64,000 nt of DNA from a virus. The position numbers and the translations under genes are program-made. Within the stretch, counting starts at the first letter, position 1. Each line of letters begins with the position of its first letter. This document shows, piece by piece, positions 1-64,000 of this stretch. The notes below the pieces were generated by a model. The model was not told where the DNA came from, made no database searches, and was given only the letters and a program-made list of their open reading frames with translations. The stretch lies in IMG/VR virus record IMGVR_UViG_3300020202_000001, positions 160,419-224,418 of that record. One strand, given 5' to 3'.

Positions 1-15
1 GGAAGCGCTGAAATA

Positions 16-315
16 GTGGCTAGACCTGACCCCGAGGCGATCGAACAAGACCCGCGGTTCGCAAAAATCCTGGACGCCGGCCACGGCATACCGAGCAGCG
101 ACTCGGAGCTGGGGAGCCGGGCGATCGCGGACATGATCGACTGGTGGCGGCGCTGTTACGCCGGCGGCGAGCAACTCGGAAACATGCTCGACGACGTCGA
201 CCAGCTCGTTTGCATACTCAACAAGTTCAAAGCCGCCGTCGCCAAGGACCACTCCCTGGTGATCGACGACTCGCCGTTGCGGCGGCACGCCGCACTGGGA
301 CCGAACGACGGATGA
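16..315 (+). CDS. Hypothetical protein, 99 aa
   Basis: I do not recognise this small acidic protein. It begins with GTG at 16, inside the TAG stop (14-16) of a preceding gene whose last residues (E-A-L-K) are just visible at the window edge, so it belongs to an operon entering from the left. Its TGA overlaps the ATG of the next gene (ATGA), which supports translational coupling. The sequence is mostly helical in character with a Trp-rich stretch (IDWWRRCYAGG) near residue 45 and no recognisable domain. It lies ahead of the SbcC-like gene and is probably an early accessory protein. Confidence 0.6.
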   Translation: MARPDPEAIEQDPRFAKILDAGHGIPSSDSELGSRAIADMIDWWRRCYAGGEQLGNMLDDVDQLVCILNKFKAAVAKDHSLVIDDSPLRRHAALGPNDG

Positions 316-650
316 AGCTACGCATCGAGATCGACCTTGACAACGACGCCTTCGCCGGCCGCAAGCTCGCCCGCGAGGTCGAGAAGATCCTCGACCTCCT
401 CCCGTCCGACCTGGACGGGGTGGGGCGGCGGCAGCTGGCGACGTTCTCCAAGACGCTGATGGACAGCAACGGCAACTCGGTCGGAAAGGCCGTGGTCGTC
501 GACGACGAGGTCACGCCCCGTTGTGCCAAGTGCACGACGAAGCTGACGGAGTCGACCCCGACGATGACGGTCTGCTCGAACGACACCGCCCGCAGCCTGC
601 GCGTCGAGATCGGCGACGTGGTCTGCAAGGCGTGCTACGACCGGGCCTGA
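312..650 (+). CDS. Hypothetical zinc-binding protein, 112 aa
   Basis: The start is ATG 312, overlapping the previous stop by four bases. Extending the frame further upstream gives only Arg-rich out-of-frame-like sequence, so the later ATG is preferred. The C-terminal half has two Cys pairs (CAKC and CKAC, with a further Cys between them) that look like a small zinc ribbon. The N-terminal half is basic-acidic and probably helical. It sits 7 nt upstream of the SbcC/Rad50-like gene. Its function is unknown; DNA or protein binding through the zinc site is an inference. Confidence 0.65.
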   Translation: MKLRIEIDLDNDAFAGRKLAREVEKILDLLPSDLDGVGRRQLATFSKTLMDSNGNSVGKAVVVDDEVTPRCAKCTTKLTESTPTMTVCSNDTARSLRVEIGDVVCKACYDRA

Positions 651-657
651 GGTAACT

Positions 658-2829
658 ATGTGGATCAAGCGAGCGCTCTTCAGGAACATCGGCCGCCACC
701 GCGAGCTGGACATCTACTTCCAGCGCGGGCTGGTGGGGATCTTCGGCCCGAACGGGTGGGGCAAGTCCACGATCGTCGACGGGATCTACGCCTGCCTGAC
801 GAACGACTGGAGCCGGTTCGCCGGCGTGAAACTCGACAACATCCGCGACACGGCCGACCCCGATGAGGAGTCGAGCATCACGGTCTGGGGCGAGCACGGG
901 GACGTGCCGTTCGAGGTGTTCCGCCGCCTCCGCCGGGCCGAGAGCGAGAAGCGGAAGAAGGGCCTCCGCAAGGACAACGAGCTGATCGTCGACGGTAAGA
1001 CGTTCGACAAGGACGAGGACATCAGGCGTGAGCTGACGGTACGCCTCGGCGTCAACCACAAGCTGATCGGCACGCACGTCTTCGTGGCCCAGCGGGAGAT
1101 GTTCCGGTTCGTCTCCGACACCCCGGGCGACCGGGCGGCGACGTTCCAGATGCTCTGCGGGACCGAGAAGGCCAAGCAGATCGTCGACGCGATCGAGGCC
1201 CTGCTGGAGCAGGACAAGGAGCTGCTGGTCGTCGTCGACGACAACAGCGACGAGATCAACGCCCGCATCGGCGGCCGGGCGGTCGAGCTGCAGGCGGCCA
1301 AGGAGGAGCTGGCGGCCGCCACGGCGCTGCTGCTGCCCAAGAAGCGGCGGCTACTTTCAAAAACCGTTATTGAGAAGCGGCAGGCCTGGCGGCGGGCGGT
1401 CAAGGCGATCACGGCCCTGAAGCCGACGATCGTCGCGAGGAAGAAGGAGGTGTCGTCGGCGGAGCTGAAGTACACGGTGACGTCCACGGAGCTGAACGCC
1501 CTCGCCGCCGCCTTCAAGCGGGACAAGCCGCTGGCAGAGGAGGCTCGGGCCACGCTGAAGCGGATCACCGAGTACAACGAGCGACAGGAGGTGCAGGGCA
1601 ACATCGAGCGGCGGCTGGCCGACGCCCGGACGAAGGTGAAGGAGCTGGGCGACCGCCCGCCCCTCCACGCGTCGGACGACAACCGCGAGCGCCTCGTCGA
1701 GGAGCGGGGCACGCTGCGGGTGGAGTACCGGGAGAACAAGACGCTCCTGACCACGTTCGCGATCGAGGGCGTGGTGAAGTGCCCGACGTGCGGCACGAGC
1801 GTCCGGGACCTCGACGAGCACCTGCGGCTCGTGAAGGTCAAGCAGCCCAGGCTCAAGGCGCGGGGGCTGAAGCTCGCCAACTTGATCGAGGCGATCGACG
1901 CGGCCCGCGCGGCCCGGGAGGCGTACGACAAGGAGCGGCGGAAGGCGGACGCGAAGGTCTCGGAGTACGAGGCCCTGCTGAAGCACGCCAAGGTGAGCGA
2001 TCCGCCGAAGGGCGACGCCAAGGCTCTGCAGCGGGTGGTCGACGACTTCGATGCGTTGGAGAAGAAGTACGACAAGGCCCGGCAGGTGAACGGCGATGCC
2101 GTCACCGCCGTGTCCACGGCCAAGGCCCGGCACGACGCCGTGGTCCAGCAGCGGGCGGACCTCCGGGTCGAGCGCGACGGCAACGTCGTGACCGACGAGG
2201 AGCTGGAGCGTGCCAAGAAGCGGATGGCCCGCCACGAGGCGGCCAAGGTCAACGTCGCCGCCCTCAAGCAGAAGGTCGAGGGGATCGAGGCGGCCCAGGC
2301 CCAGGACGTCGAGGAGCTGGAGCGGCTCAAGGCGAAGCTGGCCAAGAACAAGAAGGCCCACCAGTTCGCGGCGAAGCTCAAGAAGATCGCCGAGGTCATG
2401 CACCGGCAGGCCCTGCCGCAGATGGTGGCCCAGTCGAACCTCCAGGACATGGAGGGCGACATCAACAAGATCCTCGACATGTTCGGCAGCCCGTTCTGGG
2501 TCGAGACGGCGGAGGACCTGACCTTCACCGTCCACTTCCCGGGCGAGCCGCCGCGCAACGCCCAGCGGCTCAGCGTCGGGCAGAAGGGCGTGCTCGCGAT
2601 GGCGTTCCGCCCCGCGATCTCCGCCCTGTTCGACGCCGAGATCGGCATGATGACGCTGGACGAGCCGACCGCCGACATGGACGAGCGGAACCGCGGGTTC
2701 ATGGCCGCGGCGCTGGCCCAGTACGCGGCCCAGGTCCGGGGCCGCCGGCAGGTGATCGTCATCACCCACGCGAACGAGCTGCGGCAGTCGTTCGACCAGG
2801 TTGTGGAGCTAGGTGCACATGGCAACTGA
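658..2829 (+). CDS. SbcC/Rad50-like (T4 gp46-like) recombination ATPase
   Basis: This 723-aa SMC/Rad50-type ATPase would act with an SbcD/gp47-type nuclease in DNA end processing, recombination and repair. Residues 30-38 form the Walker A loop (GPNGWGKST, with an unusual Trp at the variable position). Long charged coiled-coil arms follow. A zinc hook CPTC lies at residues 375-378. The C-terminal lobe carries the ABC signature region (LSVGQKG) and Walker B (MMTLDEPTADMDE). It is shorter than bacterial SbcC and closer to phage gp46. No SbcD partner is visible in the window; it may lie upstream. A degenerate copy of the dispersed palindrome appears at about 1355-1376 inside the first coiled-coil arm and encodes LSKTVIEK. 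Confidence 0.9.
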   Translation: MWIKRALFRNIGRHRELDIYFQRGLVGIFGPNGWGKSTIVDGIYACLTNDWSRFAGVKLDNIRDTADPDEESSITVWGEHGDVPFEVFRRLRRAESEKRKKGLRKDNELIVDGKTFDKDEDIRRELTVRLGVNHKLIGTHVFVAQREMFRFVSDTPGDRAATFQMLCGTEKAKQIVDAIEALLEQDKELLVVVDDNSDEINARIGGRAVELQAAKEELAAATALLLPKKRRLLSKTVIEKRQAWRRAVKAITALKPTIVARKKEVSSAELKYTVTSTELNALAAAFKRDKPLAEEARATLKRITEYNERQEVQGNIERRLADARTKVKELGDRPPLHASDDNRERLVEERGTLRVEYRENKTLLTTFAIEGVVKCPTCGTSVRDLDEHLRLVKVKQPRLKARGLKLANLIEAIDAARAAREAYDKERRKADAKVSEYEALLKHAKVSDPPKGDAKALQRVVDDFDALEKKYDKARQVNGDAVTAVSTAKARHDAVVQQRADLRVERDGNVVTDEELERAKKRMARHEAAKVNVAALKQKVEGIEAAQAQDVEELERLKAKLAKNKKAHQFAAKLKKIAEVMHRQALPQMVAQSNLQDMEGDINKILDMFGSPFWVETAEDLTFTVHFPGEPPRNAQRLSVGQKGVLAMAFRPAISALFDAEIGMMTLDEPTADMDERNRGFMAAALAQYAAQVRGRRQVIVITHANELRQSFDQVVELGAHGN

Positions 2830-3778
2830 GTGTCTCCGATTGCAAGTCTCGCCCGAGGGACAGGTGTGGTTCGGCGACGACCGCGAGGTCGCCGTCAACT
2901 CACGCCTGTCCCCCGAGGCGTTCGTCGCCGGCGAGCGGTTCCACGACGCGAAGCTGGTGCGGTTCCTCGGCCGGGCGGACAACGCCGTCCTGGTCGAGGC
3001 CGTGCACCAGCACAAGGCCCGGCTGGACCCGACGCAGCGGCTGTCGCTGCCGAAGGTCCAGATCGGGAGCCCGCAGATGGCGCTGGGCAAGCGGCCCGGC
3101 GACGTGCTGCCGGGCCTGTGGCACGCCTGTGTCAGCTCCGACGTGTTCGCCAGCTGGTACGAGCTGGCGGACGCGGACTACGTCGTCTACTCGCTGGTCG
3201 CGGCCGTGCGGGCCAACGGCGGGCGGCCGGACGACAAGGCGCGGCGGATCATGTACTACCACCCGGCGTGGCCGGCGATGAGCTTCACGCCCGCCTACGA
3301 CATCGACGCGTGCTGCGTGACGCTCGCGACGATCGTGGACGTGCGGTGGTTCACGCACCCGGCCAAGCCACACCGCCCGAGCAAGCTGTGGACGTACCTC
3401 GGGCTGACGCCGGAGAACGCCCGGGCGGTCTGCGGGGGCAAGCAGTACGGCGGCCACCACTACGACCGGGCGCGGACGGCGATGCGGGCGTGGCTCGGCT
3501 TCGACCCGCTCGTCTCGCACATGCTCGAAGGGAGCCTGGCCGAGAGCGGCCCGGCGTTCCTGCGACGCATCTGCGCGACGACGGAGGAGCGGAGCAAGGG
3601 CCTCCTGCTGGCGACGCGGAAGTACGTCCAGTTCTTCCGCGACGTGTGGGCGGCGGAGCGGTCGCAGGGCCGCCAGGCGTTCGAGCCCGAGATGTTTTTC
3701 AACACGACCGACGAGGTCACGGCGTACCGCTTACACCGGCAAACGCTGCACACGCCCGCCGAGGGCGGGCCGATTTGA
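2819..3778 (+). CDS. Hypothetical protein, 319 aa
   Basis: The start is placed at ATG 2819, with GGAG at 2805-2808 and a normal gap. A GTG at 2813 is too close to that site. The gene overlaps the end of the SbcC-like gene by 11 nt. The middle contains an aromatic, His-rich stretch (MYYHPAWPAMSF, then HHYDRARTAMRAWLGF) and several Cys residues, but I recognise no family. Its location between recombination and helicase genes suggests a role in DNA metabolism, by context only. Confidence 0.65.
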   Translation: MATECLRLQVSPEGQVWFGDDREVAVNSRLSPEAFVAGERFHDAKLVRFLGRADNAVLVEAVHQHKARLDPTQRLSLPKVQIGSPQMALGKRPGDVLPGLWHACVSSDVFASWYELADADYVVYSLVAAVRANGGRPDDKARRIMYYHPAWPAMSFTPAYDIDACCVTLATIVDVRWFTHPAKPHRPSKLWTYLGLTPENARAVCGGKQYGGHHYDRARTAMRAWLGFDPLVSHMLEGSLAESGPAFLRRICATTEERSKGLLLATRKYVQFFRDVWAAERSQGRQAFEPEMFFNTTDEVTAYRLHRQTLHTPAEGGPI

Positions 3779-3866
3779 CGCCCCTCTAACACGGCTGTAA
3801 CATGCTGTCGCGAATGGCATCGCGCACGGAACGCGCGGTTCGGCGGCACAGCCAAGGACGGCTGGA

Positions 3867-4397
3867 GTGCGAGAACTAACTGTCAGGATCAGGTTCACGA
3901 AGCACTGCCTCGGCAGGGTGCTTGACCGGTCGGCGGCGGACGGGCGAATGGTCTTCGCCCGCACCCCGGACGCCCACGTCATGTTCCCCGCGAGCTGGCA
4001 TGCCTCGAACATGGTCCTCGCGGCGAAGTTGCTCGGGCGGCATCAGGGCTCGGTACGCAAGATCCTCTGGGACCCCGAAGTGGACTGCGTGACCCGGCCC
4101 GACCGGTGGTTCAAGCGGTACTACACCGGCAGGGACAACAAGCGACGCTTCGCGGTACACGAGGCGTTCTTCCCCGGCCAGGTGGTGGGCCTGAACTGTG
4201 CGGTCCCGTCCGAGGTGTCCGACGACGACCTCGTGCAGCTGATGAACATCGCCGGCCGGTACAAGGGCCTGAGCCCGTGGGACCCCGGCGAGTACGGACA
4301 GTTCCAGGTGGAGTCGATCGCGTTGCGACGAGGGCCGGCAATCCCTCCCGCCGCGACACAGAAGGAGAGCGAACAACAGTCAAACGTCAGCGCATAA
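3867..4397 (+). CDS. Hypothetical protein, 176 aa
   Basis: The start is GTG 3867, preceded by GGAG. It is the last gene of the first block and is followed directly by a terminator hairpin at 4402-4425. The protein is basic and globular in character, with motifs WFKRYYTGRDNKRRF and SPWDPGEYGQFQVESI that look like conserved phage-hypothetical stretches, and a disordered C-terminus. The 88 bases before it hold no gene. No function can be assigned. Confidence 0.55.
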   Translation: MRELTVRIRFTKHCLGRVLDRSAADGRMVFARTPDAHVMFPASWHASNMVLAAKLLGRHQGSVRKILWDPEVDCVTRPDRWFKRYYTGRDNKRRFAVHEAFFPGQVVGLNCAVPSEVSDDDLVQLMNIAGRYKGLSPWDPGEYGQFQVESIALRRGPAIPPAATQKESEQQSNVSA

Positions 4398-4401
4398 AGA
4401 A

Positions 4402-4425
4402 GGCCTTCGACCGGCATCGAAGGCC
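4402..4425 (+). terminator. Intrinsic terminator-like hairpin after the first block
   Basis: A perfect 9-bp stem (GGCCTTCGA with TCGAAGGCC) encloses a 6-base loop. It lies 5 nt after the stop at 4397 and is followed by the pyrimidine tract CTCTCGTTCT. The 160 bases between it and the next start at 4586 contain no gene; I see no convincing -35/-10 pair in them. Confidence 0.7.
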
Positions 4426-4585
4426 CTCTCGTTCTAGGAGGTAGCTACCCCTGCGGGCGTCCACCGAAGGTTTCCAACGCCCACATCATAGCGCCCTCCT
4501 GAACGCAATGCAATACGAGTCAAGCCCCCGCGTGCGCGAAAAACGCCGTGCCGGGTCTCCGCGTCCAGGTTGAGGGCACTACGCA

Positions 4586-6130
4586 ATGGCAGAAAAACCG
4601 CAGATAACGCTGCTCAAGAGCGGCAACCGGCTGGTCGTCGCCCCTACCCCGACGCAGGTCAGGGAGGTGCTCGAAACGAAGCTGAGCTTCACCGCGAAGC
4701 ACATGCTCTACGGTGCCGAGCGGTTCGAGGAAGGCAACAAGGGCAAGCGGTTAGAGCTGATCGACTACCAGTGCTACTTCCTCGATCACAAGAACCGCAT
4801 CGCGACCAGCCTCGGCTTTTACCACCGCATCACCAAGGCCCTGAAGGCCCGCGGCTACCCGGTCAGGATTAAGGACCTGACGCCCCCGGCAAAGCCTGAG
4901 ATCTTCGTCCCCCGCTGGAACCGCGTTCTCGGCCCCGACTCCGGCATCAAGCTGCGGCACGGGCAGAAGGAGTTCCTGGAGTGGTTCGTCGCCCAGGTGC
5001 AGGCCGGGCTCCCCGGCCGCGCCGACGCCCCGCCCGGCTACGGCAAGAGCTTCCTGATCGGCCTCGCGGCCATGCTCTTCCCGAAGGCCAAGATCCACTA
5101 CACGTCCAAGCGGGCCAGCGTCATGCGGGACCGCATCTTCCCCGAGCTGTGCGGGATGCTCCCCGACGTCGGCCTGGTCGGCGGCGGGGTGCGGAAGGCC
5201 GGCTGTCGCGTGCAGGGGTACACGTTCGACTCGCTCCACCACAGCGACGGCAAGTGCGACATCCTCTTCACCGACGAGTGCCACGAGGCGGCGGCGGACG
5301 ACGCGGCCGAGCAGCTGGCGAAGTACGACGAGAGCCTGAACTACGGGTTCAGCGCCACGCAGGACATGCGGATCGACAACAAGGACCTCCGCGTCGAGGC
5401 CATGTTCGGGCCGGTCGGCTACAAGATGACGTACCAGACCGCCGTGAAGCACGGGCTCGTCGTGCCGCTCGAAGTGCGGTGGCGGAACGTGCGGATGGAC
5501 ATGGACCCGTGCGAGGGGATCGAGGACTCGGTCGAGCGTAAGCGGTGGGGCATCTGGCGGAACCGCCACCGCAACCAGCTGATCGCCAAGGACGCGCGGA
5601 GCCACCCGGACCAGCAGGTGCTCGTCACCTGCGAGACGATCGAGCACGCGCTGGCCCTGAAGCGCGAGATGCCCGAGTTCACGCTCGTGTACGCCGCGCG
5701 GGACATCTCGTTCGAGAAGCGACGCTACTTCCGCAAGCTGGGCCTGTGGCCGAAGAAGGGCCTCAAGCAGATGACGGAGGAGCGCAAGCAGAAGCTCACC
5801 CGCCTGTTCGAGCGGGGCAAGCTGCGGAAGGTGATCGTCACGACCGTCTGGAACGTCGGCGTGTCGATGAACCACCTCGAAGTCCTGGTGCGGGCCGACG
5901 CCGGCGGCAGCCCGATCATGGACACGCAGATCCCCGGCCGCGTCAGCCGCACGAACAAGGCGATCGGCAAGAAGCAGGGCGTCATCTACGACTACAAGGA
6001 CCAGTTCAACTCCGGCTTCAAACGGAAGAGCGGCAGCCGCCGCTCCAGCTACGTCGGCAACGGCTGGACCCAGGTCGACCCAGGCACGAAACCCGGCGAG
6101 AAACTGCAGCACCGGCTGTGGGAGGATTGA
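4586..6130 (+). CDS. Superfamily 2 DNA helicase (UvsW-like)
   Basis: This 514-aa ATP-dependent helicase probably remodels replication or recombination intermediates. An N-terminal ~100-residue domain (KLSFTAKHMLYG, YFLDHKNRIATSLGFY) precedes the motor, as in T4 UvsW. Motif I is PPGYGKS (P150-S155), motif II is DECH (230-233), and motif III SAT lies in YGFSATQDMR. Motif VI is QIPGRVSRTN near the C-terminus. The tail is basic. The gene begins a replication block whose next genes are a small unknown, the DnaB-like helicase and the primase, spaced by only 3-14 nt. Confidence 0.88.
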   Translation: MAEKPQITLLKSGNRLVVAPTPTQVREVLETKLSFTAKHMLYGAERFEEGNKGKRLELIDYQCYFLDHKNRIATSLGFYHRITKALKARGYPVRIKDLTPPAKPEIFVPRWNRVLGPDSGIKLRHGQKEFLEWFVAQVQAGLPGRADAPPGYGKSFLIGLAAMLFPKAKIHYTSKRASVMRDRIFPELCGMLPDVGLVGGGVRKAGCRVQGYTFDSLHHSDGKCDILFTDECHEAAADDAAEQLAKYDESLNYGFSATQDMRIDNKDLRVEAMFGPVGYKMTYQTAVKHGLVVPLEVRWRNVRMDMDPCEGIEDSVERKRWGIWRNRHRNQLIAKDARSHPDQQVLVTCETIEHALALKREMPEFTLVYAARDISFEKRRYFRKLGLWPKKGLKQMTEERKQKLTRLFERGKLRKVIVTTVWNVGVSMNHLEVLVRADAGGSPIMDTQIPGRVSRTNKAIGKKQGVIYDYKDQFNSGFKRKSGSRRSSYVGNGWTQVDPGTKPGEKLQHRLWED

Positions 6131-6133
6131 CCC

Positions 6134-6952
6134 GTGGAGGCAACCTTGAAACGACGCAGGCGGGCCGGCGGCGCTGACCGCGGCCTGGAACAACTGGCGA
6201 CGCTGCTGCTGCGCACCTGGCAGGTGGAGCTGCAGCGTTACCTGAGCATGGGCCGCGAGCCCGACGACGTCGCCGACCCCGACGACGTCGTCCGCCACCT
6301 GACCGACACGTCGGGGGCGAGGCGGCAGCGGCGGATCGACAACCTGACGGAGAACATCGAGCTGGCCCCGGCCCGCGCCCGGGTCGACCGGTCGACGAGC
6401 CTGTGGATGGACGTCGCCCGGATCGTGGTGCGGAACCGGTTCGACCCGGAGCGGTTCGTGCGGCGGCAGTTCGCCGTGCTGTCGCCCCGGATGCCGACCG
6501 AGAAGCGCAGCCGGCTCCCGCAGCCGGAAATGCTCAAGAGCGAGCGGGCGATCAAGAACTACAAGGCCGGGCACGGCGTCTCGATCACTGAGATCCAGGC
6601 CGCCTTCAAGTCGCAGCTCTCCCGGTTCAAGGTGCAGGTCGCGGTCCTCGGGCAGTCGCGGTTCTACAACCTCGACAGCGAGGGGACGTGGATCGCGGTG
6701 CTGACCAACGAGGAGGAGCCGCTGTCGGCGCTGTTCCGGTACTGCACCGCCCGCCGCATCCTCAAGCAGGCGGGGCTCAAGCAGCGGGCGAAGTTCAAGG
6801 AGATCGCGGCCACCTACCGGACGGCGGCGGCGATCCAGTACGTCTTCGAGGCGGACGAGTACGACGAGATCTGGAAGGACCACCTGCCCGAGGGCTGGTC
6901 CGAGAAGGCCCAACGTATCTACCGCAGCTTTTACGGCTTCAACGACGAGTGA
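6134..6952 (+). CDS. Hypothetical protein between helicase genes, 272 aa
   Basis: The start is GTG 6134, three bases after the SF2 helicase stop and 14 nt before the DnaB-like helicase. The protein is strongly basic and helical. Its middle contains SITEIQAAFKSQLSRFKVQV and FRYCTARRILKQAGLKQRAKFKEI. I recognise no family. Position and size would fit a helicase-loading or primosome accessory protein, but that is inference from neighbours only. Confidence 0.7.
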   Translation: MEATLKRRRRAGGADRGLEQLATLLLRTWQVELQRYLSMGREPDDVADPDDVVRHLTDTSGARRQRRIDNLTENIELAPARARVDRSTSLWMDVARIVVRNRFDPERFVRRQFAVLSPRMPTEKRSRLPQPEMLKSERAIKNYKAGHGVSITEIQAAFKSQLSRFKVQVAVLGQSRFYNLDSEGTWIAVLTNEEEPLSALFRYCTARRILKQAGLKQRAKFKEIAATYRTAAAIQYVFEADEYDEIWKDHLPEGWSEKAQRIYRSFYGFNDE

Positions 6953-6966
6953 AGGAGCACGCGACC

Positions 6967-8643
6967 ATGCCCAAGCAGAGCGACAAGAAGAAGCGGAAAG
7001 AGGGTCAGTTCGAGGACATGAAGCGGCGGCCGGCGCTCGACCAGCGGAAGAAGGAGCTGATGATGGCCGTCCTCCTCCGCAACGAGGACGCCTTCAAGGC
7101 CACCCGGGAGATCCTCAAGCCCGAGCACTTCGGGGAGTTCGACCGCGGGTACAAGGTCGCGTGGGCGTTGGCCAACGAGTTCTACGACGAGCACGAGGCC
7201 CTGCCCGGCTTCGAGTTCCTGATGGCGGAGATCGAGGGGGCCAGCGAGGCCAACCCGAACCTGTTCAACGACGCCGAGTACGACAAGCTCTCGTCGTTCA
7301 TCGAGTACGCGTTCGACAAGGACAGCTTCGAGGCGGACATCACCCAGGACCGCGCCAGCGCGGACTGGGGCATCAAGACGGCGAAGAAGTTTCTCGACGA
7401 GCGGCTCGCCGCCAAGATGAAGGAGGTCATCCAGTCCAAGGACATGCTCCCGGCGAACCTGCCGGAGTTCATGAACCAGATGGCCGCCGAGGCGGAGCAG
7501 ATCGCGTCCGTCTCTACCGAGGTCGACTTCGACCCGTTCCCCGACGACTGGCACAAGACCGCCAGCATCAAGGTCTTCTCCACCGGCATCCCGTTCTTCG
7601 ACGAGTTCCTCGGCGGCGGCCACGCGCCGGGCGAGGTGTACGGGCTGATGGGGCCGTACGGGTCGTGCAAGACGACGATCGCGTCGATGCTGATCGTCGA
7701 GGCGGCCAAGGCGTTCTACCAGGAGCACCTGCTCGACCCGAGCCAGCCGCCCAAGCTGGCCGTGATCGCCTGCTACGAGGCCCGCAAGCCGGAAATGCGG
7801 AACCGGACGCTCGGGTACGCCGCGATGATCCGCCGGGCGACGATGGAGGCGATGGCCCCGGACAAGCCGCTGGAGCTGGCCGGGTTCTCGACCTCCGACA
7901 AGCTGAAGAAGTACGAGAAGCGGATCTGGCGGGCGAAGATCAACAACGGCGAGAAGGTGGCCGGGGAGCTGGAACGCGTCATGGACGCGCTGACCTACCT
8001 CCGCCGGCACATGGTCGTGCTGGACATGACCGGCCACGAGACGAAGGGCGTGGGCAACGGCGGGATCAAGGAGGTCTCGCAGATGATCTCCAACGTCTGC
8101 CGCCAGCGGAAGGCCAAGTGCGGCCTGTTCGTGATGGACTACGTCGGCGCGATGGTGAAGCGGTACATGGGCGGCAACGACGTCGAGACGAGCGAGCTGC
8201 GGCACCTGATCGGCGGGGCTCCCCTGACGATCAAGAGCCAGATCGGCGACGTGTTCGACTGCCCCTCGTACGCCCTCCACCAGCTCGCCGGCGAGGCCAA
8301 CAGCTTCGGGTCGGCCGTCCTGGCCGACCACACGAACGCGGCGGAGTCGAAGAGCTTCGCGGAGAACCTCGACTTCAGCTTCTCGATCAGCAAGCCGCAG
8401 GACCCCGACGCGGTCGCGCTGTTCGGCTGCACGAAGCACCGCCGCCAGCCGGGGCGGATGAACACGATCATCAAGATCGACGGCGGGCTCAATCGCGTGT
8501 TGTCGGCCGACGACAAGTACATGATTAACACCCACGCCCGGAAGATCATGCTGATCGCCGACGTCAACAAGCTGCCCGAGAACTCGGCGATCAAGAAGAA
8601 CAGCGCCGCGGCCGGCGGCGGGTCGGCGTCCAGCCTGGACTAG
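6967..8643 (+). CDS. DnaB-like replicative DNA helicase
   Basis: This 558-aa RecA-fold helicase would unwind the phage replication fork. An N-terminal DnaB-N-like region (LMMAVLLRNEDAFKATREIL) is followed by the ATPase core IPFFDEFLGGGHAPGEVYGL. Walker A is GPYGSCKTT at 229-237, with Cys in place of the usual small residue. Walker B is CGLFVMDYVG. Further downstream come an H-loop-like segment (YALHQLAGEAN) and an arginine-rich sensor region (TKHRRQPGR). The start ATG 6967 follows a GGAG. It lies 5 nt before the primase gene, so the two are probably co-translated as helicase and primase. Confidence 0.88.
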   Translation: MPKQSDKKKRKEGQFEDMKRRPALDQRKKELMMAVLLRNEDAFKATREILKPEHFGEFDRGYKVAWALANEFYDEHEALPGFEFLMAEIEGASEANPNLFNDAEYDKLSSFIEYAFDKDSFEADITQDRASADWGIKTAKKFLDERLAAKMKEVIQSKDMLPANLPEFMNQMAAEAEQIASVSTEVDFDPFPDDWHKTASIKVFSTGIPFFDEFLGGGHAPGEVYGLMGPYGSCKTTIASMLIVEAAKAFYQEHLLDPSQPPKLAVIACYEARKPEMRNRTLGYAAMIRRATMEAMAPDKPLELAGFSTSDKLKKYEKRIWRAKINNGEKVAGELERVMDALTYLRRHMVVLDMTGHETKGVGNGGIKEVSQMISNVCRQRKAKCGLFVMDYVGAMVKRYMGGNDVETSELRHLIGGAPLTIKSQIGDVFDCPSYALHQLAGEANSFGSAVLADHTNAAESKSFAENLDFSFSISKPQDPDAVALFGCTKHRRQPGRMNTIIKIDGGLNRVLSADDKYMINTHARKIMLIADVNKLPENSAIKKNSAAAGGGSASSLD

Positions 8644-8648
8644 GAACT

Positions 8649-9716
8649 ATGTCGGAACCCCTGAACCCAGCGCTCTACCGCAACCTGAAGAGGGTCTTCG
8701 GCAAGGTGGTGATCTCGAACGAGGGCGTCGCCTTCGTCGGTCGCTACGTGCCGAAGATCGTCGAGGAGGGCGAGGAACTCTACATCGAGAACTCGGGCGA
8801 GTATTACCGGGTGAACTGCAACAAGTGCAGCGACACCCGGCACCGCCTGTACATCAACCACCGGTGGGCGAAGCGGGACGAGAAGGGCCGGCGGAACCTG
8901 TGGATGGCCGTCTGCTACAACGACCCCACCTGCTACTCCGACCAGGAATCCCGCGAGGAGCTGTACAACCGGCTGAGCGAGATCCGGGGCGTGCTGGAGG
9001 AGGCGAAGATCAAGCAGGGCGTCGTCCGCAAGGAGGCGTCGATCGTCGACCCGCCCGGCCCGATCATCACGCTCGACAAGCTGCCGCCGAACCACCCCGC
9101 CAACGTCTACCTCGCCGACCGGTACTTCGACCCCGAGCTGCTCGGGCGGACGTACGGCGTCGGGCTGGTGACGAACTCGATGTACTACCTCGCCCGCGAC
9201 CGCATCTACTTCCCGATCGTCCAGGACGGGAAGCTGCGGGGCTGGCAGTGCCGGTACGCCGGGGAGCTGGACTGGAAGGACAAGTCCAACCCGCCGAAGA
9301 GCTTCAACTGCCCGGACATGATGCGGGGCCACCTGCTGTACGGCCTCGACCAGGCGAAGCGCTACCAGACCGGGGTCCTCGTCGAGGGGCCGACGTCGCG
9401 GCTCAACTTCGGGCCGATGGCGATGGCCTCGCTCGGGTTCCCGATCACGAACAACCAGTCCCGCTTGGTCGTGCCGCACTTCAAGGACCACTCGATGGTC
9501 ATGCTGTTCGACCCCGACGTGCTGGAGAGCCCGTCGATGAAGCGGAAGTACGACCAGGTGTACGACGAGCTGAAGGACCAGTTTCGACACGGGCTCGCGG
9601 CGGTCGCGCTGCCCAAGCCTTACGACCCGGCCGACCTCGATCGGTACTGGGTCCGGGAGTACGTCCGCCGCGAGGCCAAGGCCCAAGGGGTCAAGGTGCG
9701 GTGGGAGAAACGGTGA
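8649..9716 (+). CDS. DNA primase with zinc-binding and TOPRIM domains
   Basis: This 355-aa protein resembles the primase half of T7 gp4. Cys57/Cys60 (CNKC) and Cys89/Cys95 (CYNDPTC) form a zinc-binding module. The region YFPIVQDGKLRGWQCRY leads into a TOPRIM fold whose acidic residues are visible as VEG (Glu246) and FDPD (Asp288, Asp290). It lacks an attached helicase; the separate DnaB-like helicase is encoded immediately upstream. It synthesises RNA primers at the fork. The Glu to TOPRIM spacing is typical. Confidence 0.85.
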   Translation: MSEPLNPALYRNLKRVFGKVVISNEGVAFVGRYVPKIVEEGEELYIENSGEYYRVNCNKCSDTRHRLYINHRWAKRDEKGRRNLWMAVCYNDPTCYSDQESREELYNRLSEIRGVLEEAKIKQGVVRKEASIVDPPGPIITLDKLPPNHPANVYLADRYFDPELLGRTYGVGLVTNSMYYLARDRIYFPIVQDGKLRGWQCRYAGELDWKDKSNPPKSFNCPDMMRGHLLYGLDQAKRYQTGVLVEGPTSRLNFGPMAMASLGFPITNNQSRLVVPHFKDHSMVMLFDPDVLESPSMKRKYDQVYDELKDQFRHGLAAVALPKPYDPADLDRYWVREYVRREAKAQGVKVRWEKR

Positions 9717-9723
9717 GGTCGGC

Positions 9724-10092
9724 ATGGAAGCTGAGCACGTCAAGGCAGCCGCGTTTCGCGACCCGGAGACGGGCCACGTAACCGAGGGCGACTACCACGT
9801 CGACGCAGAACTCAACAGCCCCAGAGCCGACCGGCTGCGGTCGGAGGGGTACGAGGACGGCGGGGCCGTCATCGAGAAGATGATGTTCCAGCTCGGGGAG
9901 GCGTTCCACGACGCGGAGGGGTTCGTGACCAGCACGGGCCGCTTCGTGAGCCGGCACGAGGCGCTGACGGTGGCCAAGGCCGCCGAGCAGCGCATCGGCG
10001 GCAGGGTGGACCGAAAGACCTGGCTGAACTCGGAAGATCTCGAACATGACGACCGTTACATGCCACCCGCTGAGCAACTATGCAGCGCGTGA
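9724..10092 (+). CDS. Hypothetical protein with GFVTSTGRFVSRHEA motif
   Basis: This 122-aa protein contains a stretch (GFVTSTGRFVSRHEALTVAK) typical of a conserved phage/bacterial hypothetical family, in which a Gly-Phe-x-x-Ser/Asp-x-Gly-Arg-Phe motif precedes an Arg-Glu-Ala-Leu helix. Its function is unknown to me. It follows the primase by 7 nt and overlaps the next short gene by 47 nt in the +1 frame. Confidence 0.65.
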   Translation: MEAEHVKAAAFRDPETGHVTEGDYHVDAELNSPRADRLRSEGYEDGGAVIEKMMFQLGEAFHDAEGFVTSTGRFVSRHEALTVAKAAEQRIGGRVDRKTWLNSEDLEHDDRYMPPAEQLCSA

Positions 10093-10255
10093 GGCCCGGC
10101 GACAGTGGATGCGGCACTTCCGCCGGGTCTACCTCGACCGGACGGGCCTGCACTACATCGGCCCGATCACCGAGCTGCAGATGTTCCTCAACTGCAACTA
10201 CCTGCCGGAGACGGCGGTCTACCAGCTGACCGGGGTCGGCGGGGCCTGGATCTAA
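10046..10255 (+). CDS. Small hypothetical protein, 69 aa
   Basis: The ATG at 10046 lies within the end of the previous gene (+1 frame). The TAA at 10253-10255 lies inside the palindromic element at 10249-10272. The product is small, basic and aromatic (RRQWMRHFRRVYLDRTGLHYIG) with no known domain. It is the last gene of the helicase-primase block. Confidence 0.5.
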   Translation: MTTVTCHPLSNYAAREARRQWMRHFRRVYLDRTGLHYIGPITELQMFLNCNYLPETAVYQLTGVGGAWI

Positions 10256-10272
10256 AAACCGGTTTTGAGATC
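10249..10272. repeat. Dispersed palindromic element, copy 1 (before DNA polymerase)
   Basis: This is a 24-bp near-palindrome with the perfect core AAAACCGGTTTT and GATC at both ends. Only one pair of positions breaks the symmetry. It overlaps the stop of the upstream gene and ends 10 nt before the DNA polymerase start, in an otherwise very GC-rich region. It is an operator or promoter-associated site by inference. Confidence 0.9.
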
Positions 10273-10282
10273 GGTGAGTCAC

Positions 10283-13200
10283 ATGCAGACAGTGAAGAAA
10301 CGACGCAAGATCATCACCGACCTCGACGCCGACGCGAAGAAGGCGGAAGCGAGGGCGGCACACAAGGAGATCGGTGGCAGCGGGCTGTACCCGCTCGACG
10401 CCCCGGGCATGCCCCTGCCCGGCCCCGACTTCATGGAACACGCCCGCAACCTGGGCGACCTCTCGGACTTCAAGAAGGTGAAGGTCGAGGGGCAGGGCAA
10501 GAAGAAGACCGACACGGTGCTCGACTCGATCGGCGACAAGCTGGTCGAGCTGCACCGCAGGGCTCTCCGCGAGCCCGGGTTCACGATGCCGATCCAGACG
10601 AAGCCGGGCATGCGCAAGAGCGTGCCGTTCGTGCCGGGTCACATCTGGGGCCAGTACATGAAGGAGTACGAGGCGGGCGACCGGATCGCGGTCGACGGCC
10701 CCCGCCCGGCCGACGTCATGGTCCTCGGCAAGATGCCGGGCAAGACGGAGGTGCAGGAAGGCCGGAACATGGTCGGCGAGTCCGGCAAGCTGCTGATCGA
10801 CGTGATCCGCGAGCACCACATCAAGGGCTCGCCGAACTGGTACGTGACGAACGTGCTGAAGTTCCAGCCGCCGGACAGCAGCGGCACGATCAAGGCCCCG
10901 TGGCTCAAGGACTGCATGCCGCTGCTCCACCAGGAGCTGCGGATCGTGCGGCCGAAGTACATCCTCTGCCTCGGGGCCGACGCGTCCAAGGCCCTGCTCG
11001 GGCCGAAGTACGGCGTCGACTACATGGACGGCCGGGTGATGGAGCTGGAGTACCCGGTCCACATGGAGGCGACGGACGACCCGGACAAGGTGCTGATGCA
11101 CAAGGCCCTGGTCATGACGGTCGTCCACCCGGCGGCCGTCGTCCGCGCCCCCGAGCAGCGCCGCCGGCTGGAGCGGGGCATGGCCCGCTTCGCGATGCTC
11201 CAGAACGGCATCCGGTTCGACAAGGAAGAGGTCGACATCGACCACCGGACGATCCGCACGCTGGAGCAGCTCCAGGCCCTGCTGCACGAGATCGACCACG
11301 ACCCCTACAAGAAGGACGACTGGATCTCGTTCGACGCGGAGTGGAACGGCGAGCACCCGCAGAACAAGGGCAGCTACGTCCGCACGATGCAGCTGGCGTG
11401 GCGGCCGAAGCACGCGGCCGCGATCATCTGGTCCGACACGACCGGCAAGTTCGTCTTCTGCGACGAGGACGGCAAGCCGGCCAAGAAGCGGGCGATCAAG
11501 CTGCTGAACGAGTGGTTCGCGACCAAGCGGATCACGATGCACTTCGGGGTGGCCGACCTGGAGTGGATGCAGTTCATCGGCCTGACCGAGCTGGCGAAGC
11601 GGTACCGGGTCCCGCTGTACGACAAGTTCTTCGGCGAGTTCGAGAAGCCACAGCGGAAGAAGCTGCGGAAGATGGGCTTCGCCCCCGGCGACCTCGTGCC
11701 GGCCTGGGTCCGCACCCACTTCGAGGGCGGGCACGACACCGGCCTCGCCGGCCACGCGATCGAGGAGACCGCCCAGCTCGGCCTCGAAGTGCTGGCGATG
11801 CGGTACACGACGTGCCCCCGGTACGACATCCCGCTCCACAACTGGAAGGAGGCGTTCTGCAAGGAGAAGGGGTACAAGGCCAAGGACCTCGAAGGGTACG
11901 GCCCCTGCCCCGACGAGATCATCGTGCCGTACGGCTGCTACGACGCGGACGCGACCCTGCGGCTGATGTACGAGCAGCTCCCGCTGATCGACAACGACTA
12001 CGAGGGCAACTGCTGCCGGGAGAGCTTCTGGGAGTCGATGCTCACCGTGGGGCCGATCCTGGAGATGCACTGCACGGGCATCCCGGTCGACCGCAAGCGG
12101 ATCGACTTCCTGACGGCCGCGTTCATGAAGGCCCGGGCCGAGCAGGAGGAGAAGATCCGCAAGTGGGCGAGGTGGCCGGAGTTCAACATCCGGTCCGTCA
12201 CCCAGGTGCGGGAGTTCCTGTTCGGCGAGAAGTACAACGGCAAGAAGACCCCGACCGGCGACATCGTCAGCGTCCGCCCCCGCAAGGGCGTGGACGGGGC
12301 GAAGCACACCGCCAAGAGCCTCTACCTCGAACCGATCCTCGACACGTCCAAGCCGCCCAAGGCGTGGTTCGACATCAAGGACAAGGGGCTCGAACACGAG
12401 CACACGCCCGGGACCGGCAAGACGATCCTCGGCGTGCTCGCGCAGGAGAACCAGGAGCAGAGCGAGTACGTCCAGTGGATTCGCGACTACCGGTTCCTCG
12501 ACCAGGTCCTCAAGAGCGTGCTCCGGCCGCCCGTGGTGGACAAGGACGGAGAGGTCGTGCGGGACGAGACGGCCGAGGCGGCCAGCAGCATCGACGCCTC
12601 GACCGGGCAGGAGGCCAGCCCGTACAGCTTCGGGCGGGACAACCTCGGCGGCGTGGTCTACGACGCCGGGCTCGCGGCCGTGATCTGCGGCGACGGCCGG
12701 GTGCGGACGCACCTGTACCCGACCACCGAGACCAAGCGGTGGCGGTCGGCCCGGCCGAACCTGCAGAACATGTCGAAGCGGCGGGACCCCGACTACACCC
12801 GCCTGCTGGGCGGCACGAAGAACGAGAAGGGCAAGTGGGTCGGCGGCGACTACAAGTACAAGCTGCGGTCGCTGCTGCACGCCATCCCCGGGCACGTCCT
12901 GGTCGAGGCGGACTTCATCGGCGCGGAGCTGTACCTGATGGCGGTCATGTCGGGCGACCCGACGATGATCGAGCACGCCACGCGGAACCAGCTGCCCGAG
13001 GACGACCCGCTCTACTACGACATCCACTCCAACGTCGCCGTGCTCGCCTTCAACCTGAAGTGCGAGCCGACGAAGAAGGGGCTGGAGTCGATCGGGAAGG
13101 TGTCCCTCCGCATCGCGGCGAAGAACGTGATCTTCGGCGTCGCCTACGGGCGGCAGGCGAAGGCGATCGCGCTGCAGTGCAAGGAGGAGGGCAACCCGAT

Positions 13201-13756
13201 CACGGTGCAGCAGGCGCAGATCATCATCGACATCGTGTTCCAGCTGTACCCGGGGCTCAAGCCGTTCTTCACCGAGGCCCAGCAGCGGTCGAAGGACCCC
13301 CGCTGGATCTGCTCGTGCTTCGGGGCGTTCCGCCGGTTCCCGCAGACCGACGACTTCTCGCTGCAGGGCGAGTTCGAGCGGCAGGCGATGAACTTCGGGA
13401 TTCAGTCGGGCATCGCCTCGGCCATGGACCGGGCGCTGGCCTACATGGAGGACTATCGCAACAACACGATCGGGGACCCGGACTTCTTCAAGTTCGCCCT
13501 CCAGATCCACGACGCCGTCCTGCTGCACGTCCCCTACGCCAACGTCGAGCGGGTCGTCGAGGACGTGCTGCCGTACAACCTGACCAAGCGGGTCGAGATC
13601 TACCCGACCACGCTCGACGGGGTGCCCACCGGCGAGGGTCCGTACCACCTGGGCATCGACACCGAGATCTTCGACCACTGGGGCGAGCCGCTCACGCCGA
13701 ACTTCTGCGAGGAGCACGGCATCCCCCTCAAGTACGCCAAAGGAAAGGCAGCGTGA
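10283..13756 (+). CDS. DNA polymerase, family A, with N-terminal uracil-DNA-glycosylase-like domain
   Basis: This 1157-aa replicative polymerase has three parts. Residues ~135-300 resemble family 4/5 uracil-DNA glycosylases (GKMPGKTEVQEGRNMVGESG, YVTNVLKFQPP, YILCLGADASKALLG, VVHPAAVV). Next is a DEDDy 3'-5' exonuclease (DAE at 351-353, HFGVADLEWM, YGCYDADATLRL). Last is the polymerase: motif A around Asp877 (EADFIGAELYLMA), motif B with Arg943 and Lys947 (KNVIFGVAYG) and motif C with Asp1077 (IHDAVLLHV). Motif C has Ala where Pol I has Glu after the catalytic Asp. ATG 10283 is preferred to an in-frame TTG at 10265 inside the palindrome. The stop overlaps the next start as TGATG. Confidence 0.93.
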   Translation: MQTVKKRRKIITDLDADAKKAEARAAHKEIGGSGLYPLDAPGMPLPGPDFMEHARNLGDLSDFKKVKVEGQGKKKTDTVLDSIGDKLVELHRRALREPGFTMPIQTKPGMRKSVPFVPGHIWGQYMKEYEAGDRIAVDGPRPADVMVLGKMPGKTEVQEGRNMVGESGKLLIDVIREHHIKGSPNWYVTNVLKFQPPDSSGTIKAPWLKDCMPLLHQELRIVRPKYILCLGADASKALLGPKYGVDYMDGRVMELEYPVHMEATDDPDKVLMHKALVMTVVHPAAVVRAPEQRRRLERGMARFAMLQNGIRFDKEEVDIDHRTIRTLEQLQALLHEIDHDPYKKDDWISFDAEWNGEHPQNKGSYVRTMQLAWRPKHAAAIIWSDTTGKFVFCDEDGKPAKKRAIKLLNEWFATKRITMHFGVADLEWMQFIGLTELAKRYRVPLYDKFFGEFEKPQRKKLRKMGFAPGDLVPAWVRTHFEGGHDTGLAGHAIEETAQLGLEVLAMRYTTCPRYDIPLHNWKEAFCKEKGYKAKDLEGYGPCPDEIIVPYGCYDADATLRLMYEQLPLIDNDYEGNCCRESFWESMLTVGPILEMHCTGIPVDRKRIDFLTAAFMKARAEQEEKIRKWARWPEFNIRSVTQVREFLFGEKYNGKKTPTGDIVSVRPRKGVDGAKHTAKSLYLEPILDTSKPPKAWFDIKDKGLEHEHTPGTGKTILGVLAQENQEQSEYVQWIRDYRFLDQVLKSVLRPPVVDKDGEVVRDETAEAASSIDASTGQEASPYSFGRDNLGGVVYDAGLAAVICGDGRVRTHLYPTTETKRWRSARPNLQNMSKRRDPDYTRLLGGTKNEKGKWVGGDYKYKLRSLLHAIPGHVLVEADFIGAELYLMAVMSGDPTMIEHATRNQLPEDDPLYYDIHSNVAVLAFNLKCEPTKKGLESIGKVSLRIAAKNVIFGVAYGRQAKAIALQCKEEGNPITVQQAQIIIDIVFQLYPGLKPFFTEAQQRSKDPRWICSCFGAFRRFPQTDDFSLQGEFERQAMNFGIQSGIASAMDRALAYMEDYRNNTIGDPDFFKFALQIHDAVLLHVPYANVERVVEDVLPYNLTKRVEIYPTTLDGVPTGEGPYHLGIDTEIFDHWGEPLTPNFCEEHGIPLKYAKGKAA

Positions 13757-14487
13757 TGAACCGAGAGACCATCTCATTCCCGCCCCTGTCGCCGCGACTG
13801 TTGGAACGGCTCAAAGGAGCCTTCATCGTCGTGGACGGCATGAACGGGTCCGGCAAGACGACCGTCTCGACCCTGCTCGTAGACGTCATCCGCGACGCGC
13901 GGCGGCGGGCGGACCCGTCGTGCGACAACGTGACCTACCCGGACTGGGTCGCCCACTTCCGAGAGCCGGGCGGCACCGCGTACGGCGAGAAGCTCCGCGA
14001 GCTGCTGATCGCCCCCGGCGTGGGGGACGTGTGCCCGGAGACCCAGGCCCTGATGTTCATGGCCGCCCGGGCGCAACTCGTGCGGGAGAAGACCCACCCG
14101 CTGCGTCGCGCCGGCTTCACCGTCGTGTGCGACCGCTGGGCCTCGACGACGTTCGCCTACCAGGGCGGGGGCGGCGGGATGGACTACATCGTGATCGACG
14201 ACATCTACGACGCGGCCGTGCCGGACGACCTACGGCCGGACCTCGTCCTGATCCTCGACGTCCCCGTCGAGTCGGCGGTGAAGCGGCTGCAGGCCGCCGA
14301 CCCGACCAACAACCGGTGGCGGGAGATGTCCGAGTCGTTCTACCGCAACGTCCGCACGGGGTACGCCAAGTGGCAGGACATGTACCCGGCCGTGACCCGG
14401 GTCGTGGACGCCAACGCGAGGCTCCAGACGGTCCTCGACCGGGTCGTCGAGGCCGCCGAGGAGTTCTTCCAACCGAAGGAGCTGTGA
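13756..14487 (+). CDS. tmk: Thymidylate kinase
   Basis: This 243-aa nucleoside-monophosphate kinase phosphorylates dTMP (inferred specificity) for phage DNA synthesis. The P-loop GMNGSGKTT is at residues 28-36, the REPGG signature is present as FREPGGTAYGE, and the DR motif occurs as CDRWASTTFAYQG, followed by a lid-like segment. Its length is slightly above the usual ~210 aa because of an N-terminal extension. The start codon overlaps the polymerase stop (TGATG). Together with ThyX at 25240 it gives the phage its own dTTP route. Confidence 0.88.
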   Translation: MNRETISFPPLSPRLLERLKGAFIVVDGMNGSGKTTVSTLLVDVIRDARRRADPSCDNVTYPDWVAHFREPGGTAYGEKLRELLIAPGVGDVCPETQALMFMAARAQLVREKTHPLRRAGFTVVCDRWASTTFAYQGGGGGMDYIVIDDIYDAAVPDDLRPDLVLILDVPVESAVKRLQAADPTNNRWREMSESFYRNVRTGYAKWQDMYPAVTRVVDANARLQTVLDRVVEAAEEFFQPKEL

Positions 14488-14519
14488 CCCCCCGTTAGGG
14501 TGGTATCCGGCTCGCCTTC

Positions 14520-14528
14520 TGCTACAAT
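14520..14528 (+). promoter_or_regulatory. Putative extended -10 promoter before the Asp-rich protein gene
   Basis: TGCTACAAT matches an extended -10 (TGn plus TACAAT) in the 112-bp gap after the thymidylate kinase gene. There is no good -35, as is usual for extended -10 promoters. A small C-run/G-run hairpin (14488-14500) lies just upstream. The likely target is the gene at 14600, one of the better-separated genes of the window. Confidence 0.45.
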
Positions 14529-14599
14529 GCGACCACTCAATCCGGGTCCCCGAAGGTTCCCCAGTGGTCGAGAGAAACCAGTTCTAGGAGACAGATCCC

Positions 14600-16753
14600 A
14601 TGGCTCGAAACCGAGGCCTCAAGCCCCGCTCCAGCGGGCAGTACGACAACCGTTCCCACGGCCGGCGCGAGGGCGGCGGCCCGCCGGACGACCGGACGAT
14701 CAACACCCAGGTGGCCCGCGTGAACCTGGTGCGTGCGCGGTGGAAGGAGGGGCCGCTGATCGCCCGCCCGTGGCCGGCGCTGGGGTACGAGGACCCGACG
14801 CAGCTCGTGCCGGGCCGCAAGCACATCGACAGCCACGGCCAGAACCACTGGATCGTGCGTGCCCCGGTGGCGAAGTACATCGGCATCCACGAGCACTTCA
14901 CCTTCATCCTCTACAAGCCGTGGGAGGTGGAGACGAACCCGGAGGTCAAGAAGAACAACCCGTACCTCGTGCTCTACCGCGCGGCGAAGGCGGCCCTCAA
15001 GGCCGGCAACTTCGGCCCCGGGCGGAAGTGGGACGCGGACTGGAACAAGCTGATGCCGACGATCGGCGGCGACGACACGGGCGGTGCCCCGATGTCCAAC
15101 CCGAACGCGGTCGGCTTCTTCCAGGGCGAGATCTACGCCAACGGCGACAAGGACTACATCGGCAACGACCGCACCCTGCCGCTCGGCGCGGCGGACGGCG
15201 ACGACCTGCAGGTGGTCCAGATCGCCGGGGCCGCGTTCGACCGGCTGCTCGATCTGCTCGACACGCCCAAGCCGGACGCGGAGGGTGACGAGGAGAAGGA
15301 GCCCTGGAAGTTCTTCAAGTTCGGCGACCCGACCGGCGTCCCGCAGGAGGACGGCAGCGTCGAGGGCGGCAAGTTCATCTACGTCTTCAACCCCAAGCGG
15401 GCGAAGGTGAAGGACGGCGACAAGGGCAAGATCGTCACCGTGGGCGGGCAGAGCTTCATGCTCAGCCGGTCCAGCTGGGAGGGCAAGATCAGCCAGACCC
15501 AGGGGTACGAGACGGCCCTGGCCAGCGTGTTCAAGAGCGAGGACGGGACGAAGTTCACGCCCGACCTCGACAACGACCGGGCCGAGCGCGTCCGCGACAC
15601 GTTCCAGTTCTGGTGGGACGACGAGGAGAGCGGGCAGAAGGGCCTGCTCAAGGTCCCCTCGATCGAGGAGCAGTGCGTGCTGATCGCCCGCGCGTTCCAG
15701 GACGTCCCCAAGCTGCTGACGTATGCCTGGGGCGACCACGACGAGTTCCTGTCCGGCGAGGTGCAGGACATCCTCAAGCAGAAGCGCACGGCGGCCATGC
15801 CGGGCGACGACGACGAGCGTGACGCCGCCCGCGGCGACGACGACGACGATGACGTGGAGGGCGACGACGACGACGACGCGCCGAAGGCGGGCAAGAAGGT
15901 CCGCACCGACCCCACGCAGAAGACCGGCAAGAAGAAGCCGGCCGACGACGAGGACGACGACACGGACGGCGACGACGATGACGACGCCGACGAGAAGCCG
16001 GCCGCCGGCAAGAAGGGCGACAAGAAGAAGCCCGCCAAGAAGGACGATGACGAGGACGACGACGCCGACGACGACACGGACGCGGAGAACGCGGACGATG
16101 ACGACGCCGGCGACGACGACGATGACGCCGACGACACGGACGACACCGGCGACGACGAGGACGAGGCCGAGGGCGAAGCCGAGGCGGGCGACGACGACGA
16201 TGACGCCGACGACTCGGACGACGACGAGGCCGGTGACGATGACGACGACACCGACGAGGACGCTGGCGACGACGACGACGCTGACGACACCGACGACGAT
16301 GACGCCGGTGACGACGACGACGACGACGCGGACGCGCCCAAGCCCGGCAAGAAGGGCGACAAGAAGCCGGCGGGCAAGGCCGACAAGAAGCCGGCCGGCA
16401 AGAAGGACGACGACGACGAGAACGCCGGCTACTTCGCCGAGGGCGACGACGACAAGAAGCCCGCGGGCAAGAAGGGCGACAAGAAGCCGGCCGCGAAGAA
16501 GGACGACGACGACGACGCGGACGATGACGACGCCGGCGACGACGCCGACGACGACAAGACCGCGTCGATGAAGAAGTCCACGGACGCCGCCCGCGACCGC
16601 GCGGGCAAGCGTGCCAACCTGCCGCCCGACAAGAAGGGCGACGGGAAGAAGCCCGCCGCCGACAAGAAGCCGGCCGACAAGCCGGCGGACAAGAAGGCGG
16701 ACAAGAAGCCGGCGGATAAGCCCGCCGCCGGCAAGACCGGCAAGAAGAAGTAG
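14600..16753 (+). CDS. Putative ssDNA-binding protein with ~317-residue Asp/Lys-rich tail
   Basis: This 717-aa protein has a folded region (about residues 1-400; motifs HWIVRAPVAKYIGIHEHF, GGKFIYVFNPKRAKVKDG, FQFWWDDEE). A very long low-complexity tail follows: runs of Asp alternating with KKPAGKK-type segments, then a histone-H1-like end (DKKPADKPADKKADKKPA). An acidic C-terminal tail and a place between DNA polymerase/Tmk and the RecA-like gene fit a phage SSB (gp32-like), but I see no diagnostic OB-fold motif, so SSB is an inference. The tail is far longer than in any SSB I know. Alternatively it could be a nucleoid or scaffold-type protein. Confidence 0.75.
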   Translation: MARNRGLKPRSSGQYDNRSHGRREGGGPPDDRTINTQVARVNLVRARWKEGPLIARPWPALGYEDPTQLVPGRKHIDSHGQNHWIVRAPVAKYIGIHEHFTFILYKPWEVETNPEVKKNNPYLVLYRAAKAALKAGNFGPGRKWDADWNKLMPTIGGDDTGGAPMSNPNAVGFFQGEIYANGDKDYIGNDRTLPLGAADGDDLQVVQIAGAAFDRLLDLLDTPKPDAEGDEEKEPWKFFKFGDPTGVPQEDGSVEGGKFIYVFNPKRAKVKDGDKGKIVTVGGQSFMLSRSSWEGKISQTQGYETALASVFKSEDGTKFTPDLDNDRAERVRDTFQFWWDDEESGQKGLLKVPSIEEQCVLIARAFQDVPKLLTYAWGDHDEFLSGEVQDILKQKRTAAMPGDDDERDAARGDDDDDDVEGDDDDDAPKAGKKVRTDPTQKTGKKKPADDEDDDTDGDDDDDADEKPAAGKKGDKKKPAKKDDDEDDDADDDTDAENADDDDAGDDDDDADDTDDTGDDEDEAEGEAEAGDDDDDADDSDDDEAGDDDDDTDEDAGDDDDADDTDDDDAGDDDDDDADAPKPGKKGDKKPAGKADKKPAGKKDDDDENAGYFAEGDDDKKPAGKKGDKKPAAKKDDDDDADDDDAGDDADDDKTASMKKSTDAARDRAGKRANLPPDKKGDGKKPAADKKPADKPADKKADKKPADKPAAGKTGKKK

Positions 16754-16788
16754 CCCGCCGGCGCTACACCTGATCCGACGCCCGGAAC

Positions 16789-16817
16789 GGGGGCGGGTGC
16801 CACTAGGACCCGCCCCC
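16789..16817 (+). other. Strong GC hairpin without U-tract
   Basis: A perfect 10-bp stem (GGGGGCGGGT with ACCCGCCCCC) and a 9-base loop lie in the 95-bp gap between the Asp-rich protein and the RecA-like gene. It is not followed by a T-run, so it may slow or process the transcript rather than act as a simple intrinsic terminator. Confidence 0.6.
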
Positions 16818-16848
16818 GCTCCTGCGTACACCCCTGAGGAACCTCGAC

Positions 16849-18384
16849 ATGCCGAAACAGGAACGCAAGGCACGGAAGCCGGTCCCCGTCGCGAAGCGAC
16901 AGCCCCGCGACGAGGACGACGGCGAGGAGACGAAGGCCGCGAAGCCGGCCGCCAAGCCGGCAGCCTCGGAGAAGGCCACCGGGTCCGCCCCCGGCACGCT
17001 CAAGCGCCGCTTGAAGCCCCGGGAGGACCCCACCGGCGCGAGCACCGGTCCGAACGACCGTGTTCACGCCCCGCGGCCCGTCCACAGCCTCGACAACCGG
17101 GACCTCTCCAAGATCCCCAAGAAGGGCAAGCAGCGCCTCGCCGAGTGGCGGGGCCAGAACCACGGCAAGAAGCTCGACAAGTACATGCAGGGCATGATGA
17201 GTGCCTCGCGTCGAAAGTTCGGCCACAACGCCGTGTTCGCGGGGCACACCGACGAGAACATGATCGTCGGCATCCCGTGCCCGCTCGCCTTCGAGTACCT
17301 GCTCTGCCAGGACGTCTTCCCCCTCGGCCTCATCTACCAGATCGTCGGTCTGGCGGGCTCGCTCAAGAGTTCGCTGATCTACGAGATCATGCGCTGGTTC
17401 CGCAACGCCGGCGGCGGCTCGCACCTTGAGGAGGTGGAGACGAAGTTCTCCCCAGAACTCATGCGGTCGATCGTCGGGTACGCGGAGGACGAGACGAACG
17501 TCATCGTCGACCGGTGCGACTCGGTCGAGGACTGGCAGCGGAAACTGCTCTACAACATCGACCAGCAGAAGGAGCTGCTGACCTGGGAGGACAAGGCCAA
17601 CAAGATCCCGGGTCCGGGTCGAACGGTGCCCATCTGCTTCGCGGTCGACAGCGTCAGCGGCAAGCTGAGCATGGAGACGCAGGAGAAGGTCAACGACCAG
17701 GGCTTCCACGGCCGGTCGTTCCCGATCGAGGCGATGAGCATCACCGGGTTCATGAAGACCGTGCCCCAGATGATCGACGGGTGGCCGTTCGCGCTGGTGC
17801 TGAACAACCACCTGAAGATGGGCAAGGACGACCAGGGCCACGACGTCCGGCGGATCACCGGCGGCGCGGGCCTGAACTTCCAGGAGTCGTTCGAGCTGGA
17901 GACGAAGGTCCGCAAGTCGAAGATCGAGTGCTCCGAGTGGGAGGGCATCCAGATCGGCATCCGCTGCACGAAGAACTCGTTCGGCCCCACGCACCGCCGC
18001 ATCGACGCACGCATGCTGTGGTGGGAGGAGATGAACGAGGAGACGGGCGACTACGACCAGATCACCCGCTGGGACTGGCACTGGTCCACCGTGCAGCTGC
18101 TGACCGGCGAGAACATGCTGAGCGCCATGATCCGGGCTCGGCTGAAGGAAGCCGGCGTCCACGTCGACGCGCCGAAGAAGGCCGACGTGGAGAACCTCGC
18201 GTGGAGCAAGAACCTCGGCATGAAGAAGGAAGACGCCGTGCCGTGGAGCGAACTCGGCGCGATGATCGCCAAGGACACCGTTCTGTTGAACACCATCAGG
18301 CAGTGCCTCGGCATCAAGCGCCGCCCGCTCCTGCAGGGCGACTACCTCCAGCAACTGGAAGGGCTGCGAGAGCAGCTCCCGTGA
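16849..18384 (+). CDS. RecA/UvsX-like recombinase
   Basis: This 511-aa protein has an N-terminal disordered Lys/Ala/Pro region (about residues 1-90). A RecA-type ATPase core follows: Walker A GLAGSLKSS at 167-175, Walker B region PICFAVDSVSG, FALVLNNHLK and a GGAGLNF segment corresponding to the RecA loop after the ATPase core. It would load on single-stranded DNA and drive strand exchange and recombination-dependent replication. The gene follows the putative SSB, matching the usual functional pairing. The C-terminal ~150 residues are unlike bacterial RecA and more like phage UvsX variants. Confidence 0.82.
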   Translation: MPKQERKARKPVPVAKRQPRDEDDGEETKAAKPAAKPAASEKATGSAPGTLKRRLKPREDPTGASTGPNDRVHAPRPVHSLDNRDLSKIPKKGKQRLAEWRGQNHGKKLDKYMQGMMSASRRKFGHNAVFAGHTDENMIVGIPCPLAFEYLLCQDVFPLGLIYQIVGLAGSLKSSLIYEIMRWFRNAGGGSHLEEVETKFSPELMRSIVGYAEDETNVIVDRCDSVEDWQRKLLYNIDQQKELLTWEDKANKIPGPGRTVPICFAVDSVSGKLSMETQEKVNDQGFHGRSFPIEAMSITGFMKTVPQMIDGWPFALVLNNHLKMGKDDQGHDVRRITGGAGLNFQESFELETKVRKSKIECSEWEGIQIGIRCTKNSFGPTHRRIDARMLWWEEMNEETGDYDQITRWDWHWSTVQLLTGENMLSAMIRARLKEAGVHVDAPKKADVENLAWSKNLGMKKEDAVPWSELGAMIAKDTVLLNTIRQCLGIKRRPLLQGDYLQQLEGLREQLP

Positions 18385-18388
18385 CACG

Positions 18389-18802
18389 ATGACCCTTCCC
18401 GCAAAGCCCGCCTCGGCGGGCACCAGGACATCCACACTCCCCGAGCTGCCGGTCGTGCCGGCGGTTCGGGGAGAGGTGTTCCCGGACGGCTTCAAACCCC
18501 TCGACGACGTCATCACGCTCGAACGGACGATCACTGTCTCGAAACGGATCAAGGTCGTCGGTAAGCTGACCACGAAGGGCGGCAACGCGGCGATCAAGGT
18601 CGAGCCCTGGTCGACCGACCGGCACCGCCGGATCGCCGACGACGCCGTGCCGTTCGACGACCTCGACGCCACCGTGGTCGCGATGAACTTCCTCAAGTCC
18701 TGGCTGAAGACGGAGGGCGAGCGGCTGGTGATCGCCGAGGCCCCCGCCGTGAAGGAACCGCCCGAGCGGCGGCCCGATGACGACGATGACGACGGCGAAT
18801 AA
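18389..18802 (+). CDS. Hypothetical protein with acidic tail, 137 aa
   Basis: This gene begins 4 nt after the RecA-like stop and so is co-transcribed with it. A proline-rich N-terminus leads to a beta-rich central part (ITLERTITVSKRIKVVGKL) and a helix. It ends in a run of Asp (RRPDDDDDDGE), an ending often seen on small DNA-metabolism partners. I do not recognise the family. Confidence 0.65.
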   Translation: MTLPAKPASAGTRTSTLPELPVVPAVRGEVFPDGFKPLDDVITLERTITVSKRIKVVGKLTTKGGNAAIKVEPWSTDRHRRIADDAVPFDDLDATVVAMNFLKSWLKTEGERLVIAEAPAVKEPPERRPDDDDDDGE

Positions 18803-18829
18803 CCCACGCGTTCGGACACCCGACACATC

Positions 18830-19477
18830 ATGAGCGACGACGCACCACGCAAGAACTGGTTCAGCGAGCGGATGAAGGGGCAGAACGCCCAAGGCCGCCT
18901 GGACCACGAGCTGTTGCAGTTCGAGGCCGAGCGGCTGAAGTGGCTGCTCCAGCGATTCGGGCTGAAGAAACGGATGCACCAGGTGATCCGCCGCTACCAC
19001 GCGGACACCGGCCGTTCGGAGCTTCGGTTCGAGGCGTTCAACGAAGTGTTCCCCACCTTCCCCTTCCTGATCGGGTGCACGAAGCTCCAGGGCGTACCGA
19101 TGCCCGGCCGCGTGTCCAAGAGCGGGCAGCAGAAGGTGACGCCGGTCGACTACCACATCTACCTCGACCCGGCCTCGACCGAGCCGGCGCGGTTCAAGAA
19201 CTTCACGAAGGTCCCGTTCGTCGGGGCCTACAAGGACTTCTACGCCGCGTCGGCCGGTCGGGCCAACGGTCGGAAGGTGGCACTGATCTTCCCGCGCAAG
19301 GGGTTCCTGCACGGGATGGTCATGCACAACGACTCCTCCGAGCAGTTCTGGACGGAGGGACTGTCGTGGGTGTACAAGGTGCCCGGGACGGAGAACCGCC
19401 TGTACGTCCAGCCCCTGTCGGCCCTCGTGGAGGCGATCTACGAGGGAGGCAGGGGGTGGCGTCCGCCCGGGGAGTAG
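18830..19477 (+). CDS. Hypothetical protein, 215 aa
   Basis: An N-terminal helical section (LQFEAERLKWLLQRFGLKKRM) is followed by a beta-rich domain (PVDYHIYLDPAS, VALIFPRKGFLHGMVMHND). No family is recognised. Its TAG stop overlaps the first base of palindromic copy 2, so it ends the recombination block. Confidence 0.65.
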   Translation: MSDDAPRKNWFSERMKGQNAQGRLDHELLQFEAERLKWLLQRFGLKKRMHQVIRRYHADTGRSELRFEAFNEVFPTFPFLIGCTKLQGVPMPGRVSKSGQQKVTPVDYHIYLDPASTEPARFKNFTKVPFVGAYKDFYAASAGRANGRKVALIFPRKGFLHGMVMHNDSSEQFWTEGLSWVYKVPGTENRLYVQPLSALVEAIYEGGRGWRPPGE

Positions 19478-19500
19478 ATCTCAAAACCGGTTTTTAGATC
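19477..19500. repeat. Dispersed palindromic element, copy 2 (before the ParB/KorB-like gene)
   Basis: This copy has the perfect core AAAACCGGTTTT with GATC at both ends, in mirror orientation to copy 1. It overlaps the upstream stop codon and is followed within 10 bases by a TCCCCC-TGAC-GGGGGA mini-hairpin (19511-19526). The next start codon is 91 bases downstream, the longest leader of the family. Confidence 0.9.
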
Positions 19501-19590
19501 CCCTAGACATTCCCCCTGACGGGGGATAGACTCCGGCCACGTCGCCGGAACGACTGAACACCACTCACAGAAGAAGGAGACCCCAAGACC

Positions 19591-20484
19591 ATGAGCAAGA
19601 ACGAATCCACGCTTCTCCCCGAAGAGCAGAAGCGCGCGGCGATCTACGAAGAGATGTCCCCGGCCCTCAAGAAGGTCGCGGACGACTTCCGCAAGAAGGA
19701 GGCCGTCGCCTCCAAGGGCAACCTCACCCTCCGCTACGACATGGGCGTGAAGGTGAAGCAGGTGATCGAGGAGGAGGCCGAGTACGGCGCGAACGCCGTC
19801 AAGCAGCTCGCCGCCTTCCTCGGCCGCTCGGAGACGGACCTGTACGACCTGCGGAACGTCGTGACCACCTACGACAAGGACGAGATCATCGCCCTGTCGG
19901 AGCGCGAGATGGCCAACGGCGGGCACATCACGATGGGCCACGTCATGGCCATCGTCCGCGTGAAGAAGCAGGCCGACCGGAAGAAGCTGTGGGACCGCGT
20001 GTTCGCCGAGTCCCTCACCGTGGGCCAGCTCGCCGGCGAGGTGTCGGCCGGGTACGAGAAGGCCAACAAGCGCTCGGGCGGCCGCAAGCCGTCCAAGCCG
20101 ACGAGCCCCGTGGCGGGCATCGCCCAGATCGCGGAGCGGACGCAGGAGCTGAACAACCGCTTCGAGGGCTGGGACGAGACCGTGTTCACGGCCATCGCCG
20201 ACCTCCCCCCGGACAAGATCGACAAGATCGTCCTGGAGAAGGCCGAGAAGGCCAGCGCGGAGCTGCACAAGCTGGAGGAGAACCTCACCCAGTACGTCGG
20301 CAAGTACGACAAGGGCGTCGAGCACATCCGCAAGGTCGTGGCGGCGAAGGCGAAGGAAGAGGCCGACGCCAAGGCCGAGCACAAGAAGGAAGAGAAGCAG
20401 CTCGAAGGCAAGGGCGCGAAGAAGGCAGTCGGCAAGAAGGCCGACGCGAAGGCCGGCAAGAGCCGCCGGCCCGCTGCCGCCTAA
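19591..20484 (+). CDS. ParB/KorB-type helix-turn-helix DNA-binding protein
   Basis: This 297-aa protein has a region resembling the DNA-binding half of ParB/KorB. A putative HTH lies at about residues 69-90 (AVKQLAAFLGRSETDLYDLR). Then ITMGHVMAIVRV at 113-124 matches the ParB 'S-GHARAL' helix, and WDRVFAESLTVGQLAGEV at 134-151 matches 'A--I---LSVRQ-E-LV'. The N-terminal CTP-binding ParB domain is absent. The C-terminal third is a coiled-coil followed by a Lys/Ala-rich tail. It sits downstream of palindromic copy 2 and ahead of a strong terminator, so it is nearly monocistronic. Its role as a regulator or partition factor is inferred. Confidence 0.65.
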   Translation: MSKNESTLLPEEQKRAAIYEEMSPALKKVADDFRKKEAVASKGNLTLRYDMGVKVKQVIEEEAEYGANAVKQLAAFLGRSETDLYDLRNVVTTYDKDEIIALSEREMANGGHITMGHVMAIVRVKKQADRKKLWDRVFAESLTVGQLAGEVSAGYEKANKRSGGRKPSKPTSPVAGIAQIAERTQELNNRFEGWDETVFTAIADLPPDKIDKIVLEKAEKASAELHKLEENLTQYVGKYDKGVEHIRKVVAAKAKEEADAKAEHKKEEKQLEGKGAKKAVGKKADAKAGKSRRPAAA

Positions 20485-20525
20485 GCGCTCCCGCCTGAGA
20501 GCGGCGACGGTTGTCTGACGACGTG

Positions 20526-20577
20526 ACGCCCCGGGCGGTTTGCGGAGAGTACCGCGGCCGCCCGGGGCGTTCTCTTT
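20526..20577 (+). terminator. Strong intrinsic terminator after the ParB/KorB-like gene
   Basis: A perfect 13-bp stem (ACGCCCCGGGCGG with CCGCCCGGGGCGT) around a 19-base loop is followed by TCTCTTT. It begins 41 bases after the stop of the ParB/KorB-like gene and isolates that gene from the next block. Confidence 0.85.
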
Positions 20578-20588
20578 GGGCTTTAGCT

Positions 20589-21506
20589 ATGAGTCACCCC
20601 ACGGGCGACGAGATGAACGGCTTCACCGTCTTCGTGCTCCTCTACGGGGACCACCTGGAGCTGGCCAGGCGTTCACTCGGGTCGATCGCGTACAACTGTG
20701 ACCCCGCCCTATGCCGGTCGATCAGGGTGGGCATGAACGCGGTCAGCGACCGCTCCCGGGCCGCGGCCCTGGAGCTGCTGACCACGATCGTGCCCGCCGG
20801 CGTCGAGACGCTGGTCTACGACGCCGGACCCCACAACCGGCTCAAGTACCCCATGATGCGGAAGATGTTCAACGACCCGAAGCACCGGGTCGTGACGCCG
20901 CACACCATGTGGTTCGACGACGACTCGTGCATCGACCCCGACACCGACTACACCTGGTGGCGGCGGGTCTACGACCGGATGCAGCAGGCCGACATGATCG
21001 GCAAGCTGTACACGTTCCCCGTCGCCCCCCGGCAGCGACAGGCGATCGAGGCCCAGCCCTGGTACACGGGCAAGCTGGTGCCGGGCAAGTTCACGTTCGC
21101 CACCGGCGGGTGGTGGGCGTGCCGGACGAAACACCTGCAGCGGTGGGACTACCCGTTCCGCCAGCTGACGCACAACGGGGGCGACACGGTCCTCGGGGAG
21201 CTGATGCGGCAGCAGGGGCTGTCGCTCAGAAACTTCTCGGAGGGCGTGTGGATCAACGCGGACGAACACGGCAACGCGAGCAAGGCCCCCCGAAGGGGTG
21301 AAAGTCGCAAGCCGCTCTGGTACAACTACCCGGCCGACGAGGACACCGCCGCCTACCACGCGTTCAAGATCGAGGCGGTAGACCCGAACGCGGGCGAGTG
21401 GTGGGTGGGGCGGCCGAAGTCGGAGGTCATCGGACAGGTGCAGCGGACCGTCGACCAGCTCGGCAGGCAGTACCGCAGGCGACCCCCACAGGTACCAGGA
21501 CTATGA
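20589..21506 (+). CDS. Glycosyltransferase (GT-A type)
   Basis: This 305-aa protein has a GT2-like start (FTVFVLLYGDHLELARRSLGSI) and an acidic nucleotide-sugar/metal motif in MWFDDDSCIDPDTDY. It continues with FTFATGGWWACRTKHLQRW, resembling the acceptor-side part of GT-A enzymes. It would transfer a sugar to a virion protein, surface polymer or modified base; the acceptor is unknown. ATG 20589 has no evident ribosome site; an internal ATG at 20613 is the alternative. It follows the terminator by only 11 nt, so its promoter is unclear. The stop overlaps the next start (ATGA). Confidence 0.72.
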   Translation: MSHPTGDEMNGFTVFVLLYGDHLELARRSLGSIAYNCDPALCRSIRVGMNAVSDRSRAAALELLTTIVPAGVETLVYDAGPHNRLKYPMMRKMFNDPKHRVVTPHTMWFDDDSCIDPDTDYTWWRRVYDRMQQADMIGKLYTFPVAPRQRQAIEAQPWYTGKLVPGKFTFATGGWWACRTKHLQRWDYPFRQLTHNGGDTVLGELMRQQGLSLRNFSEGVWINADEHGNASKAPRRGESRKPLWYNYPADEDTAAYHAFKIEAVDPNAGEWWVGRPKSEVIGQVQRTVDQLGRQYRRRPPQVPGL

Positions 21507-21937
21507 ACTTCAACCTCCACTGGATCGACGTCAGCGAGGCACTCCAAAAGCAGGTGCAGCCCCGGGCCATCCTCGAACGCCCGCAGGTGGGCGGGAAGAA
21601 CCGGGCGGCCAACGCCGGGATCTTCGGGACGGCCCGGGTCGGCCGGCAGGGCGAGTTCTGGGTGCCGAGCAACGCGATCACCGAGCCGGCGATCAAGTGG
21701 GAGGTCACGAACCAGGGCGACCACGTCTCGATCCCGCTCAACGCGTACCGCACCCCGGAGCAGGCCAAGGGCTGGCTGGTGGCGGCGGCGATGGAGCACG
21801 GGCTCCGGGCCGGGTTCGACCTGGGCCGACGATGTCACAAGCAACCGGTCGAGATCACCCTCGTGCTCGGGCACAAGGTCGACGCGGTCGAGGAAGGTTA
21901 TCGCTTCTACCTGGGCCTCTCGGTCCAGGTCGAATGA
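21503..21937 (+). CDS. Hypothetical protein, 144 aa
   Basis: ATG 21503 overlaps the glycosyltransferase stop, so translation is coupled. The protein is beta-rich (FWVPSNAITEPAIKWEV, VEITLVLGHKV, YRFYLGLSVQVE) with no recognisable motif. A small structural or accessory protein would fit, but nothing in the sequence decides. Confidence 0.65.
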   Translation: MNFNLHWIDVSEALQKQVQPRAILERPQVGGKNRAANAGIFGTARVGRQGEFWVPSNAITEPAIKWEVTNQGDHVSIPLNAYRTPEQAKGWLVAAAMEHGLRAGFDLGRRCHKQPVEITLVLGHKVDAVEEGYRFYLGLSVQVE

Positions 21938-21950
21938 AGGAGTTCACGCA

Positions 21951-22538
21951 ATGGCCAAGGCAGCACAGATCGCGCAGTCCCGCAGGGCGGCCCCGGCGGC
22001 CCCCGCAGCGGCCCCGCAGAGGGCCGCCAGGCCCCCGAAGGCACCCGCACCGCCCCCGAGCCCCACGCAGCTGCTCGCGGACGCGTACGACGCCCTGCGG
22101 CTCTGCGAGGACGGCATGGCGGCGTACTCGACGCTGCAGAACATGATGGCCGGCGACAAGCCGGGGGCGCAAACGGGCGTCCCGGCCCCCCGGTTCGCTT
22201 GGGAGGCCGCCCCTCCGGGCGGGACGCCCCGGCAGATCGTGTCCAACCTCGCCAAGCTGCCGCCGGAGGACCGCCCGGCCGTGCTCGGGCCGCTCGTCAA
22301 CCTCCACTTCGACCAGATGCTGGCCGGAGCGGAGAAGGCGAAGGCCATGGTCGACCGGCTGGTGGCGATCCTGACCGCCAGCGCTCAGGCGGCGGCCCCG
22401 GCCGACGAGGAGGCGGGCGACGACCAGCCCGAGGACGACCAGCCCGTCGAGGACGGCGACGACATGGAGGCCGCCGACGAGGACCAGGACGACCAGGACG
22501 ACGACGAAGAGACCGACGACGACCAGCAAGGCGGATGA
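21951..22538 (+). CDS. Hypothetical protein with Ala-rich head and acidic tail, 195 aa
   Basis: The N-terminal ~40 residues are Ala/Pro-rich. A helical middle follows (LLADAYDALRLCEDGMAAYSTLQNM; LVNLHFDQMLAGAEKAKAMV), and the last ~45 residues are almost all Asp/Glu with Gln (DEDQDDQDDDEETDDDQQGG). It resembles other acidic-tailed proteins in this window. Its function is unknown. The stop overlaps the next start. Confidence 0.65.
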   Translation: MAKAAQIAQSRRAAPAAPAAAPQRAARPPKAPAPPPSPTQLLADAYDALRLCEDGMAAYSTLQNMMAGDKPGAQTGVPAPRFAWEAAPPGGTPRQIVSNLAKLPPEDRPAVLGPLVNLHFDQMLAGAEKAKAMVDRLVAILTASAQAAAPADEEAGDDQPEDDQPVEDGDDMEAADEDQDDQDDDEETDDDQQGG

Positions 22539-23191
22539 CCATGAGCTTCGTGCGAAAAGAGGACGTGGAGGCGATCGTCGCGGAGGCCGACCCGCACGAC
22601 GGCTTCCGGGTGAAGGACGTGGTGGTAGGGGGCGAGCACTCCCTCCACCTCGTCTTTCGCCGGGGCGGCGTGCCGGTGGCCCCGCCGTGGCGGATCGGCG
22701 GCGGCATGAGCAAGCAGGTGTGGGCGCGAAAGGACCCCACGCCCGAGCAGATTGGCGAGAAGCGCCGGCTCATCATGCTGCTCGAAGCGGTCTGCCGCTT
22801 CATGAACACCTGCGGCGACTGGAACCAACTGGAGGACGTGCTGAGCGGGTTCAGCACGATGATCGGCGGCGACCTGCAGCTCGCGCTGTGCGGGTCGTTC
22901 CAGCTGATCGACTCGTGCGTGACCACCGAGGGCATGTACGAGCACGTCTTCTACTCGCCCGAGAGCCCGTGGGCGATCCGGTGGGCCGACGAGCAGTTCT
23001 TCGACGTCGTCTCGCTGAACGAGATCAACCGGGAGCTACAAGAACAGGAAGCGAGCGAACCAGATGTCCTCCCCGGAGGAACCGATCAAGGGTTCGGAGA
23101 GGACCTACCCCGTCAACCAGATCATCGACAACTGGAAGCGGTGGAGGGCGACGCTGGCGAAGACGTACCTGGACCAGACCCCGAGGGGTGA
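22535..23191 (+). CDS. Hypothetical protein whose last 128 nt overlap the next gene
   Basis: The start ATG 22535 (ATGA with the previous stop) has an alternative at 22541. The first ~175 residues look like ordinary coding sequence (CRFMNTCGDWNQLEDVL, FQLIDSCVTTEGMYEHVFY). The last ~43 residues are the +1-frame reading of the next gene and are Gly/Asp/Pro-rich. No family is recognised. See the finding on long overlaps: the tail may be real or may mark a frameshift. Confidence 0.6.
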   Translation: MTMSFVRKEDVEAIVAEADPHDGFRVKDVVVGGEHSLHLVFRRGGVPVAPPWRIGGGMSKQVWARKDPTPEQIGEKRRLIMLLEAVCRFMNTCGDWNQLEDVLSGFSTMIGGDLQLALCGSFQLIDSCVTTEGMYEHVFYSPESPWAIRWADEQFFDVVSLNEINRELQEQEASEPDVLPGGTDQGFGEDLPRQPDHRQLEAVEGDAGEDVPGPDPEG

Positions 23192-23981
23192 CACGTTCGA
23201 CATCTTCGTCAACGATCTCTACGAGCTACTGCCCAAGACGATCAACTACGACACCGTGTACGCCTCGGTCGAGGACCTGGCGGGCACCAAGCTGACCTCG
23301 GACGTGCTCCGGCAGGTGTGCTGGCGGCTGGCCGGCAACCTCGGGCGGATGGCCGAGCAGACGCCCGTGCCGACCTGGACCCGCCAGCCGTTCCCGGAGT
23401 GGGTGCCCGCGCAGATCGCGTCCGCCAAGCGGCGGCTGAGCGGCAAGGGCGACCTCGGGTACGTCTACACGATCCAGGTGCTGGCCGGGCTCTCCGCCGG
23501 CCTGAAGACGACGAAGTTCTGGACCGACAAACAGGTCCGCTACATGGCCGGCGACTTCGGGTTCGCACGCCGCCGGCCGAGCGAGCGGTCGACGCAGCTG
23601 CCCCGCAACCAGTTCCAGAGCCCGATGGAGCTGGTCACGTTACGCCTCACGCTCCTGATCGACCCCAAGCTGTGCACGCCGGCCGAGCCCGGGTTCGAGA
23701 AGACGAAGATCTCCTCGGCCAACCTGGACTGGAACCGGGAGCAGATGAAGTACCGCGACCGGTACGACCCGGGCTACCAGTGCCCGCAGGGCGTCACCCA
23801 CCAGGTGCCGTGCTGCCGGTGCCCGTTCGGGATCAGCACCTGCCGGGCGGCCGTGCACCCGACCGACTACGAGTTCGACTACTGCGAGCAATGTGGCCGC
23901 GACCGCGCCCCCTACGACACGTCCGTGTCGAAGGAGATGTGCGTCGAGTGCTACGAGCGAAAGATCCTCCAGAGGAGGTAG
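23064..23981 (+). CDS. Hypothetical cysteine-rich protein, 305 aa
   Basis: ATG 23064 lies 128 nt inside the previous gene. An N-terminal helical part (IIDNWKRWRATLAKTYLDQT) is followed by a C-terminal section dense in Cys (CPQGVTHQVPCCRCPFGIS, YCEQCGRDRAPYD, MCVECYERK), which probably binds two or more zinc ions. It shares the CxxC habit of many small proteins in this phage. I do not recognise a known enzyme. The stop lies inside the strong AGGAGG site of the next gene. Confidence 0.68.
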   Translation: MSSPEEPIKGSERTYPVNQIIDNWKRWRATLAKTYLDQTPRGDTFDIFVNDLYELLPKTINYDTVYASVEDLAGTKLTSDVLRQVCWRLAGNLGRMAEQTPVPTWTRQPFPEWVPAQIASAKRRLSGKGDLGYVYTIQVLAGLSAGLKTTKFWTDKQVRYMAGDFGFARRRPSERSTQLPRNQFQSPMELVTLRLTLLIDPKLCTPAEPGFEKTKISSANLDWNREQMKYRDRYDPGYQCPQGVTHQVPCCRCPFGISTCRAAVHPTDYEFDYCEQCGRDRAPYDTSVSKEMCVECYERKILQRR

Positions 23982-23983
23982 CG

Positions 23984-24388
23984 TTGCCGGAAGACTTGAG
24001 CTGGATGAGCCGGCCGCTGGAAGAGGGCGAGTTCGAGACGGGTTGCCACACCCACCAGGGTAACGACCTGATCCTGTTCGCCCAGACGACGAGAGAGCTG
24101 CACGACCGCCGGTACACGATCTTCGGGACCGTGTACGGCAGGCACCGCACCGAGCCCGACTTCGACTGGGTGGAGGCGCTGCGAGCACCGATCAAGGAGC
24201 TGTTCCGTGAAACGACACGCAAGTACCGCCGCGAGGTCCGGGAAGACCCCGGCGGCGACGTCTACACCTACCCCGACTTCTTCAACTGCTGCATCCGCGA
24301 CTACCTCCGGTGGATCGAGGACTACGGCCACGACGCCGGCCCAGCCCCAGCCGGACACGAGCATCCCCGACTCCGCCACGCCTGCTGA
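23984..24388 (+). CDS. Hypothetical protein, 134 aa, TTG start
   Basis: A strong AGAGGAGGT (23971-23979) with a normal gap points to TTG 23984. The in-frame ATG 24005 would be too far from it. The protein has an N-terminal acidic segment, a beta-rich stretch (DRRYTIFGTVYGRHRTEPDFDW) and a C-terminal helical part (YPDFFNCCIRDYLRWIEDYG). Its last 182 nt overlap the next reading frame. Confidence 0.55.
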   Translation: MPEDLSWMSRPLEEGEFETGCHTHQGNDLILFAQTTRELHDRRYTIFGTVYGRHRTEPDFDWVEALRAPIKELFRETTRKYRREVREDPGGDVYTYPDFFNCCIRDYLRWIEDYGHDAGPAPAGHEHPRLRHAC

Positions 24389-24830
24389 GCGCCGGCGCTA
24401 CCAGGCGTACCTCCGCGAGGCCCACCCGTTCCCCGGCGTGAGCTTCCGCAAGTTCATCGACGGCGAGCGGTCGCAGGAGCCGACGCCGAAGGAGGACCCC
24501 AACGGCCCGCCGGCCCCGCTGCGGGACTGGACGAGCCTTACCGAGGACGTGAAGCTGCCGGGCGACCTGACGCCCGGGTTCATGTCCGCCCGCCCCGAGC
24601 TGATCCGCGTCCGCGAGGGCCGCACGTTCAACGAGGAGGAGACGCAGGCGGTCGTGCACGCGCTGCGGGTCCTGGTCGAGACGAACGTGCTGCTGCAGGG
24701 TCGCAGCCGGGAGATCGCCAAGCGGGTAAAGAACGTCCTCGGGGCCGTCGAGAACGTCCGGGTCACGCTCAGCAACCTCGACGACGAGGCGAACTACCGC
24801 ACGCCGCACCCGAGGACCGACGAGTCATGA
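24207..24830 (+). CDS. Hypothetical protein overlapping the previous gene by 182 nt
   Basis: GTG 24207 has AAGGAG at 24194-24199 with a 7-base gap. That supports a start deep inside the previous gene. The first ~60 residues are Ser/Thr/Ala/Pro-rich and look like out-of-frame sequence, whereas from PAERRRYQAYLREAHPFPG onward the sequence looks like a normal protein. No start codon exists between these parts. Either a long overlap or a +1 frameshift from the upstream gene is required. Its function is unknown. Confidence 0.55.
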   Translation: MKRHASTAARSGKTPAATSTPTPTSSTAASATTSGGSRTTATTPAQPQPDTSIPDSATPAERRRYQAYLREAHPFPGVSFRKFIDGERSQEPTPKEDPNGPPAPLRDWTSLTEDVKLPGDLTPGFMSARPELIRVREGRTFNEEETQAVVHALRVLVETNVLLQGRSREIAKRVKNVLGAVENVRVTLSNLDDEANYRTPHPRTDES

Positions 24831-25009
24831 CCTGTCCGTTCTGCCACCGCGACGTGCCGAAGGAGCAGCTGAAGTCGGGGCGGTGTCCGCACTGCGGCAC
24901 GTCCGTCCCGACCGTGCACCTCCAGCGGCGGTGGCAGCCCGTGCCGATGATCGACCACAGCCAACGACGCGGCCGCGAGGGCCGCCTCAAGCGACGAAGG
25001 GACGACTGA
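24827..25009 (+). CDS. Small zinc-ribbon protein, 60 aa
   Basis: Two knuckles, CPFCHRD and CPHCG, are spaced 13 residues apart and form a classic zinc ribbon. A short basic tail (RRGREGRLKRRRDD) follows. The start overlaps the previous stop (ATGA). It is likely a small DNA-, RNA- or protein-binding accessory factor; the specific role is unknown. Confidence 0.7.
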   Translation: MTCPFCHRDVPKEQLKSGRCPHCGTSVPTVHLQRRWQPVPMIDHSQRRGREGRLKRRRDD

Positions 25010-25010
25010 C

Positions 25011-25202
25011 GTGACGGAGCACCCCCAGCAAGGCCAGGACCGACTGGACGACATCCTGAACCACCTGGCCGAGCTGGGGGTGCCGCACGCGGCCATCCGC
25101 GTCACCCGCGACCCCGCGGGCGACCGCGTCGCCGTCGCCCCGCCCTACGACACGTCCGAGGTGAGGGTGTACCTCGCCTCCGCCTCGCAGCGGCCCAACT
25201 GA
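25011..25202 (+). CDS. Small hypothetical protein, 63 aa
   Basis: The start GTG 25011 lies one base after the previous stop. The protein has a short helix (RLDDILNHLAELG) and a beta hairpin-like end (IRVTRDPAGDRVAVAPP). It is the last gene before palindromic copy 3. No family is recognised. Confidence 0.5.
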   Translation: MTEHPQQGQDRLDDILNHLAELGVPHAAIRVTRDPAGDRVAVAPPYDTSEVRVYLASASQRPN

Positions 25203-25207
25203 GGGCC

Positions 25208-25231
25208 GATCCAAAAACCGGTTTTGAGAAG
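25208..25231. repeat. Dispersed palindromic element, copy 3 (before thyX)
   Basis: The perfect AAAACCGGTTTT core has a GATCC left arm, and the right arm (GAGAAGGAG) doubles as the ribosome binding site of thyX. The centre lies 20 bases before the ATG at 25240. This is the clearest case of the element merging with a translation start. Confidence 0.9.
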
Positions 25232-25239
25232 GAGCGTGC

Positions 25240-26313
25240 ATGAGTTTCGTACTCCCCAAGGTCTTCCGCGTCGGCTACACGAAGGTCGACTTCGAGCAGG
25301 TGTCCGAGTACCTGCGGTACACCAAGCAGGAGCTGTTCGCCGGCGAGCTGCAGGCCGCCAAGGAGGACGGCATCAGCCCGGCCGAGGCCCTGTGCTCGAT
25401 GTTCGGCAAGATGTGCTACAAGAGCCTCGTGCTCGGGCAGAACGCGAACGTGAAGAAGGTGCGGGCCGTCCGCGAGAACCTGGCCGGCACGTTCGCCAGC
25501 GGGCACGGGTCCGTGTTCGAGCACGTCGGGTTCAACTTCATCGTCACCGACTGCAGCCGCGTGTTCACGCACGAGCTGGTGCGGCACCGCGTCGGCACGG
25601 CGTTCAGCCAGACGAGCGGCCGGTACGTCCGCCCGGTCCCGAACGAGCAGGGCGAGCTGGACATCGCGTTCGTCCACGACCCGATCCTCGACCCCGTCCG
25701 CGAGAACATCGAGAACGTCCTCTCCTACCTGGCGATGAACTACCAGGACATGGAGATCAAGCTGGGCATCGCCGACCCGGAGGTCGTGGCCAAGCGGCTC
25801 AAGCAGGTCCGCGAGGACATGGTCGGGGCGCAGGGCTCCCTCCTGGCCGAGCTGCAGGCCGAGGCGGACGAGCTGGCGGCGTACAAGGTGACCGTCGACA
25901 ACTTCGAGCTGAAGAAGAAGCTGACGTCGGCGCTGCGTCGCATCCTGCCGAACGGGCAGGCGAACGAGATCGCGTTCAGCGTGAACATCCGCACGCTCCG
26001 CCACTGCGTCCAGATCCGCACGCAGCGGTTCGCCGAGTGGGAGATCCGGGCGGTCTTCGCCCAGATCTACCAGCTCATCAAGGACAAGTTCCCCATGGTC
26101 TTCCACGGGGCCAAGGAGCGGATCGTCGACGGCCTGCCCGAGGTGTACGGCATGAAGCTCCAGCCGTACGACGTGACGGTCGAGGGCCTGCCCGACGTCG
26201 AGCTGCTGAACGAGGCCGCCTTCCGCAACTTCAAACGGCTTTCCCCCGCGACGGAGAAGCTGCTCAAGGACGGCGCGACCGCCGCCCTCAACGAGCTGCT
26301 GCCCGCCGCATAA
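25240..26313 (+). CDS. thyX: FAD-dependent thymidylate synthase ThyX
   Basis: ThyX methylates dUMP to dTMP using methylene-tetrahydrofolate and FAD/NADPH. The diagnostic motif is present as RHRVGTAFSQTSGRYVRP (Arg115-His116-Arg117 onward), and the second region is seen in NIRTLRHCVQIRTQRFAEWEIR. At 357 aa it is longer than the usual 220-250 aa, with an extended central helical insert (LKQVREDMVGAQGSLLAELQ). It is transcribed behind palindromic copy 3, followed by a GC hairpin, and works with the Tmk at 13756 to supply dTTP. Confidence 0.92.
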   Translation: MSFVLPKVFRVGYTKVDFEQVSEYLRYTKQELFAGELQAAKEDGISPAEALCSMFGKMCYKSLVLGQNANVKKVRAVRENLAGTFASGHGSVFEHVGFNFIVTDCSRVFTHELVRHRVGTAFSQTSGRYVRPVPNEQGELDIAFVHDPILDPVRENIENVLSYLAMNYQDMEIKLGIADPEVVAKRLKQVREDMVGAQGSLLAELQAEADELAAYKVTVDNFELKKKLTSALRRILPNGQANEIAFSVNIRTLRHCVQIRTQRFAEWEIRAVFAQIYQLIKDKFPMVFHGAKERIVDGLPEVYGMKLQPYDVTVEGLPDVELLNEAAFRNFKRLSPATEKLLKDGATAALNELLPAA

Positions 26314-26320
26314 CACCTAC

Positions 26321-26359
26321 GGCGACCGGGGCGGGCTAGGCGGCCCGCCCCGCGTCGCC
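26321..26359 (+). other. Long GC hairpin after thyX
   Basis: GGCGAC-CGGGGCGGGC pairs with GCCCGCCCCG-(C)-GTCGCC around a 6-base loop, giving 16 bp with one bulge. There is no T-run (CTCACATC follows), so a terminator, pause site or processing site are all possible. It occupies most of the gap between thyX and the methyltransferase. Confidence 0.6.
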
Positions 26360-26383
26360 CTCACATCTGCAGCGGAGGACAAC

Positions 26384-27043
26384 ATGAGTCGCGAGGCGTT
26401 CTTCTCGGAGGTGTACGCGAAGTGTCACTGGTCCGGCGGCGGGTCCGGGTCCGGCAGCTCGCCGGCGAACTCCGCCCGGTACCGCGAGCTGCTCGACCGG
26501 CTGCTGCGGGCCGTCCCGTTCGGCCTGGTCGTCGACGTCGGGTGCGGCGACTGGCGGGTGGGCGGGCTGATGAACTACCACGAGCGACCGCTCCGGTACG
26601 TCGGCCTGGAGATCGTGCCCGCCGTGTGCGCCAAGCTGGTCGAGACGCACAAGCACCGGAACGTCGAGTTCCGCCGGGCCGACGTGCTGGTCGACCCGCT
26701 GCCGCCGGTGAACCCGGTGGTCGCCTCGCTGCTCGTCGTCAAGGACGTCATGCAGCACTGGCTGCCCGAGGAGGTGCAGTCGTTCCTCCCCAAGATGGTC
26801 CCGTTCGACTACGCGCTGCTGACGAACGACGTGGCGACGCCGGGGGCGGAGAAGAGCTGGCACAGCAAGACGCGGGACCGCTACCGGCCCTGCGACGTGC
26901 GGCTGCTCGGGCTCCAGGCGGTCGAGGTCCTGTCGCAGGACTCGCCCAAGCCGAACCACCCCCGCAAGGTCACACTGCTGCTCCGGCGGGGCGGGACGGA
27001 ACCCGTGCCCGCGGAACTGGCGGCGAGGCTCGCCGTCCGCTAA
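26384..27043 (+). CDS. SAM-dependent methyltransferase (class I)
   Basis: This 219-aa protein has a clear SAM-binding motif I, LVVDVGCGDWRVGG at about 48-61. A beta-strand acidic residue lies in YVGLEIVPAVCAKL, and a post-motif region is VKDVMQHWLPEEV. It resembles small sugar- or capsule-type methyltransferases rather than DNA methylases because DPPY is absent. The substrate is unknown. It may modify glycans made by the many phage glycosyltransferases (inference). Confidence 0.75.
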   Translation: MSREAFFSEVYAKCHWSGGGSGSGSSPANSARYRELLDRLLRAVPFGLVVDVGCGDWRVGGLMNYHERPLRYVGLEIVPAVCAKLVETHKHRNVEFRRADVLVDPLPPVNPVVASLLVVKDVMQHWLPEEVQSFLPKMVPFDYALLTNDVATPGAEKSWHSKTRDRYRPCDVRLLGLQAVEVLSQDSPKPNHPRKVTLLLRRGGTEPVPAELAARLAVR

Positions 27044-27046
27044 GAT
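27041..27046 (+). promoter_or_regulatory. Putative -10 box before gene at 27096
   Basis: TAAGAT lies at the very end of the methyltransferase gene and is followed at 27049-27060 by a CCCCC-GTTC-GGG mini-hairpin. The same box sequence occurs with a better -35 at 37671. No good -35 is present here, so confidence is low. Confidence 0.3.
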
Positions 27047-27095
27047 CTCCCCCGTTCGGGTAAACCCCTGTCATCCAACCGAAGGAGCGACCGCG

Positions 27096-27605
27096 ATGAG
27101 CATGCAGCTTCGTAACCCCAACGGCGGCGACAACCGGGCCTACGCACCCTACCGGGACGTGGCCCACAACTTCCGCTTCGTCGTCACCGAGGTGGCGGAG
27201 CGGCTGACCGACCACCGTTGGAAGGAGCTGCACGCCGTCGTGCTCCCCGAGCCCACCCCGGAGCAGCTCGGCCAGGCCTCGCAGGCGTTCATCACGTTCG
27301 TCGTGTCCGCCACGCAGGACAAGAACGAGAAGATGTACGACGCCCTGAAGCGGTCGGGCTGGTTCGACTGCCACCCCAGCGCCCAGGCGATCTACATGGC
27401 CACCCTCGGGGCGGTCATGAGCGGCATCTACTTCAACGGAGCCCGCGAGGCCACCCTCGGCGGCGAAGGCCCGTGCAGCGACGTCGCAGGCGTCGTCCGC
27501 GCGGGCCGTGAGTTCCACCAGCTGATCTCCGCCCCACGGTGGAAGCGCCCGTGGCTCAAGCTGAAGAACAAGCTGGCGAAAGCCCGCGATGCCTTTAAGC
27601 AGTAA
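27096..27605 (+). CDS. Hypothetical protein, 169 aa
   Basis: A helical protein with a preceding GAAGGAG. Segments include FRFVVTEVAERLTDHRWKEL and AIYMATLGAVMSGIYFNGAR, the second being fairly hydrophobic, and the C-terminus is basic (KLKNKLAKARDAFKQ). No family is recognised. It overlaps the next gene by 17 nt. Confidence 0.65.
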   Translation: MSMQLRNPNGGDNRAYAPYRDVAHNFRFVVTEVAERLTDHRWKELHAVVLPEPTPEQLGQASQAFITFVVSATQDKNEKMYDALKRSGWFDCHPSAQAIYMATLGAVMSGIYFNGAREATLGGEGPCSDVAGVVRAGREFHQLISAPRWKRPWLKLKNKLAKARDAFKQ

Positions 27606-28578
27606 GACGCCCCGTGAGATCCAGCGCGAACGAGAGCAGGCCGGCATGATTATCACCCGGTGGCAGCCGTGGTTCACCAAGCAGTACGGCGGGGCCTTCC
27701 CCGTCGACCGCTTCCACTACGACGTCGAATCCTCCGGCTTCAGCCGGAAGGACGACGTGATCGTCGAGTGGGGCCACTGCATGGTCCGCGACGGCAAGGT
27801 CGTCGACCGTAACAACATCGTCATCAACTGGTACAAGTGCCCCGAGGCGATCCCGCCGTCGCGGCTGACCAACCAGCTCGAACGCATCCGCCGGGAGATG
27901 CGGAACCAGGGCCGCTCGTGGCGGCTGACCGAGGAGGTGCTGCGGGACGAGGGCGTCCACCCGGACAAGGCCATCCCGTGGATCTACGAGCTGCTGACCG
28001 AGGTCCAGCAGCAGGGCATGATGCTCGTGAGCCACAACGGGTGGAACTTCGACAACCCGATGCTCGTCGAGCACTTCAGGCAGGACCTGAACAAAGAGTT
28101 CGCGTTCAACCCCAACCAGATCTTCGACACGGGCTGCATCGAGAAGGCCAGCCAGCTGATGAGCGAGCACCCGGAGCGTGCCCTGCCCAAGGAGGGCGAG
28201 ACGCTGCTGGACTACTTCAAGCGGATCAGCGGCTGGCGGGCCTCGGGCGTCTACAGCAACCTCGATACGCACTGCCTCAAGAAGTACAAGCTGGTCGAGA
28301 AGTACGGGCTCGACCCGACGAAGATGCACACCGCCGGCGAGGACGCCTACGCCCTCCACTGCCTGATGGAGGAGTTCAAGGTCCTGTGCGAGGCGTGCAA
28401 GACGCCGCCGGCCGCCGCCCCCGTCGCCGCCGCCGCCCCCATCGGCCTGCCGCCCCGGCCGGCGAAGGCGGTCGTCCGTCCCCAAACCCCGATCGTGGTC
28501 GCGAGCGACGCCGCCGTGCGTGCCGTGGCCTCGTCACAACCCGCGGCACCGATCCGCCGCAAGCAGAGGAACCGATAA
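27589..28578 (+). CDS. DnaQ-like 3'-5' exonuclease (DEDDh)
   Basis: This 329-aa protein carries the three exonuclease motifs: Exo I Asp45/Glu47 in FHYDVESSG, Exo II Asp155 in SHNGWNFDNPML, and Exo III His247/Asp252 in HTAGEDAYAL, making it a DEDDh enzyme. A ~60-residue Ala/Pro-rich tail with a basic end follows. It may act as a proofreading or repair nuclease, or on RNA; it is separate from the exonuclease domain inside the polymerase. A possible alternative start is ATG 27646, but it lacks a ribosome site. Confidence 0.82.
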   Translation: MPLSSKTPREIQREREQAGMIITRWQPWFTKQYGGAFPVDRFHYDVESSGFSRKDDVIVEWGHCMVRDGKVVDRNNIVINWYKCPEAIPPSRLTNQLERIRREMRNQGRSWRLTEEVLRDEGVHPDKAIPWIYELLTEVQQQGMMLVSHNGWNFDNPMLVEHFRQDLNKEFAFNPNQIFDTGCIEKASQLMSEHPERALPKEGETLLDYFKRISGWRASGVYSNLDTHCLKKYKLVEKYGLDPTKMHTAGEDAYALHCLMEEFKVLCEACKTPPAAAPVAAAAPIGLPPRPAKAVVRPQTPIVVASDAAVRAVASSQPAAPIRRKQRNR

Positions 28579-28580
28579 CC

Positions 28581-29015
28581 ATGGCCAAGAAGATCCCCAC
28601 CGCAGCCGAAGCCTCCGCCAAGCGGGCCGCCGACAAGGCCGCCCAGCCCACACCGCCGACGCCGCCCGACCCGACGTGCAACCTCCGCCCGCTGGGCAAC
28701 AAGGTGATCGTGAAGCGGGACGAGGCCGCCAAGATGACCCCGTCCGGCATCCACCTCGTCGAGGGTCAGTCGAAGGAGACGCCCCGCCGAGGCACGGTGC
28801 TCGCGATCGGCCCCGAGGTGCAGTCTGCCCGCAGCCTGGCCCGGAAGGCCGGCATGGACCCGATGCTCGCGGCCAAGCAGGACGACGCGGCCCTCGCCGT
28901 GGGCGACCTCGTGTACTTCAACGCGTACGCCGGCTCGGACCTGAAGGTGGGCGAGCAGACGCTGCTCATCCTCACCGAGGACGACATCCTCGCCGTCGAG
29001 ACCCTGAAGAAGTGA
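28581..29015 (+). CDS. GroES-like co-chaperonin
   Basis: This 144-aa protein has a GroES/Cpn10 fold signature: LRPLGNKVIVKRDEAAKMTPSGI at the start, a mobile-loop-like EGQSKETPRRGTVLAIGPEV, and the closing VGDLVYFNAYAGSDLKVGEQTLLILTEDDILAV. A ~35-residue Ala/Pro-rich extension precedes it and a 20-residue insert sits in the middle. Like T4 gp31 it would partner host GroEL to fold the capsid or another phage protein; no phage GroEL is visible here. It lies 2 nt after the exonuclease gene. Confidence 0.85.
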   Translation: MAKKIPTAAEASAKRAADKAAQPTPPTPPDPTCNLRPLGNKVIVKRDEAAKMTPSGIHLVEGQSKETPRRGTVLAIGPEVQSARSLARKAGMDPMLAAKQDDAALAVGDLVYFNAYAGSDLKVGEQTLLILTEDDILAVETLKK

Positions 29016-29025
29016 GGCGACCCGC

Positions 29026-29826
29026 GTGGCACGCTCGCTCAAGATGCGGTTCCACCTGCCGGACCCCGCCAGCGACCTTAGGTGGACGCTCAAGCGGCTC
29101 CGGCCGGAGGACAAACTGTACGTCGGCATCGACCCCGGCATGACCGGGGCGATCGCCTTTGTGCCCACGCGGCGGAAGCTCGACCCGGTGATCGTCGACA
29201 TCCCGACCAAGACGTCGAGGGTGAAGACGACCCGCAAGGGCAAGGCCGTGATGGGGAACCGCAACGAGTACGACCACGCGAAGATCGTCGCCATCCTCGA
29301 CCCGCTGATCGACTACCGGGAGAAGGTCGTCATCTGCCTCGAACGCGGCCAGCCGTACCAGGAGGACACGCCCAAGACGGCGTTCCAGGTCGGCGTCGGG
29401 TTCGGCATGTGGGGGCTGTACTTCGCGGCGTTCGGCCTGCGGGTCGAGGAGATCAAGCCGGCGGTGTGGAAGCGACGCATGGGCCTGAGCGGCGGGTCCG
29501 AGAACAAGGACTACAGCCGCTCGCTGACCATGCGGCTCTACCCCGGGGCGTGCCACTTCGTGGAGTTCGTCGGGGACCACAACCGGGCCGAGGCCGTGCT
29601 GCTGGCCGAGTACCAGCGGCGGCTCGACGCGAACGACCACAAGTGGCCGAAGCCGAAGCCCAGGCCCCGCAAGGTCGGCCCGCCCCCGAAGGGCGGCAAG
29701 GGCCTCGGGAACCTGAAGCGGACGCGGAAGGTCAAGCTGAAGACGGACCCGACGATCGCCCGCATGATGAAGGGACTCAAACCCAAACGGAGCCGGCGGA
29801 AGCGCGGGCCTGTACCACTCACATGA
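29026..29826 (+). CDS. RuvC-like Holliday junction resolvase/nuclease
   Basis: This 266-aa RNase H-fold nuclease has its catalytic acids visible as Asp36 (YVGIDPGMTGAIAF), Glu106 (VICLERGQP) and Asp184/Glu189 (DHNRAEAVLLAEY). It continues with a Lys/Arg/Pro-rich tail of ~70 residues, likely for DNA binding. It would cut branched DNA produced by recombination before packaging. The start is GTG. The stop overlaps the next start (ATGA). Confidence 0.85.
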   Translation: MARSLKMRFHLPDPASDLRWTLKRLRPEDKLYVGIDPGMTGAIAFVPTRRKLDPVIVDIPTKTSRVKTTRKGKAVMGNRNEYDHAKIVAILDPLIDYREKVVICLERGQPYQEDTPKTAFQVGVGFGMWGLYFAAFGLRVEEIKPAVWKRRMGLSGGSENKDYSRSLTMRLYPGACHFVEFVGDHNRAEAVLLAEYQRRLDANDHKWPKPKPRPRKVGPPPKGGKGLGNLKRTRKVKLKTDPTIARMMKGLKPKRSRRKRGPVPLT

Positions 29827-30719
29827 GCACCAAGACCGACAAACCCATCACCCTCGCCGGCCCGTCGTGGAAGCTGTACCAGGCCGACTGCCTGACCGGG
29901 ACCTCCCGGTTCATCAAGTCCGGCCTGCCCACGCTGGGCGTCGAGGACCCGCCGTACAACATCGGCCAAGGCTACGCGAGCCACGTCGACCGCATGCGCA
30001 AGGAGGAGTTCCTCTACGAGTTCATGCAGCCGCGGATCGTCCGGGCCTACGAGGCCCTGCACGATCTCGGGTCGTACTGGATCGCGATGAACGACGACAA
30101 CGTCGCCGAGATCAAGCTGATCTGCGAGAAGGCCGGCTTCTTCCTGCGCAAGTGGGTGATCTGGCACTACAGCTTCGGCCAGCACAACTCGAAGAACTTC
30201 ACCGCGTCGCACACGCACTGGCTGTACTTCAGCAAGCACCGCACGCGGTACACGTTCAACGCCCTGGACCCGGGCGTCCGCATCCCCTCGAACCGGGCGA
30301 CGGTGTACAAGGACAAGCGGGCCGACCCGCGCGGCCGGCTGCCCGACGACGTGTGGGTGCTCCGCCCGCAGTTCGTCGAGCCCGCCCCGGCCGAGTGCCT
30401 CGACACCTGGTTCTTCAGCCGGATCTGCGGCACGTTCAGGGCCAAGGCCAAGAGCGACGACGGGACGCCGATCCCGAACCAGATCCCGGTGCCGATGCTG
30501 GAGCGGATCATCCGCGTGTGCTCGAACCCGGGCGACACGGTGATGGACCGGTTCAACGGCAGCGGCTCGACCGGCGAGGCGTGCCTGCTCACCGGGCGGA
30601 ACTACATCGGCATGGACATCAGCAAGGGCTGCCTGACCTTCACGCAGAAGCGTCTGACCGAGACGCTCGGGCGTGCGGCGACGGAGCCCGTGACGAAGAA
30701 GGGCAAGAAGAGCAAATGA
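29823..30719 (+). CDS. DNA methyltransferase (DPPY-type, beta class order)
   Basis: This 298-aa amino-methyltransferase (N6-adenine or N4-cytosine) has the catalytic motif DPPYN at 42-46 before the SAM-binding motif FNGSGSTGEA (about 243). That order is typical of the beta group. A target-recognition region lies between them. It would modify phage DNA against host restriction or mark regulatory sites. No cognate restriction nuclease is nearby, so it is an orphan. Start and stop overlap its neighbours by four bases. Confidence 0.86.
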   Translation: MSTKTDKPITLAGPSWKLYQADCLTGTSRFIKSGLPTLGVEDPPYNIGQGYASHVDRMRKEEFLYEFMQPRIVRAYEALHDLGSYWIAMNDDNVAEIKLICEKAGFFLRKWVIWHYSFGQHNSKNFTASHTHWLYFSKHRTRYTFNALDPGVRIPSNRATVYKDKRADPRGRLPDDVWVLRPQFVEPAPAECLDTWFFSRICGTFRAKAKSDDGTPIPNQIPVPMLERIIRVCSNPGDTVMDRFNGSGSTGEACLLTGRNYIGMDISKGCLTFTQKRLTETLGRAATEPVTKKGKKSK

Positions 30720-32059
30720 AGATTCAGTTCGCAATCCACAAGCGTGAGGAGAACGGCGACATCGGCGTGCGGTGGGCGTTCGCCCCCGGAGCGCCGGCCG
30801 AGCACCAGCGGGAGTTCTACGACGACAAGGAGGCGGCCGAGGTCGCGATCCTCGAAAGCCTGCGGCTGAAGAAGGTCCCGGGCGAGTTCAAGGACTACGT
30901 GATCGTCCCCTACGACGAGCACAAGAACCAGCTGGAGCTGGTCGACGACAAGGACCAGAAGGCGGCCGCCGCCGACGCCACGCACCTCGCCAAGACCAAC
31001 AACGACGTCCGCCTCGCCGTCAGCACGATGCTCGCCGCCCGGCAGCTCTACCAGATGGGCGCGGCCGAGCTGGGCAACCTGCTGGCCGACATCGAGATGG
31101 AGGTCGAGGAGCCGGCGGAGGGCGAGGCGAAGTTCCGCCCCGTCCACCCGCTGACGATCGAGGTGATGACGCAGGCGGCCAGCGACCAGGGCCAGCAGCC
31201 GTTCAGCCAGGTCGACGTGTTCGAGGGGCTGACGCACTCCGTGCTGCCGTGGGTGAAGAAGCGGATCGAGATCAATGCCAAGCAGGACATCGTCGACCGC
31301 CAGGTGATGAAGATGGAGGACGAGAAGGCCCGCGCGGGCACGCTCGTGCCGGTCGGCATCAAGTGGACCGGGTCGAAGGACGAGCCCGAGCAGGCGGGCA
31401 AGCTCCCCCGCGACAAGGCCCTGGTGCTGGTCGGGTACGCCCCGGCCGTGCAGTACCTGCTCGACCAGGCGACCAACGTCGTGCTGGCCGCCACGGACGA
31501 TAAGAACCCGAACCGCGTCTTCTCGGTCATCCGCTTCGCCGACGACCCCGAGGTGCGGCCGAGCGAGAACGAGCGGCTCGTGCTGGTGGGCCGCAAGGCG
31601 TGGCAGGGCTGCACGCGGACCATGAAGACCCTGAACGTCATGGTCGCCAACAACGTCGAGCCGTCGCTCACGCTGGCCCCCGACCTGTTGGTGGTCGACG
31701 ACCTCGGTGCCGTGGACCCGAGCGGGATCATCACCGCCGGCGCTCCCCAGCGGGTCGGCGGCCCCGCCCCGTTCCGCTGCGCCGAGGCCCACAAGAAGCT
31801 CATGGCGTGGGCGAAGCTCAACCACACGGCCGGGCTGTTCGGCGTCCCCGTGCACGACGAGCGGGTCGTGCCGCTGAACGGTTCGGAGTGGGAGCGGCTC
31901 CGCACGCACGCGATCCTTCGCCCGGTCACCGTCGTCAAGGAGGCGGAGGACCTGGAGAAGGGCAAGGTCCGCATCGTCGTCGGCCTCGACGCCTACCACG
32001 TCGACGTCGACCCGGCGCTGTTGGAGCCGAAGAGCCAGATCATCGTGCCCGGCAAATGA
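30716..32059 (+). CDS. Hypothetical protein, 447 aa, with Walker-B-like motif
   Basis: ATG 30716 overlaps the methyltransferase stop. The central part contains LTLAPDLLVVDDLGAVDP, which looks like a RecA-fold Walker B, followed by KLNHTAGLFGVPVH. I find no Walker A loop, so ATPase activity is doubtful. The first third is acidic and helical, the C-terminus beta-rich. No family is recognised. Confidence 0.65.
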   Translation: MKIQFAIHKREENGDIGVRWAFAPGAPAEHQREFYDDKEAAEVAILESLRLKKVPGEFKDYVIVPYDEHKNQLELVDDKDQKAAAADATHLAKTNNDVRLAVSTMLAARQLYQMGAAELGNLLADIEMEVEEPAEGEAKFRPVHPLTIEVMTQAASDQGQQPFSQVDVFEGLTHSVLPWVKKRIEINAKQDIVDRQVMKMEDEKARAGTLVPVGIKWTGSKDEPEQAGKLPRDKALVLVGYAPAVQYLLDQATNVVLAATDDKNPNRVFSVIRFADDPEVRPSENERLVLVGRKAWQGCTRTMKTLNVMVANNVEPSLTLAPDLLVVDDLGAVDPSGIITAGAPQRVGGPAPFRCAEAHKKLMAWAKLNHTAGLFGVPVHDERVVPLNGSEWERLRTHAILRPVTVVKEAEDLEKGKVRIVVGLDAYHVDVDPALLEPKSQIIVPGK

Positions 32060-32583
32060 TGCGTCGCGTCTACCAGCGTCACACCGACCTGAGCGAGCCC
32101 CACAAGGGCGATTGCTTCGCCGCGTGCGTGGCGACCGTCCTCGGCCTGACGCTCGACGAGGTGCCGAACTTCTGCAGCTCGTCGGGCGACTGGTGGGCCG
32201 AGCTGCAGGCGTGGCTGTGCGACCGGGGGCTGCAGGCGATCGAGATCCAGATCCCGTTCGAGGAGATCATCCGCGAGGGGCGGAAGCTCCCGATCGGGCG
32301 GCTGGTGGTGGACACGCCGGTCATCCTCTCGGGCAAGAGCCCGCGCGGGGACTGGAACCACTCGATCGTCGGGCTGTACGACGAGCAGCCGACCGACACG
32401 CCCGGCGAGTTCAAGGCCGGCTTCGTCTACTACCACGACCCCAACCCCGACGCCGGCGAGGACCCCACGAAGTGGCTCGTCGGCATGCCGATCCAAATAC
32501 TGGTTTTTGGATTGGCGAACCCGAAGAGGGGCTACCGGCTCCTCAACCCGAAGAAGGAAACATGCCAGCAAAGCTCATCGTAG
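32056..32583 (+). CDS. Papain-like/C39-like small protein, 175 aa
   Basis: The sequence matches a widespread phage-hypothetical pattern: an N-terminal Cys helix (HKGDCFAACVATVLGLTLDEVP), then a His (WNHSIVGLYD) and an Asp (YYHDPNPDAG). The order Cys-His-Asp is that of papain/C39-type folds. Protease or peptide-processing activity is possible but unproven. Start ATG 32056, with an adjacent ATG 32059, overlaps the previous stop. Palindromic copy 4 lies inside the last 100 bases and encodes IQILVFG. Confidence 0.65.
   Translation: MMRRVYQRHTDLSEPHKGDCFAACVATVLGLTLDEVPNFCSSSGDWWAELQAWLCDRGLQAIEIQIPFEEIIREGRKLPIGRLVVDTPVILSGKSPRGDWNHSIVGLYDEQPTDTPGEFKAGFVYYHDPNPDAGEDPTKWLVGMPIQILVFGLANPKRGYRLLNPKKETCQQSSS
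32490..32513. repeat. Dispersed palindromic element, copy 4 (degenerate, inside a gene)
   Basis: The left arm GATCCAAA and right arm GGTTTTTGGAT are retained, but the core has two changes (ATACTGG rather than AAACCGG). It lies within the 3' end of the papain-like gene and 49 bases before the next start at 32562. The changes may reflect its coding constraint. Confidence 0.75.
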
Positions 32584-33260
32584 CGTATAAGACCCAACTG
32601 GTGCCGGACCTCGTGCCGGCCGCCGACGAGTTCGACCCGCCATCGAACTACAAGAGCGAGGACGCCATCGCGAAGTGGCGGGGCGAGCTGGAGGAGAAGC
32701 TCAAGGAGGAGTGCCTGTACCAGCCGTACACGGCGACGTTCGCCGAGGTGCAGGTGGCCGACCTGGTGAACGAGCGGAAGGGCAAGTGGGTGTACCGGGC
32801 ACCGGGCAACAAGGAGGGCAAGCAGGCCGCCTGCCTCGCCGTGCGGGCGTGGCTGCTGAAGGAGTTCCCCAACGCCTGGCCGCACACGACGCACACGGAC
32901 CGCCGCGTCCCGACCGCGATCTTCGTCGGGTTCAACCCGCGGCTGTTCCTCAAGATCCTCGGCGAGGAGTGCTCGTACCCTGACAACCAGCCGAAGGACG
33001 CCGCCGGGAAGCCCGACCCGAAGAAGATGAACGTGCTCCCGCTGTCGATGTGGTACCCTAACTCGGACCACCGCGACATCGAGGAGGCGGTGAAGCCCCG
33101 GGATTATAAGTACCTCACCTGGAACTCGGTCCTGAAGGCACGCGGCTTGCGGGACGAGTTCAAGGATTGGAAAGGTCCGGGAATTGACGTAGGATTGGAT
33201 CTGAAGTTGGCTACCCGGTTGGCGTCGCAGCTGGGGATGCTGAACGAGACGGACGGGTGA
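32562..33260 (+). CDS. Hypothetical protein, 232 aa
   Basis: ATG 32562 follows AAGAAGGAAA and overlaps the previous gene by 22 nt. The protein has an N-terminal strand (AKLIVAYKTQLVPDLV), a charged helix (KWRGELEEKLKEECLY), then VPTAIFVGFNPRLFLKILGEECSYP. No family is recognised. Codon use near the 3' end (33185-33240) is a little richer in A/T than its neighbours. A strong terminator follows at 33310. Confidence 0.65.
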   Translation: MPAKLIVAYKTQLVPDLVPAADEFDPPSNYKSEDAIAKWRGELEEKLKEECLYQPYTATFAEVQVADLVNERKGKWVYRAPGNKEGKQAACLAVRAWLLKEFPNAWPHTTHTDRRVPTAIFVGFNPRLFLKILGEECSYPDNQPKDAAGKPDPKKMNVLPLSMWYPNSDHRDIEEAVKPRDYKYLTWNSVLKARGLRDEFKDWKGPGIDVGLDLKLATRLASQLGMLNETDG

Positions 33261-33309
33261 CGGCGGAGCGTGGTAACGACGCGGCGACGCCGTCAGCCTA
33301 GTGAGAGGG

Positions 33310-33346
33310 AAGCCCCGGCCGGTGGCCGGTCCGGGGCTTTTCTTTA
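33310..33346 (+). terminator. Strong intrinsic terminator
   Basis: AAGCCCCGG pairs with CCGGGGCTT, and the intervening CCGG and CCGG can extend the stem, followed by TTTCTTT. It lies 50 bases after the stop at 33260 and clearly ends the 25.2-33.3 kb transcription block. Confidence 0.88.
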
Positions 33347-33362
33347 GCCATCGGAGGGGCGT

Positions 33363-33375
33363 CGGTTTTTGGAGG
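33363..33375 (+). promoter_or_regulatory. Half-site of the dispersed element plus ribosome site
   Basis: CGGTTTTTGGAGG copies the right half of the palindromic element and contains the GGAGG ribosome site of the gene at 33382. The left half is not present. It is the only clear half-site I noticed, and it also sits directly after a terminator, as expected of a block start. Confidence 0.4.
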
Positions 33376-33381
33376 CCTGTA

Positions 33382-33684
33382 ATGGCAGCGATCTGCTCGT
33401 GCCGCTACTGCAACGTGACCATCTGCGACGCCACCCGGTGCGACGACTGCACCGCCGTCCTCGCCGACGCCCAGGAGCGGGGCGAGACGCTGACGACCGC
33501 CGAGGTCGCCGCCCGCGCGATGTCCAGGCGTGCCACCCGCGTAACGTGCCAGACGTCCGCCAACGTCCGCAAGCTCTCCTCGATCGCGATCAAGCTGCCG
33601 TCGCTGCCGCCCGCCCCTCAACCATCGTTCGGCATGAGGCCGAACTTCTTGACCCAAGGACGGGTTCGTCATGCAGTCACCTGA
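33382..33684 (+). CDS. Small zinc-binding protein, 100 aa
   Basis: ATG 33382 has GGAGG six bases upstream. An earlier in-frame GTG lies in the terminator and is rejected. The first 25 residues hold a compact Cys cluster (CSCRYC, then C-DATRCDDC), probably one zinc site. A helix (LADAQERGETLTTAEVAARA) and a disordered tail follow. The stop lies 14 nt inside the next gene. Its function is unknown. Confidence 0.6.
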   Translation: MAAICSCRYCNVTICDATRCDDCTAVLADAQERGETLTTAEVAARAMSRRATRVTCQTSANVRKLSSIAIKLPSLPPAPQPSFGMRPNFLTQGRVRHAVT

Positions 33685-34396
33685 GATCGCGCCCAAGTAC
33701 GAGATGACGTTCGGCCGGGCCGAGCGTCTCGGCGTGTTCGAGCAGTACCGGTTCTTCACCCCGGCGCTGCTGTACCTCCACGGCCGGCTGACCGACGCCC
33801 ACCTGCTCGACTTCCTCCGCGACGTGGCCGGCAGCTGCCGGCTGATGTTCCACAAGTTCGACCGCCCGATCTTCCGCGGGCTGCAGACCCCGGACGGCGA
33901 CAAGGACTGGAACCACGGGCTGTGGGCCGTCGAGGCCGACGCGTACCCGCACCTGGAGAGCTTCCTCCTCTCGCTGACCCTCGTCGACCAGCGGGCCAAG
34001 CGCGTCTACCGGGCCGGAGCCCAGGACGTGCTGGTCGCCGACCCGCTGCACGTCGACCGCCGCCCGGCCCTCTCGGCCGCGTGCCCGCTGCTGCCGATCG
34101 TGGCGTTCGGGGTCAACGCCAGCCACCGCCGCGTGAGCCTGTACTGGGACGACAAGGCCCCGGCGGCGTCGCTCCCGATCCTCCGGTACAACCCGCCCGA
34201 CCCGGACATGGTCGCGTTTGCCAAGGACGTGCTCGTCGAGGAGAATCTCGACGCGGCGCTGGGCACGCCGGACCCGATGGCCACGGCCGCGGACGAGGGC
34301 GACCTCCAGCTGATCGACATCCAATCTCTACCGCAGGCGGAGCAGGCGAACCTGATCCGCGACATCGAGGCGTACAAACAGAAGGATCGACGATGA
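33671..34396 (+). CDS. Hypothetical protein, 241 aa
   Basis: Overlaps the previous gene by 14 nt and the next by 4. Its mixed alpha/beta sequence includes FFTPALLYLHGRLTDAHLLDFL, ESFLLSLTLVDQRAKRVYRA and LPIVAFGVNASHRRVSLYW. No family is recognised. It belongs to a four-gene run to 35667 that ends in a terminator. Confidence 0.65.
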   Translation: MQSPEIAPKYEMTFGRAERLGVFEQYRFFTPALLYLHGRLTDAHLLDFLRDVAGSCRLMFHKFDRPIFRGLQTPDGDKDWNHGLWAVEADAYPHLESFLLSLTLVDQRAKRVYRAGAQDVLVADPLHVDRRPALSAACPLLPIVAFGVNASHRRVSLYWDDKAPAASLPILRYNPPDPDMVAFAKDVLVEENLDAALGTPDPMATAADEGDLQLIDIQSLPQAEQANLIRDIEAYKQKDRR

Positions 34397-34767
34397 AGGT
34401 GACACTCAAGCCGGCCGCAGGGTCCGTGCTCAAGATCACGACCAAGGATGGGACCGTCCTCACGAACGACGACGTCAAGGCGATCGAGGTGACGCCGTTC
34501 TTCTCGCTGGCCAACGGCCCGGGCGAGGTCGTGCGGGGCGAGGCGCTGACCGAGGGCGGCGAGTCGCTCGACACGTTCACGCTCACGGCGAGCGGGTCGA
34601 ACGGGAAGGTCAAGCGGACCGACGTGATCGAGCGCGTCGTGCCGCTGGTGGACAAGAAGAAGGCCGAGCCCAAGGCCGTCCCCAAGGCCACGCCCCCGGC
34701 GGCCGCGACCACCCCCGGCGTCAGCTCACAGCCGGTCGGCCGGCGGGAAGGTAACGACCGCCGATGA
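34393..34767 (+). CDS. Hypothetical protein, 124 aa
   Basis: A beta-rich small protein (MKVTLKPAAGSVLKITTKDG, EGGESLDTFTLTASGSNGKV) with a Lys/Pro/Ala-rich C-terminal tail. It overlaps both neighbours by four bases (ATGA), so it is translationally coupled. No function is recognised. Confidence 0.65.
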   Translation: MKVTLKPAAGSVLKITTKDGTVLTNDDVKAIEVTPFFSLANGPGEVVRGEALTEGGESLDTFTLTASGSNGKVKRTDVIERVVPLVDKKKAEPKAVPKATPPAAATTPGVSSQPVGRREGNDRR

Positions 34768-35180
34768 ACACGATCATCCCCACCCGGCTACACCGGGTGA
34801 AGACGTTCGAGTGCCGCGAGCACTTCCAGTCCGAGAACGGCGGCCGCACGCGGATCGACACGCTCTCGCAGGAGGCTTCGATCGAGGTGCAGATCGACGC
34901 CTGGGTGAACGAGACCAAGAACCTGATCGTCGCCACCGGGCCGCTCCACGTTCAGCAGAGCTACCCGAGCGGCGGCGTCGTGCAGGAGACGCGTACGCTG
35001 GCCGTGACCTACGTGCCCGCCGTGGAGCAGTCCAATGTCAAATACCCCGGAGAGCCCGGAGCGGGACCGATTCAACCAGTGGCTCAGCTCCGTGAGCCCG
35101 TCCGCCCGGCACCAGTTGAAGGGGACGGCGGAGCTGGTGGTCGAGCCCGAGGACCGCTCCGCCTTCCGCCAGTTTCATGA
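34764..35180 (+). CDS. Hypothetical protein overlapping the next gene by 146 nt
   Basis: The first ~90 residues are a beta-rich domain (EASIEVQIDAWVNETKNLIVAT, TRTLAVTYVPAVEQ). The last ~48 residues are the +1 reading of the next gene and are Gly/Pro/Arg-rich. As in two other places, the stop is only met well inside the following gene. No family is recognised. Confidence 0.58.
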   Translation: MNTIIPTRLHRVKTFECREHFQSENGGRTRIDTLSQEASIEVQIDAWVNETKNLIVATGPLHVQQSYPSGGVVQETRTLAVTYVPAVEQSNVKYPGEPGAGPIQPVAQLREPVRPAPVEGDGGAGGRARGPLRLPPVS

Positions 35181-35667
35181 CGACCTCGACCCGGCGGCCC
35201 AGCAGGCGGCCAGGGACGAGGCGGCGACGAAGAGCGAGTGGCCGCAGGGCCGCAAGCCGAAGTATTGCCTCGCCCTCCAGAAGGACGGGGAGTGGCTGGC
35301 CCTCAAGATCTTCCCGGACCTCGACACGATGGTCGCCCGGCTGAAGGAGCTTGAGGGCACGGACACCGTCGCGATCCCGTTCCTCGGCATCCCGCTCCCG
35401 CTCACCAAGGGGCCGGAACGCCTCGTCATGCTGCCGGACAACTCGGCCGTGCGGGCGCGGGACGGCAAGGTGATCGAGGAGATCCACGACGAGGTCACGC
35501 TGCAGGACGACTGGTTCCTCGGGCCGCCCGAGCTGTCGATCGTGACCAGCCGGCCGGACGACGAGGACGAGGACTCGAAGAAGGCGAAGAAGGGCAAGAT
35601 CCCCGGCCCGCCCGAGGACGACGACGAGGACGACGAGCCCGACGAGGCCGGGGAGGACGGCGACTAA
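35035..35667 (+). CDS. Hypothetical protein with acidic tail, 210 aa
   Basis: ATG 35035 has GGAG about 8 bases upstream, within the previous gene. The N-terminus is helical (SPERDRFNQWLSSVSPSARH) and the middle beta-rich (DGEWLALKIFPDLDTMVARL). The last 40 residues are dominated by Asp and Glu with a Lys patch. It is the last gene before the terminator at 35736. No family is recognised. Confidence 0.65.
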   Translation: MSNTPESPERDRFNQWLSSVSPSARHQLKGTAELVVEPEDRSAFRQFHDDLDPAAQQAARDEAATKSEWPQGRKPKYCLALQKDGEWLALKIFPDLDTMVARLKELEGTDTVAIPFLGIPLPLTKGPERLVMLPDNSAVRARDGKVIEEIHDEVTLQDDWFLGPPELSIVTSRPDDEDEDSKKAKKGKIPGPPEDDDEDDEPDEAGEDGD

Positions 35668-35735
35668 ATCCCCGGCCGAAACGCGGCATAATAGGTGAGC
35701 AGACGCTTACAGCTTCCGCTCGGCTCCCCCTAGCT

Positions 35736-35771
35736 AACCGGGACGTGCCCCACGGGCGTCCCGGTTTTCTA
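35736..35771 (+). terminator. Strong intrinsic terminator
   Basis: A perfect 10-bp stem (AACCGGGACG with CGTCCCGGTT) and an 11-base loop are followed by TTCTATT. It closes the 33.4-35.7 kb block and lies ahead of the isolated gene at 35870. Confidence 0.88.
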
Positions 35772-35779
35772 TTGCGCCG

Positions 35780-35807
35780 TTGCGTTGACGGCGTTCGGAG
35801 CTAACGT
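35780..35807 (+). promoter_or_regulatory. Weak promoter candidate for the isolated 552-aa gene
   Basis: A promoter is expected here because the gene at 35870 lies between two terminators. TTGCGT and TAACGT with a 16-base spacer is the best match I see. A TTGACG at 35785 has no -10 at the right distance. Confidence 0.3.
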
Positions 35808-35869
35808 GCTCGTCGCGCGGCCGACGTTACCCGGCCGACGAGCGAAGGTCTCTCACTAGGAGTTTGGCC

Positions 35870-37528
35870 ATGAGCCAACAGAATCACCCCGCGTCGTTCA
35901 CGTCCTTCGATGCGTTCAAGCAGGCCGGCGAGAGCCCCCTGCACGCACAGTGGCGGCAGGACCGGACGGTCCGCCACCGCGTCCCCCTCACCGAGGCGTG
36001 GCGCGGCTGCGTCGGCCTCGCGGCGTTGTTCCGCAACGCGGAGCACGCGCTGAACCACGGCGACCTGATGCTGATGCCGAACAGCCACATGCAGTGGCTG
36101 GTCCTGCGGGACGTGCCGATCGGGCACTTCCCCGGCAGCCAGCCGATGAACCGCCGGGACGTGAACCTCGCCTCCCTGGCCCAGGCGGAGTTCCGCTACG
36201 GCATGCCGGTGATCGACTTCACCCGCGACCCGCGTAACAGCTGGGACTTCAAGTTCGAGCCGTCGACGGGGCTGGTCCCGCCGAGCCCGGCCGAACTCGA
36301 CACCCTGGCCAAGCTGGGCTTCAAGCCCGAGGAGATGACGAAGCTCCTGTCCGCCGAGCTGCCCGTGCCGGGCGACACGCTCCACGCGGTCAAGGACGCC
36401 CGCGAGTTCGGCGTGCTGAACAAGCTCAGCGCCGAGATGACCCGGTTCGCGTTCGCGGCCAAGGACCACCAGGGCCGCCCCGTGCGGCCCAGCTGGCACA
36501 AGGCCAAGCCCGAGGGCGTCGGCACCGTCGAGGTGGAGCCGCCGTACAAGTGGTTCCCGTCCTCGTACCTCGGCTTCCCGATCGCCAAGGCCGACCAGAT
36601 CTACTGGGAGGCGACCGAGTCGAAGCCGGAGGGCCACGCGATCATGTGCTCCAAGTGCAAGGAGCACGTCGACGCGAAGGTGTTCCGGTTCCGGGCGAAG
36701 AGCTTGCACGTCCAGACGTTCGAGAGCGGCGACTTCGTGGCCGACTGCCCGGCCTGCCGCCAGCGTCACAAGTGGCACCTGGAGGACATGGTGCCGGCGA
36801 AGATCGTGCGTCACTTCCCGATCGCGTTCAAGGACCGGTTCACCCGGGACCTGGGGGAGGGGCTCCCGCTGCGGAGCGTCGGGAAGAGCGTGTACTGCGG
36901 CCCGCTGCAGTACGCCCGCGAGCGGGACAACGCCAACCTGCCCGACGCGGTCACGCGGTGCGCGGCCGACCTGGTGCCGCACCGGTTCCGGTCCGAGGTG
37001 ACGGGCGACAAGTACCTCGTGTACCTGCCGGCCTTCTCGCGGATCGTGGCCAAGCAGGGCCAGGTGCTCGACGCCGGCGAGGTCTGGGCGTACGGGCTGC
37101 ACGAGAACCCGAGCCCGAGCTGGTCGTCGCAGGACCGGCTGGCGAAGTGGCAGCAGCTCGAAGGCGTCTGCGGCGGGCACGACTACGTCGGCCTGTTCCA
37201 GCAGGCGTGGTTCGAGCACCAGGCCGTCGTCGACGCCGACGCGCCCGGCCAGATCCTGTGGCCGTCCGACCTCGTCGGGCTGGCGGCCAAGGGCATCGAG
37301 CCCACGGGCATCTGGTGGGACATCTGCCCCGCCGGCCGCTTCACGGACTCGGACCTGGACGCGATCGTGTTCCCGCCCCTGCGGGTGCACGAGTGGGACA
37401 AGCTGCGGTTCAGCCTCCCCGGCGACGTCGCCTTGGACGCCGGGATCAACGACGACCGGTTCGACCGCCGGGTCGGACGCGGTGAGCTGAAGAAGCACAA
37501 GGCGCGTCGGGCTACCGTCAAGGCCTGA
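35870..37528 (+). CDS. Hypothetical zinc-ribbon protein in its own transcription unit, 552 aa
   Basis: ATG 35870 has AGGAG at 35858-35862. An in-frame TTG at 35864 is too close to it. About residues 255-310 hold a four-Cys ribbon (CSKCKEHV ... CPACRQRHKW). Downstream are GKSVYCGPLQYARERDN and DKYLVYLPAFSRIVAKQGQV, which I do not recognise. The gene is bounded by terminators at 35736 and 37588, so it is an independent unit, like a moron or a highly regulated virion gene. It could be structural, being close to the portal block, but nothing proves this. Confidence 0.7.
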   Translation: MSQQNHPASFTSFDAFKQAGESPLHAQWRQDRTVRHRVPLTEAWRGCVGLAALFRNAEHALNHGDLMLMPNSHMQWLVLRDVPIGHFPGSQPMNRRDVNLASLAQAEFRYGMPVIDFTRDPRNSWDFKFEPSTGLVPPSPAELDTLAKLGFKPEEMTKLLSAELPVPGDTLHAVKDAREFGVLNKLSAEMTRFAFAAKDHQGRPVRPSWHKAKPEGVGTVEVEPPYKWFPSSYLGFPIAKADQIYWEATESKPEGHAIMCSKCKEHVDAKVFRFRAKSLHVQTFESGDFVADCPACRQRHKWHLEDMVPAKIVRHFPIAFKDRFTRDLGEGLPLRSVGKSVYCGPLQYARERDNANLPDAVTRCAADLVPHRFRSEVTGDKYLVYLPAFSRIVAKQGQVLDAGEVWAYGLHENPSPSWSSQDRLAKWQQLEGVCGGHDYVGLFQQAWFEHQAVVDADAPGQILWPSDLVGLAAKGIEPTGIWWDICPAGRFTDSDLDAIVFPPLRVHEWDKLRFSLPGDVALDAGINDDRFDRRVGRGELKKHKARRATVKA

Positions 37529-37587
37529 CGCTGTCCTGGGGCCGCCGCCCGTGCGGGGCGGCCCCGCAACAGCCAACGCAAGGAAGG

Positions 37588-37624
37588 CAGGGTGGCCCCG
37601 CGAGGGGCCGCCTTGCTTTTCTTT
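37588..37624 (+). terminator. Strong intrinsic terminator
   Basis: GCAGGGTGGCCCC pairs with GGGGCCGCCTTGC (G-T pairs allowed) around a GCGA tetraloop, followed by TTTTCTTT. It ends the single-gene unit at 35870-37528. Confidence 0.88.
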
Positions 37625-37647
37625 ACCTATCAGCGGAACCTACCCCT

Positions 37648-37676
37648 TTGTGGGGGAGGGCTCGCGTTGCTAAGAT
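37648..37676 (+). promoter_or_regulatory. Promoter candidate before the portal block
   Basis: TTGTGG and TAAGAT are separated by 17 bases, and TGC directly before TAAGAT makes an extended -10. It lies between a terminator (37588) and palindromic copy 5 (37701), in the 204-bp gap before the gene at 37733. Copy 5 would fall about 25 bases downstream of this -10, suitable for a repressor. Confidence 0.5.
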
Positions 37677-37700
37677 GCCCGGGGCATCGAGGTCAAGGAC

Positions 37701-37724
37701 GATCTAAAAACCGGTTTTGAGAAG
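37701..37724. repeat. Dispersed palindromic element, copy 5 (before the portal block)
   Basis: Perfect AAAACCGGTTTT core, GATCT left arm, and right arm GAGAAGGA serving as ribosome site for the ATG at 37733. The arrangement is base-for-base similar to copy 3 before thyX, although the flanking genes are unrelated. Confidence 0.9.
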
Positions 37725-37732
37725 GAACTCCA

Positions 37733-39424
37733 ATGTCCCGAGCAGGCATGCGAAGCTCAGCGGCCGGCGGCCACGTCGCACCGTGGTGGCAGGCGAACAA
37801 CCAGGGCGGCGACAACGACGTCGTCGCCCACACGCCCGACCCGACCAAGTACCACTCGACCAGCTCGGACGGCGACCAGGCGAACAAGCTCGGGCACGGC
37901 CCCCGCGGCCTGATGGGTGCCGTGATCCCCCGGGCACGCAACGACGGCAGCTCCCGCGGCTTCGACCACAACCGCGCGGGCGTCGTCGTCGTCGACCCCA
38001 ACGCCCCGGACGGCGGCGTCGTGCTCGACCTCGACAACCTCCAGAACGCCGAGACGCAGGACGCGCTCGAACAGGTCGGCTACAACGTCGGCTACGGCCG
38101 CGAGACGGACCAGGAGACGTACGCCGCGATCGCGATGCTCAGCAAGCCGATCAGCGAGGCGACGCTGGAGGACGTGACGCCCGAGTACCTGATCGACTCG
38201 GTGGCGTCCGGCCCCGTCAAGCGTGCCGCCGACCAGGCCGTCAACCAGATGCGGTCGAACCGGTACGCCCCCAACTCGTACGTCACCCCGCGGGGCGACA
38301 GCGAGGGCCGCCAGCGTCACGACCTCGGCACCTCGGCCAACCGGCCCGTCCGCCGCCGCGTCGAGCCCGTGCGGGACGAGCCCGTCGCCCGCCCCGCCCC
38401 GCAGCGGCGGGCACCGGCGCACGCCAAGCCCGCGCCGCAGCCCCAGCGCCGGGCGGTCACCCGCCCGCAACCGACAGCCCCGGTGCTCGACGTCGAGCCC
38501 GAGTACGAAGAGAAACTCCCCTACGAAGAGGAAGCACCAGTCATGGCCAAGCAAGGAAGCGCCCGCCCCGCCCAACGCCCCGCCCCGCAGCAGCCGGCCC
38601 GCCGGCCAGCCGCCCGCCCGCAGCCCGTCGCCGAGGAGGTCGAGGTCGACCCGCTGGAGCTGCTGACCAAGCTGGCCGCGTCGCAGGGCATGAAGCTCGC
38701 CCCCGCCCGCCCGCAGCCCCGCCGCCGCGTGGCCGAGCTGCCGCCCGAGGAGGAGGCGTACGACGAGCAGCCGGAGGCGTTCGTCGACGAGGACGAGGAG
38801 ATCCTCGACGAGCAGGAGGTCGACTTCCCGCCCCAGGCCCAGGCCCCTCGCCGGGCTCAGCAGCCGGCCCACCGCCACCCGCCCACGTCGGCGATCCACC
38901 GCCCCGGGACGCCCACGCCCCGCCAGGGCCGCGCCCAGGCCCCGCAGCGTCGCCCGGTGCCCCGCCAGCGGCCGCAGGAGCAGTTCTACGAGGAGGACGC
39001 CCCCGAGGCCGCGCAGCGTGGCCCGGACATGGGCGAGCTGTTCTCCGCCCTGGCCCTGTCGTTCGTCTCGGGCGTCGAGGCGGAGAAGCCGAAGAAGACC
39101 GCCGTGTTCGACCTCGGGCCGGGCGGCATCCTCCGCAAGCGGTACCACGAGATCATCCAAGGTGCGGACTGCGTGGTTCTGGTGTACGATACTCGTTACG
39201 AGGACGGCGAGCAGTGGGTGCCGCCCCAGACCGACGAGGCGTTCACCGTCGCGATCCCGGACGCCAAGAAGGCCGGGAAGCCGGGCGACCCGATCGCCGT
39301 CCGGTCGTTCGGGCTGCAGTTCAGCCTCGGCTGCATGGACGTGATCGTCCTCGTCAACGCCGAGGACGCCGCCCCCGAACACGCCCTGATGGGCGACGCC
39401 GACGAGGAGGACCTGAACGGCTGA
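37733..39424 (+). CDS. Hypothetical proline/arginine-rich protein near portal, 563 aa
   Basis: An N-terminal ~170-residue folded part (RAGVVVVDPNAPDGGVVLDL, TYAAIAMLSKPISEATLEDV) is followed by ~230 residues of Pro/Arg/Ala/Gln low complexity with acidic patches. A C-terminal domain ends it (TAVFDLGPGGILRKRYHEII, AIPDAKKAGKPGDPIAVRSF). No family is recognised. Its place directly before the portal suggests head or packaging function, by context only. Confidence 0.65.
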   Translation: MSRAGMRSSAAGGHVAPWWQANNQGGDNDVVAHTPDPTKYHSTSSDGDQANKLGHGPRGLMGAVIPRARNDGSSRGFDHNRAGVVVVDPNAPDGGVVLDLDNLQNAETQDALEQVGYNVGYGRETDQETYAAIAMLSKPISEATLEDVTPEYLIDSVASGPVKRAADQAVNQMRSNRYAPNSYVTPRGDSEGRQRHDLGTSANRPVRRRVEPVRDEPVARPAPQRRAPAHAKPAPQPQRRAVTRPQPTAPVLDVEPEYEEKLPYEEEAPVMAKQGSARPAQRPAPQQPARRPAARPQPVAEEVEVDPLELLTKLAASQGMKLAPARPQPRRRVAELPPEEEAYDEQPEAFVDEDEEILDEQEVDFPPQAQAPRRAQQPAHRHPPTSAIHRPGTPTPRQGRAQAPQRRPVPRQRPQEQFYEEDAPEAAQRGPDMGELFSALALSFVSGVEAEKPKKTAVFDLGPGGILRKRYHEIIQGADCVVLVYDTRYEDGEQWVPPQTDEAFTVAIPDAKKAGKPGDPIAVRSFGLQFSLGCMDVIVLVNAEDAAPEHALMGDADEEDLNG

Positions 39425-39484
39425 GCCGCCGGGTCCGTACTGACAACTGAAGCCTGACCCTTAGCCGACACGGAGGTCGCTACC

Positions 39485-39697
39485 ATGATCGAGAAGAACG
39501 GCGCTATCACGGACGAGACGCCCGAGGAGATCACGCCCGTCAAGGGCACGCCCGGCGGCCGGTTCTACGGCTCGCCCAGCGGGTGTGCCAAGCCCAACTG
39601 CTGCCGCACGAAGGCCGCGAACGACGCCAACAGCTCGCGGACCGACCACGCCGCCACCCGGGCGGCCGACGCGGTGGCCAACGCCGCCCGCAAGTGA
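39485..39697 (+). CDS. Small Cys-containing protein, 70 aa
   Basis: A small protein with a C-x4-CC motif (GCAKPNCCRTK) flanked by disordered acidic and Ala-rich ends. The sequence ahead of its ATG is GGAGG at 39472 with a 9-base gap. Its function is unknown. It lies between the proline-rich protein and the portal. Confidence 0.55.
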   Translation: MIEKNGAITDETPEEITPVKGTPGGRFYGSPSGCAKPNCCRTKAANDANSSRTDHAATRAADAVANAARK

Positions 39698-39753
39698 CTG
39701 AGTAGGACCGGCACGGACTCGCCGGTCACCGCACTCGTTCAAGGACGAACACG

Positions 39754-41682
39754 ATGAGCGCTGGCATCATGCGCGGGATCGGTCGGGGCAGTGGTGGTCT
39801 CGACAACTTCCCCGACCCCTTCCTCGACGTCGCCTCACTCAGCATGCCGCAGTCGATGCGGAACGCGCTGCAGTGGTGCGAGTACATTTACATGTCCCAC
39901 GGGACGTACCGGATGGCCCTTGAGCGGATCATCTCGTACTTCCTCACGGACATCGAGTTCGTCGACGACGAGGCCAGCGACGACGAGAAGGACAAGTGGG
40001 AAGAGTTCATGCGTGACACGCTCGACGTGTTCACGAACCTGCAGTGCTGCTACCGCAACCGGATGTGCTACGGCAACGGCTTCACGAGCGTGCTCGTGCC
40101 GTTCAAGCGGTTTCTGGTGTGCCCGAAGTGCGGCAGCTCCTACCCGCTCAAGGTCGTCTACAACAACAAGGTCTTCAACTTCGCCTGGCAGGAGATGAAG
40201 TTCACGGCCACCTGCCCCGTGTGCAAGGTGGGCCGCGGGTACCGGGGGCCGTGGAAGGTCGACGACAAGCCGGACGACGAGGAGCGGAAGATCCGCATCA
40301 AGCACTGGAACCCGCACGAGATCGAGATCCTCGAAGACTACTACACGAACGAGACCGCCTACCTCTGGCGCATCCCCGAGGACTACAAGCAACAGGTCCG
40401 CAAGGGCAACCTGTACCACCTGGAGCGGGCGAGCGTCCCGGTCCTCGACGCGATCAAGAAGAACCAGATGTTCCGCTTCAACGCGGACGTCATCCACCAC
40501 ATGAAGGAGCCGACGCTCGCCGGCATCCGCAACCGCGGGTGGGGCATCCCCCGCACGCTGTCGAACTTCAGGCAGATCTACTACGTGCAGGTGCTGCGTC
40601 GCTACAACGAAGCGATCGCCCTCGACTACGTCATCCCCTTCCGCCTCATCACGCCCGCACCCCGGCCCGGGGCCGGCGGCGCTGGCGGCGGTGCCCAGAC
40701 GATGGACCCGATGATGGCGTTCAACATGGGCGACTTCCGCTCGTCGGTGCAGTCGATGCTCCGCAAGCGGCGGCGTGACCCGGCGAGCTGGAACGTGCTG
40801 CCCTTTCCGGTGCAGTACCAGATGCTCGGCGGCGACGCCTCGAACCTCGCCCCGGTCGACCTGATCGCCAACGGCACCGAGCAGCTCCTGAACGACGTCG
40901 GCACGCCCGTCGAGCTGTACAAGGGCACGCTCCAGCTCCAGACCGCCCCGGTCGCCCTCCGCCTGTTCGAGGCGACGTGGCACCCGCTCGTGCACGACGG
41001 GAACAACTGGCTGCGGTGGCTGGCCCGCCAGGTCGGCCAGATCATGAGCTGGGAGGTCGTCAAGCCGACCCTGCAGCGCGTGACGATCGCCGACGACATC
41101 CAGAAGCAGATGATGCGGCTGCAGCTCATGATGGGCCAGCAGGTGTCGGGCACGGACGGCCTCAAGAGCGTCGGCCTCGACTGGAAGCAGCAGCAGAAGC
41201 GGATGTCCGAGGAGGCACGCTTCCAGGCCGAGCAGCAGGCCCGCATGCAGGAGGAGATGGACCAGGCGGGCTTCGCCGCACAGATGGCCAAGGGCAACGT
41301 CAGCCCGGGGCCGGGCGGCGGGCCGCAGCAGAGCGGGCCGGGCGGGGCACCTCCGGGACAAGGCGGCGGGGCTCAGGGGGGAGCCCCTGCCGCCGCCCCG
41401 GGCATGATGCCGGGCGGCGGTCCCGTGGACCAGTGGCTGGCGAACATGGGGCCGAACACGCCCGTGCAGCCGCAGGAGATGGTGGCGGCGGCCGACAGCC
41501 TCGCCCAGCAGCTCCTCGGCCAGCCCGAGGGCGTCAAGGACAGCCAGCTCCGGCTGCTCAAGCAGAAGAACGAGGTCATGCACGCGATCGTGCGGTCGCG
41601 ACTCGACACGATCCGCAACCAGGCCAAGACGCAGGGCGGGGCTCAGGTGCTCGCCCAGGCGGGGGGACAAGCCCCGGCGTAA
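39754..41682 (+). CDS. Portal protein with embedded zinc ribbon
   Basis: This 642-aa protein has the features of a tailed-phage portal: an N-terminal wing (MRNALQWCEYIYMSHGTYRM, CYRNRMCYGNGFTSV), a stem/clip region with long helices (FRQIYYVQVLRRYNEAIALDY) and a C-terminal amphipathic helical crown (QKQMMRLQLMMGQQ, RFQAEQQARMQEEMDQAGF). Unusually, two CxxC knuckles (123-126 CPKC and 154-157 CPVC) form a zinc ribbon inserted in the wing, as also seen in some portal proteins of large phages. It forms the dodecameric DNA gate of the capsid. No terminase is visible upstream in this window. Confidence 0.82.
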   Translation: MSAGIMRGIGRGSGGLDNFPDPFLDVASLSMPQSMRNALQWCEYIYMSHGTYRMALERIISYFLTDIEFVDDEASDDEKDKWEEFMRDTLDVFTNLQCCYRNRMCYGNGFTSVLVPFKRFLVCPKCGSSYPLKVVYNNKVFNFAWQEMKFTATCPVCKVGRGYRGPWKVDDKPDDEERKIRIKHWNPHEIEILEDYYTNETAYLWRIPEDYKQQVRKGNLYHLERASVPVLDAIKKNQMFRFNADVIHHMKEPTLAGIRNRGWGIPRTLSNFRQIYYVQVLRRYNEAIALDYVIPFRLITPAPRPGAGGAGGGAQTMDPMMAFNMGDFRSSVQSMLRKRRRDPASWNVLPFPVQYQMLGGDASNLAPVDLIANGTEQLLNDVGTPVELYKGTLQLQTAPVALRLFEATWHPLVHDGNNWLRWLARQVGQIMSWEVVKPTLQRVTIADDIQKQMMRLQLMMGQQVSGTDGLKSVGLDWKQQQKRMSEEARFQAEQQARMQEEMDQAGFAAQMAKGNVSPGPGGGPQQSGPGGAPPGQGGGAQGGAPAAAPGMMPGGGPVDQWLANMGPNTPVQPQEMVAAADSLAQQLLGQPEGVKDSQLRLLKQKNEVMHAIVRSRLDTIRNQAKTQGGAQVLAQAGGQAPA

Positions 41683-41688
41683 TTCGAT

Positions 41689-41716
41689 TTGATACGGGCT
41701 CGGCCGAGGGTATGAT
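41689..41716 (+). promoter_or_regulatory. Sigma70-type promoter candidate before the glycosyltransferase run
   Basis: TTGATA and TATGAT are separated by 16 bases, the best -35/-10 pair in the window. It starts 6 bases after the portal stop and lies ~75 bases before the first glycosyltransferase gene. Confidence 0.6.
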
Positions 41717-41791
41717 TGCCCGCCGATCCAGGGCCAATTCAAGGAAGAGGTCACGCCGCGTCCGCCGCTGGCCGGTGTGCCGTCTGCACCG

Positions 41792-42598
41792 ATGCGAGAC
41801 GACGACTGCCCGAACATCCTGGTGATCGTCCCGACCTACGGGGCGTTCGATTACGCACGCAAGACGCTCCAGTCCATGTTCGAGCACTCGAACAAGGAGC
41901 GGGTGGCCGCCGTGGTCGTCGACGACGGCAGCCCCGACTGGCACGACCAGTGGTACAAGGACGTGGGCGGCGGCTCGATCGGGATCATCAACTACTTGAA
42001 CAACGGCGGGCTGACCAAGGCGTGGAACGTCGGGTTCCACTTCGCCTTCGACCAGTGCGCGGAGGCGGCGGACTTCGTCGTCGCCACGAACAGCGACGTG
42101 ATCTTCACCGCCGGCTGGTGGCGGCCGATGGTCCACGCCCTCGAACACGGGTGGGACCTCGTCGGCCCGCTGTCCAACGCCCCGGGTGCCAGCTCCAAGG
42201 GCGTGCAGGACATCAAGCGGTGGGCGAGGGGCGTGGGCACCACCGACACGCGGACCTCGCTCGCCAACGTCCCCCGCATCGTCCAGAAGGCGTACGGCAA
42301 CAACGTCGCCCCGTGCGACGTCAACGGCTTCTTCATGATGGCGAAGAAGTCGACGTGGCTCGCCCACGCCCACGACGCCCCGCTGCACATGTTCCCGCCC
42401 TCGATCGACGTCATGCCCAGCGGCCGGCGGAACCCCACGCCCCTGATGACGGGGCAGGAGGACTGGCTCAACCACAGGATCAAGAAGGCGGGCGGCCGCA
42501 CCGGGGCGTGCACCGGCTCGTACATCTTCCACTACCGCTCGGTCACCCGCGGCGAGCAACACGCGCAGGGGGACTGGCACAGGATGAAGGCAGGATGA
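41792..42598 (+). CDS. Glycosyltransferase family 2
   Basis: A GT2 enzyme (268 aa). NILVIVPTYGAFDYARKTLQ begins the nucleotide-binding fold. VVVDDGSPDW and ATNSDVIFTAGWW are the acidic motifs for UDP-sugar/metal, and TGQEDWLNHRIKKAGG is the catalytic-base helix. The preferred start is ATG 41792; GTG 41777 is possible, and neither has a good ribosome site. It leads a run of three different glycosyltransferases behind the portal, from which I infer glycosylation of virion or cell-surface material. Confidence 0.82.
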   Translation: MRDDDCPNILVIVPTYGAFDYARKTLQSMFEHSNKERVAAVVVDDGSPDWHDQWYKDVGGGSIGIINYLNNGGLTKAWNVGFHFAFDQCAEAADFVVATNSDVIFTAGWWRPMVHALEHGWDLVGPLSNAPGASSKGVQDIKRWARGVGTTDTRTSLANVPRIVQKAYGNNVAPCDVNGFFMMAKKSTWLAHAHDAPLHMFPPSIDVMPSGRRNPTPLMTGQEDWLNHRIKKAGGRTGACTGSYIFHYRSVTRGEQHAQGDWHRMKAG

Positions 42599-42599
42599 G

Positions 42600-43301
42600 A
42601 TGCTCGTCGTGTACACCGCCATCATCGGCGGCAAAGGACCAGACCGGCTCCGGCCGCTGCCGGTAGCCCGCGACCCGATGGGCCGCCCGGTGAAGTACGT
42701 GTGCTTCACGGACGGCTTCAGCTTCAACTTCACCGACCCGCCCAACCCGCCCGGTGCCCCCGACTGGGAACTCCGCCTCCCGGCGTGGGAGCACGAGGAC
42801 TCGCCCCGCCGCACCGCCCGCTGGCACAAGGTCATGGCCCACCAGGCCCTGGCCGCCGACGCCCCGCACTACAGCCTCTGGCTCGACGGGTCGCACCAGC
42901 TCGACGTCGAGCCGTGGTCGCTCGTCGACCGCTACCTCTCCAGGACGGCGGCGATCGCCACGTTCAAGCACTGCCAACGGGACTGCGTGTACGAGGAGGG
43001 CAAGGCGTGCGTACAGCTCCGCAAGGACGACCCGGCCGTGATCGCCCGGCAGCTCGACCGCTACCGCAAGGAAGGCGTGAAGCCGCACGCCGGGCTGTTC
43101 GAGACCAGCGTGTTCCTCCGCCGCCACCACCAACGGCCCGAGGTCGACCGGTTCAACGAACTGTGGTGGGCCGAGATGACGGCCGACAGCCTGAGGGACC
43201 AGCTCAGCGTGAACTACGCCGCGCGCAAGGTCGGGCTGCCGTACAACCACGTCGCCGGCACCAGGTACAAGAGCCCCTACTTCACCTTCTACCCCCACTG
43301 A
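42600..43301 (+). CDS. DUF616-type glycosyltransferase
   Basis: This 233-aa protein matches the DUF616/TOD1-like family throughout: YVCFTDGF at the start, YSLWLDGSHQLDVEPW (acidic motif), KHCQRDCVYEEGKACVQLRK, GLFETSVFLRRHH, and SLRDQLSVNYAARKVGLPY at the end. The family is presumed to be glycosyltransferases. The start lies one base after the previous stop. Confidence 0.8.
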   Translation: MLVVYTAIIGGKGPDRLRPLPVARDPMGRPVKYVCFTDGFSFNFTDPPNPPGAPDWELRLPAWEHEDSPRRTARWHKVMAHQALAADAPHYSLWLDGSHQLDVEPWSLVDRYLSRTAAIATFKHCQRDCVYEEGKACVQLRKDDPAVIARQLDRYRKEGVKPHAGLFETSVFLRRHHQRPEVDRFNELWWAEMTADSLRDQLSVNYAARKVGLPYNHVAGTRYKSPYFTFYPH

Positions 43302-43311
43302 GGTGAACCAC

Positions 43312-44382
43312 ATGCGTCTGGGCATCTTCGCACCCTACAACCGTGGCGAGGCGACGGCGATGGCCGTCCGCCTGGCCTTCGCGGCCATGCGCGGCGGCTG
43401 GACCGTCCGCTGGCTCGCCCCCTGCAAGACGGACCGCATCCACCCGTACTGGGACGACAACGTCCGCCTCGCCACCCGCGGCCGCGTGCCCGAGTGGTCG
43501 AGGAAGACGGACTGCCGCGTGTGGTTCGGCCTCGACAACAAGATCCTCCGCCTCGCCCAGTCGGCCAACCACCGGGCCAAGGACATCCTCGTGCCGCCCT
43601 GGCACTCGATCGTCGCCGCCGACCACGCGACGATCGCCGCGTTCAACACGATCGTGTGCCCCAACCGCCCGATGATGCGAGCCCTTGAGGCGGCCTTCGG
43701 CAACCAGGGGGCCTTCCGGGTGTGCGAGTGGCCCAGCGGCATCAAGCCCACGCTCCGCCACGGCTTCCTCCGCCACGGCAGCCCCAAGGCGATCCTCGTC
43801 GCCGACTCGCACACCTGCCGGCACCACGGGCTCGACGTGCTGACGGCCGCCGGCCGCCTGCTGGCCGACATGCCCACGCTCCGGCTCGCCCTCGCCCTCG
43901 ACCTCGCCCCCGACCGCCGGGAGCACGCCGCCCTCCGCCGGCTCATGGCCGACAACGAGGACCGCCTCTCCGCCGGCCTGCGGGTCGGAGTCGACACGCT
44001 GATGTCCGAGATCAACCAGGCCGACTGGCTGGTGGACGCGAGCCTGCGGCACGGGAGCGGGCTGCTCGTCAGCCAGGCCCGGGCGATGGGCGTGGCCCCG
44101 GTGGCGTGGCGGGTCAACCCGATGGACGGCGTGATCTGCGACGACCTGTTGCGGGGCCGCGACGGCCTGCTGGTCGACTGCGGGCACACGACGAGCATGT
44201 GCGGGGCCGAGACGGCCGAGTGGGACACGGACGCCCTGGTGGCGGCCTGCGACGACACGCTGTGCGACCCGCACAAGCTGATCCGCAAGCAGACGTACAG
44301 CTTCCGCCGGGCCGAGATGACGCACGACGAGATCTTCCGGTCCTTCTGGCAGGAGGCCCTGGAAGTGCAGACGGTCCGCTGA
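43312..44382 (+). CDS. Glycosyltransferase, GT-B fold (GT4-like)
   Basis: This 356-aa protein has a Rossmann-like N-terminus (RLGIFAPYNRGEATAMAVRL). A C-terminal donor-binding part follows (AILVADSHTCRHHGLDVLTA; DWLVDASLRHGSGLLVSQAR; GMGVAPVAWRVNP). The last segment resembles the E-x7-E donor motif region, though the second acidic residue is not clear. ATG 43312 follows TGAGGTGA. A GTG at 43303 is the alternative. It completes the run of three glycosyltransferases. Confidence 0.7.
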   Translation: MRLGIFAPYNRGEATAMAVRLAFAAMRGGWTVRWLAPCKTDRIHPYWDDNVRLATRGRVPEWSRKTDCRVWFGLDNKILRLAQSANHRAKDILVPPWHSIVAADHATIAAFNTIVCPNRPMMRALEAAFGNQGAFRVCEWPSGIKPTLRHGFLRHGSPKAILVADSHTCRHHGLDVLTAAGRLLADMPTLRLALALDLAPDRREHAALRRLMADNEDRLSAGLRVGVDTLMSEINQADWLVDASLRHGSGLLVSQARAMGVAPVAWRVNPMDGVICDDLLRGRDGLLVDCGHTTSMCGAETAEWDTDALVAACDDTLCDPHKLIRKQTYSFRRAEMTHDEIFRSFWQEALEVQTVR

Positions 44383-44410
44383 CTCGCTATTGTCACCCTT
44401 TTGTGGGATA

Positions 44411-44434
44411 GTTTTCAAAACCGGTTTTTAGAAG
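44411..44434. repeat. Dispersed palindromic element, copy 6 (before the tubulin-family gene)
   Basis: The perfect core AAAACCGGTTTT has an unusual left arm (GTTTT rather than GATCT), and the right arm (TAGAAGAAGGAG) merges with the ribosome site of the gene at 44451. Confidence 0.88.
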
Positions 44435-44450
44435 AAGGAGCTTCGCACCG

Positions 44451-45722
44451 ATGTCCAACGACGCAGAACAACGCATGGCCGCCAGCACCGACGCCGCCGC
44501 CCGCAAGCCCGCCGCCGTGGCCGTCTCGGCCCCGCGGCCCCGCCCCGGGATCGCGAACGTGGCCGCCCAGGTCGCCAACGCAAACCGCTCGACCGCCACC
44601 AAGCCCCAGAAGATCGAGGACGCGTTCGACCACGAGGTCGCGTTCCGCTTCGCCTTCCTCGGTGCCGGGCAGGGCGGCGGCCGGATCGCCAACGCGTTCT
44701 ACGAGCTGGGCTACCGCCGGGTGGGCGTGTTCAACACGACCGACTCCGACTTCAACGGGCTGAACGAGGACATCGTCAAGCTGAACCTGAAGACGGGCGG
44801 GTCGGCCAAGGACACCGAGCTGGCCCGCCGCTCGCTCTCGGGCCGGGAAGAGGAGGTCCGCGACCTCCTGACCAAGGCGTGGGGCCAGGACGTCGACGTC
44901 GCCATGATCTCGGCCAGCCTCGGCGGCGGCACGGGCAGCGGCACGGCCCCCGAGCTGGTGAAGATCGCCCGCCAGTACCTCAAGGACCAGGGCAAGCCCG
45001 CCCGCGTCGGCGCGATCGTCAGCCTGCCCAACCGGGCCGAGGGCTTCCAGGTCTGCCGCAACGCCGTGAACGGGTTCAAGGCCCTGCAGGAGATGGGGGT
45101 CAGCCCGCTGATCGTCATCGACAACGCCCGGGTCGAACAGGTCTACCAGCCGTCGTTCACGAAGGTGTTCGCCACGGCCAACCAGACGGCCAGCACCTAC
45201 CTGCACCTGTTCAACCAGCTCGCCGCCGTCCACTCCGAGTTCATCACGTTCGACAAGAGCGAGTTCGCCCAGCTGCTCGACAGCGGGCTCGTCGTGATGG
45301 GCACGAGCGACATCCAGCAGATCGACAGCCCGGCCGACATCAGCTCGGCCATCCGCGACCAGATCGCCGGCAGCGTGCTCGCCCAGGTCGACCTGACCAC
45401 GGGCAACACGGCCGCCTGCCTGTTCGTCGGGTCGCAGGACGTGCTCGACCGCTTCACCACGGCGTACTTCGACGCCGGGTTCACCCAGCTCAACCGTACG
45501 CTCGCCACGAACAAGCCCGAGGGCACGCGGACCGTCGTGCACCGGGGCGTGTACCTCGGGGCCGACCCGGGGCTGCAGGCGTACGTCATGGTCGGCGGGC
45601 TCGCCCTGCCGTTCGCGTTGCTCGCCGATCTGGCCAAGGAGGGCGGTATCCCCGCCGGCGGGGGCGGCAACAGCCGTCTCGCCTCGTACCTGGGAGTGGA
45701 AGACGCACAGGCCCCGAAGTAG
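44451..45722 (+). CDS. Tubulin/FtsZ-family GTPase
   Basis: This 423-aa protein carries the main GTP-binding motifs of the tubulin/FtsZ superfamily: T1 GAGQGGG (71-77), the signature GGGTGSG (158-164), T5-like SLPNRAEG and a T7-like catalytic loop FDKSEFAQLL with Asp268. GLVVMGTSD follows, as in FtsZ. A 60-residue disordered N-terminus precedes it. The last residues lack the FtsZ C-terminal peptide. Known phage relatives (PhuZ, TubZ) form filaments that position phage DNA or compartments; this one looks nearer to FtsZ. Its function is inferred. It is preceded by palindromic copy 6. Confidence 0.85.
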   Translation: MSNDAEQRMAASTDAAARKPAAVAVSAPRPRPGIANVAAQVANANRSTATKPQKIEDAFDHEVAFRFAFLGAGQGGGRIANAFYELGYRRVGVFNTTDSDFNGLNEDIVKLNLKTGGSAKDTELARRSLSGREEEVRDLLTKAWGQDVDVAMISASLGGGTGSGTAPELVKIARQYLKDQGKPARVGAIVSLPNRAEGFQVCRNAVNGFKALQEMGVSPLIVIDNARVEQVYQPSFTKVFATANQTASTYLHLFNQLAAVHSEFITFDKSEFAQLLDSGLVVMGTSDIQQIDSPADISSAIRDQIAGSVLAQVDLTTGNTAACLFVGSQDVLDRFTTAYFDAGFTQLNRTLATNKPEGTRTVVHRGVYLGADPGLQAYVMVGGLALPFALLADLAKEGGIPAGGGGNSRLASYLGVEDAQAPK

Positions 45723-45784
45723 GGTTTCCCGGTCGCGCCTAACATCCCGGGCCGTCTGACGTGTCATGGTCATGGAGGACCGAG

Positions 45785-46132
45785 ATGCGACTGCTGCTCG
45801 TGGAGGATACGCCGTGCATCGGTAGGGCGTTCCAACGCCTACTCCAGTCTCTCGGCCACGAGGTCGAGTGGGCGCAGACGTTCTCGGCCGGCGTGGCGCT
45901 GTGCAGGGAGTGCGAGTACGACCTCGTGCTCACGGACATCGGGTTGCCGGACGGCGACGGCATGGACCTGATCCCCACCGTGGGGCGGGTCCGTGCCGTC
46001 GTCATTTCCGCCTACTCCGACCCCGAGCGCATCGCGGCGGCCCGAGCCCTCGGCTACCTCGACTACATCGTGAAGCCGTGCGACTTCGACATGCTCAAAG
46101 CGGTCGTCGAGCGGTGTGCCCTCGCCTCTTGA
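45785..46132 (+). CDS. Stand-alone response-regulator receiver domain (CheY-like)
   Basis: This 115-aa protein is a complete receiver domain: acidic residues Glu7/Asp8 (LLLVEDTP), phospho-acceptor Asp51 (DLVLTDIGLPDGDG), Ser75 (VVISAYSD) and Lys97 (YIVKPCDF). There is no output domain. A GGAGGA at 45775 supports ATG 45785. It could sequester or compete for phosphate from a host histidine kinase, or link host signals to the phage. It is unusual in a phage genome. Confidence 0.85.
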   Translation: MRLLLVEDTPCIGRAFQRLLQSLGHEVEWAQTFSAGVALCRECEYDLVLTDIGLPDGDGMDLIPTVGRVRAVVISAYSDPERIAAARALGYLDYIVKPCDFDMLKAVVERCALAS

Positions 46133-46145
46133 CTTCCACCCGTTC

Positions 46146-46165
46146 GGGGGAGAGACTCCTCCCCC
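46146..46165 (+). promoter_or_regulatory. Hairpin covering the ribosome site of gene at 46166
   Basis: GGGGGAG (46146-46152) pairs perfectly with CTCCCCC (46159-46165) and ends at the base before the ATG. The only ribosome-site-like sequence, GGGGGAG, is therefore buried in a stable hairpin. A regulatory switch is possible. Confidence 0.5.
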
Positions 46166-46561
46166 ATGCCACCTCCGAACAAACCCATCCCGACCCTGAT
46201 GCAGCACCTGCGTCGGGCGTACGGCGAGCGTGTGCTGGAGCTTCGCAAGGCCTCCGACGCGTCTCGCTCCCCGGCCCCGGAAGGGACCAAGCACGCCTCG
46301 GCCTACCCGGACACGCCCGAGGGCAAGGCGTACCAGGCCGCGATCAGCCTCGACGGGTTCGTCGGCTTCTGCGAGGACTACCTCAACGAGCACCGCGTCA
46401 CGGCCCCGTGGTACGCCGACGACGGGCTCGGGCTCATCTTCGCCGACAACACCCGGGTCACGATCAACGTGCAGGGCGAGAACGCCAACAGCGGGCAGAT
46501 GCAGCCCAGCGGGGCGGTCGACGTGATGGAAGGCAAGGGGTTCGGCTCCCACCCGATCTGA
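46166..46561 (+). CDS. Hypothetical protein, 131 aa
   Basis: Helical N-terminus (PTLMQHLRRAYGERVLELRK), disordered middle, and a C-terminal beta part (GLIFADNTRVTINVQGENAN). No family is recognised. Its start lies directly after a hairpin that hides the ribosome site. A second ATG at 46199 lacks one as well. Confidence 0.55.
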   Translation: MPPPNKPIPTLMQHLRRAYGERVLELRKASDASRSPAPEGTKHASAYPDTPEGKAYQAAISLDGFVGFCEDYLNEHRVTAPWYADDGLGLIFADNTRVTINVQGENANSGQMQPSGAVDVMEGKGFGSHPI

Positions 46562-46565
46562 CGCC

Positions 46566-46880
46566 ATGGTCGACTCCACCGACACCGACGTGGTCTACTT
46601 CGCCAGCATGTACGGCGGCGGGGACCTCATCCGCGTCGACGCCTGCACGCTGGAGAAGTTCGAGGCGTTCGCTCGCCGCAAGTACGGCACGCCCGAGGAT
46701 CACAAGGACTGGTTCTCGAAGCTGTTCGTCGACGAGCGGCCCATGCAGATGCTGGAGCTGCTCAAGGCCGGCAAGCCGGTCGAGGCGTGGGAGAGCAAGC
46801 AGGGCTGGATCGCCGCCGCACGGTCGAGGATCGAGGCCGTCCGGCAGCTGATCGGCGTGATGGAGCGGCTGAAACTATGA
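46566..46880 (+). CDS. Hypothetical protein, 104 aa
   Basis: A small acidic/helical protein (TLEKFEAFARRKYGTPEDHK; MQMLELLKAGKPVEAWESKQ) with no recognisable motif. It lies 4 nt after the previous stop and overlaps the methyltransferase start by 4 nt, so is probably translated with it. Confidence 0.6.
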   Translation: MVDSTDTDVVYFASMYGGGDLIRVDACTLEKFEAFARRKYGTPEDHKDWFSKLFVDERPMQMLELLKAGKPVEAWESKQGWIAAARSRIEAVRQLIGVMERLKL

Positions 46881-47596
46881 AGAACCACGGATACTTCAAG
46901 ACGCCCGAGCACGGCCTCCAGCTGGAGGAGACGATCACGGCCAACGACGCCGAGGGCGTGCGTCACCTGTTCCGCTACTGGTGGGCGTTCGACGTCGGCC
47001 GGCTGATGAACACGGCCCGCGTCCACGACCTCGGGTGCGGCGGCGGGTACGGCTCCCGCATCCTGCTGGAAATCCCCGAGGTCAAGCGGGTCGTCGGCGT
47101 GGACCTGCAGCCCGCCGCCCTGAACATGGCCCGGGGCGACTACGCCGATCCGCGGCTGGCGTGGGCCGAGTTCCACCTGGAGAACCACTGGGAGGACCAC
47201 AAGGAGACGGCGGAGCCGGCCGACCTGATCGCCGCCTTCGAGGTCTTCGAGATGCTCAAGCACCGGGAGTTCTTCCTGGAGCAGGCGGCGGCCAAGCTCG
47301 CCAACGACGGCGTCCTGCTGCTGTCGGCGAACTTCGTCGGCCGGCAGAAGTGCCACTCGGCCCCGACCGACGCGTACTTCCATTACAACCGCCCGGTCCT
47401 CGAACGGCTGCTGAAGCGGTACTTCGGCGTCGTGAAGTTCGCCCAGGACTCCAAGCCCGAGGACGGCGACGTCCTGTTCAAGCTGAAGCACCACTACGAC
47501 GCGGTCGTCCGCAAGGCGGCCGTGAACACCACGAAGAAGTTCGAGCCCTACCCCGTGGGCGACAACGCGATCTTCTGTGCCCAGCCGCTGCGGTAA
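46877..47596 (+). CDS. SAM-dependent methyltransferase (class I)
   Basis: This 239-aa protein has motif I VHDLGCGGGYGSR at 49-61, motif II VVGVDLQPAALNMA and motif IV-like ADLIAAFEVFEMLKHREFFL. The arrangement is that of small-molecule/sugar methyltransferases (UbiE/COQ5-like fold). The substrate is unknown; it may act on a glycan or lipid. It differs from the methyltransferase at 26384 in sequence. Confidence 0.78.
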   Translation: MKNHGYFKTPEHGLQLEETITANDAEGVRHLFRYWWAFDVGRLMNTARVHDLGCGGGYGSRILLEIPEVKRVVGVDLQPAALNMARGDYADPRLAWAEFHLENHWEDHKETAEPADLIAAFEVFEMLKHREFFLEQAAAKLANDGVLLLSANFVGRQKCHSAPTDAYFHYNRPVLERLLKRYFGVVKFAQDSKPEDGDVLFKLKHHYDAVVRKAAVNTTKKFEPYPVGDNAIFCAQPLR

Positions 47597-47648
47597 GGTC
47601 CGCACGCGGCACGTTCCCCTGACCCGTAAAGAAGAGAAGGAGCCCACC

Positions 47649-48506
47649 ATGGGCGGTAGCAACCACGCCTCCGAGCCCGAGCAGAAGCCCGAGCCCGTCG
47701 AGTCGAAGCAGATGGGCAAGATCCCTCGGCCCGACATCCGCGACGAGCACCTGAAGGCGATCGGCGGCCTGTTCTTCGACAACTTCTGCGCCGAGCACAA
47801 CGTGCCCGACCAGATGCGGCCGAGCGTCGACCCCAAGCCGTTCATGAACTGGCTGCCGACGCAGGTGGCGAAGTACACGTACGAGACCCTGCAGGCGGCG
47901 CTGGAGCCGGTGAAGATCACGCCCGACTCCGCCCGGTTCATGCTGGAGCTGCCGTTCAAGGGCTACGGGCCGAACCACATCATCGCCCTGTGGCCGTTCC
48001 TGACGCTCAAGGACCGCCCCCGCAGGCACCAGGTCCACAGCGTGAACATGATGGTGGCGATCCAGTTCGTCGACGGCACGGTCGTGCCGATCAACATGCT
48101 GGCCCACAAGGACGTCAGCAGCGAGCCGCTCGACGACGCCCACGTCGTGCACCTGGTCATCACCCGCACGCCGGACATCGCCACCCAGATCAGCCTCGCC
48201 GGCCTCGACGTGCTGCACGACAAGCACGCCCCCAAGATGCAGGGCTTCGTCTCGCCGAAGATCGTGGGCCTGGTCAGGCAGCTGATCGCCAAGGCACCCA
48301 CGGCCGCGGGGCACAGCGGCGAGGGCGTCGTGGACGTCGCCGACCCGACCGCGATCCGCCTCACCGACGAGGACCGGCACAAGGCCAACATGCTGATCTC
48401 GTTCGTCGAGCAGCTCTTCCCGGGCGAGATCCCGGACAACGTGAAGGCCAAGATCACCGGCCAGCACCTGAAGCAGGAGACGCCGGGCGGGTTCGACGAG
48501 GGTTGA
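47649..48506 (+). CDS. Hypothetical protein, 285 aa
   Basis: ATG 47649 follows AAGGAG. The protein is mixed alpha/beta with LPFKGYGPNHIIALWPFLTL, VAIQFVDGTVVPINMLAHKD and VHLVITRTPDIATQISLAGL. No family is recognised. It lies in a short-gene region after the methyltransferase and may be virion-related, being upstream of structural-type proteins. Confidence 0.65.
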   Translation: MGGSNHASEPEQKPEPVESKQMGKIPRPDIRDEHLKAIGGLFFDNFCAEHNVPDQMRPSVDPKPFMNWLPTQVAKYTYETLQAALEPVKITPDSARFMLELPFKGYGPNHIIALWPFLTLKDRPRRHQVHSVNMMVAIQFVDGTVVPINMLAHKDVSSEPLDDAHVVHLVITRTPDIATQISLAGLDVLHDKHAPKMQGFVSPKIVGLVRQLIAKAPTAAGHSGEGVVDVADPTAIRLTDEDRHKANMLISFVEQLFPGEIPDNVKAKITGQHLKQETPGGFDEG

Positions 48507-48580
48507 GCCCCCGAAACGAGTTGCACGCCTCCGTGCGATGTGAGGAAGCGGGCCGTCCCGGTCGGGGCGGCTCGTCTTCG

Positions 48581-48609
48581 TTGACGCTAAACGTGCGGGC
48601 GGCGATGAT
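48581..48609 (+). promoter_or_regulatory. Promoter candidate before the DUF3008-like gene
   Basis: TTGACG and GATGAT are separated by 17 bases in the 150-bp gap after the gene ending at 48506. A GC hairpin with a TCTTCGTT tail (48549-48583) just before it looks like a weak terminator for the upstream gene. Confidence 0.5.
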
Positions 48610-48656
48610 GGGTTCTGTCAAGGATGACAACGCCCCCGAAGTCAAAGGAGTGACAG

Positions 48657-49256
48657 ATGCCCGCCAAGAGTAAGAGCCAGCAGCGGTTCTTCGGTATGGT
48701 CCACGCCGCGCAGAAGGGCGGGAAGGGGACCAAGAACCCCGCCGTCGCCTCCGCCGCCAAGAAGATGAGCCCCGACAGCGTCGGGCACTTCGCCAAGACG
48801 AAGCACAAGGGCCTGCCGGACAAGAAGGCCGCCGCCAAGTTCGCCGCCGACGCCGCCACCGTGCTCGCCGTCGAGGAGCCCGCGTTCTCGAAGGTGGCCG
48901 CGGACGTGCTCCGCTCCCACGACCTCCACTGGGCGATCTTCAACGCCTTCCCCACCCGGACCAAGCAGGCCCGGGAGCGGATCTTCTCCGTCATCGTCAA
49001 GGCCGCCTCCGCCCTCCAGAAGCGGGCGAACGGCATGGGCATGGGCGGGGCCGCCCCGATGCCGGCCGGTGCCGACGCCGGCGGGGCGGGCGGGGACATG
49101 ATGGGCATGGGGGCCGCCCTCGGCGGCATGGGCGCTGCCCCGGGCGGGATGGCCAGCGCCGGCAGCGGCATGGGCTCGCCGCCCGCCCAGAACGTCCCGA
49201 CCACGAGCCCGATGAGCTTCAACGGCAGCCCCACCCAGGGCTTCGCAGGCTTCTAA
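48657..49256 (+). CDS. DUF3008-like protein with Gly/Met-rich tail, 199 aa
   Basis: The N-terminal PAKSKSQQRFFGMVHAAQKG is the recognisable start of a phage family (DUF3008-like). A basic helical section continues (SVGHFAKTKHKGLPDKKAAA), then RSHDLHWAIFNAFPTRTKQAR. The last ~70 residues are Gly/Met/Ala low complexity ending in Pro-Thr-Ser-rich sequence. The ribosome site AAGGAG is clear. A structural or DNA-associated role is likely, but the mechanism is unknown. Confidence 0.7.
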   Translation: MPAKSKSQQRFFGMVHAAQKGGKGTKNPAVASAAKKMSPDSVGHFAKTKHKGLPDKKAAAKFAADAATVLAVEEPAFSKVAADVLRSHDLHWAIFNAFPTRTKQARERIFSVIVKAASALQKRANGMGMGGAAPMPAGADAGGAGGDMMGMGAALGGMGAAPGGMASAGSGMGSPPAQNVPTTSPMSFNGSPTQGFAGF

Positions 49257-49299
49257 CCACCTCGTCGTGATCTGTCCGAGACGGCTTTACCTTAGGACC

Positions 49300-49329
49300 G
49301 GCGGGCGGGGCCTGGTAATCCCGCCCGCC
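49300..49329 (+). other. GC hairpin before palindromic copy 7
   Basis: GGCGGGCGGG pairs perfectly with CCCGCCCGCC around a 10-base loop, with no T-run after it. It probably helps to end transcription of the upstream block; it is 16 bases before palindromic copy 7. Confidence 0.55.
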
Positions 49330-49344
49330 GCCTGAGGTGACCGC

Positions 49345-49368
49345 GATCTCAAAACCGGTTTTTGGATC
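49345..49368. repeat. Dispersed palindromic element, copy 7 (before a glycosyltransferase)
   Basis: Perfect core and GATC at both ends (GATCT left, GGATC right). The centre lies 35 bases before the start at 49392 and the element is preceded by a GC hairpin. Confidence 0.9.
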
Positions 49369-49391
49369 TCCTCAAGGAAGAGGGTATTCGC

Positions 49392-50429
49392 ATGCAACAC
49401 AACGCCCGCATGGACGCGAACAAGCTGTACGTCGTCACCGCGATCTCGAACCCGGTGAGGTACGCCAGCCGCTACAAGCTGTACTTCGAGTTCGAGAAGC
49501 GGATGCGGGACGCCGGCGTCACGCTCATCACGGTCGAGGTGCAGCTGGGCGACCGCCCGTTCTGCGTCACCGAGCGTGACAACGTGAACCACGTCCAGCT
49601 CCGCACCTGGTCCGAGATCTGGCACAAGGAGAACGCCCTCAACATCGGCGTGCAGCACCTGTCGCAGATCCACCCGGACTGGGAGTACGTCGGCTGGTTC
49701 GACGCGGACATCAGCTTCGCCAACCCGGCCTGGGCCACGGAGACGATCCAGGCCCTCCAGCACCACATGCTCGTGCAGCCGTGGTCGCACACGCTCGACC
49801 TGAAGCCGGACTTCGCCCCGTGCGAGTGGTTCTACAAGACGGGGAAGGAGACGCTGAAGCCCGCGAGCTGGGGCTACTGCCACGTCAACGGCGTGCCGAT
49901 GGCCAACACGGACCTGGGCAAGAGCCTGGCCAACGGCGGGAAGATGGACCGCAGCTGTGACGGGTACGGCGAGCAGGGCGGCACGTACTACTGGCACCCG
50001 GGCTTCGCCTGGGCCGCGCGGCGTGAGGCGTGGGACCACCTGGGCGGGCTGATCGACTACAGCATCCTCGGGGCCGCGGACTACATCATGGGGGCGGCGC
50101 TCACGGGGAAGGGAGAGGTCGGCCTCGCCTCGTGGATGCACCCGAACTACGTCCGGTGGATCAAGCAGTGGAAGGACCGGGCCGACAAGTACATCCAGGG
50201 CGACGTCGGGTACGTGCCCGGCCTGCTCCTGCACTACTGGCACGGGAAGAAGGCCCAGCGGGGCTACAAGGACCGGTGGCGGATCTTCCACGACCACGGC
50301 TTCGACCCCGAGCTGGACCTGAAGCGTGACAGCCAGGGCCTGTACCAGCTGACCGACCGCAGCCCCGGCCTCCGCGACGGGTGCCGGGCGTACTTCCGCC
50401 AGCGGAACGAGGACAGCGTCGACTGCTAG
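49392..50429 (+). CDS. Glycosyltransferase (GT-A type)
   Basis: This 345-aa protein starts with NKLYVVTAISNPVRYASRYK and has a long GT-A-like body. WEYVGWFDADISFANPAWAT gives the Asp-x-Asp metal/nucleotide motif. WAARREAWDHLGGLIDYSIL is the acceptor-loop region, followed by GAADYIMGAALTGK. The sugar and acceptor are unknown. It is the first gene after palindromic copy 7 and precedes large virion-like proteins. Confidence 0.78.
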   Translation: MQHNARMDANKLYVVTAISNPVRYASRYKLYFEFEKRMRDAGVTLITVEVQLGDRPFCVTERDNVNHVQLRTWSEIWHKENALNIGVQHLSQIHPDWEYVGWFDADISFANPAWATETIQALQHHMLVQPWSHTLDLKPDFAPCEWFYKTGKETLKPASWGYCHVNGVPMANTDLGKSLANGGKMDRSCDGYGEQGGTYYWHPGFAWAARREAWDHLGGLIDYSILGAADYIMGAALTGKGEVGLASWMHPNYVRWIKQWKDRADKYIQGDVGYVPGLLLHYWHGKKAQRGYKDRWRIFHDHGFDPELDLKRDSQGLYQLTDRSPGLRDGCRAYFRQRNEDSVDC

Positions 50430-50514
50430 GGGCGACCGTCCCCGCAAACGACCCTCGGCGGTTTTCAGACCCCGTTAGACCAGTAGCATCACCAGCACAG
50501 AGGAGACCAGACAG

Positions 50515-53500
50515 ATGAGCATGATCCCCGGACAGCAGATGGGCGGACCGATGGGTAGCCCCGGCATGGGCATGGCCCCGAGCATGAGCGGCAGCATGGC
50601 GTTCCCCCGCAGCCTGTTCGGTGGCATGGGGCGAGGCATGAAGGCACCGCCCAACCCGGCCGCACACCCCCAGGCACCCCAGAGCCAGCCCGCCACCGCA
50701 GACGTGGTCGGGCAGATGGCACAGCAGGCCCACCAGCAGAACGCCCAGGCCAAGATCGCCGGTTTCGAGGCGCGCCGTAACGAGCCCGGTCTGCAGCAGC
50801 CCAGCAGCGTCGACCCGGTGAAGACGGCCTACGAGCAGTATCAGGCCCAGCTAGGCCAGAGCCAGAGCACGGGGAGCACCGTTGCCCAGGCCCAAACCGG
50901 GGTGGACGGCCTCCCCAAGGGCCAGAAGACGGCGGCGGCTGCCGTAACTGCTGCTGCCTCGACGGCGGCGGCGGATTTCCACGGCAATCCGTCCACATGG
51001 GCCGCCCTTCGAGCCCTGCCACTAACGAACAAGCGCGCCAGCGCCGTGCCGCCCCCCGCCCAGGCCCTCCCCGCCGACCCGGGCATGGGGCCGATGAGCA
51101 CGGCCATCTCCGCACCGCCCGCAGCACCGGCAGCGGCGGCTCCGGCACCCGTTGGAGGGACGCCCCCAGCGCAGCCGGACCCCGCCATGGGCGGACAGGC
51201 GGGCGGGATGGCCCAGGCTCCGGCCCCTGCCCCGGCGGCGGGCGGGATGGCGGCACCGGCACCGGCACCGGGCATGCCGCCCGTCCCCGGTCAGGCACCG
51301 GCCCAGATGCCCCCGGGCACGATGCAGCAGGACGCCGGCGTGCAGCAGTCCATGGGGGAACTCTTTCAGGAAGCGAACGCTCCCGACTCCGCAGGTGACG
51401 ACATGAAGTTCCAGAACATCGTGCAGGCCTCCGACCACTGGGGGCTCGAACGCTTCGCGAAGACCGCCGCGCCGGGCGACCTGTTCGACGTCGAGGGCGA
51501 CCTCGCCGCGATGGACGCCGAGCAGCAGCCCGCCGTGAAGCAGAAGCCCGCCCTCCCGCCCGTGGCCGCCAAGCCGCCCGCGACGCGTCCGGCGGCCCCC
51601 GCCACGCAGCCCGCAGGAGCCCCGCAGGGCGTTCGACCCCCTCAGGGCACACCCCAGGCCCCGAAAATCGCTCCTGGGCCGTCTGGTAGCCTCCCCGGGG
51701 CATCCCGGCCGCCCGTCCAGCCGCGTCCCGTGCCGGTTCAGCCCGGTGCGGGGCGGGCTCAGCCGCTGCCGACCGCCCCGCCGGCCGCCAAGCCCGTGCC
51801 CGTGCGTCCGCCCGCCACCCGTCCGGCCCCGGTCGCCCCCGGCTCGGGGATGATTAACGGGAAGCCGGCGAGCCAGGTGCTCAAGGGCATCCCGAAGCAG
51901 GGCTCGACCGTGCAGGACGACGCGGCCGAGGCGGCCCTCCGCACGTTCGTGTTCGGCAAGCAGGCGTGGCAGGACAACGGCGTGAAGGACCGCACCTCGG
52001 CGAGCGGCGAGAGCACGAACGTCGGGTTCGCCCACCGCAACGACGACTACGACCGCGGCCCGGCCGCGTGGGAGAACAGCGCGAAGTACCTGAAGCACGG
52101 GGCCAAGGGCGGCGACCGCCGCATCCCGTCGAGCAGCACCACGAAGCTCGCCAAGGCCCGCCAGGGCGAGACGACGTTCGGGCAGGACAGCAAGCCGGGC
52201 GACAAGCTCGCCCAGCTCGTGAAGAAGATCCTGTCCAAGCGGGGCGTGAAGCCCGCCCCGGGGACCAAGCAGGCGGCCAACCTCGCCAACGAGGCCAAGC
52301 GGCAGGGCATCTACCAGGGGGCGACGCAGGCCCCGGCACCGGCCCCCGCCGGCCGCCCCGCCGCCGCGACCAAGCTCCCGCCGATGGTGACGGGTGCCGC
52401 CCCGGCCATGCCGAAGGCGGCCGGGTACGGCGCGTTGGCCGGTGTCGGGGCCGCCCTCGGCGGCCTGCTCGGCGGCGGGGCGTACGTGGCTGCGAACCCG
52501 ACCGCCCCCTCGCGGCTGGCGGCGATGGGCACGGACTCCACCGCCTTCCCCGGGGCGGTCAACAGCGTCGGCGGCGGGGCGTTGCTCGGCGGGGCCGGCG
52601 GTGCCCTCGTCGAATACCTCCGCCGCCGCAAGGCCGAGGCGGAACAGCCGGCGACGCTCCCGGGCACGGCCAAGGCGGCCGCCGCGGTCGCCGCCAAGAA
52701 GCCGTTCCCCGCCACGGCCGGGCTCCTGCAGACGGAGAACGACCTGCGGGAGGACGAGGAGGCCGAGAAGGTGGCCCTGACCGTCGAGGACGGCGGGCTG
52801 CCGAGCCGCGCCCTGGCGAACACGGTCGGGCACGTCGGCAACACGCTCGGGCTGGCCGGGCCGATCATGTCCCTGCGGTCGTACGTGAACCCGCAGGGCA
52901 CGCCGCAGCGGCGGCAGAAGCACGAGGAGTCGGCCGGGCTGCTGGAGGCGGCCGAGCCGGACGCCCTCTCGGGCACGAAGCTCCGCCTCGGCGGGTCGGA
53001 CCTGGTCGACGACCTCCTGTGGAAGCGGGAGGAGCCCGGGCAGGACCTCCCGTGGACGCAGCAGATCGGCGGGCGGAACTTCCAGAACCCCCGCACCGGG
53101 CCGCTCGGCAAGGCGCTGGGACTGATCTCGACCCCGCTGGCCGCCCTGCAGGGCAACCTGCTGCGTGCGCCGCACTACAACCCCGAGACCGACGTCGCCA
53201 CGAACTACTGGGACGAGCGGGGCGTGACCGAGCACGAGCTGGGCCACGCGATCGACTTCAACACCGTGTCGAGCGAGAAGGGCAAGGGCAAGGTCAGCGA
53301 CTCGTGGCTCGGCCGCCAGGGCCGCGGGACGGTGCGGGACCTGTACCGCCTCGCCTACGGCATCCCGGGCGTCAACCTGTGGCACGAGGCCCAGGCGAAC
53401 CGCAAGAGCTGGAAGGCCCTCGAATCGCAGCTCGGCAAGGGGAGCGACAAGCTCCTGGAGCACGAGTACGACCGGGCGAAGGTCCTGCCGGCCGGGTACG

Positions 53501-54159
53501 GCTCGTACATCGGCAACACGCTGTCCCCGCTCCTCGGCCCGGCCGGGGCGATCGGCGGCATGGTCGGCGGCAAGGTGGTCGGCACCGCCCGCCGCGACGC
53601 GATCGAGAGCGAGCAGCGAGCCCGGGCCGCCGAGAAGCGCCGGGGGTGGAGCGAGCGTGACGGCGACAACGACGGGCACGTCAACGACGGCCGCCCGGAC
53701 GAGCGGGACTACCGCAAGGCCGCCGGCTTCCTCGACAACGTCAAGAACACGGACTGGAAGGCCGCCCTCCCGGGCGTCGCCGGCCGGGCCGGGGTCGGGG
53801 CGGCGCTGGGCGGCGGCGTGGCCGGGATCGCCCACCTGATGAAGGGCGACGAGGAGAAGAAGCGGAAGGGCAACGGTGCCCTGGCCACGGTCGGCAAGGG
53901 AGCCCTGCTCGGCGGCGGGATCGGGACGGGCATCGGCCTGTCCCGCGAGGTGGTCGGCCCGGCCCTGAAGAAGGGGTCGGCCGTCGACCGGCTCGTCAAG
54001 CGTGCCGCCCTCCGCGCGTTCGTGAAGAAGGCGGCCGTCACGCCGGGCCTGGCCCAGCGGCTGCGGAAGATGAAGGCGGAGAAGACCGTCCGCCAGTACC
54101 AGCCCGCCACGGACTCGATCCGCAGCGGGGACAGCGACAACGACGTGAAGGCGGCCTGA
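50515..54159 (+). CDS. Large virion-type protein with HELGH metallopeptidase motif, 1214 aa
   Basis: The protein begins with a Gly/Met/Pro/Ala-rich ~420-residue region. Glycine-rich hydrophobic segments suited to membranes occur at about 638-660 (ALAGVGAALGGLLGGGAY) and near 1090-1150 (VGAALGGGVAGIAHLM, GALLGGGIGTGIGL). HELGH (907-911) within VTEHELGHAIDFN looks like a zincin motif, and RDGDNDGHVNDGRPDE resembles an EF-hand/dockerin calcium loop. Candidate roles are injected internal protein, tape-measure-related protein or cell-wall/protein-processing virion enzyme. The exact role is unknown. Its stop lies in palindromic copy 8. Confidence 0.72.
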   Translation: MSMIPGQQMGGPMGSPGMGMAPSMSGSMAFPRSLFGGMGRGMKAPPNPAAHPQAPQSQPATADVVGQMAQQAHQQNAQAKIAGFEARRNEPGLQQPSSVDPVKTAYEQYQAQLGQSQSTGSTVAQAQTGVDGLPKGQKTAAAAVTAAASTAAADFHGNPSTWAALRALPLTNKRASAVPPPAQALPADPGMGPMSTAISAPPAAPAAAAPAPVGGTPPAQPDPAMGGQAGGMAQAPAPAPAAGGMAAPAPAPGMPPVPGQAPAQMPPGTMQQDAGVQQSMGELFQEANAPDSAGDDMKFQNIVQASDHWGLERFAKTAAPGDLFDVEGDLAAMDAEQQPAVKQKPALPPVAAKPPATRPAAPATQPAGAPQGVRPPQGTPQAPKIAPGPSGSLPGASRPPVQPRPVPVQPGAGRAQPLPTAPPAAKPVPVRPPATRPAPVAPGSGMINGKPASQVLKGIPKQGSTVQDDAAEAALRTFVFGKQAWQDNGVKDRTSASGESTNVGFAHRNDDYDRGPAAWENSAKYLKHGAKGGDRRIPSSSTTKLAKARQGETTFGQDSKPGDKLAQLVKKILSKRGVKPAPGTKQAANLANEAKRQGIYQGATQAPAPAPAGRPAAATKLPPMVTGAAPAMPKAAGYGALAGVGAALGGLLGGGAYVAANPTAPSRLAAMGTDSTAFPGAVNSVGGGALLGGAGGALVEYLRRRKAEAEQPATLPGTAKAAAAVAAKKPFPATAGLLQTENDLREDEEAEKVALTVEDGGLPSRALANTVGHVGNTLGLAGPIMSLRSYVNPQGTPQRRQKHEESAGLLEAAEPDALSGTKLRLGGSDLVDDLLWKREEPGQDLPWTQQIGGRNFQNPRTGPLGKALGLISTPLAALQGNLLRAPHYNPETDVATNYWDERGVTEHELGHAIDFNTVSSEKGKGKVSDSWLGRQGRGTVRDLYRLAYGIPGVNLWHEAQANRKSWKALESQLGKGSDKLLEHEYDRAKVLPAGYGSYIGNTLSPLLGPAGAIGGMVGGKVVGTARRDAIESEQRARAAEKRRGWSERDGDNDGHVNDGRPDERDYRKAAGFLDNVKNTDWKAALPGVAGRAGVGAALGGGVAGIAHLMKGDEEKKRKGNGALATVGKGALLGGGIGTGIGLSREVVGPALKKGSAVDRLVKRAALRAFVKKAAVTPGLAQRLRKMKAEKTVRQYQPATDSIRSGDSDNDVKAA

Positions 54160-54181
54160 TCTCAAAACCGGTTTTGGGATC
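54158..54181. repeat. Dispersed palindromic element, copy 8 (before the lipoprotein gene)
   Basis: Perfect core with GATC at both ends (GATCT left, GGATC right). It overlaps the stop codon of the 1214-aa gene and lies 36 bases before the lipoprotein GTG. Confidence 0.9.
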
Positions 54182-54216
54182 GCTCGCCGCCCGGGGCTCG
54201 GACAAGGAGGTCCACC

Positions 54217-54792
54217 GTGCGTAGGCGAACAGCCCTTAGCGTTGCAGCGTTCATCCTCGCCCTCCTGACCGGGTGCATCGCCCGGCAGGAGGCGAGGATG
54301 CACGACCCCGAGCCGATCCGGCTTGAGGTCACGCTGCCGGTCCCGAAGCCGCAGGCCCCCCGGCCGTCGTACGCCGCGAGCACGCAGCCCACGACCAGGC
54401 CCGGCCCGCCCGTCTGGTCGAAGCACACGCAGTGGGTGACCCTGAACGGGGACATCAGCGGCGGCGAGCAGATGTGGGCCGACGAGTTCCGCTACCACCT
54501 GACCGAGGCCCCGATCGTCCTCGTCTGCCACGGGGACACGGTCACGCACAAGGGCCAGTGGTGGCTGATCCCCGACGTCGGCCCCTCGATCAGGGCGGAC
54601 GGCGAGGACGGGGCGATCGCCAGGCTGCAGCGGAAGTACCCGGGGCAGCCGGTCGTCCTGATCTCGTGCAACGAGGCGGGCATGGAGCTGCGGATGCCCG
54701 GCGTCTGGTACGCCCGCCAGAAGGTCTGGAGCCGCCCCACCACCAAGCCCGAGCACGCAAAGCGGTGGAGCGACTTTGAGGTCGGCCGCTGA
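54217..54792 (+). CDS. Phage lipoprotein with caspase-like (clan CD) sequence hints
   Basis: GTG 54217 has AAGGAGG six bases upstream. The N-terminus RRRTALSVAAFILALLTGC is a lipoprotein signal with lipobox LTGC and acylated Cys20, so the protein is anchored in a membrane. A Pro/Thr linker follows. The C-terminal domain shows API-VLVCHGD with His105 and VVLISCNEAG with Cys151: hydrophobic block-His-Gly and hydrophobic block-Cys, as in clan CD peptidases. The peptidase idea is inference. It could otherwise be a superinfection-exclusion or spanin-like lipoprotein. Confidence 0.75.
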   Translation: MRRRTALSVAAFILALLTGCIARQEARMHDPEPIRLEVTLPVPKPQAPRPSYAASTQPTTRPGPPVWSKHTQWVTLNGDISGGEQMWADEFRYHLTEAPIVLVCHGDTVTHKGQWWLIPDVGPSIRADGEDGAIARLQRKYPGQPVVLISCNEAGMELRMPGVWYARQKVWSRPTTKPEHAKRWSDFEVGR

Positions 54793-54803
54793 CCGGGTAC
54801 GAT
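54776..54803 (+). promoter_or_regulatory. Promoter candidate before the 750-aa gene
   Basis: TTGAGG and TACGAT are separated by 16 bases, spanning the end of the lipoprotein gene and the gap to the ATG at 54852. It would start a separate transcript for the 750-aa glycine-rich protein. Confidence 0.45.
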
Positions 54804-54851
54804 GAACGGGTGCCACGGACGGCACGGGACGCTAGGCAAGGACGCCCACGC

Positions 54852-57104
54852 ATGACCCTCGACTTCAGCACGCTCGCCAGGGAAGCCGCCGTCAGCCTGA
54901 CCAAGCAGGCCAAGGGTCCGGGCTTCGGCATGGCCGCCGTCAGCGCCGCCACGACCGCCGACGAGCCCCGCCGCCGCCGTGCCCCCGCGATCGAGCCCGA
55001 CCCGATCGTCGCCCCCGACGACGTCCGCCGCCTCGGCGAGGTGCTCACCCCGCCCCGCCGCCGCCCCCGCCCCCGCCAGACGATCCGCCGCCGGCCCGCC
55101 GCCCCGGTGAAGGCCGCCGGGCTGGTCAACCTCCCGCAGTTCGACCTGGACATCAGCCAGCCGACCATCGACGCCGCGATCGACGCGAGCTACCCCCGCA
55201 CCACGCTGACCGACAAGGGGCTGTGGGAGTCGCTCAAGGGCATGTTCCGCGGCCCCGACGAAGAGGAGGACGACAAGCAGGCCCTGGACCTCCGCTGGCT
55301 GGCCAAGCAGGCGGCCGGCGGCGGTGCCGTGGCGGACGACGTGGCCCGCGTCGCCGGCCCGGTCGCCCAGAAGGTCGCCCCCAAGGCCACGCAGGCCCTG
55401 ACGGCCGCCGCCGCCAAGGCCGCCCCCGCCGTCGCCCAGCCCGTGGCCGGTGCGGCCGGCGGTGCGATGAAGCTCAACCTGGGCGGGCTCGCCGACGAGG
55501 CGGCCGGCGCTGCCAACGCCGTGCGTCCCCCGACGCCCGGCGGCACGTTCTCCCTGCCCGCGGGCGGCCCCAAGCCCGTCACGCCCCCGCCGGCGGCCCC
55601 CGCGGCCCCTGCCGTCGCCCCTGCGGCCCAGCAGGCGGCACAGGCGGCCACCACGGGCATGCGGGGCCAGACCGCCCTGAACATGGCCGCCCGCACGCCC
55701 GGTGCCGTGGGCTCCGGCGCGTCCGCCTACTTCGACCCCAACTGGGACCGGAACAACGTCGGGTACGCCGACCCCCGCCGGCTCGCGACGGCGGCCGGTG
55801 CGACGGCGGCCGGGTACACCGGAGCGGGCCAGCGGATGGCGGTCGGGCACTCGGTCGGGTTCGGCGGCGACATGGTCCGCGGGATGGCCGGTGCCGAGGG
55901 CGACGCGGGCCTGCGGTACTTCGGTGCCATGGCGGGCCTCGGGACGAACGCCCCGGGCCTCCGCCAGCGGACCGGCAACATGTTCGCCCCCGGCACGGTG
56001 GGCGGGACGCTCGGCCCCAAGGCCCTGATGGCCGGCGGGATGGCCGCGACCGGCGTGGGCGGCGTGCAGCTCGCCCGGGACGTCGTCGGGCGGGAGATCA
56101 CGACCCGGGCCACGCAGGAGACGGACAAGGCGTTCCGCCAGGCCGGGATCGGCGACGCGGCCCGCCAGCGGTTCGCCCAGATCACGGACGCCGAGAACGC
56201 GATCTTCCACGGGGCGAACGACGGGTACGCGAAGCTCAAGCAGCTCCGCCCCGACCTGTACGAGGCGAGCATCGACCCGCAGACCGGCCAGTTCAACCCC
56301 GAGCTGGCCGCCAACGCCCTCCGCACGGAGAAGCTGGGCGTCGGGATGCAGAACTACGGCGTCCCGATCAACCCCCAGCAGGCGGCGGGGCTGATGGACA
56401 CGGTCAGCCAGTTCCGGGAGAACCCCTCGGCCCTGATCGACCACGCGGTCAAGAGCGTCACGCCCGAGCAGAAGACGCAGTGGCTCGCCCAGCTCGTGCG
56501 GGGCACGCCCGTCGAGGGCCTGCTCGGCGGGGCCGGCGGCGGGCTGCTCGGGCTCCTGAGCGGCGGGGGCGGCGCTGCGGCGGGGATCATGGGCGTGCTC
56601 GACGGCGTCGCCAACAAGATGCTCGGGCTCTTCGGCATGGACGGCTCGAAGATGAGCGGCGTGCAGAAGGTCCTGGTCATGCTGGGCGGGATCGGCGTGG
56701 TCGCCGGCGGCGTGTCGGCCCTGCTGGGCGGCAAGGGCCTCGGGGCCGGGCTGGCCGTCGTCGGCGGGCTCGGGATGGCCGCCGGGCTGTTCGGGGACAA
56801 GCTGGGCATCGGCAAGGAACAACCGGCGGCCGGCGGCGGGGGCGGCGACGCCAACCCGACCGCCGCCGCCCCCAAGCAACAGCAGGGCGACCAGGGCTTC
56901 GAGTCCGCCCTGCAGTCCGAGGTCGTCAGCCTGCTGCAGGGCAACGGCCTGCCCCCGGACGCGTTCACGAGCCAGGACCCGGCCGTGAAGCAGCTGCTGG
57001 AGGTGAAGATGCAGGACCCGCAGTTCCGCCAGCAGCTCGAACAGCTGCAGCAGGCGGGCGAGGCGGGCGTTCTACCGCCGCGGGAGACGGGGAACATGAT
57101 GTGA
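54852..57104 (+). CDS. Large glycine/alanine-rich virion-type protein, 750 aa
   Basis: ATG 54852 (AAGGA upstream) is chosen over GTG 54810. The N-terminus (LDFSTLAREAAVSLTKQA) is amphipathic and followed by Arg/Pro-rich and Ala-rich low complexity. Two glycine-rich hydrophobic stretches at about 553-600 and 604-650 (LVMLGGIGVVAGGVSALLGG) could insert in membranes. The C-terminus is Gln-rich helical (FRQQLEQLQQAGEAG). It resembles the 1214-aa protein upstream in style. An internal or injected virion protein is likely; no family is recognised. Confidence 0.68.
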   Translation: MTLDFSTLAREAAVSLTKQAKGPGFGMAAVSAATTADEPRRRRAPAIEPDPIVAPDDVRRLGEVLTPPRRRPRPRQTIRRRPAAPVKAAGLVNLPQFDLDISQPTIDAAIDASYPRTTLTDKGLWESLKGMFRGPDEEEDDKQALDLRWLAKQAAGGGAVADDVARVAGPVAQKVAPKATQALTAAAAKAAPAVAQPVAGAAGGAMKLNLGGLADEAAGAANAVRPPTPGGTFSLPAGGPKPVTPPPAAPAAPAVAPAAQQAAQAATTGMRGQTALNMAARTPGAVGSGASAYFDPNWDRNNVGYADPRRLATAAGATAAGYTGAGQRMAVGHSVGFGGDMVRGMAGAEGDAGLRYFGAMAGLGTNAPGLRQRTGNMFAPGTVGGTLGPKALMAGGMAATGVGGVQLARDVVGREITTRATQETDKAFRQAGIGDAARQRFAQITDAENAIFHGANDGYAKLKQLRPDLYEASIDPQTGQFNPELAANALRTEKLGVGMQNYGVPINPQQAAGLMDTVSQFRENPSALIDHAVKSVTPEQKTQWLAQLVRGTPVEGLLGGAGGGLLGLLSGGGGAAAGIMGVLDGVANKMLGLFGMDGSKMSGVQKVLVMLGGIGVVAGGVSALLGGKGLGAGLAVVGGLGMAAGLFGDKLGIGKEQPAAGGGGGDANPTAAAPKQQQGDQGFESALQSEVVSLLQGNGLPPDAFTSQDPAVKQLLEVKMQDPQFRQQLEQLQQAGEAGVLPPRETGNMM

Positions 57105-57146
57105 TCGAGCTGTAGCGTGCGGGGTCCACCGAACGTGGAGGCGGTC

Positions 57147-57356
57147 ATGGAGGACCGAGGCCCGTGTCTCTGGTGGTTCATGTGCGAGGTCACGATGGTG
57201 GCGACGGCCTGCCAGGCCCTCGGCGTGACCCCCGCGGACGTGCTGTACAGGCGTCACCAGATCGGCGTGGTCGACGACCCGCTGCGGCTGGCGACCGAGA
57301 CCGAACTGCGTGCGGAGGGCTGGCAAGTCGTGCTGCCCCTCCAGCACCGAATGTAA
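57147..57356 (+). CDS. Small hypothetical protein, 69 aa
   Basis: ATG 57147 has GGAGG at 57137-57141. A GTG at 57117 in the same frame lacks a site. The protein (WWFMCEVTMVATACQALGVT; VLYRRHQIGVVDDPLRLATE) has an HTH-like pattern 'ACQALGVTPADVLYRRHQ', possibly a small DNA-binding domain, but this is weak. It is followed by a 318-bp gap. Confidence 0.5.
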   Translation: MEDRGPCLWWFMCEVTMVATACQALGVTPADVLYRRHQIGVVDDPLRLATETELRAEGWQVVLPLQHRM

Positions 57357-57674
57357 GTGTGCGAGGCACGAGGCCTCTCCGCCGGCTGGGCAGGGCGACT
57401 AACGGGACGCCCGAGACCATGGCGGCGGGGCCTTAGCGGCGGCGGGTGGCGGGAAACCGCCCGCCGTCGCAGGTGCCCTCCCCGGGAGGAAGCCCCAGCC
57501 AGCAGGGGCACCCGGCACGGACGTGGCGTGGCGGGGCGAGGGTTATCACCCCGCCCCGGGCGGACCCTTCGCCCTTCGACCCCCGCCCGCGCGAACGTAC
57601 GGTGAAAGCCCTGCGTGCGTCCGTGTCGCCTCGCACCCGATCCAAAAGCCGGTTTTTGAAAGGACTCATCCACC
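57357..57674 (+). other. 318-bp intergenic region with hairpin and element
   Basis: No convincing gene is seen. An Arg-rich reading frame from GTG 57357 looks like non-coding GC sequence. The region holds a hairpin around 57436-57463 (CGGCGGGTGG with CCGCCCGCCG, one G-T pair) and, at its end, palindromic copy 9. It probably contains the transcription end of the upstream block and the start region of the next. No clear -35/-10 pair was found. Confidence 0.5.
57639..57662. repeat. Dispersed palindromic element, copy 9 (before the adhesive-domain gene)
   Basis: One base differs from the common core (AAAGCCGGTTTT). Left arm GATCC; right arm TGAAAG merges toward the ribosome site of the GTG at 57675. 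Confidence 0.85.
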
Positions 57675-58367
57675 GTGCAAGCCACCACCTTCGAGACGTA
57701 CACCCCGCCGCTCACCCCCGACCTCGGCCTCCGCGTCGGCGACCAGGCCCTGTTCGGCGTGTTCCTCGCCACCGACCAGGACCTCGACCGCCCGGTGCGG
57801 GTGTGGGTCAAGCCGAGCGACGGCCTCCAGGTCACGCCCCGCCTGCTCCAGCTCTCCCCGCAGGCCCGCTCGGCCACGTTCGGCGTGACCGCCGCGGCCG
57901 TGGGGCGGAACACGCTGCGGTTCGAGAACGACGGGGACCTGCGGAACCCGCCGCCGGTCGAGTTCGGGTCGTACCGCCTGCGGGAGGACGGCCAGCCGCT
58001 GGTCCTGCCGCCCGCCGTCGAGCCCGAGCCCAAGGCCGAGGAGCGGAAGCCCGAGCCGACGCCGCCGGCCGTGGACGCGCAGCCGGCCAGCCCGCCGCCC
58101 CCGCCGGACGACGGCTCGGCCCCGATGCCCCCGGAGATCGTCCCGAACGGCGGGCCGTTCACCCACCCGGTCACGGTCGAGCTGCGGTGCGAGATCCCGG
58201 CCTGCGAGATCTGGTACACGCTCAACGGGGCGGACCCCGGCGTGAACGAGGGCTACCCGTACGTCGAGCCGTTCGTCGTGCACAAGAACACCATGGTGCG
58301 CGCCGTGGCCGTCCGCAACGGGCTGGCCAGCCAGCACGCGGTCGCCCGGTTCGTGAAGCGAGGCTGA
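57675..58367 (+). CDS. Protein with chitobiase C-terminal-like beta-sandwich, 230 aa
   Basis: The start is GTG 57675. An N-terminal beta-rich domain (VRVWVKPSDGLQVTPRLLQL) is joined by a ~45-residue Pro/Glu linker to a C-terminal domain (about 153-228). The latter fits the CHB_HEX_C/Fn3-associated pattern: PNGGPFTHPVTVELRCEIPA, IWYTLNGADPGV and MVRAVAVRNGL. Such domains are adhesive or carbohydrate-related, so this may be a virion surface or decoration protein. Confidence 0.7.
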   Translation: MQATTFETYTPPLTPDLGLRVGDQALFGVFLATDQDLDRPVRVWVKPSDGLQVTPRLLQLSPQARSATFGVTAAAVGRNTLRFENDGDLRNPPPVEFGSYRLREDGQPLVLPPAVEPEPKAEERKPEPTPPAVDAQPASPPPPPDDGSAPMPPEIVPNGGPFTHPVTVELRCEIPACEIWYTLNGADPGVNEGYPYVEPFVVHKNTMVRAVAVRNGLASQHAVARFVKRG

Positions 58368-58370
58368 GCC

Positions 58371-59081
58371 GTGGCCGACGAGACGATCGTGCTGTTCGGC
58401 ACCCACGCGTGGGACGACCTGGCCCGCCACCACTGGGCGCTGCTGACGCGGCACAACCCGGGCCTGCGGTGCGTGCCCGTGGCGTGGGCGGGCCGCAACC
58501 TGCCGGCCGAGGTGCGGACGGTGCGGCACCCGCCGTTCCGCACCAGGGAGCCCGACTGGGAGTGGGCGAGCCCCGACAAGCTGCTCGTCGGGGCCGTCCG
58601 CCAGCTCGACCTGCGGGCGGACCGCTACCTGTGGCTGGAGTACGACACCGAGGTCACCGGGGACCTGTCCGTCGCCCTCGCCGCCGCCTGGCACGCGGAG
58701 CTGGGCTGCAGCCGGTTCTTCACCCGCAAGGACGTCCCGGTGTGGAACCACTGGCACCGGTGCCCGAGCTTCCACCGCGGGTGGACCGACCCGGCGAGCT
58801 ACGCGGTCTGCCACCCGTTCAACGGCCTGCTGTTCGACCGCCGCACGATGGAGCGGTTCTGCCACCACGGCGACGAGCTTGACTACTGCGAGGCCCGCGT
58901 CGGGACGTTCGCCCTCCGCCACGGTATTGTGCCCGTCCAATACGACCCGCAGATGCGGTTCAACCACTGGATGGAGTCGCGGCTCGACCCGAAGGTCAGC
59001 TGCGGCATGCGGCACCCCACGAAGACGATCCGAGGAGAGACGCCCCGTGCTCATGTTCACCTACGTCTACCGGGATGCTGA
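58371..59081 (+). CDS. Glycosyltransferase-like protein, 236 aa
   Basis: The start is GTG 58371. ETIVLFGTHAWDDLARHHWA begins a GT-like fold. RYLWLEYDTEVTGDLSVALA holds the acidic motif (YDTE), CHPFNGLLFDRRTMERF is the acceptor segment, and YDPQMRFNHWMESRL follows. It shares features with other small phage glycosyltransferases. The last 35 nt overlap the next gene in the +1 frame, so the C-terminal PRAHVHLRLPGC may be unstructured. Confidence 0.62.
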   Translation: MADETIVLFGTHAWDDLARHHWALLTRHNPGLRCVPVAWAGRNLPAEVRTVRHPPFRTREPDWEWASPDKLLVGAVRQLDLRADRYLWLEYDTEVTGDLSVALAAAWHAELGCSRFFTRKDVPVWNHWHRCPSFHRGWTDPASYAVCHPFNGLLFDRRTMERFCHHGDELDYCEARVGTFALRHGIVPVQYDPQMRFNHWMESRLDPKVSCGMRHPTKTIRGETPRAHVHLRLPGC

Positions 59082-61038
59082 CCTCCTCCCGCACTTCGTC
59101 GACCACTACGCCGCCCGGGGCTGCCGGGTCGTCGCGATCGTCAACCTGAACACCGCCCCGCCCGGCCTCCGCGAGAAGGTCGAGGCCGTCCTCGCCTCCC
59201 GCCCGGCCGAGTTCCAGGTGCTGGCGTGGGAGGACGTGCCGTACGACGTCCGCACCGCCACCGACGTGCGGCTGGAGGCCCACCGCCGGCGGCTCGTGCC
59301 CGAGGGCGGCTGGTGGGCCAAGGCGGACGTGGACGAGCTGGTCGAGCTGCCGGCCGGGCACGCGTCGTTCCCCGCCCTCGCCGGGGCCGCCGATGCCTCG
59401 GGGGCGAACTGCGTGCACGGCTACTGGGTCGACCGCGTGGCCGCCGGCGGCGAGATGCCCGCCGTGCTGCCGGGCGTCCCGCTCGACTGGCAGTTCCCGC
59501 TCGGCGGGGACGTGACCCGCCGCCTGTGCCCCCGGGTGAACCACCGCAAGCTCGTCCTGTTCAAGGCCGTGCCGGGCATGACGATGATCGGCGGCTGCCA
59601 CGGCTGCCCCGGCGTCGAGCAGCGGCTGCGGGGCGTCGACCTACGCGTCCACCACTTCAAGTGGACGGCGACGCTCGGGGACCGCCTGCGGGACCGGTGG
59701 GAGCGGTACCGCGACCTGGACGTGCCGTGGTGGCGGGAGAGCAAGGACATCTGCGAGGCGCTGGAGCGGAACGGGTGGCGGGTGCCGACCGACCGGCTCC
59801 GCGAGGTCAAGCCGGCCCCCAGGCACTCGCACAAGGGCTGGTCGGTCGATGCCCAGGACGTGGCGGCCATGCGGGAGGTGGCGACGACGCACGGGGCCAG
59901 GACGGTGCTGGAGTTCGGCCCCGGGGCGAGCACGGCCGCCTTCCTCGACCTCGGGCTCGACGTGACCTCGTACGAGCACGACCCGGCGTGGCTGGCGAAG
60001 CTGCGGGCCGAGCTGCCGGCGGGGGCCAAGCTGCACGGGTACGCCAACGCCGAGCGGCTGTCGCTGCCGGAGATCGAGGGGCGGGCGTTCGACCTCGCCC
60101 TCGTCGACGGCCCGCCCGGCATCCCCGAGGCCCCGCCGTACAACCGGTTCAACGCCGCCGCCGTCTGCGCCGCCGCCTCGCCGCTGGTGCTCGTGCACGA
60201 CGCCCGCCGCGACCGCGAGCGCGCCCTGGTCGCCGGGTACGCCGCCAGGGGCTGGGGCGTGCGGGCGTGGGACACGCACCGGGGGCTCGCCCTGCTGACC
60301 CGCCCCGTGCGGATCTCGTACTGCACGACGTGCGGCAACCGCCTCGACGACCTGAAGGCCACGCTGCCGGTCAACCTGTCCCTGCTCGGCCCCGGCGAGG
60401 AGCTGGTGCTCGTCGTGTACGCCGACCGCAGCGGCACGGCCGAGTGGGTCACGGCCGCGTTCCCCCGCGAGCTGGCCGCCGGCCGCCTCCGCCTTTACAC
60501 GGCCAGCGCCGACCGCTTCCTCCGATCGCACGCCAAGAACGTCTGCCACCTGCTCGGGCGGGGCTCGGTGCTGGTCAACGTCGACGCCGACAACCGCCTG
60601 GACCCCCGCTACCTGTACAAGCTCCGCCGCCACGACTTCCGGCACGCCGCCGTCCTGTACGCCGGCTACGGCGCGGGCGGGCACAAGGGGCGGGTGGCGA
60701 TCACGTCGGCCCTCTTCCGCCAGATGGGCGGGCACAACGAGCAGCTGCGGGGGTACGGGCAGGAGGAGGTCGACCTGATCCGCCGCGTGTGGGCCGTGGG
60801 CGTGAACACCGTGCCGCTCTGGGTCGACCCGGCGACGGCCATCCCGACCAGCGACGAGGTGCGGGCCGAGGCGAACGACCCGGGCCTCTCCGCCCAGGAC
60901 TCCGACCGCCTCCACGCCGAGCTGACGCAGGCCGACGTGGACGCCGGCCGGCTCGTGGCGAACGCCGGCCAGCCGTGGGGCGTCGCCGACCTCGTCGACC
61001 ACGCCGGCAGGGCTCGGGCGGCGGGTTGTTTTCCCTGA
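59047..61038 (+). CDS. Three-domain glycosyltransferase-methyltransferase-glycosyltransferase fusion
   Basis: This 663-aa protein starts at GTG 59047 (GAGGAG upstream). Residues 1-270 form a GT92/GT2-like domain (MFTYVYRDADLLPHFVDHYA; WWAKADVDELVEL; HHFKWTATLGDRL). About 285-415 is a SAM methyltransferase (TVLEFGPGASTAAFLDLGLD, FDLALVDGPPG). About 420-663 is a second GT with Galactosyltransferase-C-like features (VNVDADNRLDPRYLYKLRRH; GGHNEQLRGYGQEEVDLIRR). It would build and methylate a glycan in one chain. Domain limits are approximate. Confidence 0.78.
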   Translation: MLMFTYVYRDADLLPHFVDHYAARGCRVVAIVNLNTAPPGLREKVEAVLASRPAEFQVLAWEDVPYDVRTATDVRLEAHRRRLVPEGGWWAKADVDELVELPAGHASFPALAGAADASGANCVHGYWVDRVAAGGEMPAVLPGVPLDWQFPLGGDVTRRLCPRVNHRKLVLFKAVPGMTMIGGCHGCPGVEQRLRGVDLRVHHFKWTATLGDRLRDRWERYRDLDVPWWRESKDICEALERNGWRVPTDRLREVKPAPRHSHKGWSVDAQDVAAMREVATTHGARTVLEFGPGASTAAFLDLGLDVTSYEHDPAWLAKLRAELPAGAKLHGYANAERLSLPEIEGRAFDLALVDGPPGIPEAPPYNRFNAAAVCAAASPLVLVHDARRDRERALVAGYAARGWGVRAWDTHRGLALLTRPVRISYCTTCGNRLDDLKATLPVNLSLLGPGEELVLVVYADRSGTAEWVTAAFPRELAAGRLRLYTASADRFLRSHAKNVCHLLGRGSVLVNVDADNRLDPRYLYKLRRHDFRHAAVLYAGYGAGGHKGRVAITSALFRQMGGHNEQLRGYGQEEVDLIRRVWAVGVNTVPLWVDPATAIPTSDEVRAEANDPGLSAQDSDRLHAELTQADVDAGRLVANAGQPWGVADLVDHAGRARAAGCFP

Positions 61039-61081
61039 GGCACCGGAGTAACCTATCCCCCGAAAGGGTGAGAGGTCTCCT

Positions 61082-62236
61082 ATGCCGAAGATCCGCTACC
61101 AGAAGATCACGATCCGCGACGCCGACAAGCTCGACGCCATCGAGAAGGCGAACGTGCTGATCGAGTCCTACCAGTCGCAGGGGTACATGCTCACCCTGCG
61201 GCAGCTCTACTACCGGTTCGTCGCCGGCGACCTCTTCCCCGCCAGCCGCAAGTGGTCCAAGATCCCGGGCACGGACAAGTGGGTCCGCGACCCGAACGGG
61301 ACGATCAACGCCGAGCCGAACTACAAGTGGCTCGGGGACGTCGTCAGCGACGCGCGGATGGGCGGGTTCATGGACTGGGAGGCGATCGAGGACCGCACCC
61401 GCGAGGTCGACGAGGTCCCGCACTGGGAGACGCCGGCCGCGATCCTCTCGGCCTGCCACAACAGCTTCCGCGTCGACAAGTGGCTGACCCAGCGGAACCG
61501 GATCGAGGTCTGGGTCGAGAAGGACGCCGTCGAGGGCATCGCCAAGCAGGCCGCCCACGCCCACGACGTGCCGATCTTCTCGTGCCGCGGGTACAGCAGC
61601 CTGTCGAGCCTGTGGGAGTCGGCCAACCGCCTGAAGAAGCACATCAAGAACCGCCAGCGGGTCGTAATTCTCCACCTGGGCGACCACGACCCCTCGGGCA
61701 TCGACATGAGCCGGGACATCGAGGACCGGCTGAACACGTTCATCCACACCGACCTCCTGCACGAGACGATGGAGGACATCAAGGACTCGGGGCTGACGTT
61801 CCGCGACGACAAGGGCAAGGTGAAGGTCGACATGGTCTGCGCCCGGGCCGAGGACCTGTTCGGCATCCCCGCCGGCCGCTTCCTCGAAGGCAAGATGATC
61901 GAGGTCCGCCGCATCGCCCTGACCATGGAGCAGGTGGAGCAGTACAATCCCCCGCCCAACCCGGCGAAGACGACCGACGCCCGGTACAAGAAGTACCAGG
62001 AGGAGCACGGCGACGAGAGCTGGGAGCTGGACGCGCTGGAGCCCTCGGTGCTGGACCAGCTGATCCAGGACTCGATCGAGGGGATCAAGGACGCCGACCT
62101 GTACGCCGACCGCGAGGAGCTGGAGAACAAGCACCGGAAGAACCTCAAGATCTGCTGCGACAACTGGGACAACGGGCTGGCCGAGGTCGTGGCGAACTAC
62201 AAACCCAAGCCCGCCAAGAAGGGTAAGAAGAAATGA
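61082..62236 (+). CDS. Spo11/TopoVI-A-like TOPRIM protein
   Basis: This 384-aa protein has LTLRQLYYRFVAG (Tyr43/Tyr44), closely matching the R-x-[IL]-Y-Y helix that holds the catalytic Tyr in Spo11/topoisomerase VI subunit A. A TOPRIM domain follows with VEKD (Glu146) and GDHDPSG (Asp201, Asp203). It could cleave or bind DNA, or act in RNA/nucleotide chemistry as a TOPRIM enzyme. No TopoVI B (GHKL) partner is visible in the window. The C-terminus is Lys-rich. The start is ATG 61082 and the next gene overlaps by 4 nt. Confidence 0.75.
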   Translation: MPKIRYQKITIRDADKLDAIEKANVLIESYQSQGYMLTLRQLYYRFVAGDLFPASRKWSKIPGTDKWVRDPNGTINAEPNYKWLGDVVSDARMGGFMDWEAIEDRTREVDEVPHWETPAAILSACHNSFRVDKWLTQRNRIEVWVEKDAVEGIAKQAAHAHDVPIFSCRGYSSLSSLWESANRLKKHIKNRQRVVILHLGDHDPSGIDMSRDIEDRLNTFIHTDLLHETMEDIKDSGLTFRDDKGKVKVDMVCARAEDLFGIPAGRFLEGKMIEVRRIALTMEQVEQYNPPPNPAKTTDARYKKYQEEHGDESWELDALEPSVLDQLIQDSIEGIKDADLYADREELENKHRKNLKICCDNWDNGLAEVVANYKPKPAKKGKKK

Positions 62237-62448
62237 CGATCACCGGCACCGTGAAGTCCGTCCAGATCATCAGCTACACCAACGGCGGCCCGAACAAGGA
62301 GCCCACGCCGGGCACCGTGGAGGTCGGCGTCGTGCTGGGCGAGTGGCACAACGACGGGGAGCTGAAGTTCCGCGTCCCGCACGGCAAGGCGGCCCCGTAC
62401 CAGGTCGGCCGCGAGGTCACCCTCACCATCAAGCCGAAGGGCAAGTGA
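62233..62448 (+). CDS. Small hypothetical protein, 71 aa
   Basis: The start overlaps the TOPRIM protein stop (ATGA), so coupling is likely. A beta-rich small protein (TITGTVKSVQIISYTNGG; GREVTLTIKPKGK), which could be an OB- or SH3-like fold. No family is recognised. It may be an accessory of the TOPRIM protein. Confidence 0.6.
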   Translation: MTITGTVKSVQIISYTNGGPNKEPTPGTVEVGVVLGEWHNDGELKFRVPHGKAAPYQVGREVTLTIKPKGK

Positions 62449-62452
62449 CGCC

Positions 62453-62710
62453 ATGGCAGACGAGGTCGAGTTCGTCGAGATCACGATCGAGAAGGCCCCG
62501 CGGTGCCACTGGCACTCGAACTGCACGACCCCGAGGGCGGGGAGCGGCGTCATGAAGATCGTGCGGGAGGACGCCGAGGCCCAGCGCACGGTCTTCGAGT
62601 GCCTGGGCTGCGGCAAGTGGGGCTACGTTCCCTACGGCCACTCCTTCGGCGTCCCGTTCCGCTCGCCCCCTCTACCGCCGGAGGCCGTCGCATGTGCACC
62701 GGAACCCTGA
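62453..62710 (+). CDS. Small zinc-ribbon-like protein, 85 aa
   Basis: Four Cys/His positions (CHWHSNC and CLGCGKWG) suggest a small zinc ribbon. The rest is disordered and proline-rich at the C-terminus. It lies 4 nt after the previous stop. Its function is unknown. Confidence 0.6.
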   Translation: MADEVEFVEITIEKAPRCHWHSNCTTPRAGSGVMKIVREDAEAQRTVFECLGCGKWGYVPYGHSFGVPFRSPPLPPEAVACAPEP

Positions 62711-62919
62711 TCGAGATCCGACGTGACGCGGAGCTGATCCACGCCGAGCTTGTCGCCGGCGGGATGCAGGACTTCGACGTCTTCCTCTACCGGTACGCCA
62801 ACGCCTGCTGTGCCCTCGAACTCCTCCGGGAGGAGGGACGGGTGACCCGCAGCGCGTTCATGGTGTTGGCGGCCGATCCAAAAACCAGTTTTGAGAAGGA
62901 GCAACAGCCATGTGGATGA
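62692..62919 (+). CDS. Small hypothetical protein containing palindromic copy 10, 75 aa
   Basis: ATG 62692 has GGAGG seven bases upstream. The protein is helical (RRDAELIHAELVAGGMQDFD; YRYANACCALELLREEGRV). Its last 15 residues (DPKTSFEKEQQPCG) are encoded by palindromic copy 10 and the next gene's leader. No family is recognised. Confidence 0.6.
   Translation: MCTGTLIEIRRDAELIHAELVAGGMQDFDVFLYRYANACCALELLREEGRVTRSAFMVLAADPKTSFEKEQQPCG
62875..62898. repeat. Dispersed palindromic element, copy 10
   Basis: One base differs from the core (AAAACCAGTTTT). Left arm GATCC; right arm GAGAAGGAG is the ribosome site of the gene at 62910. Because it lies in the coding end of the 75-aa gene, the change may be a coding adaptation. 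Confidence 0.85.
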
Positions 62920-63575
62920 TCGAGTTCTTCGCCGGCGTTCACCTCGTGACCAAGGGCGTCAAGAAGCCGGGCCGGACGCTGACCCCGCGGATCAACGCCG
63001 ACGTCGGCGAGTGGTCGAGCCCCCGAGCCTTCGTCGACCAGGTCGGCGAGATGTGCGGGGCCGTGGTCGCCGAGGTCCACGCCAAGATGCAGCACGTCGC
63101 CCAGACGGCCGGCGACAAGGAGTTCCTCCCGTTCACGGCCGAGCCGTTCATCTACTTCGTGTTCGGCGGCCGCCCGCTGACGTTCCGGTCGTGGACGCCG
63201 ACGTCGTTCATCGACCCGCGCGCCGACTTGGAGGCCGGGCTCGAAGGCGGGCACCTGCTCGTGCTCCGCAAGCGGTTCGGAGCCCTGCTCGGCGAGCTGC
63301 ACGAGGAGATCCGCAAGGCGGGCGGCCTGCAGTTCATGTGCCCGACGATCCGCAACGACGGCATGGGCATCCCGGTGCCGGTCACCAACCTGCCCCGCGC
63401 CGTGTCCGTGCCGTTCGCCACGCACCCGACCGCCCTGTACATGAAGCCGAGGGACAAGCATGAAGACCAGACTGGCGATCCTGCGGGAGTACCGGCGGGC
63501 GAACCTGGCGGTGGCGCAGAGCAGCCTGCGGCTCCGGGGCCTGCGGCTCCGGGGCCTGCGGCTCCTGTCGCCTGA
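62910..63575 (+). CDS. Hypothetical protein, 221 aa, with repeat-encoded Pro/Ala tail
   Basis: ATG 62910 follows the copy-10 ribosome site. A folded part (FFAGVHLVTKGVKKPGRTLT; FIYFVFGGRPLTFRSWTPTS; VPVTNLPRAVSVPFATHPTA) is followed by a disordered tail whose APGPAAPGPAAPVA end comes from the 15-bp tandem repeat at 63526-63565. Its last 116 nt overlap the next gene. No family is recognised. Confidence 0.65.
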   Translation: MWMIEFFAGVHLVTKGVKKPGRTLTPRINADVGEWSSPRAFVDQVGEMCGAVVAEVHAKMQHVAQTAGDKEFLPFTAEPFIYFVFGGRPLTFRSWTPTSFIDPRADLEAGLEGGHLLVLRKRFGALLGELHEEIRKAGGLQFMCPTIRNDGMGIPVPVTNLPRAVSVPFATHPTALYMKPRDKHEDQTGDPAGVPAGEPGGGAEQPAAPGPAAPGPAAPVA

Positions 63576-63789
63576 CGCCAAGCAGCAGCTCGAACGTCAC
63601 GCCCAGCTCCAGGCGATCCAACAGTCGCTCGCCTGGGTGCTGGGGGACAACGCGATGGCCCCACTGAGGTCCCTATGCAGCCACAGCTCGTCCCAGCCGA
63701 CCGGAGCACCGTCAGGGCGAACCCGCACGCCGGCCGCACCGCGTACCCGATCGCCGGCCGCCCGCGGACGCACCAGATCGGGGACATGA
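63460..63789 (+). CDS. Small basic protein overlapping both neighbours, 109 aa
   Basis: ATG 63460 has GAGGGA six bases upstream, inside the previous gene. The N-terminus is basic and helical (KTRLAILREYRRANLAVAQS), followed by the repeat-encoded RLRGLRLRGLRLLS and a helix (KQQLERHAQLQAIQQSLAWV). From about residue 70 the frame is the +1 reading of the next gene. No family is recognised. Confidence 0.5.
   Translation: MKTRLAILREYRRANLAVAQSSLRLRGLRLRGLRLLSPDAKQQLERHAQLQAIQQSLAWVLGDNAMAPLRSLCSHSSSQPTGAPSGRTRTPAAPRTRSPAARGRTRSGT
63526..63565. repeat. Tandem 15-bp repeat, 2.7 copies
   Basis: The unit CTGCGGCTCCGGGGC occurs at 63526-63540, 63541-63555 and partly at 63556-63565. Both overlapping genes read through it, as a Pro/Ala repeat in one frame and as Arg-Leu-Arg-Gly-Leu repeats in the other. 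A length-changing repeat is likely. Confidence 0.85.
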
Positions 63790-64000
63790 CGCTGGTCGTC
63801 AACGAGATCCAGTACGTCTACAGCCTCTCCCCGGAGCCGGCGTACTTCTACGAGCACGTCCCGACCCGGCTGGCGTGCGGGTGCGAGGTCGGGCCGCTGC
63901 ACACGGACGTCGAGCACGACGAGGTGGGCGACGGGGAGGGCGGCGAGATCCCGATCGTCGTCTGCCCCGTGTGCCGCGAGGTCGTGGCGTTTACACTGGA
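63675..64000 (+). CDS. Zinc-binding hypothetical protein, partial at window end
   Basis: An open frame from ATG 63675 runs to the window end without a stop. GAGGT at 63666 is a possible ribosome site. The translation has IGDMTLVVNEIQYVYSL, then paired Cys (CGC and CPVC, about 30 residues apart) typical of a zinc ribbon. It overlaps the preceding gene by 115 nt. The product is incomplete and no family is recognised. Confidence 0.6.
   Translation, partial: MQPQLVPADRSTVRANPHAGRTAYPIAGRPRTHQIGDMTLVVNEIQYVYSLSPEPAYFYEHVPTRLACGCEVGPLHTDVEHDEVGDGEGGEIPIVVCPVCREVVAFTL

Follow-up and report, generated by a model that had tools for sequence, protein, structure and literature searches.

The locus considered here raises the question of what a virus does with a tubulin-type GTPase encoded close to candidate head genes, and to which branch of the superfamily that GTPase belongs. 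The window, a stretch of 64,000 nucleotides, comprises bases 160419-224418 of a 224,418-base virus record. It contains an ATG-started gene at 44451..45722 (+ strand), whose 423-residue product is described as a TubZ-like GTPase of the tubulin/FtsZ superfamily on the basis of Pfam, alignments, and a structural model. The ORF has the codon pattern of its neighbours, with a strong GC3 pattern (0.97), and a purine-rich, Shine-Dalgarno-like GAAGAAGGAG lies upstream at 44431..44440 (+). The protein matches PF00091 with an E-value of 1.9e-14 (54.8 bits against a curated cut-off of 33), as do all 20 scanned family sequences at E≤0.01. It also matches PF13809 above the curated cut-off (E 8.1e-11), with a score below that of PF00091. 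These matches bear out the view, first taken in a sequence-only reading of this DNA, that the gene encodes a phage tubulin-superfamily GTPase. Membership of the FtsZ-like 1 (Tubulin_2) group was rejected, as PF13809 is not the best match and neither of the operon partners of that group, vWA and OmpA, was recognised among the neighbours examined.

The protein begins with about 57 Ala/Pro-rich residues that are predicted to be disordered, followed by a GTPase domain (about 62-250), H7 and T7 (about 240-275), and a C-terminal domain extending to about residue 415. Alignments place the T1 nucleotide loop GAGQGGG at residues 71-77 (44661..44681, +), the T4 tubulin signature GGGTGSG at 158-164 (44922..44942, +), and the T7 loop ITFDKSEF at 265-272 (45243..45266, +). 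The first two motifs and a T7-like loop with Asp268 had been named in the sequence-only reading; all are present as it stated and their key residues are conserved among relatives. Asp268 is invariant in the family, and the T7 loop is of the TubZ type, FDxSEF, not the NxDxAD of FtsZ. The C-terminus reads LGVEDAQAPK and, on inspection, lacks the FtsZ tail peptide for FtsA/ZipA, as the same reading had stated. Purifying selection on the gene is very strong: pN is 0.002-0.13 with pS mostly near saturation, and dN/dS is 0.01-0.03 where computable. The catalytic loops are intact. A receiver-like (response regulator) ORF lies directly behind the gene (window 45761-46132).

The family is most readily compared with TubZ/RepX of Bacillales plasmids (4ei7, 2xka; PF21493, PF22453), its closest match in both profile and fold along the full length, with 23–26% identity in profile alignments. 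The best PDB match of the single window sequence is TubZ/RepX of Bacillus cereus (4ei7, E 6e-12), which also leads the search with a family profile (E 9e-21), ahead of CetZ (9e-17) and FtsZ (7e-12). In hhalign the family scores 265-332 against TubZ sets, 176 against phage G, 164-171 against FtsZ, and 41 against PhuZ. The TubZ references came from plasmids of other Bacillales; both plasmids and phages from listed toxin producers were left out. The C-terminal part alone matches TubZ at E 1e-9 to 4e-8 and FtsZ at about 1e-3, and gives no match to PhuZ. The TubZ-like_C domain PF22453 was found in 7 of 20 scanned family sequences at E≤0.01 (best 2.9e-10), whereas the window protein itself matches neither PF22453 nor PF21493. 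Viral and plasmid proteins share a T6 motif of (I/V)DNxK/R, LHxxN in H7, and FDxSEF in T7, and their C-terminal domains appear related; T6 in most FtsZ proteins is IPN. The AlphaFold model is confident for the GTPase domain only, its C-terminal half being of low confidence, and TM-scores were therefore left unused; an earlier run with 8 close rows gave a pLDDT of 46 and was discarded. Foldseek with this model again ranks the same TubZ first (E 7e-14), with FtsZ and CetZ at about 1e-11.

In the tree, the viral family forms its own clade (support 96/96) and groups with TubZ and phage G, apart from FtsZ and PhuZ (91/94). The AU test rejects neither an affinity to FtsZ (p 0.286) nor one to PhuZ (p 0.136), so the tree counts as support only and not as proof. 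Profiles, motifs, C-terminal domain, Foldseek, and tree together favour TubZ as the nearest kin. The earlier suggestion that the protein is closer to FtsZ than to PhuZ or TubZ is hence not supported by profile scores, motifs, PF22453, and phylogeny taken together. Likeness to FtsZ extends to the GTPase domain and the T1 and T4 loops, but the T5, T6, H7, and T7 motifs differ, the profile score is roughly half that of TubZ, and FtsZ_C (PF12327) was not matched in the 20 family sequences scanned, with the E. coli control positive. PhuZ of phiKZ-like nucleus-forming phages is likewise a phage-encoded tubulin-superfamily GTPase of jumbo phages with a multisubunit RNA polymerase. However, its hhalign match is weak (E 1.5e-4), its C-terminal part is dissimilar, and its T1, T5, and T6 motifs differ. 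Membership of the PhuZ group was ruled out on this weak match and on the absence of PF22334, the phage tubulin C-terminal domain, from the 20 scanned sequences, PhuZ controls being positive.

Relatives are common among viral records. Successive IMG/VR searches returned 11, then 22, then at least 211 matching stretches; the 80 relatives kept show 36–60% identity, and another query brought up one further clade. Searches of plasmids and deposited phages with the window protein gave no match, and none was found in cellular genomes with the jumbo-clade alignment as query. The only relative found among deposited phages is gp138 of Bacillus phage G, annotated as a 'putative FtsZ-like cell division protein', which is distant (22% identity). 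It groups with TubZ in the tree as the viral family does, but on a separate branch and with a weakly related C-terminal part. The neighbours of gp138 that were seen are mostly nucleotide-metabolism genes and ORFs of no assigned function, with no head genes. The best viral structural match is A0A6J5RW92 from an uncultured Caudovirales phage in BFVD (E 1.6e-16, 26% identity), whose annotation as 'FtsZ Cell division GTPase' rests on similarity only and which likely belongs to the same viral family.

The main functional clue comes from the gene neighbourhoods. In the jumbo clade a portal-like gene encoding 642 residues (39754..41682, + in the window) lies 2-4 kb upstream of the tubulin gene, and in its orientation, in every one of the 16 non-redundant relatives, and most loci keep three conserved ORFs between the two. 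In the window these are an ORF that matches a glycosyltransferase family (41777..42598, +), a second that is glycosyltransferase-like by eye (42600..43301, +), and, immediately before the tubulin gene, a third of 359 residues that by eye also resembles a glycosyltransferase (43303..44382, +). A small downstream ORF (46166..46561, +) is conserved in 12 non-redundant loci. The portal identity of the 642-residue protein is weak: PHROG 21 was matched in one of four sequences (E 0.07), hhalign against the marine portal family gave E 0.023 with a probability of 2%, and a PDB profile search returned nothing useful. The marine group has the order ERCC4 nuclease, terminase (TerL), portal (PHROG 16240), tubulin, lipoprotein-like ORF, ClpP-type head maturation protease, scaffold-like, and capsid-like, the last two labels being assigned by eye. 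Its portal gene is upstream of the tubulin gene in 22 non-redundant loci, abutting or overlapping it in 17. The third clade has a ClpP-type head protease near the tubulin gene in five loci; in one, L217, the distance is 222 bp (phrog_94, E 1.8e-42). The recurrence of head genes beside the tubulin gene in such distant phages hints that the gene may help to move or assemble heads.

The best explanation, held tentatively and at somewhat less than even odds, is a TubZ-like filament expressed late in infection, which would transport or position proheads or the packaging site, a step suggested by gene order only. The GTPase would probably be expressed late and bind GTP through the T1-T6 loops. The T7 acids of one subunit, Asp268 and Glu271, would complete the active site of the next, and polar, GTP-driven filaments would form as a result, as expected from the superfamily. 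While virions are being assembled, such filaments may then transport or position proheads, or they may tether the packaging site. PhuZ is known to traffic capsids (PMC8314001, PMC7950403); the viral family would do the same job from another branch of the superfamily, and apparently in phages that form no nucleus. Superfamily membership, affinity to TubZ, intact loops, purifying selection, and the head neighbourhood in three clades are the data behind this proposal. Counting against a prohead role are that gene order is an association only, that the jumbo portal label is weak, and that the gene appears dispensable.

Dispensability is suggested by the pattern of retention and loss. Among 79 of 80 jumbo-portal loci examined, the tubulin gene lies 2.4-4.1 kb downstream in 20 and is absent from 33, the remaining 26 being too short. 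The 33 loci without a tubulin near the portal belong to a sister clade, whose phages have genomes of about 200 kb and share the portal family. Fifteen portal-bearing records in which none had been seen near the portal were searched whole and gave no tubulin match anywhere, in a search run without a dedicated positive control. The presence of tubulin needs three changes on the portal tree, with at least two losses inside the tubulin clade. As the gene is absent near the portal in the sister clade and has been lost within its own, it is, as far as these genomes indicate, useful but dispensable for this type of virion. PhuZ is likewise said to be dispensable (PMC13282480).

The host is probably a planctomycete. 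The phage encodes a tandem-duplicated CsrA-like protein (L034:11238-11729, -) most similar to CsrA of Phycisphaerales, and 75 of its 80 best genome matches are labelled Planctomycetota or subgroups, mostly Phycisphaerales. The host is only probable because the assignment rests on this one gene. Planctomycetota are reported to lack FtsZ (PMC4432640), and PF00091 was absent from 20 of 20 and from 288 of 294 genomes sampled. The six exceptions comprise three divergent FtsZ-like proteins and three members of the phage tubulin family. The former are found in L126, L127, and L129, with an FtsA-like frame adjoining by eye in L126 and L129. The latter are chromosomal (L132:9237-10559, L133:9409-10728, L134:9140-10483) in genomes with no canonical FtsZ match. 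Their conserved neighbours are signal peptidase-like, HAD hydrolase-like, and ilvC-like, and a second, shorter copy lies elsewhere. A recent capture of host FtsZ with loss of polymerisation residues, the origin that would have undone the first interpretation, was ruled out by profile scores, motifs, and the FtsZ-less state of most of the probable host phylum, and the polymerisation residues are intact.

The strongest alternative, though an unlikely one, is a PhuZ-like organiser in which TubZ-like filaments centre or push phage DNA or a replication factory and handle capsids only secondarily or not at all. The large genome is in keeping with this, as is the multisubunit-type RNA polymerase (PF00562) found in 8 of 8 jumbo records tested and fused as beta-beta' in the record analysed here; a published comparison correlates phage tubulins with such polymerases in jumbo phages (PMC7824862). 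However, PhuZ is the most distant reference group, and a phiKZ gp54 query found no chimallin in the 8 jumbo records, with the phiKZ control positive, a search that distant homologs could escape. Four marine family records gave no multisubunit RNA polymerase match, yet the gene still sits in the head module of marine members. Type III, TubZRC-like partition of a plasmid-like or pseudolysogenic phage genome is less probable still. TubZ is the nearest family and a phage TubZ is known from a plasmid-prophage (PMC7950403), but the genes of the viral family sit with virion-head genes, a location unexpected for a partition gene. Reference plasmid tubZ genes have an ORF of 100-120 residues just upstream, in the TubR position, where the window has one of 359. 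Only chance-like repeats occur in 42500-48700, with no iteron array, and none of the 12 related phage records contains Phage_integrase, while one has ParB_N. Membership of TubZRC was therefore rejected for want of an adjoining TubR gene, centromere iterons, or an integrase. Replication organisation and plasmid-prophage segregation were both options of the sequence-only reading; the neighbourhood points to the head module.

A local GTPase of head morphogenesis that forms no filaments, such as a factor for portal or prohead assembly that has kept the tubulin fold, is similarly improbable. The marine gene abuts or overlaps the portal gene as an accessory head gene might, but the T7 catalytic acid and the polymerisation loops are conserved, which a monomeric factor would not need. 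Interference with host division by FtsZ mimicry, also raised in the sequence-only reading, has only a superfamily relation in its favour and is the least likely alternative, a very improbable one, as the probable host phylum mostly lacks FtsZ, the nearest kin is TubZ, and both FtsZ_C and the tail peptide are missing.

To our knowledge only two types of phage tubulin have been characterised: that of nucleus-forming phages, PhuZ, and the TubZ of a plasmid-prophage. A wider reading of the prohead-carrying filament, considered rather unlikely, would make it a third viral tubulin cytoskeleton that is widespread, encoded in the head module, moves proheads without a phage nucleus, occurs partly in FtsZ-less hosts, and has passed between phages and Planctomycetota. 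The last element is suggested by the related copies in a few FtsZ-less Planctomycetota chromosomes. If a common family is indeed tied to head genes in distantly related phages, tubulin-driven capsid handling would be a general viral strategy and not one confined to phages that form a nucleus. That the family occurs in viruses whose hosts are probably FtsZ-less, and also in some FtsZ-less planctomycete chromosomes, is relevant to the travel of cytomotive GTPases and to the uses that such bacteria could have for them.

The gene also stands behind a palindrome, as originally described: AAAACCGGTTTT lies at 44417..44428 (strandless), 22 nt before the ATG. The window has seven exact copies, and 11 matches when up to two mismatches are allowed (0.34 expected). 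The core AAACCGGTTT occurs 25 times in the record, 23 of them intergenic and mostly 14-150 nt before + strand genes. The palindrome has a longer form, ATCTCAAAACCGGTTTTGAGAT, and a relative (L135) has the variant ATCTAAAAAGCACTTTTTGGAT right before its own tubulin ATG. The palindrome may serve the phage polymerase as a promoter or operator. The fused beta-beta' polymerase has 1501 residues with Rpb2 and Rpb1 domains (L035:1647-6152, record bases about 21647-26152) and is probably fused in several other jumbo records too. In the jumbo relative G421 the polymerase matches are spread over separate long frames of 2343 and 1407 aa, as though insertions had broken up the gene. Further genes include an adenylosuccinate synthetase-like protein of the PurA/PurZ type with the motif FGDAGKG (L039:13560-15056), a possible link to modified DNA bases, and a 1163-aa protein that joins a uracil-DNA glycosylase domain to a family A DNA polymerase (window 10265-13756).

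Follow-up and report, generated by a model that had tools for sequence, protein, structure and literature searches.

The question raised by this locus is whether a phage gene that resembles the A subunit of topoisomerase VI (Topo VI-A) and Spo11 encodes an enzyme that could cut DNA without a B subunit. The locus lies in a 64,000-nucleotide stretch (the window, bases 160419–224418 of a 224,418-base IMG/VR virus record), with the gene near the right end of the record. This record is a linear IMG/VR contig that ends on the right where the window ends, so it may lack sequence on that side. A sequence-only reading had described the product as a Topo VI-A/Spo11-like TOPRIM protein of a phage, and this description is upheld by the sequence motifs, by a match to phrog_6247 and by Topo VI-A being the best structural match. 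The features, in window positions, are:

61082–62236, + strand: Mini-A (Topo VI-A/Spo11-like) gene, 384 aa, ATG to stop; phrog_6247 match at E 3.7e-95; GC3 0.98
61121–61474, + strand: predicted N-terminal winged-helix (CAP-like) region, about residues 14–131, with R40 and Y44; pLDDT 90.6
61193–61219, + strand: TLRQLYYRF motif, residues 38–46, with R40 and candidate nucleophile Y44 (codon 61211–61213)
61475–62086, + strand: predicted TOPRIM domain, about residues 132–335, from the structural match to Topo VI-A
61514–61525, + strand: VEKD, residues 145–148, with TOPRIM acid E146, from homologue and Topo VI-A alignments
61679–61699, + strand: GDHDPSG, residues 200–206, with TOPRIM acids D201 and D203, from homologue and Topo VI-A alignments
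62021–62032, + strand: WELD, residues 314–317, with acids E315 and D317, invariant among homologues
62233–62448, + strand: 71-aa orphan ORF; its first 4 bases (ATGA) overlap the Mini-A stop

The Mini-A gene and its family

The ORF at 61082–62236 has GC contents of 0.60, 0.36 and 0.98 at codon positions 1, 2 and 3, and this strong coding signature identifies it as a real gene. The 71-aa ORF that overlaps its stop is likely co-translated with it; a search for known relatives of this small ORF found none. The genes flanking Mini-A in the window are mostly orphans or glycosyltransferase-like, the latter including the ORF directly 5′ of it. Both ends of this 719-aa ORF (58879–61038) give matches below the cut-off to glycosyltransferase-like families (PF13704 and PF02709). 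By eye its middle part resembles a methyltransferase, and we take a fusion to be possible. A 230-aa protein at 57675–58367 carries a chitobiase/beta-hexosaminidase C-terminal-like domain (PF13290, E 8e-11) and is possibly a virion surface protein. A tRNA-Pro called by ARAGORN at 50841–50925 (− strand), within an ORF of the opposite strand (50515–54159, +), is probably spurious.

Single-sequence scans of the window protein against Pfam, NCBIfam and PADLOC give zero matches even at E 10, and searches of PDB sequences with the single sequence and with a profile give chance matches only. The protein does match PHROG 6247, labeled 'DNA topoisomerase', at E 3.7e-95, as does the Mini-A of Pseudomonas phage NP1, an example of the family named in a review (PMC7614492). 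By tblastn, 68 named phage records are matched, every one at <60% identity; NP1 aligns with 91% of the query at 35.3% identity (E 2e-58). With Topo VI-A as the outgroup, the Mini-A sequences, including NP1 and the window protein, form their own clade with a support of 0.93. Counts for the family reach at least 591 confirmed IMG/VR stretches and 325 stretches in cellular genomes, the latter from many bacterial phyla and some archaea.

Mini-A is described, in what the reviews citing Takahashi et al. 2020 relay of it, as a truncated, B-less homologue of Topo VI-A from archaeal viruses and phages (PMC8185306, PMC11302465, PMC7614492), and the passages of these reviews that treat the archaeal-virus Mini-A report no characterization of it. 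We found no activity or function for Mini-A in the literature, where Takahashi et al. 2020 is represented by the citing reviews. Judged by its sequence, the window protein is thus a member of a published and widespread family and not a new kind of protein. Like the NP1 protein, it is phage-borne, combines a winged helix with a TOPRIM domain, lacks a B subunit and belongs to the same PHROG. It differs from most Mini-A relatives in two extra insertions, at about residues 51–76 and 225–270, the first of which is common only to some of its nearer kin.

Active-site residues and predicted structure

Two questions to address for a catalytic reading are (i) are the cleavage residues of Topo VI-A retained and (ii) are they placed in a comparable fold. 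For the first question, R40, Y44, E146, K147, D201, D203, P204–G206, W314, E315 and D317 are 100% invariant in 170 non-identical homologues. The patterns used to retrieve these homologues included the VEKD, GDHDPSG or WELDAL motifs, so that E146 and D201/D203 are invariant partly by construction. R40 and Y44 were outside the retrieval patterns, and their invariance is the sole fully independent test of conservation that the alignment offers. The sequence-only reading had pointed to the double tyrosine of TLRQLYYRF. The conservation separates the two residues: Y43 is F in five homologues, H in two and otherwise Y, whereas Y44 does not vary, and the candidate nucleophile is for this reason Y44.

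A joint alignment relates these positions to the known enzymes. Because PF04406 matched nothing in the first twelve cellular genomes tried, the archaeal Topo VI-A sequences were gathered with PF21180. R40, Y44, E146, D201, D203 and P204 fall in the same columns as residues that are fully conserved in 16 archaeal Topo VI-A sequences, in agreement with the earlier assignment of TOPRIM acids to VEKD and GDHDPSG. By motif, the Mini-A residues R40, Y44, E146, D201 and D203 would correspond to R102, Y106, E202, D254 and D256 of Methanosarcina mazei Topo VI-A, for which roles are given in PMC13040014. For WELD, the alignment with the 16 sequences offers no matching column; by inference, E315 and D317 may correspond to E342, the clasp acid of Topo VI-A. 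In profile comparison, hhalign matches Topo VI-A over 185 columns at E 0.0018 with a probability of only 15%, in a register that places TLRQLYY on TLRELYY and GDHDPSG on TDGDPW. At the level of sequence, the Topo VI-A/Spo11 catalytic set is complete in the window protein.

Two of the archaeal Topo VI-A proteins (L211 934–2031 and L221 1480–2577) are about 28% identical to other archaeal Topo VI-A and carry SIRQLFY and VEK instead of TLRELYY and IET, with VEK as in Mini-A. Their source genomes each have two matches to the Topo VI-B transducer.

For the second question, an AlphaFold2 model of the window protein has a mean pLDDT of 93.5; the alignment behind it left out five rows from the annotated phage collection. 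Topo VI-A is the best PDB match of the model by both aligners, and Foldseek ranks Topo VI of M. mazei first (E 1.5e-3, prob 0.99); a BFVD fold search gave no useful match. The structure comparison proposed in the sequence-only reading bears out the Topo VI-A assignment for the predicted TOPRIM domain, which aligns with 1d3y_A (Topo VI-A) at Z 11.8 (rmsd 2.9, 140 aligned) and with 9o0g_A at Z 11.6, and is less decisive for the N-terminal domain. Residues 9–105 align with residues 66–158 of the Topo VI-A structure 2zbk_A at Z 4.6 (rmsd 4.8, 79 aligned), a weak match that is not top-ranked and is level with unrelated winged helices. The model supports a winged-helix fold for this domain, and its identification as a Topo VI CAP domain specifically would follow from the motif rather than from the structure comparison. 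Given the hhalign probability of 15% and the weak winged-helix match, the equation of Y44 with the Topo VI-A tyrosine draws mainly on motif, spacing and conservation.

In structural alignments the window protein and Topo VI-A of archaea and plants are about 8–18% identical. They share the TOPRIM fold, the R-x3-Y motif, the TOPRIM acid triad and the domain order; the window protein differs in having neither the extended N-terminal region nor a B subunit. Spo11 agrees with Topo VI-A in catalytic residues and in the order of its domains. It is, however, a eukaryotic, meiotic protein, and its likeness to the phage protein is drawn via Topo VI-A.

The TOPRIM comparison also bears on a different reading, in which the protein would be a metal-only TOPRIM endonuclease and a relative of the Wadjet plasmid-defense nucleases JetD/MksG, with the tyrosine not serving as a nucleophile. 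JetD and MksG share the Topo VI-A type of TOPRIM fold, and the MksG nuclease (8b7f) fits the predicted TOPRIM domain nearly as well as Topo VI-A does (Z 11.2 versus 11.8). Weak matches are seen elsewhere in the family, to the PADLOC JetD model in up to 11 of 42 members (best JetD E 1.4e-4) and to DUF2399 in 10 of the 42, and hhalign aligns one JetD-family protein at E 0.0016 over the TOPRIM part only. The window protein itself, however, matches neither JetD nor DUF2399 (PADLOC and Pfam, E ≤ 10). The CAP domain of MksG has no candidate catalytic tyrosine (PMC10123090), whereas Mini-A keeps both R40 and Y44 invariant and in Topo VI-A columns, which makes the metal-only reading less likely. MksG also acts with SMC-like partners, and none of the Wadjet type was recognized among the recurrent neighbors of Mini-A. 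We consider this alternative improbable and favor a cleavage chemistry based on Y44.

B-subunit search and genomic neighborhood

Searches of the whole 224-kb record extend the earlier observation that no GHKL partner lies in the window. HATPase_c (PF02518) is absent from the record at E ≤ 10, GyrB (PF00204) and the Topo VI-B transducer (PF09239) are absent from it as well, and no fused B-type domain is found within the 384 aa of the protein. The Topo VI holoenzyme has a Topo VI-B subunit; in contrast, its transducer is matched in none of 24 Mini-A virus records (the window's own among them, and five deposited as complete phage genomes), while all six archaeal positive controls are matched (6/6). 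HATPase_c was matched, below the cut-off, in one of 26 Mini-A records. This 151-kb virus record (G016) encodes a GHKL protein at L045 1375–3183 and has no Topo VI-B transducer match. The GHKL protein may be of the phage rIIA type.

One sub-case of the favored chemistry with another outcome is a B-less topoisomerase, which would nick, swivel and reseal to relax phage DNA in front of replication forks rather than make permanent breaks. The PHROG label is in line with this outcome, as are the replication genes that neighbor Mini-A. Topoisomerase VIII, a type IIB relative on mobile elements described alongside Mini-A, has a B-like ATPase part, whereas the window protein has none. The Microscilla marina enzyme relaxes DNA without ATP, and cleavage by the Ammonifex degensii enzyme is ATP-independent (PMC7614492); SPO11, for its part, is able to reseal nicks (PMC11922746). 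Against a topoisomerase stand the absence of a Topo VI-B transducer for strand passage (0/24) and the lack of any report of DNA relaxation by Mini-A itself in the literature we searched. We regard this outcome as possible, though doubtful.

The 204 Mini-A loci have no universal neighbor. The commonest neighbor family, a SNF2-type helicase, occurs in only 29/204, and the neighborhood therefore does not fix the role of Mini-A. The next recurrent neighbors are integrase-like proteins, C5 methylases, UvrD, SF2 helicases, YqaJ exonuclease, RecT, ThyX and DNA polymerase A, and no dedicated partner gene was found across the 204 loci. In phage NP1, Mini-A is flanked by DNA ligase/ThyX on one side and by a Sak4 annealing protein on the other, with a Cas4-like exonuclease close by. 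The genes flanking Mini-A in the window do not recur beside it in relatives beyond single weak matches. Elsewhere the window encodes replication and recombination genes: an SbcC-like ATPase (658–2829), helicases including a DnaB-like one, a primase, a DNA polymerase, a UvsX-like recombinase (16849–18384), a thymidylate synthase and a RuvC-like resolvase (29026–29826). That the phage has recombination genes of its own would fit a role of Mini-A in recombination without proving it.

The neighbors also bear on the idea, part of the sequence-only reading, of an anti-host DNA-cleaving factor, which might attack plasmids or the host chromosome. Unprotected DNA would be harmed by a Spo11-like enzyme that lacks a B subunit, and the C5 DNA methylases near Mini-A in 13 of the 204 loci could shield the DNA of the phage. 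Most loci lack such methylases, however, and the neighbors are mainly replication and recombination genes rather than host-takeover genes. Matches in genome contigs, some with integrase-like genes nearby, suggest prophage carriage. An attack on the host thus seems very unlikely, and the preferred reading remains Y44-dependent cleavage in the service of phage DNA metabolism.

A proposed model for cleavage without a B subunit

We propose that Mini-A is probably a tyrosine-dependent, homodimeric DNA cleaver that works without a B subunit and serves phage replication or recombination. All of the Topo VI-type cleavage residues are present and strictly constrained, so catalytic competence is likely, and the cleavage chemistry of the window protein is strongly implied by its sequence. 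We infer the dimerization, the covalent cleavage and the biological role as follows: (i) the winged-helix domain would supply the nucleophile Y44, and the TOPRIM domain would bind metal through E146, D201 and D203; (ii) two subunits would form hybrid active sites, each combining Y44 from one protomer with the TOPRIM acids of its partner, which would hold the DNA that Y44 attacks; (iii) cleavage would leave the protein attached through Y44 to the 5′ ends of the DNA and (iv) the resulting breaks or nicks would most likely be used in phage replication or recombination, to start strand exchange or to relieve topological stress.

No GHKL B subunit would be needed for the cleavage step, as is the case for SPO11 dimers in vitro. 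In vitro, a SPO11 dimer on its own cleaves DNA and remains on the 5′ ends (PMC11922746), and because it cuts unaided by partners, the requirement for a B subunit is no longer an objection to the model. A narrower version of the model, which we advance tentatively and hold to be less likely than the general one, is that Mini-A is a functional counterpart of Spo11, a stand-alone homodimer that would initiate recombination of the phage, without a B subunit, by making double-strand breaks capped with protein.

The window adds no new system. It contributes one divergent, intact member of the Mini-A family, together with family-wide evidence in the form of the missing B-subunit transducer (0/24) and the invariant Y44 (170 homologues). 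Present in hundreds of phages, Mini-A poses a direct question: is a module of the Topo VI-A type enough, by itself, to cut DNA in phages? If its function is Spo11-like, Mini-A would be a model for a topoisomerase cleavage module acting as an initiator of recombination outside meiosis.
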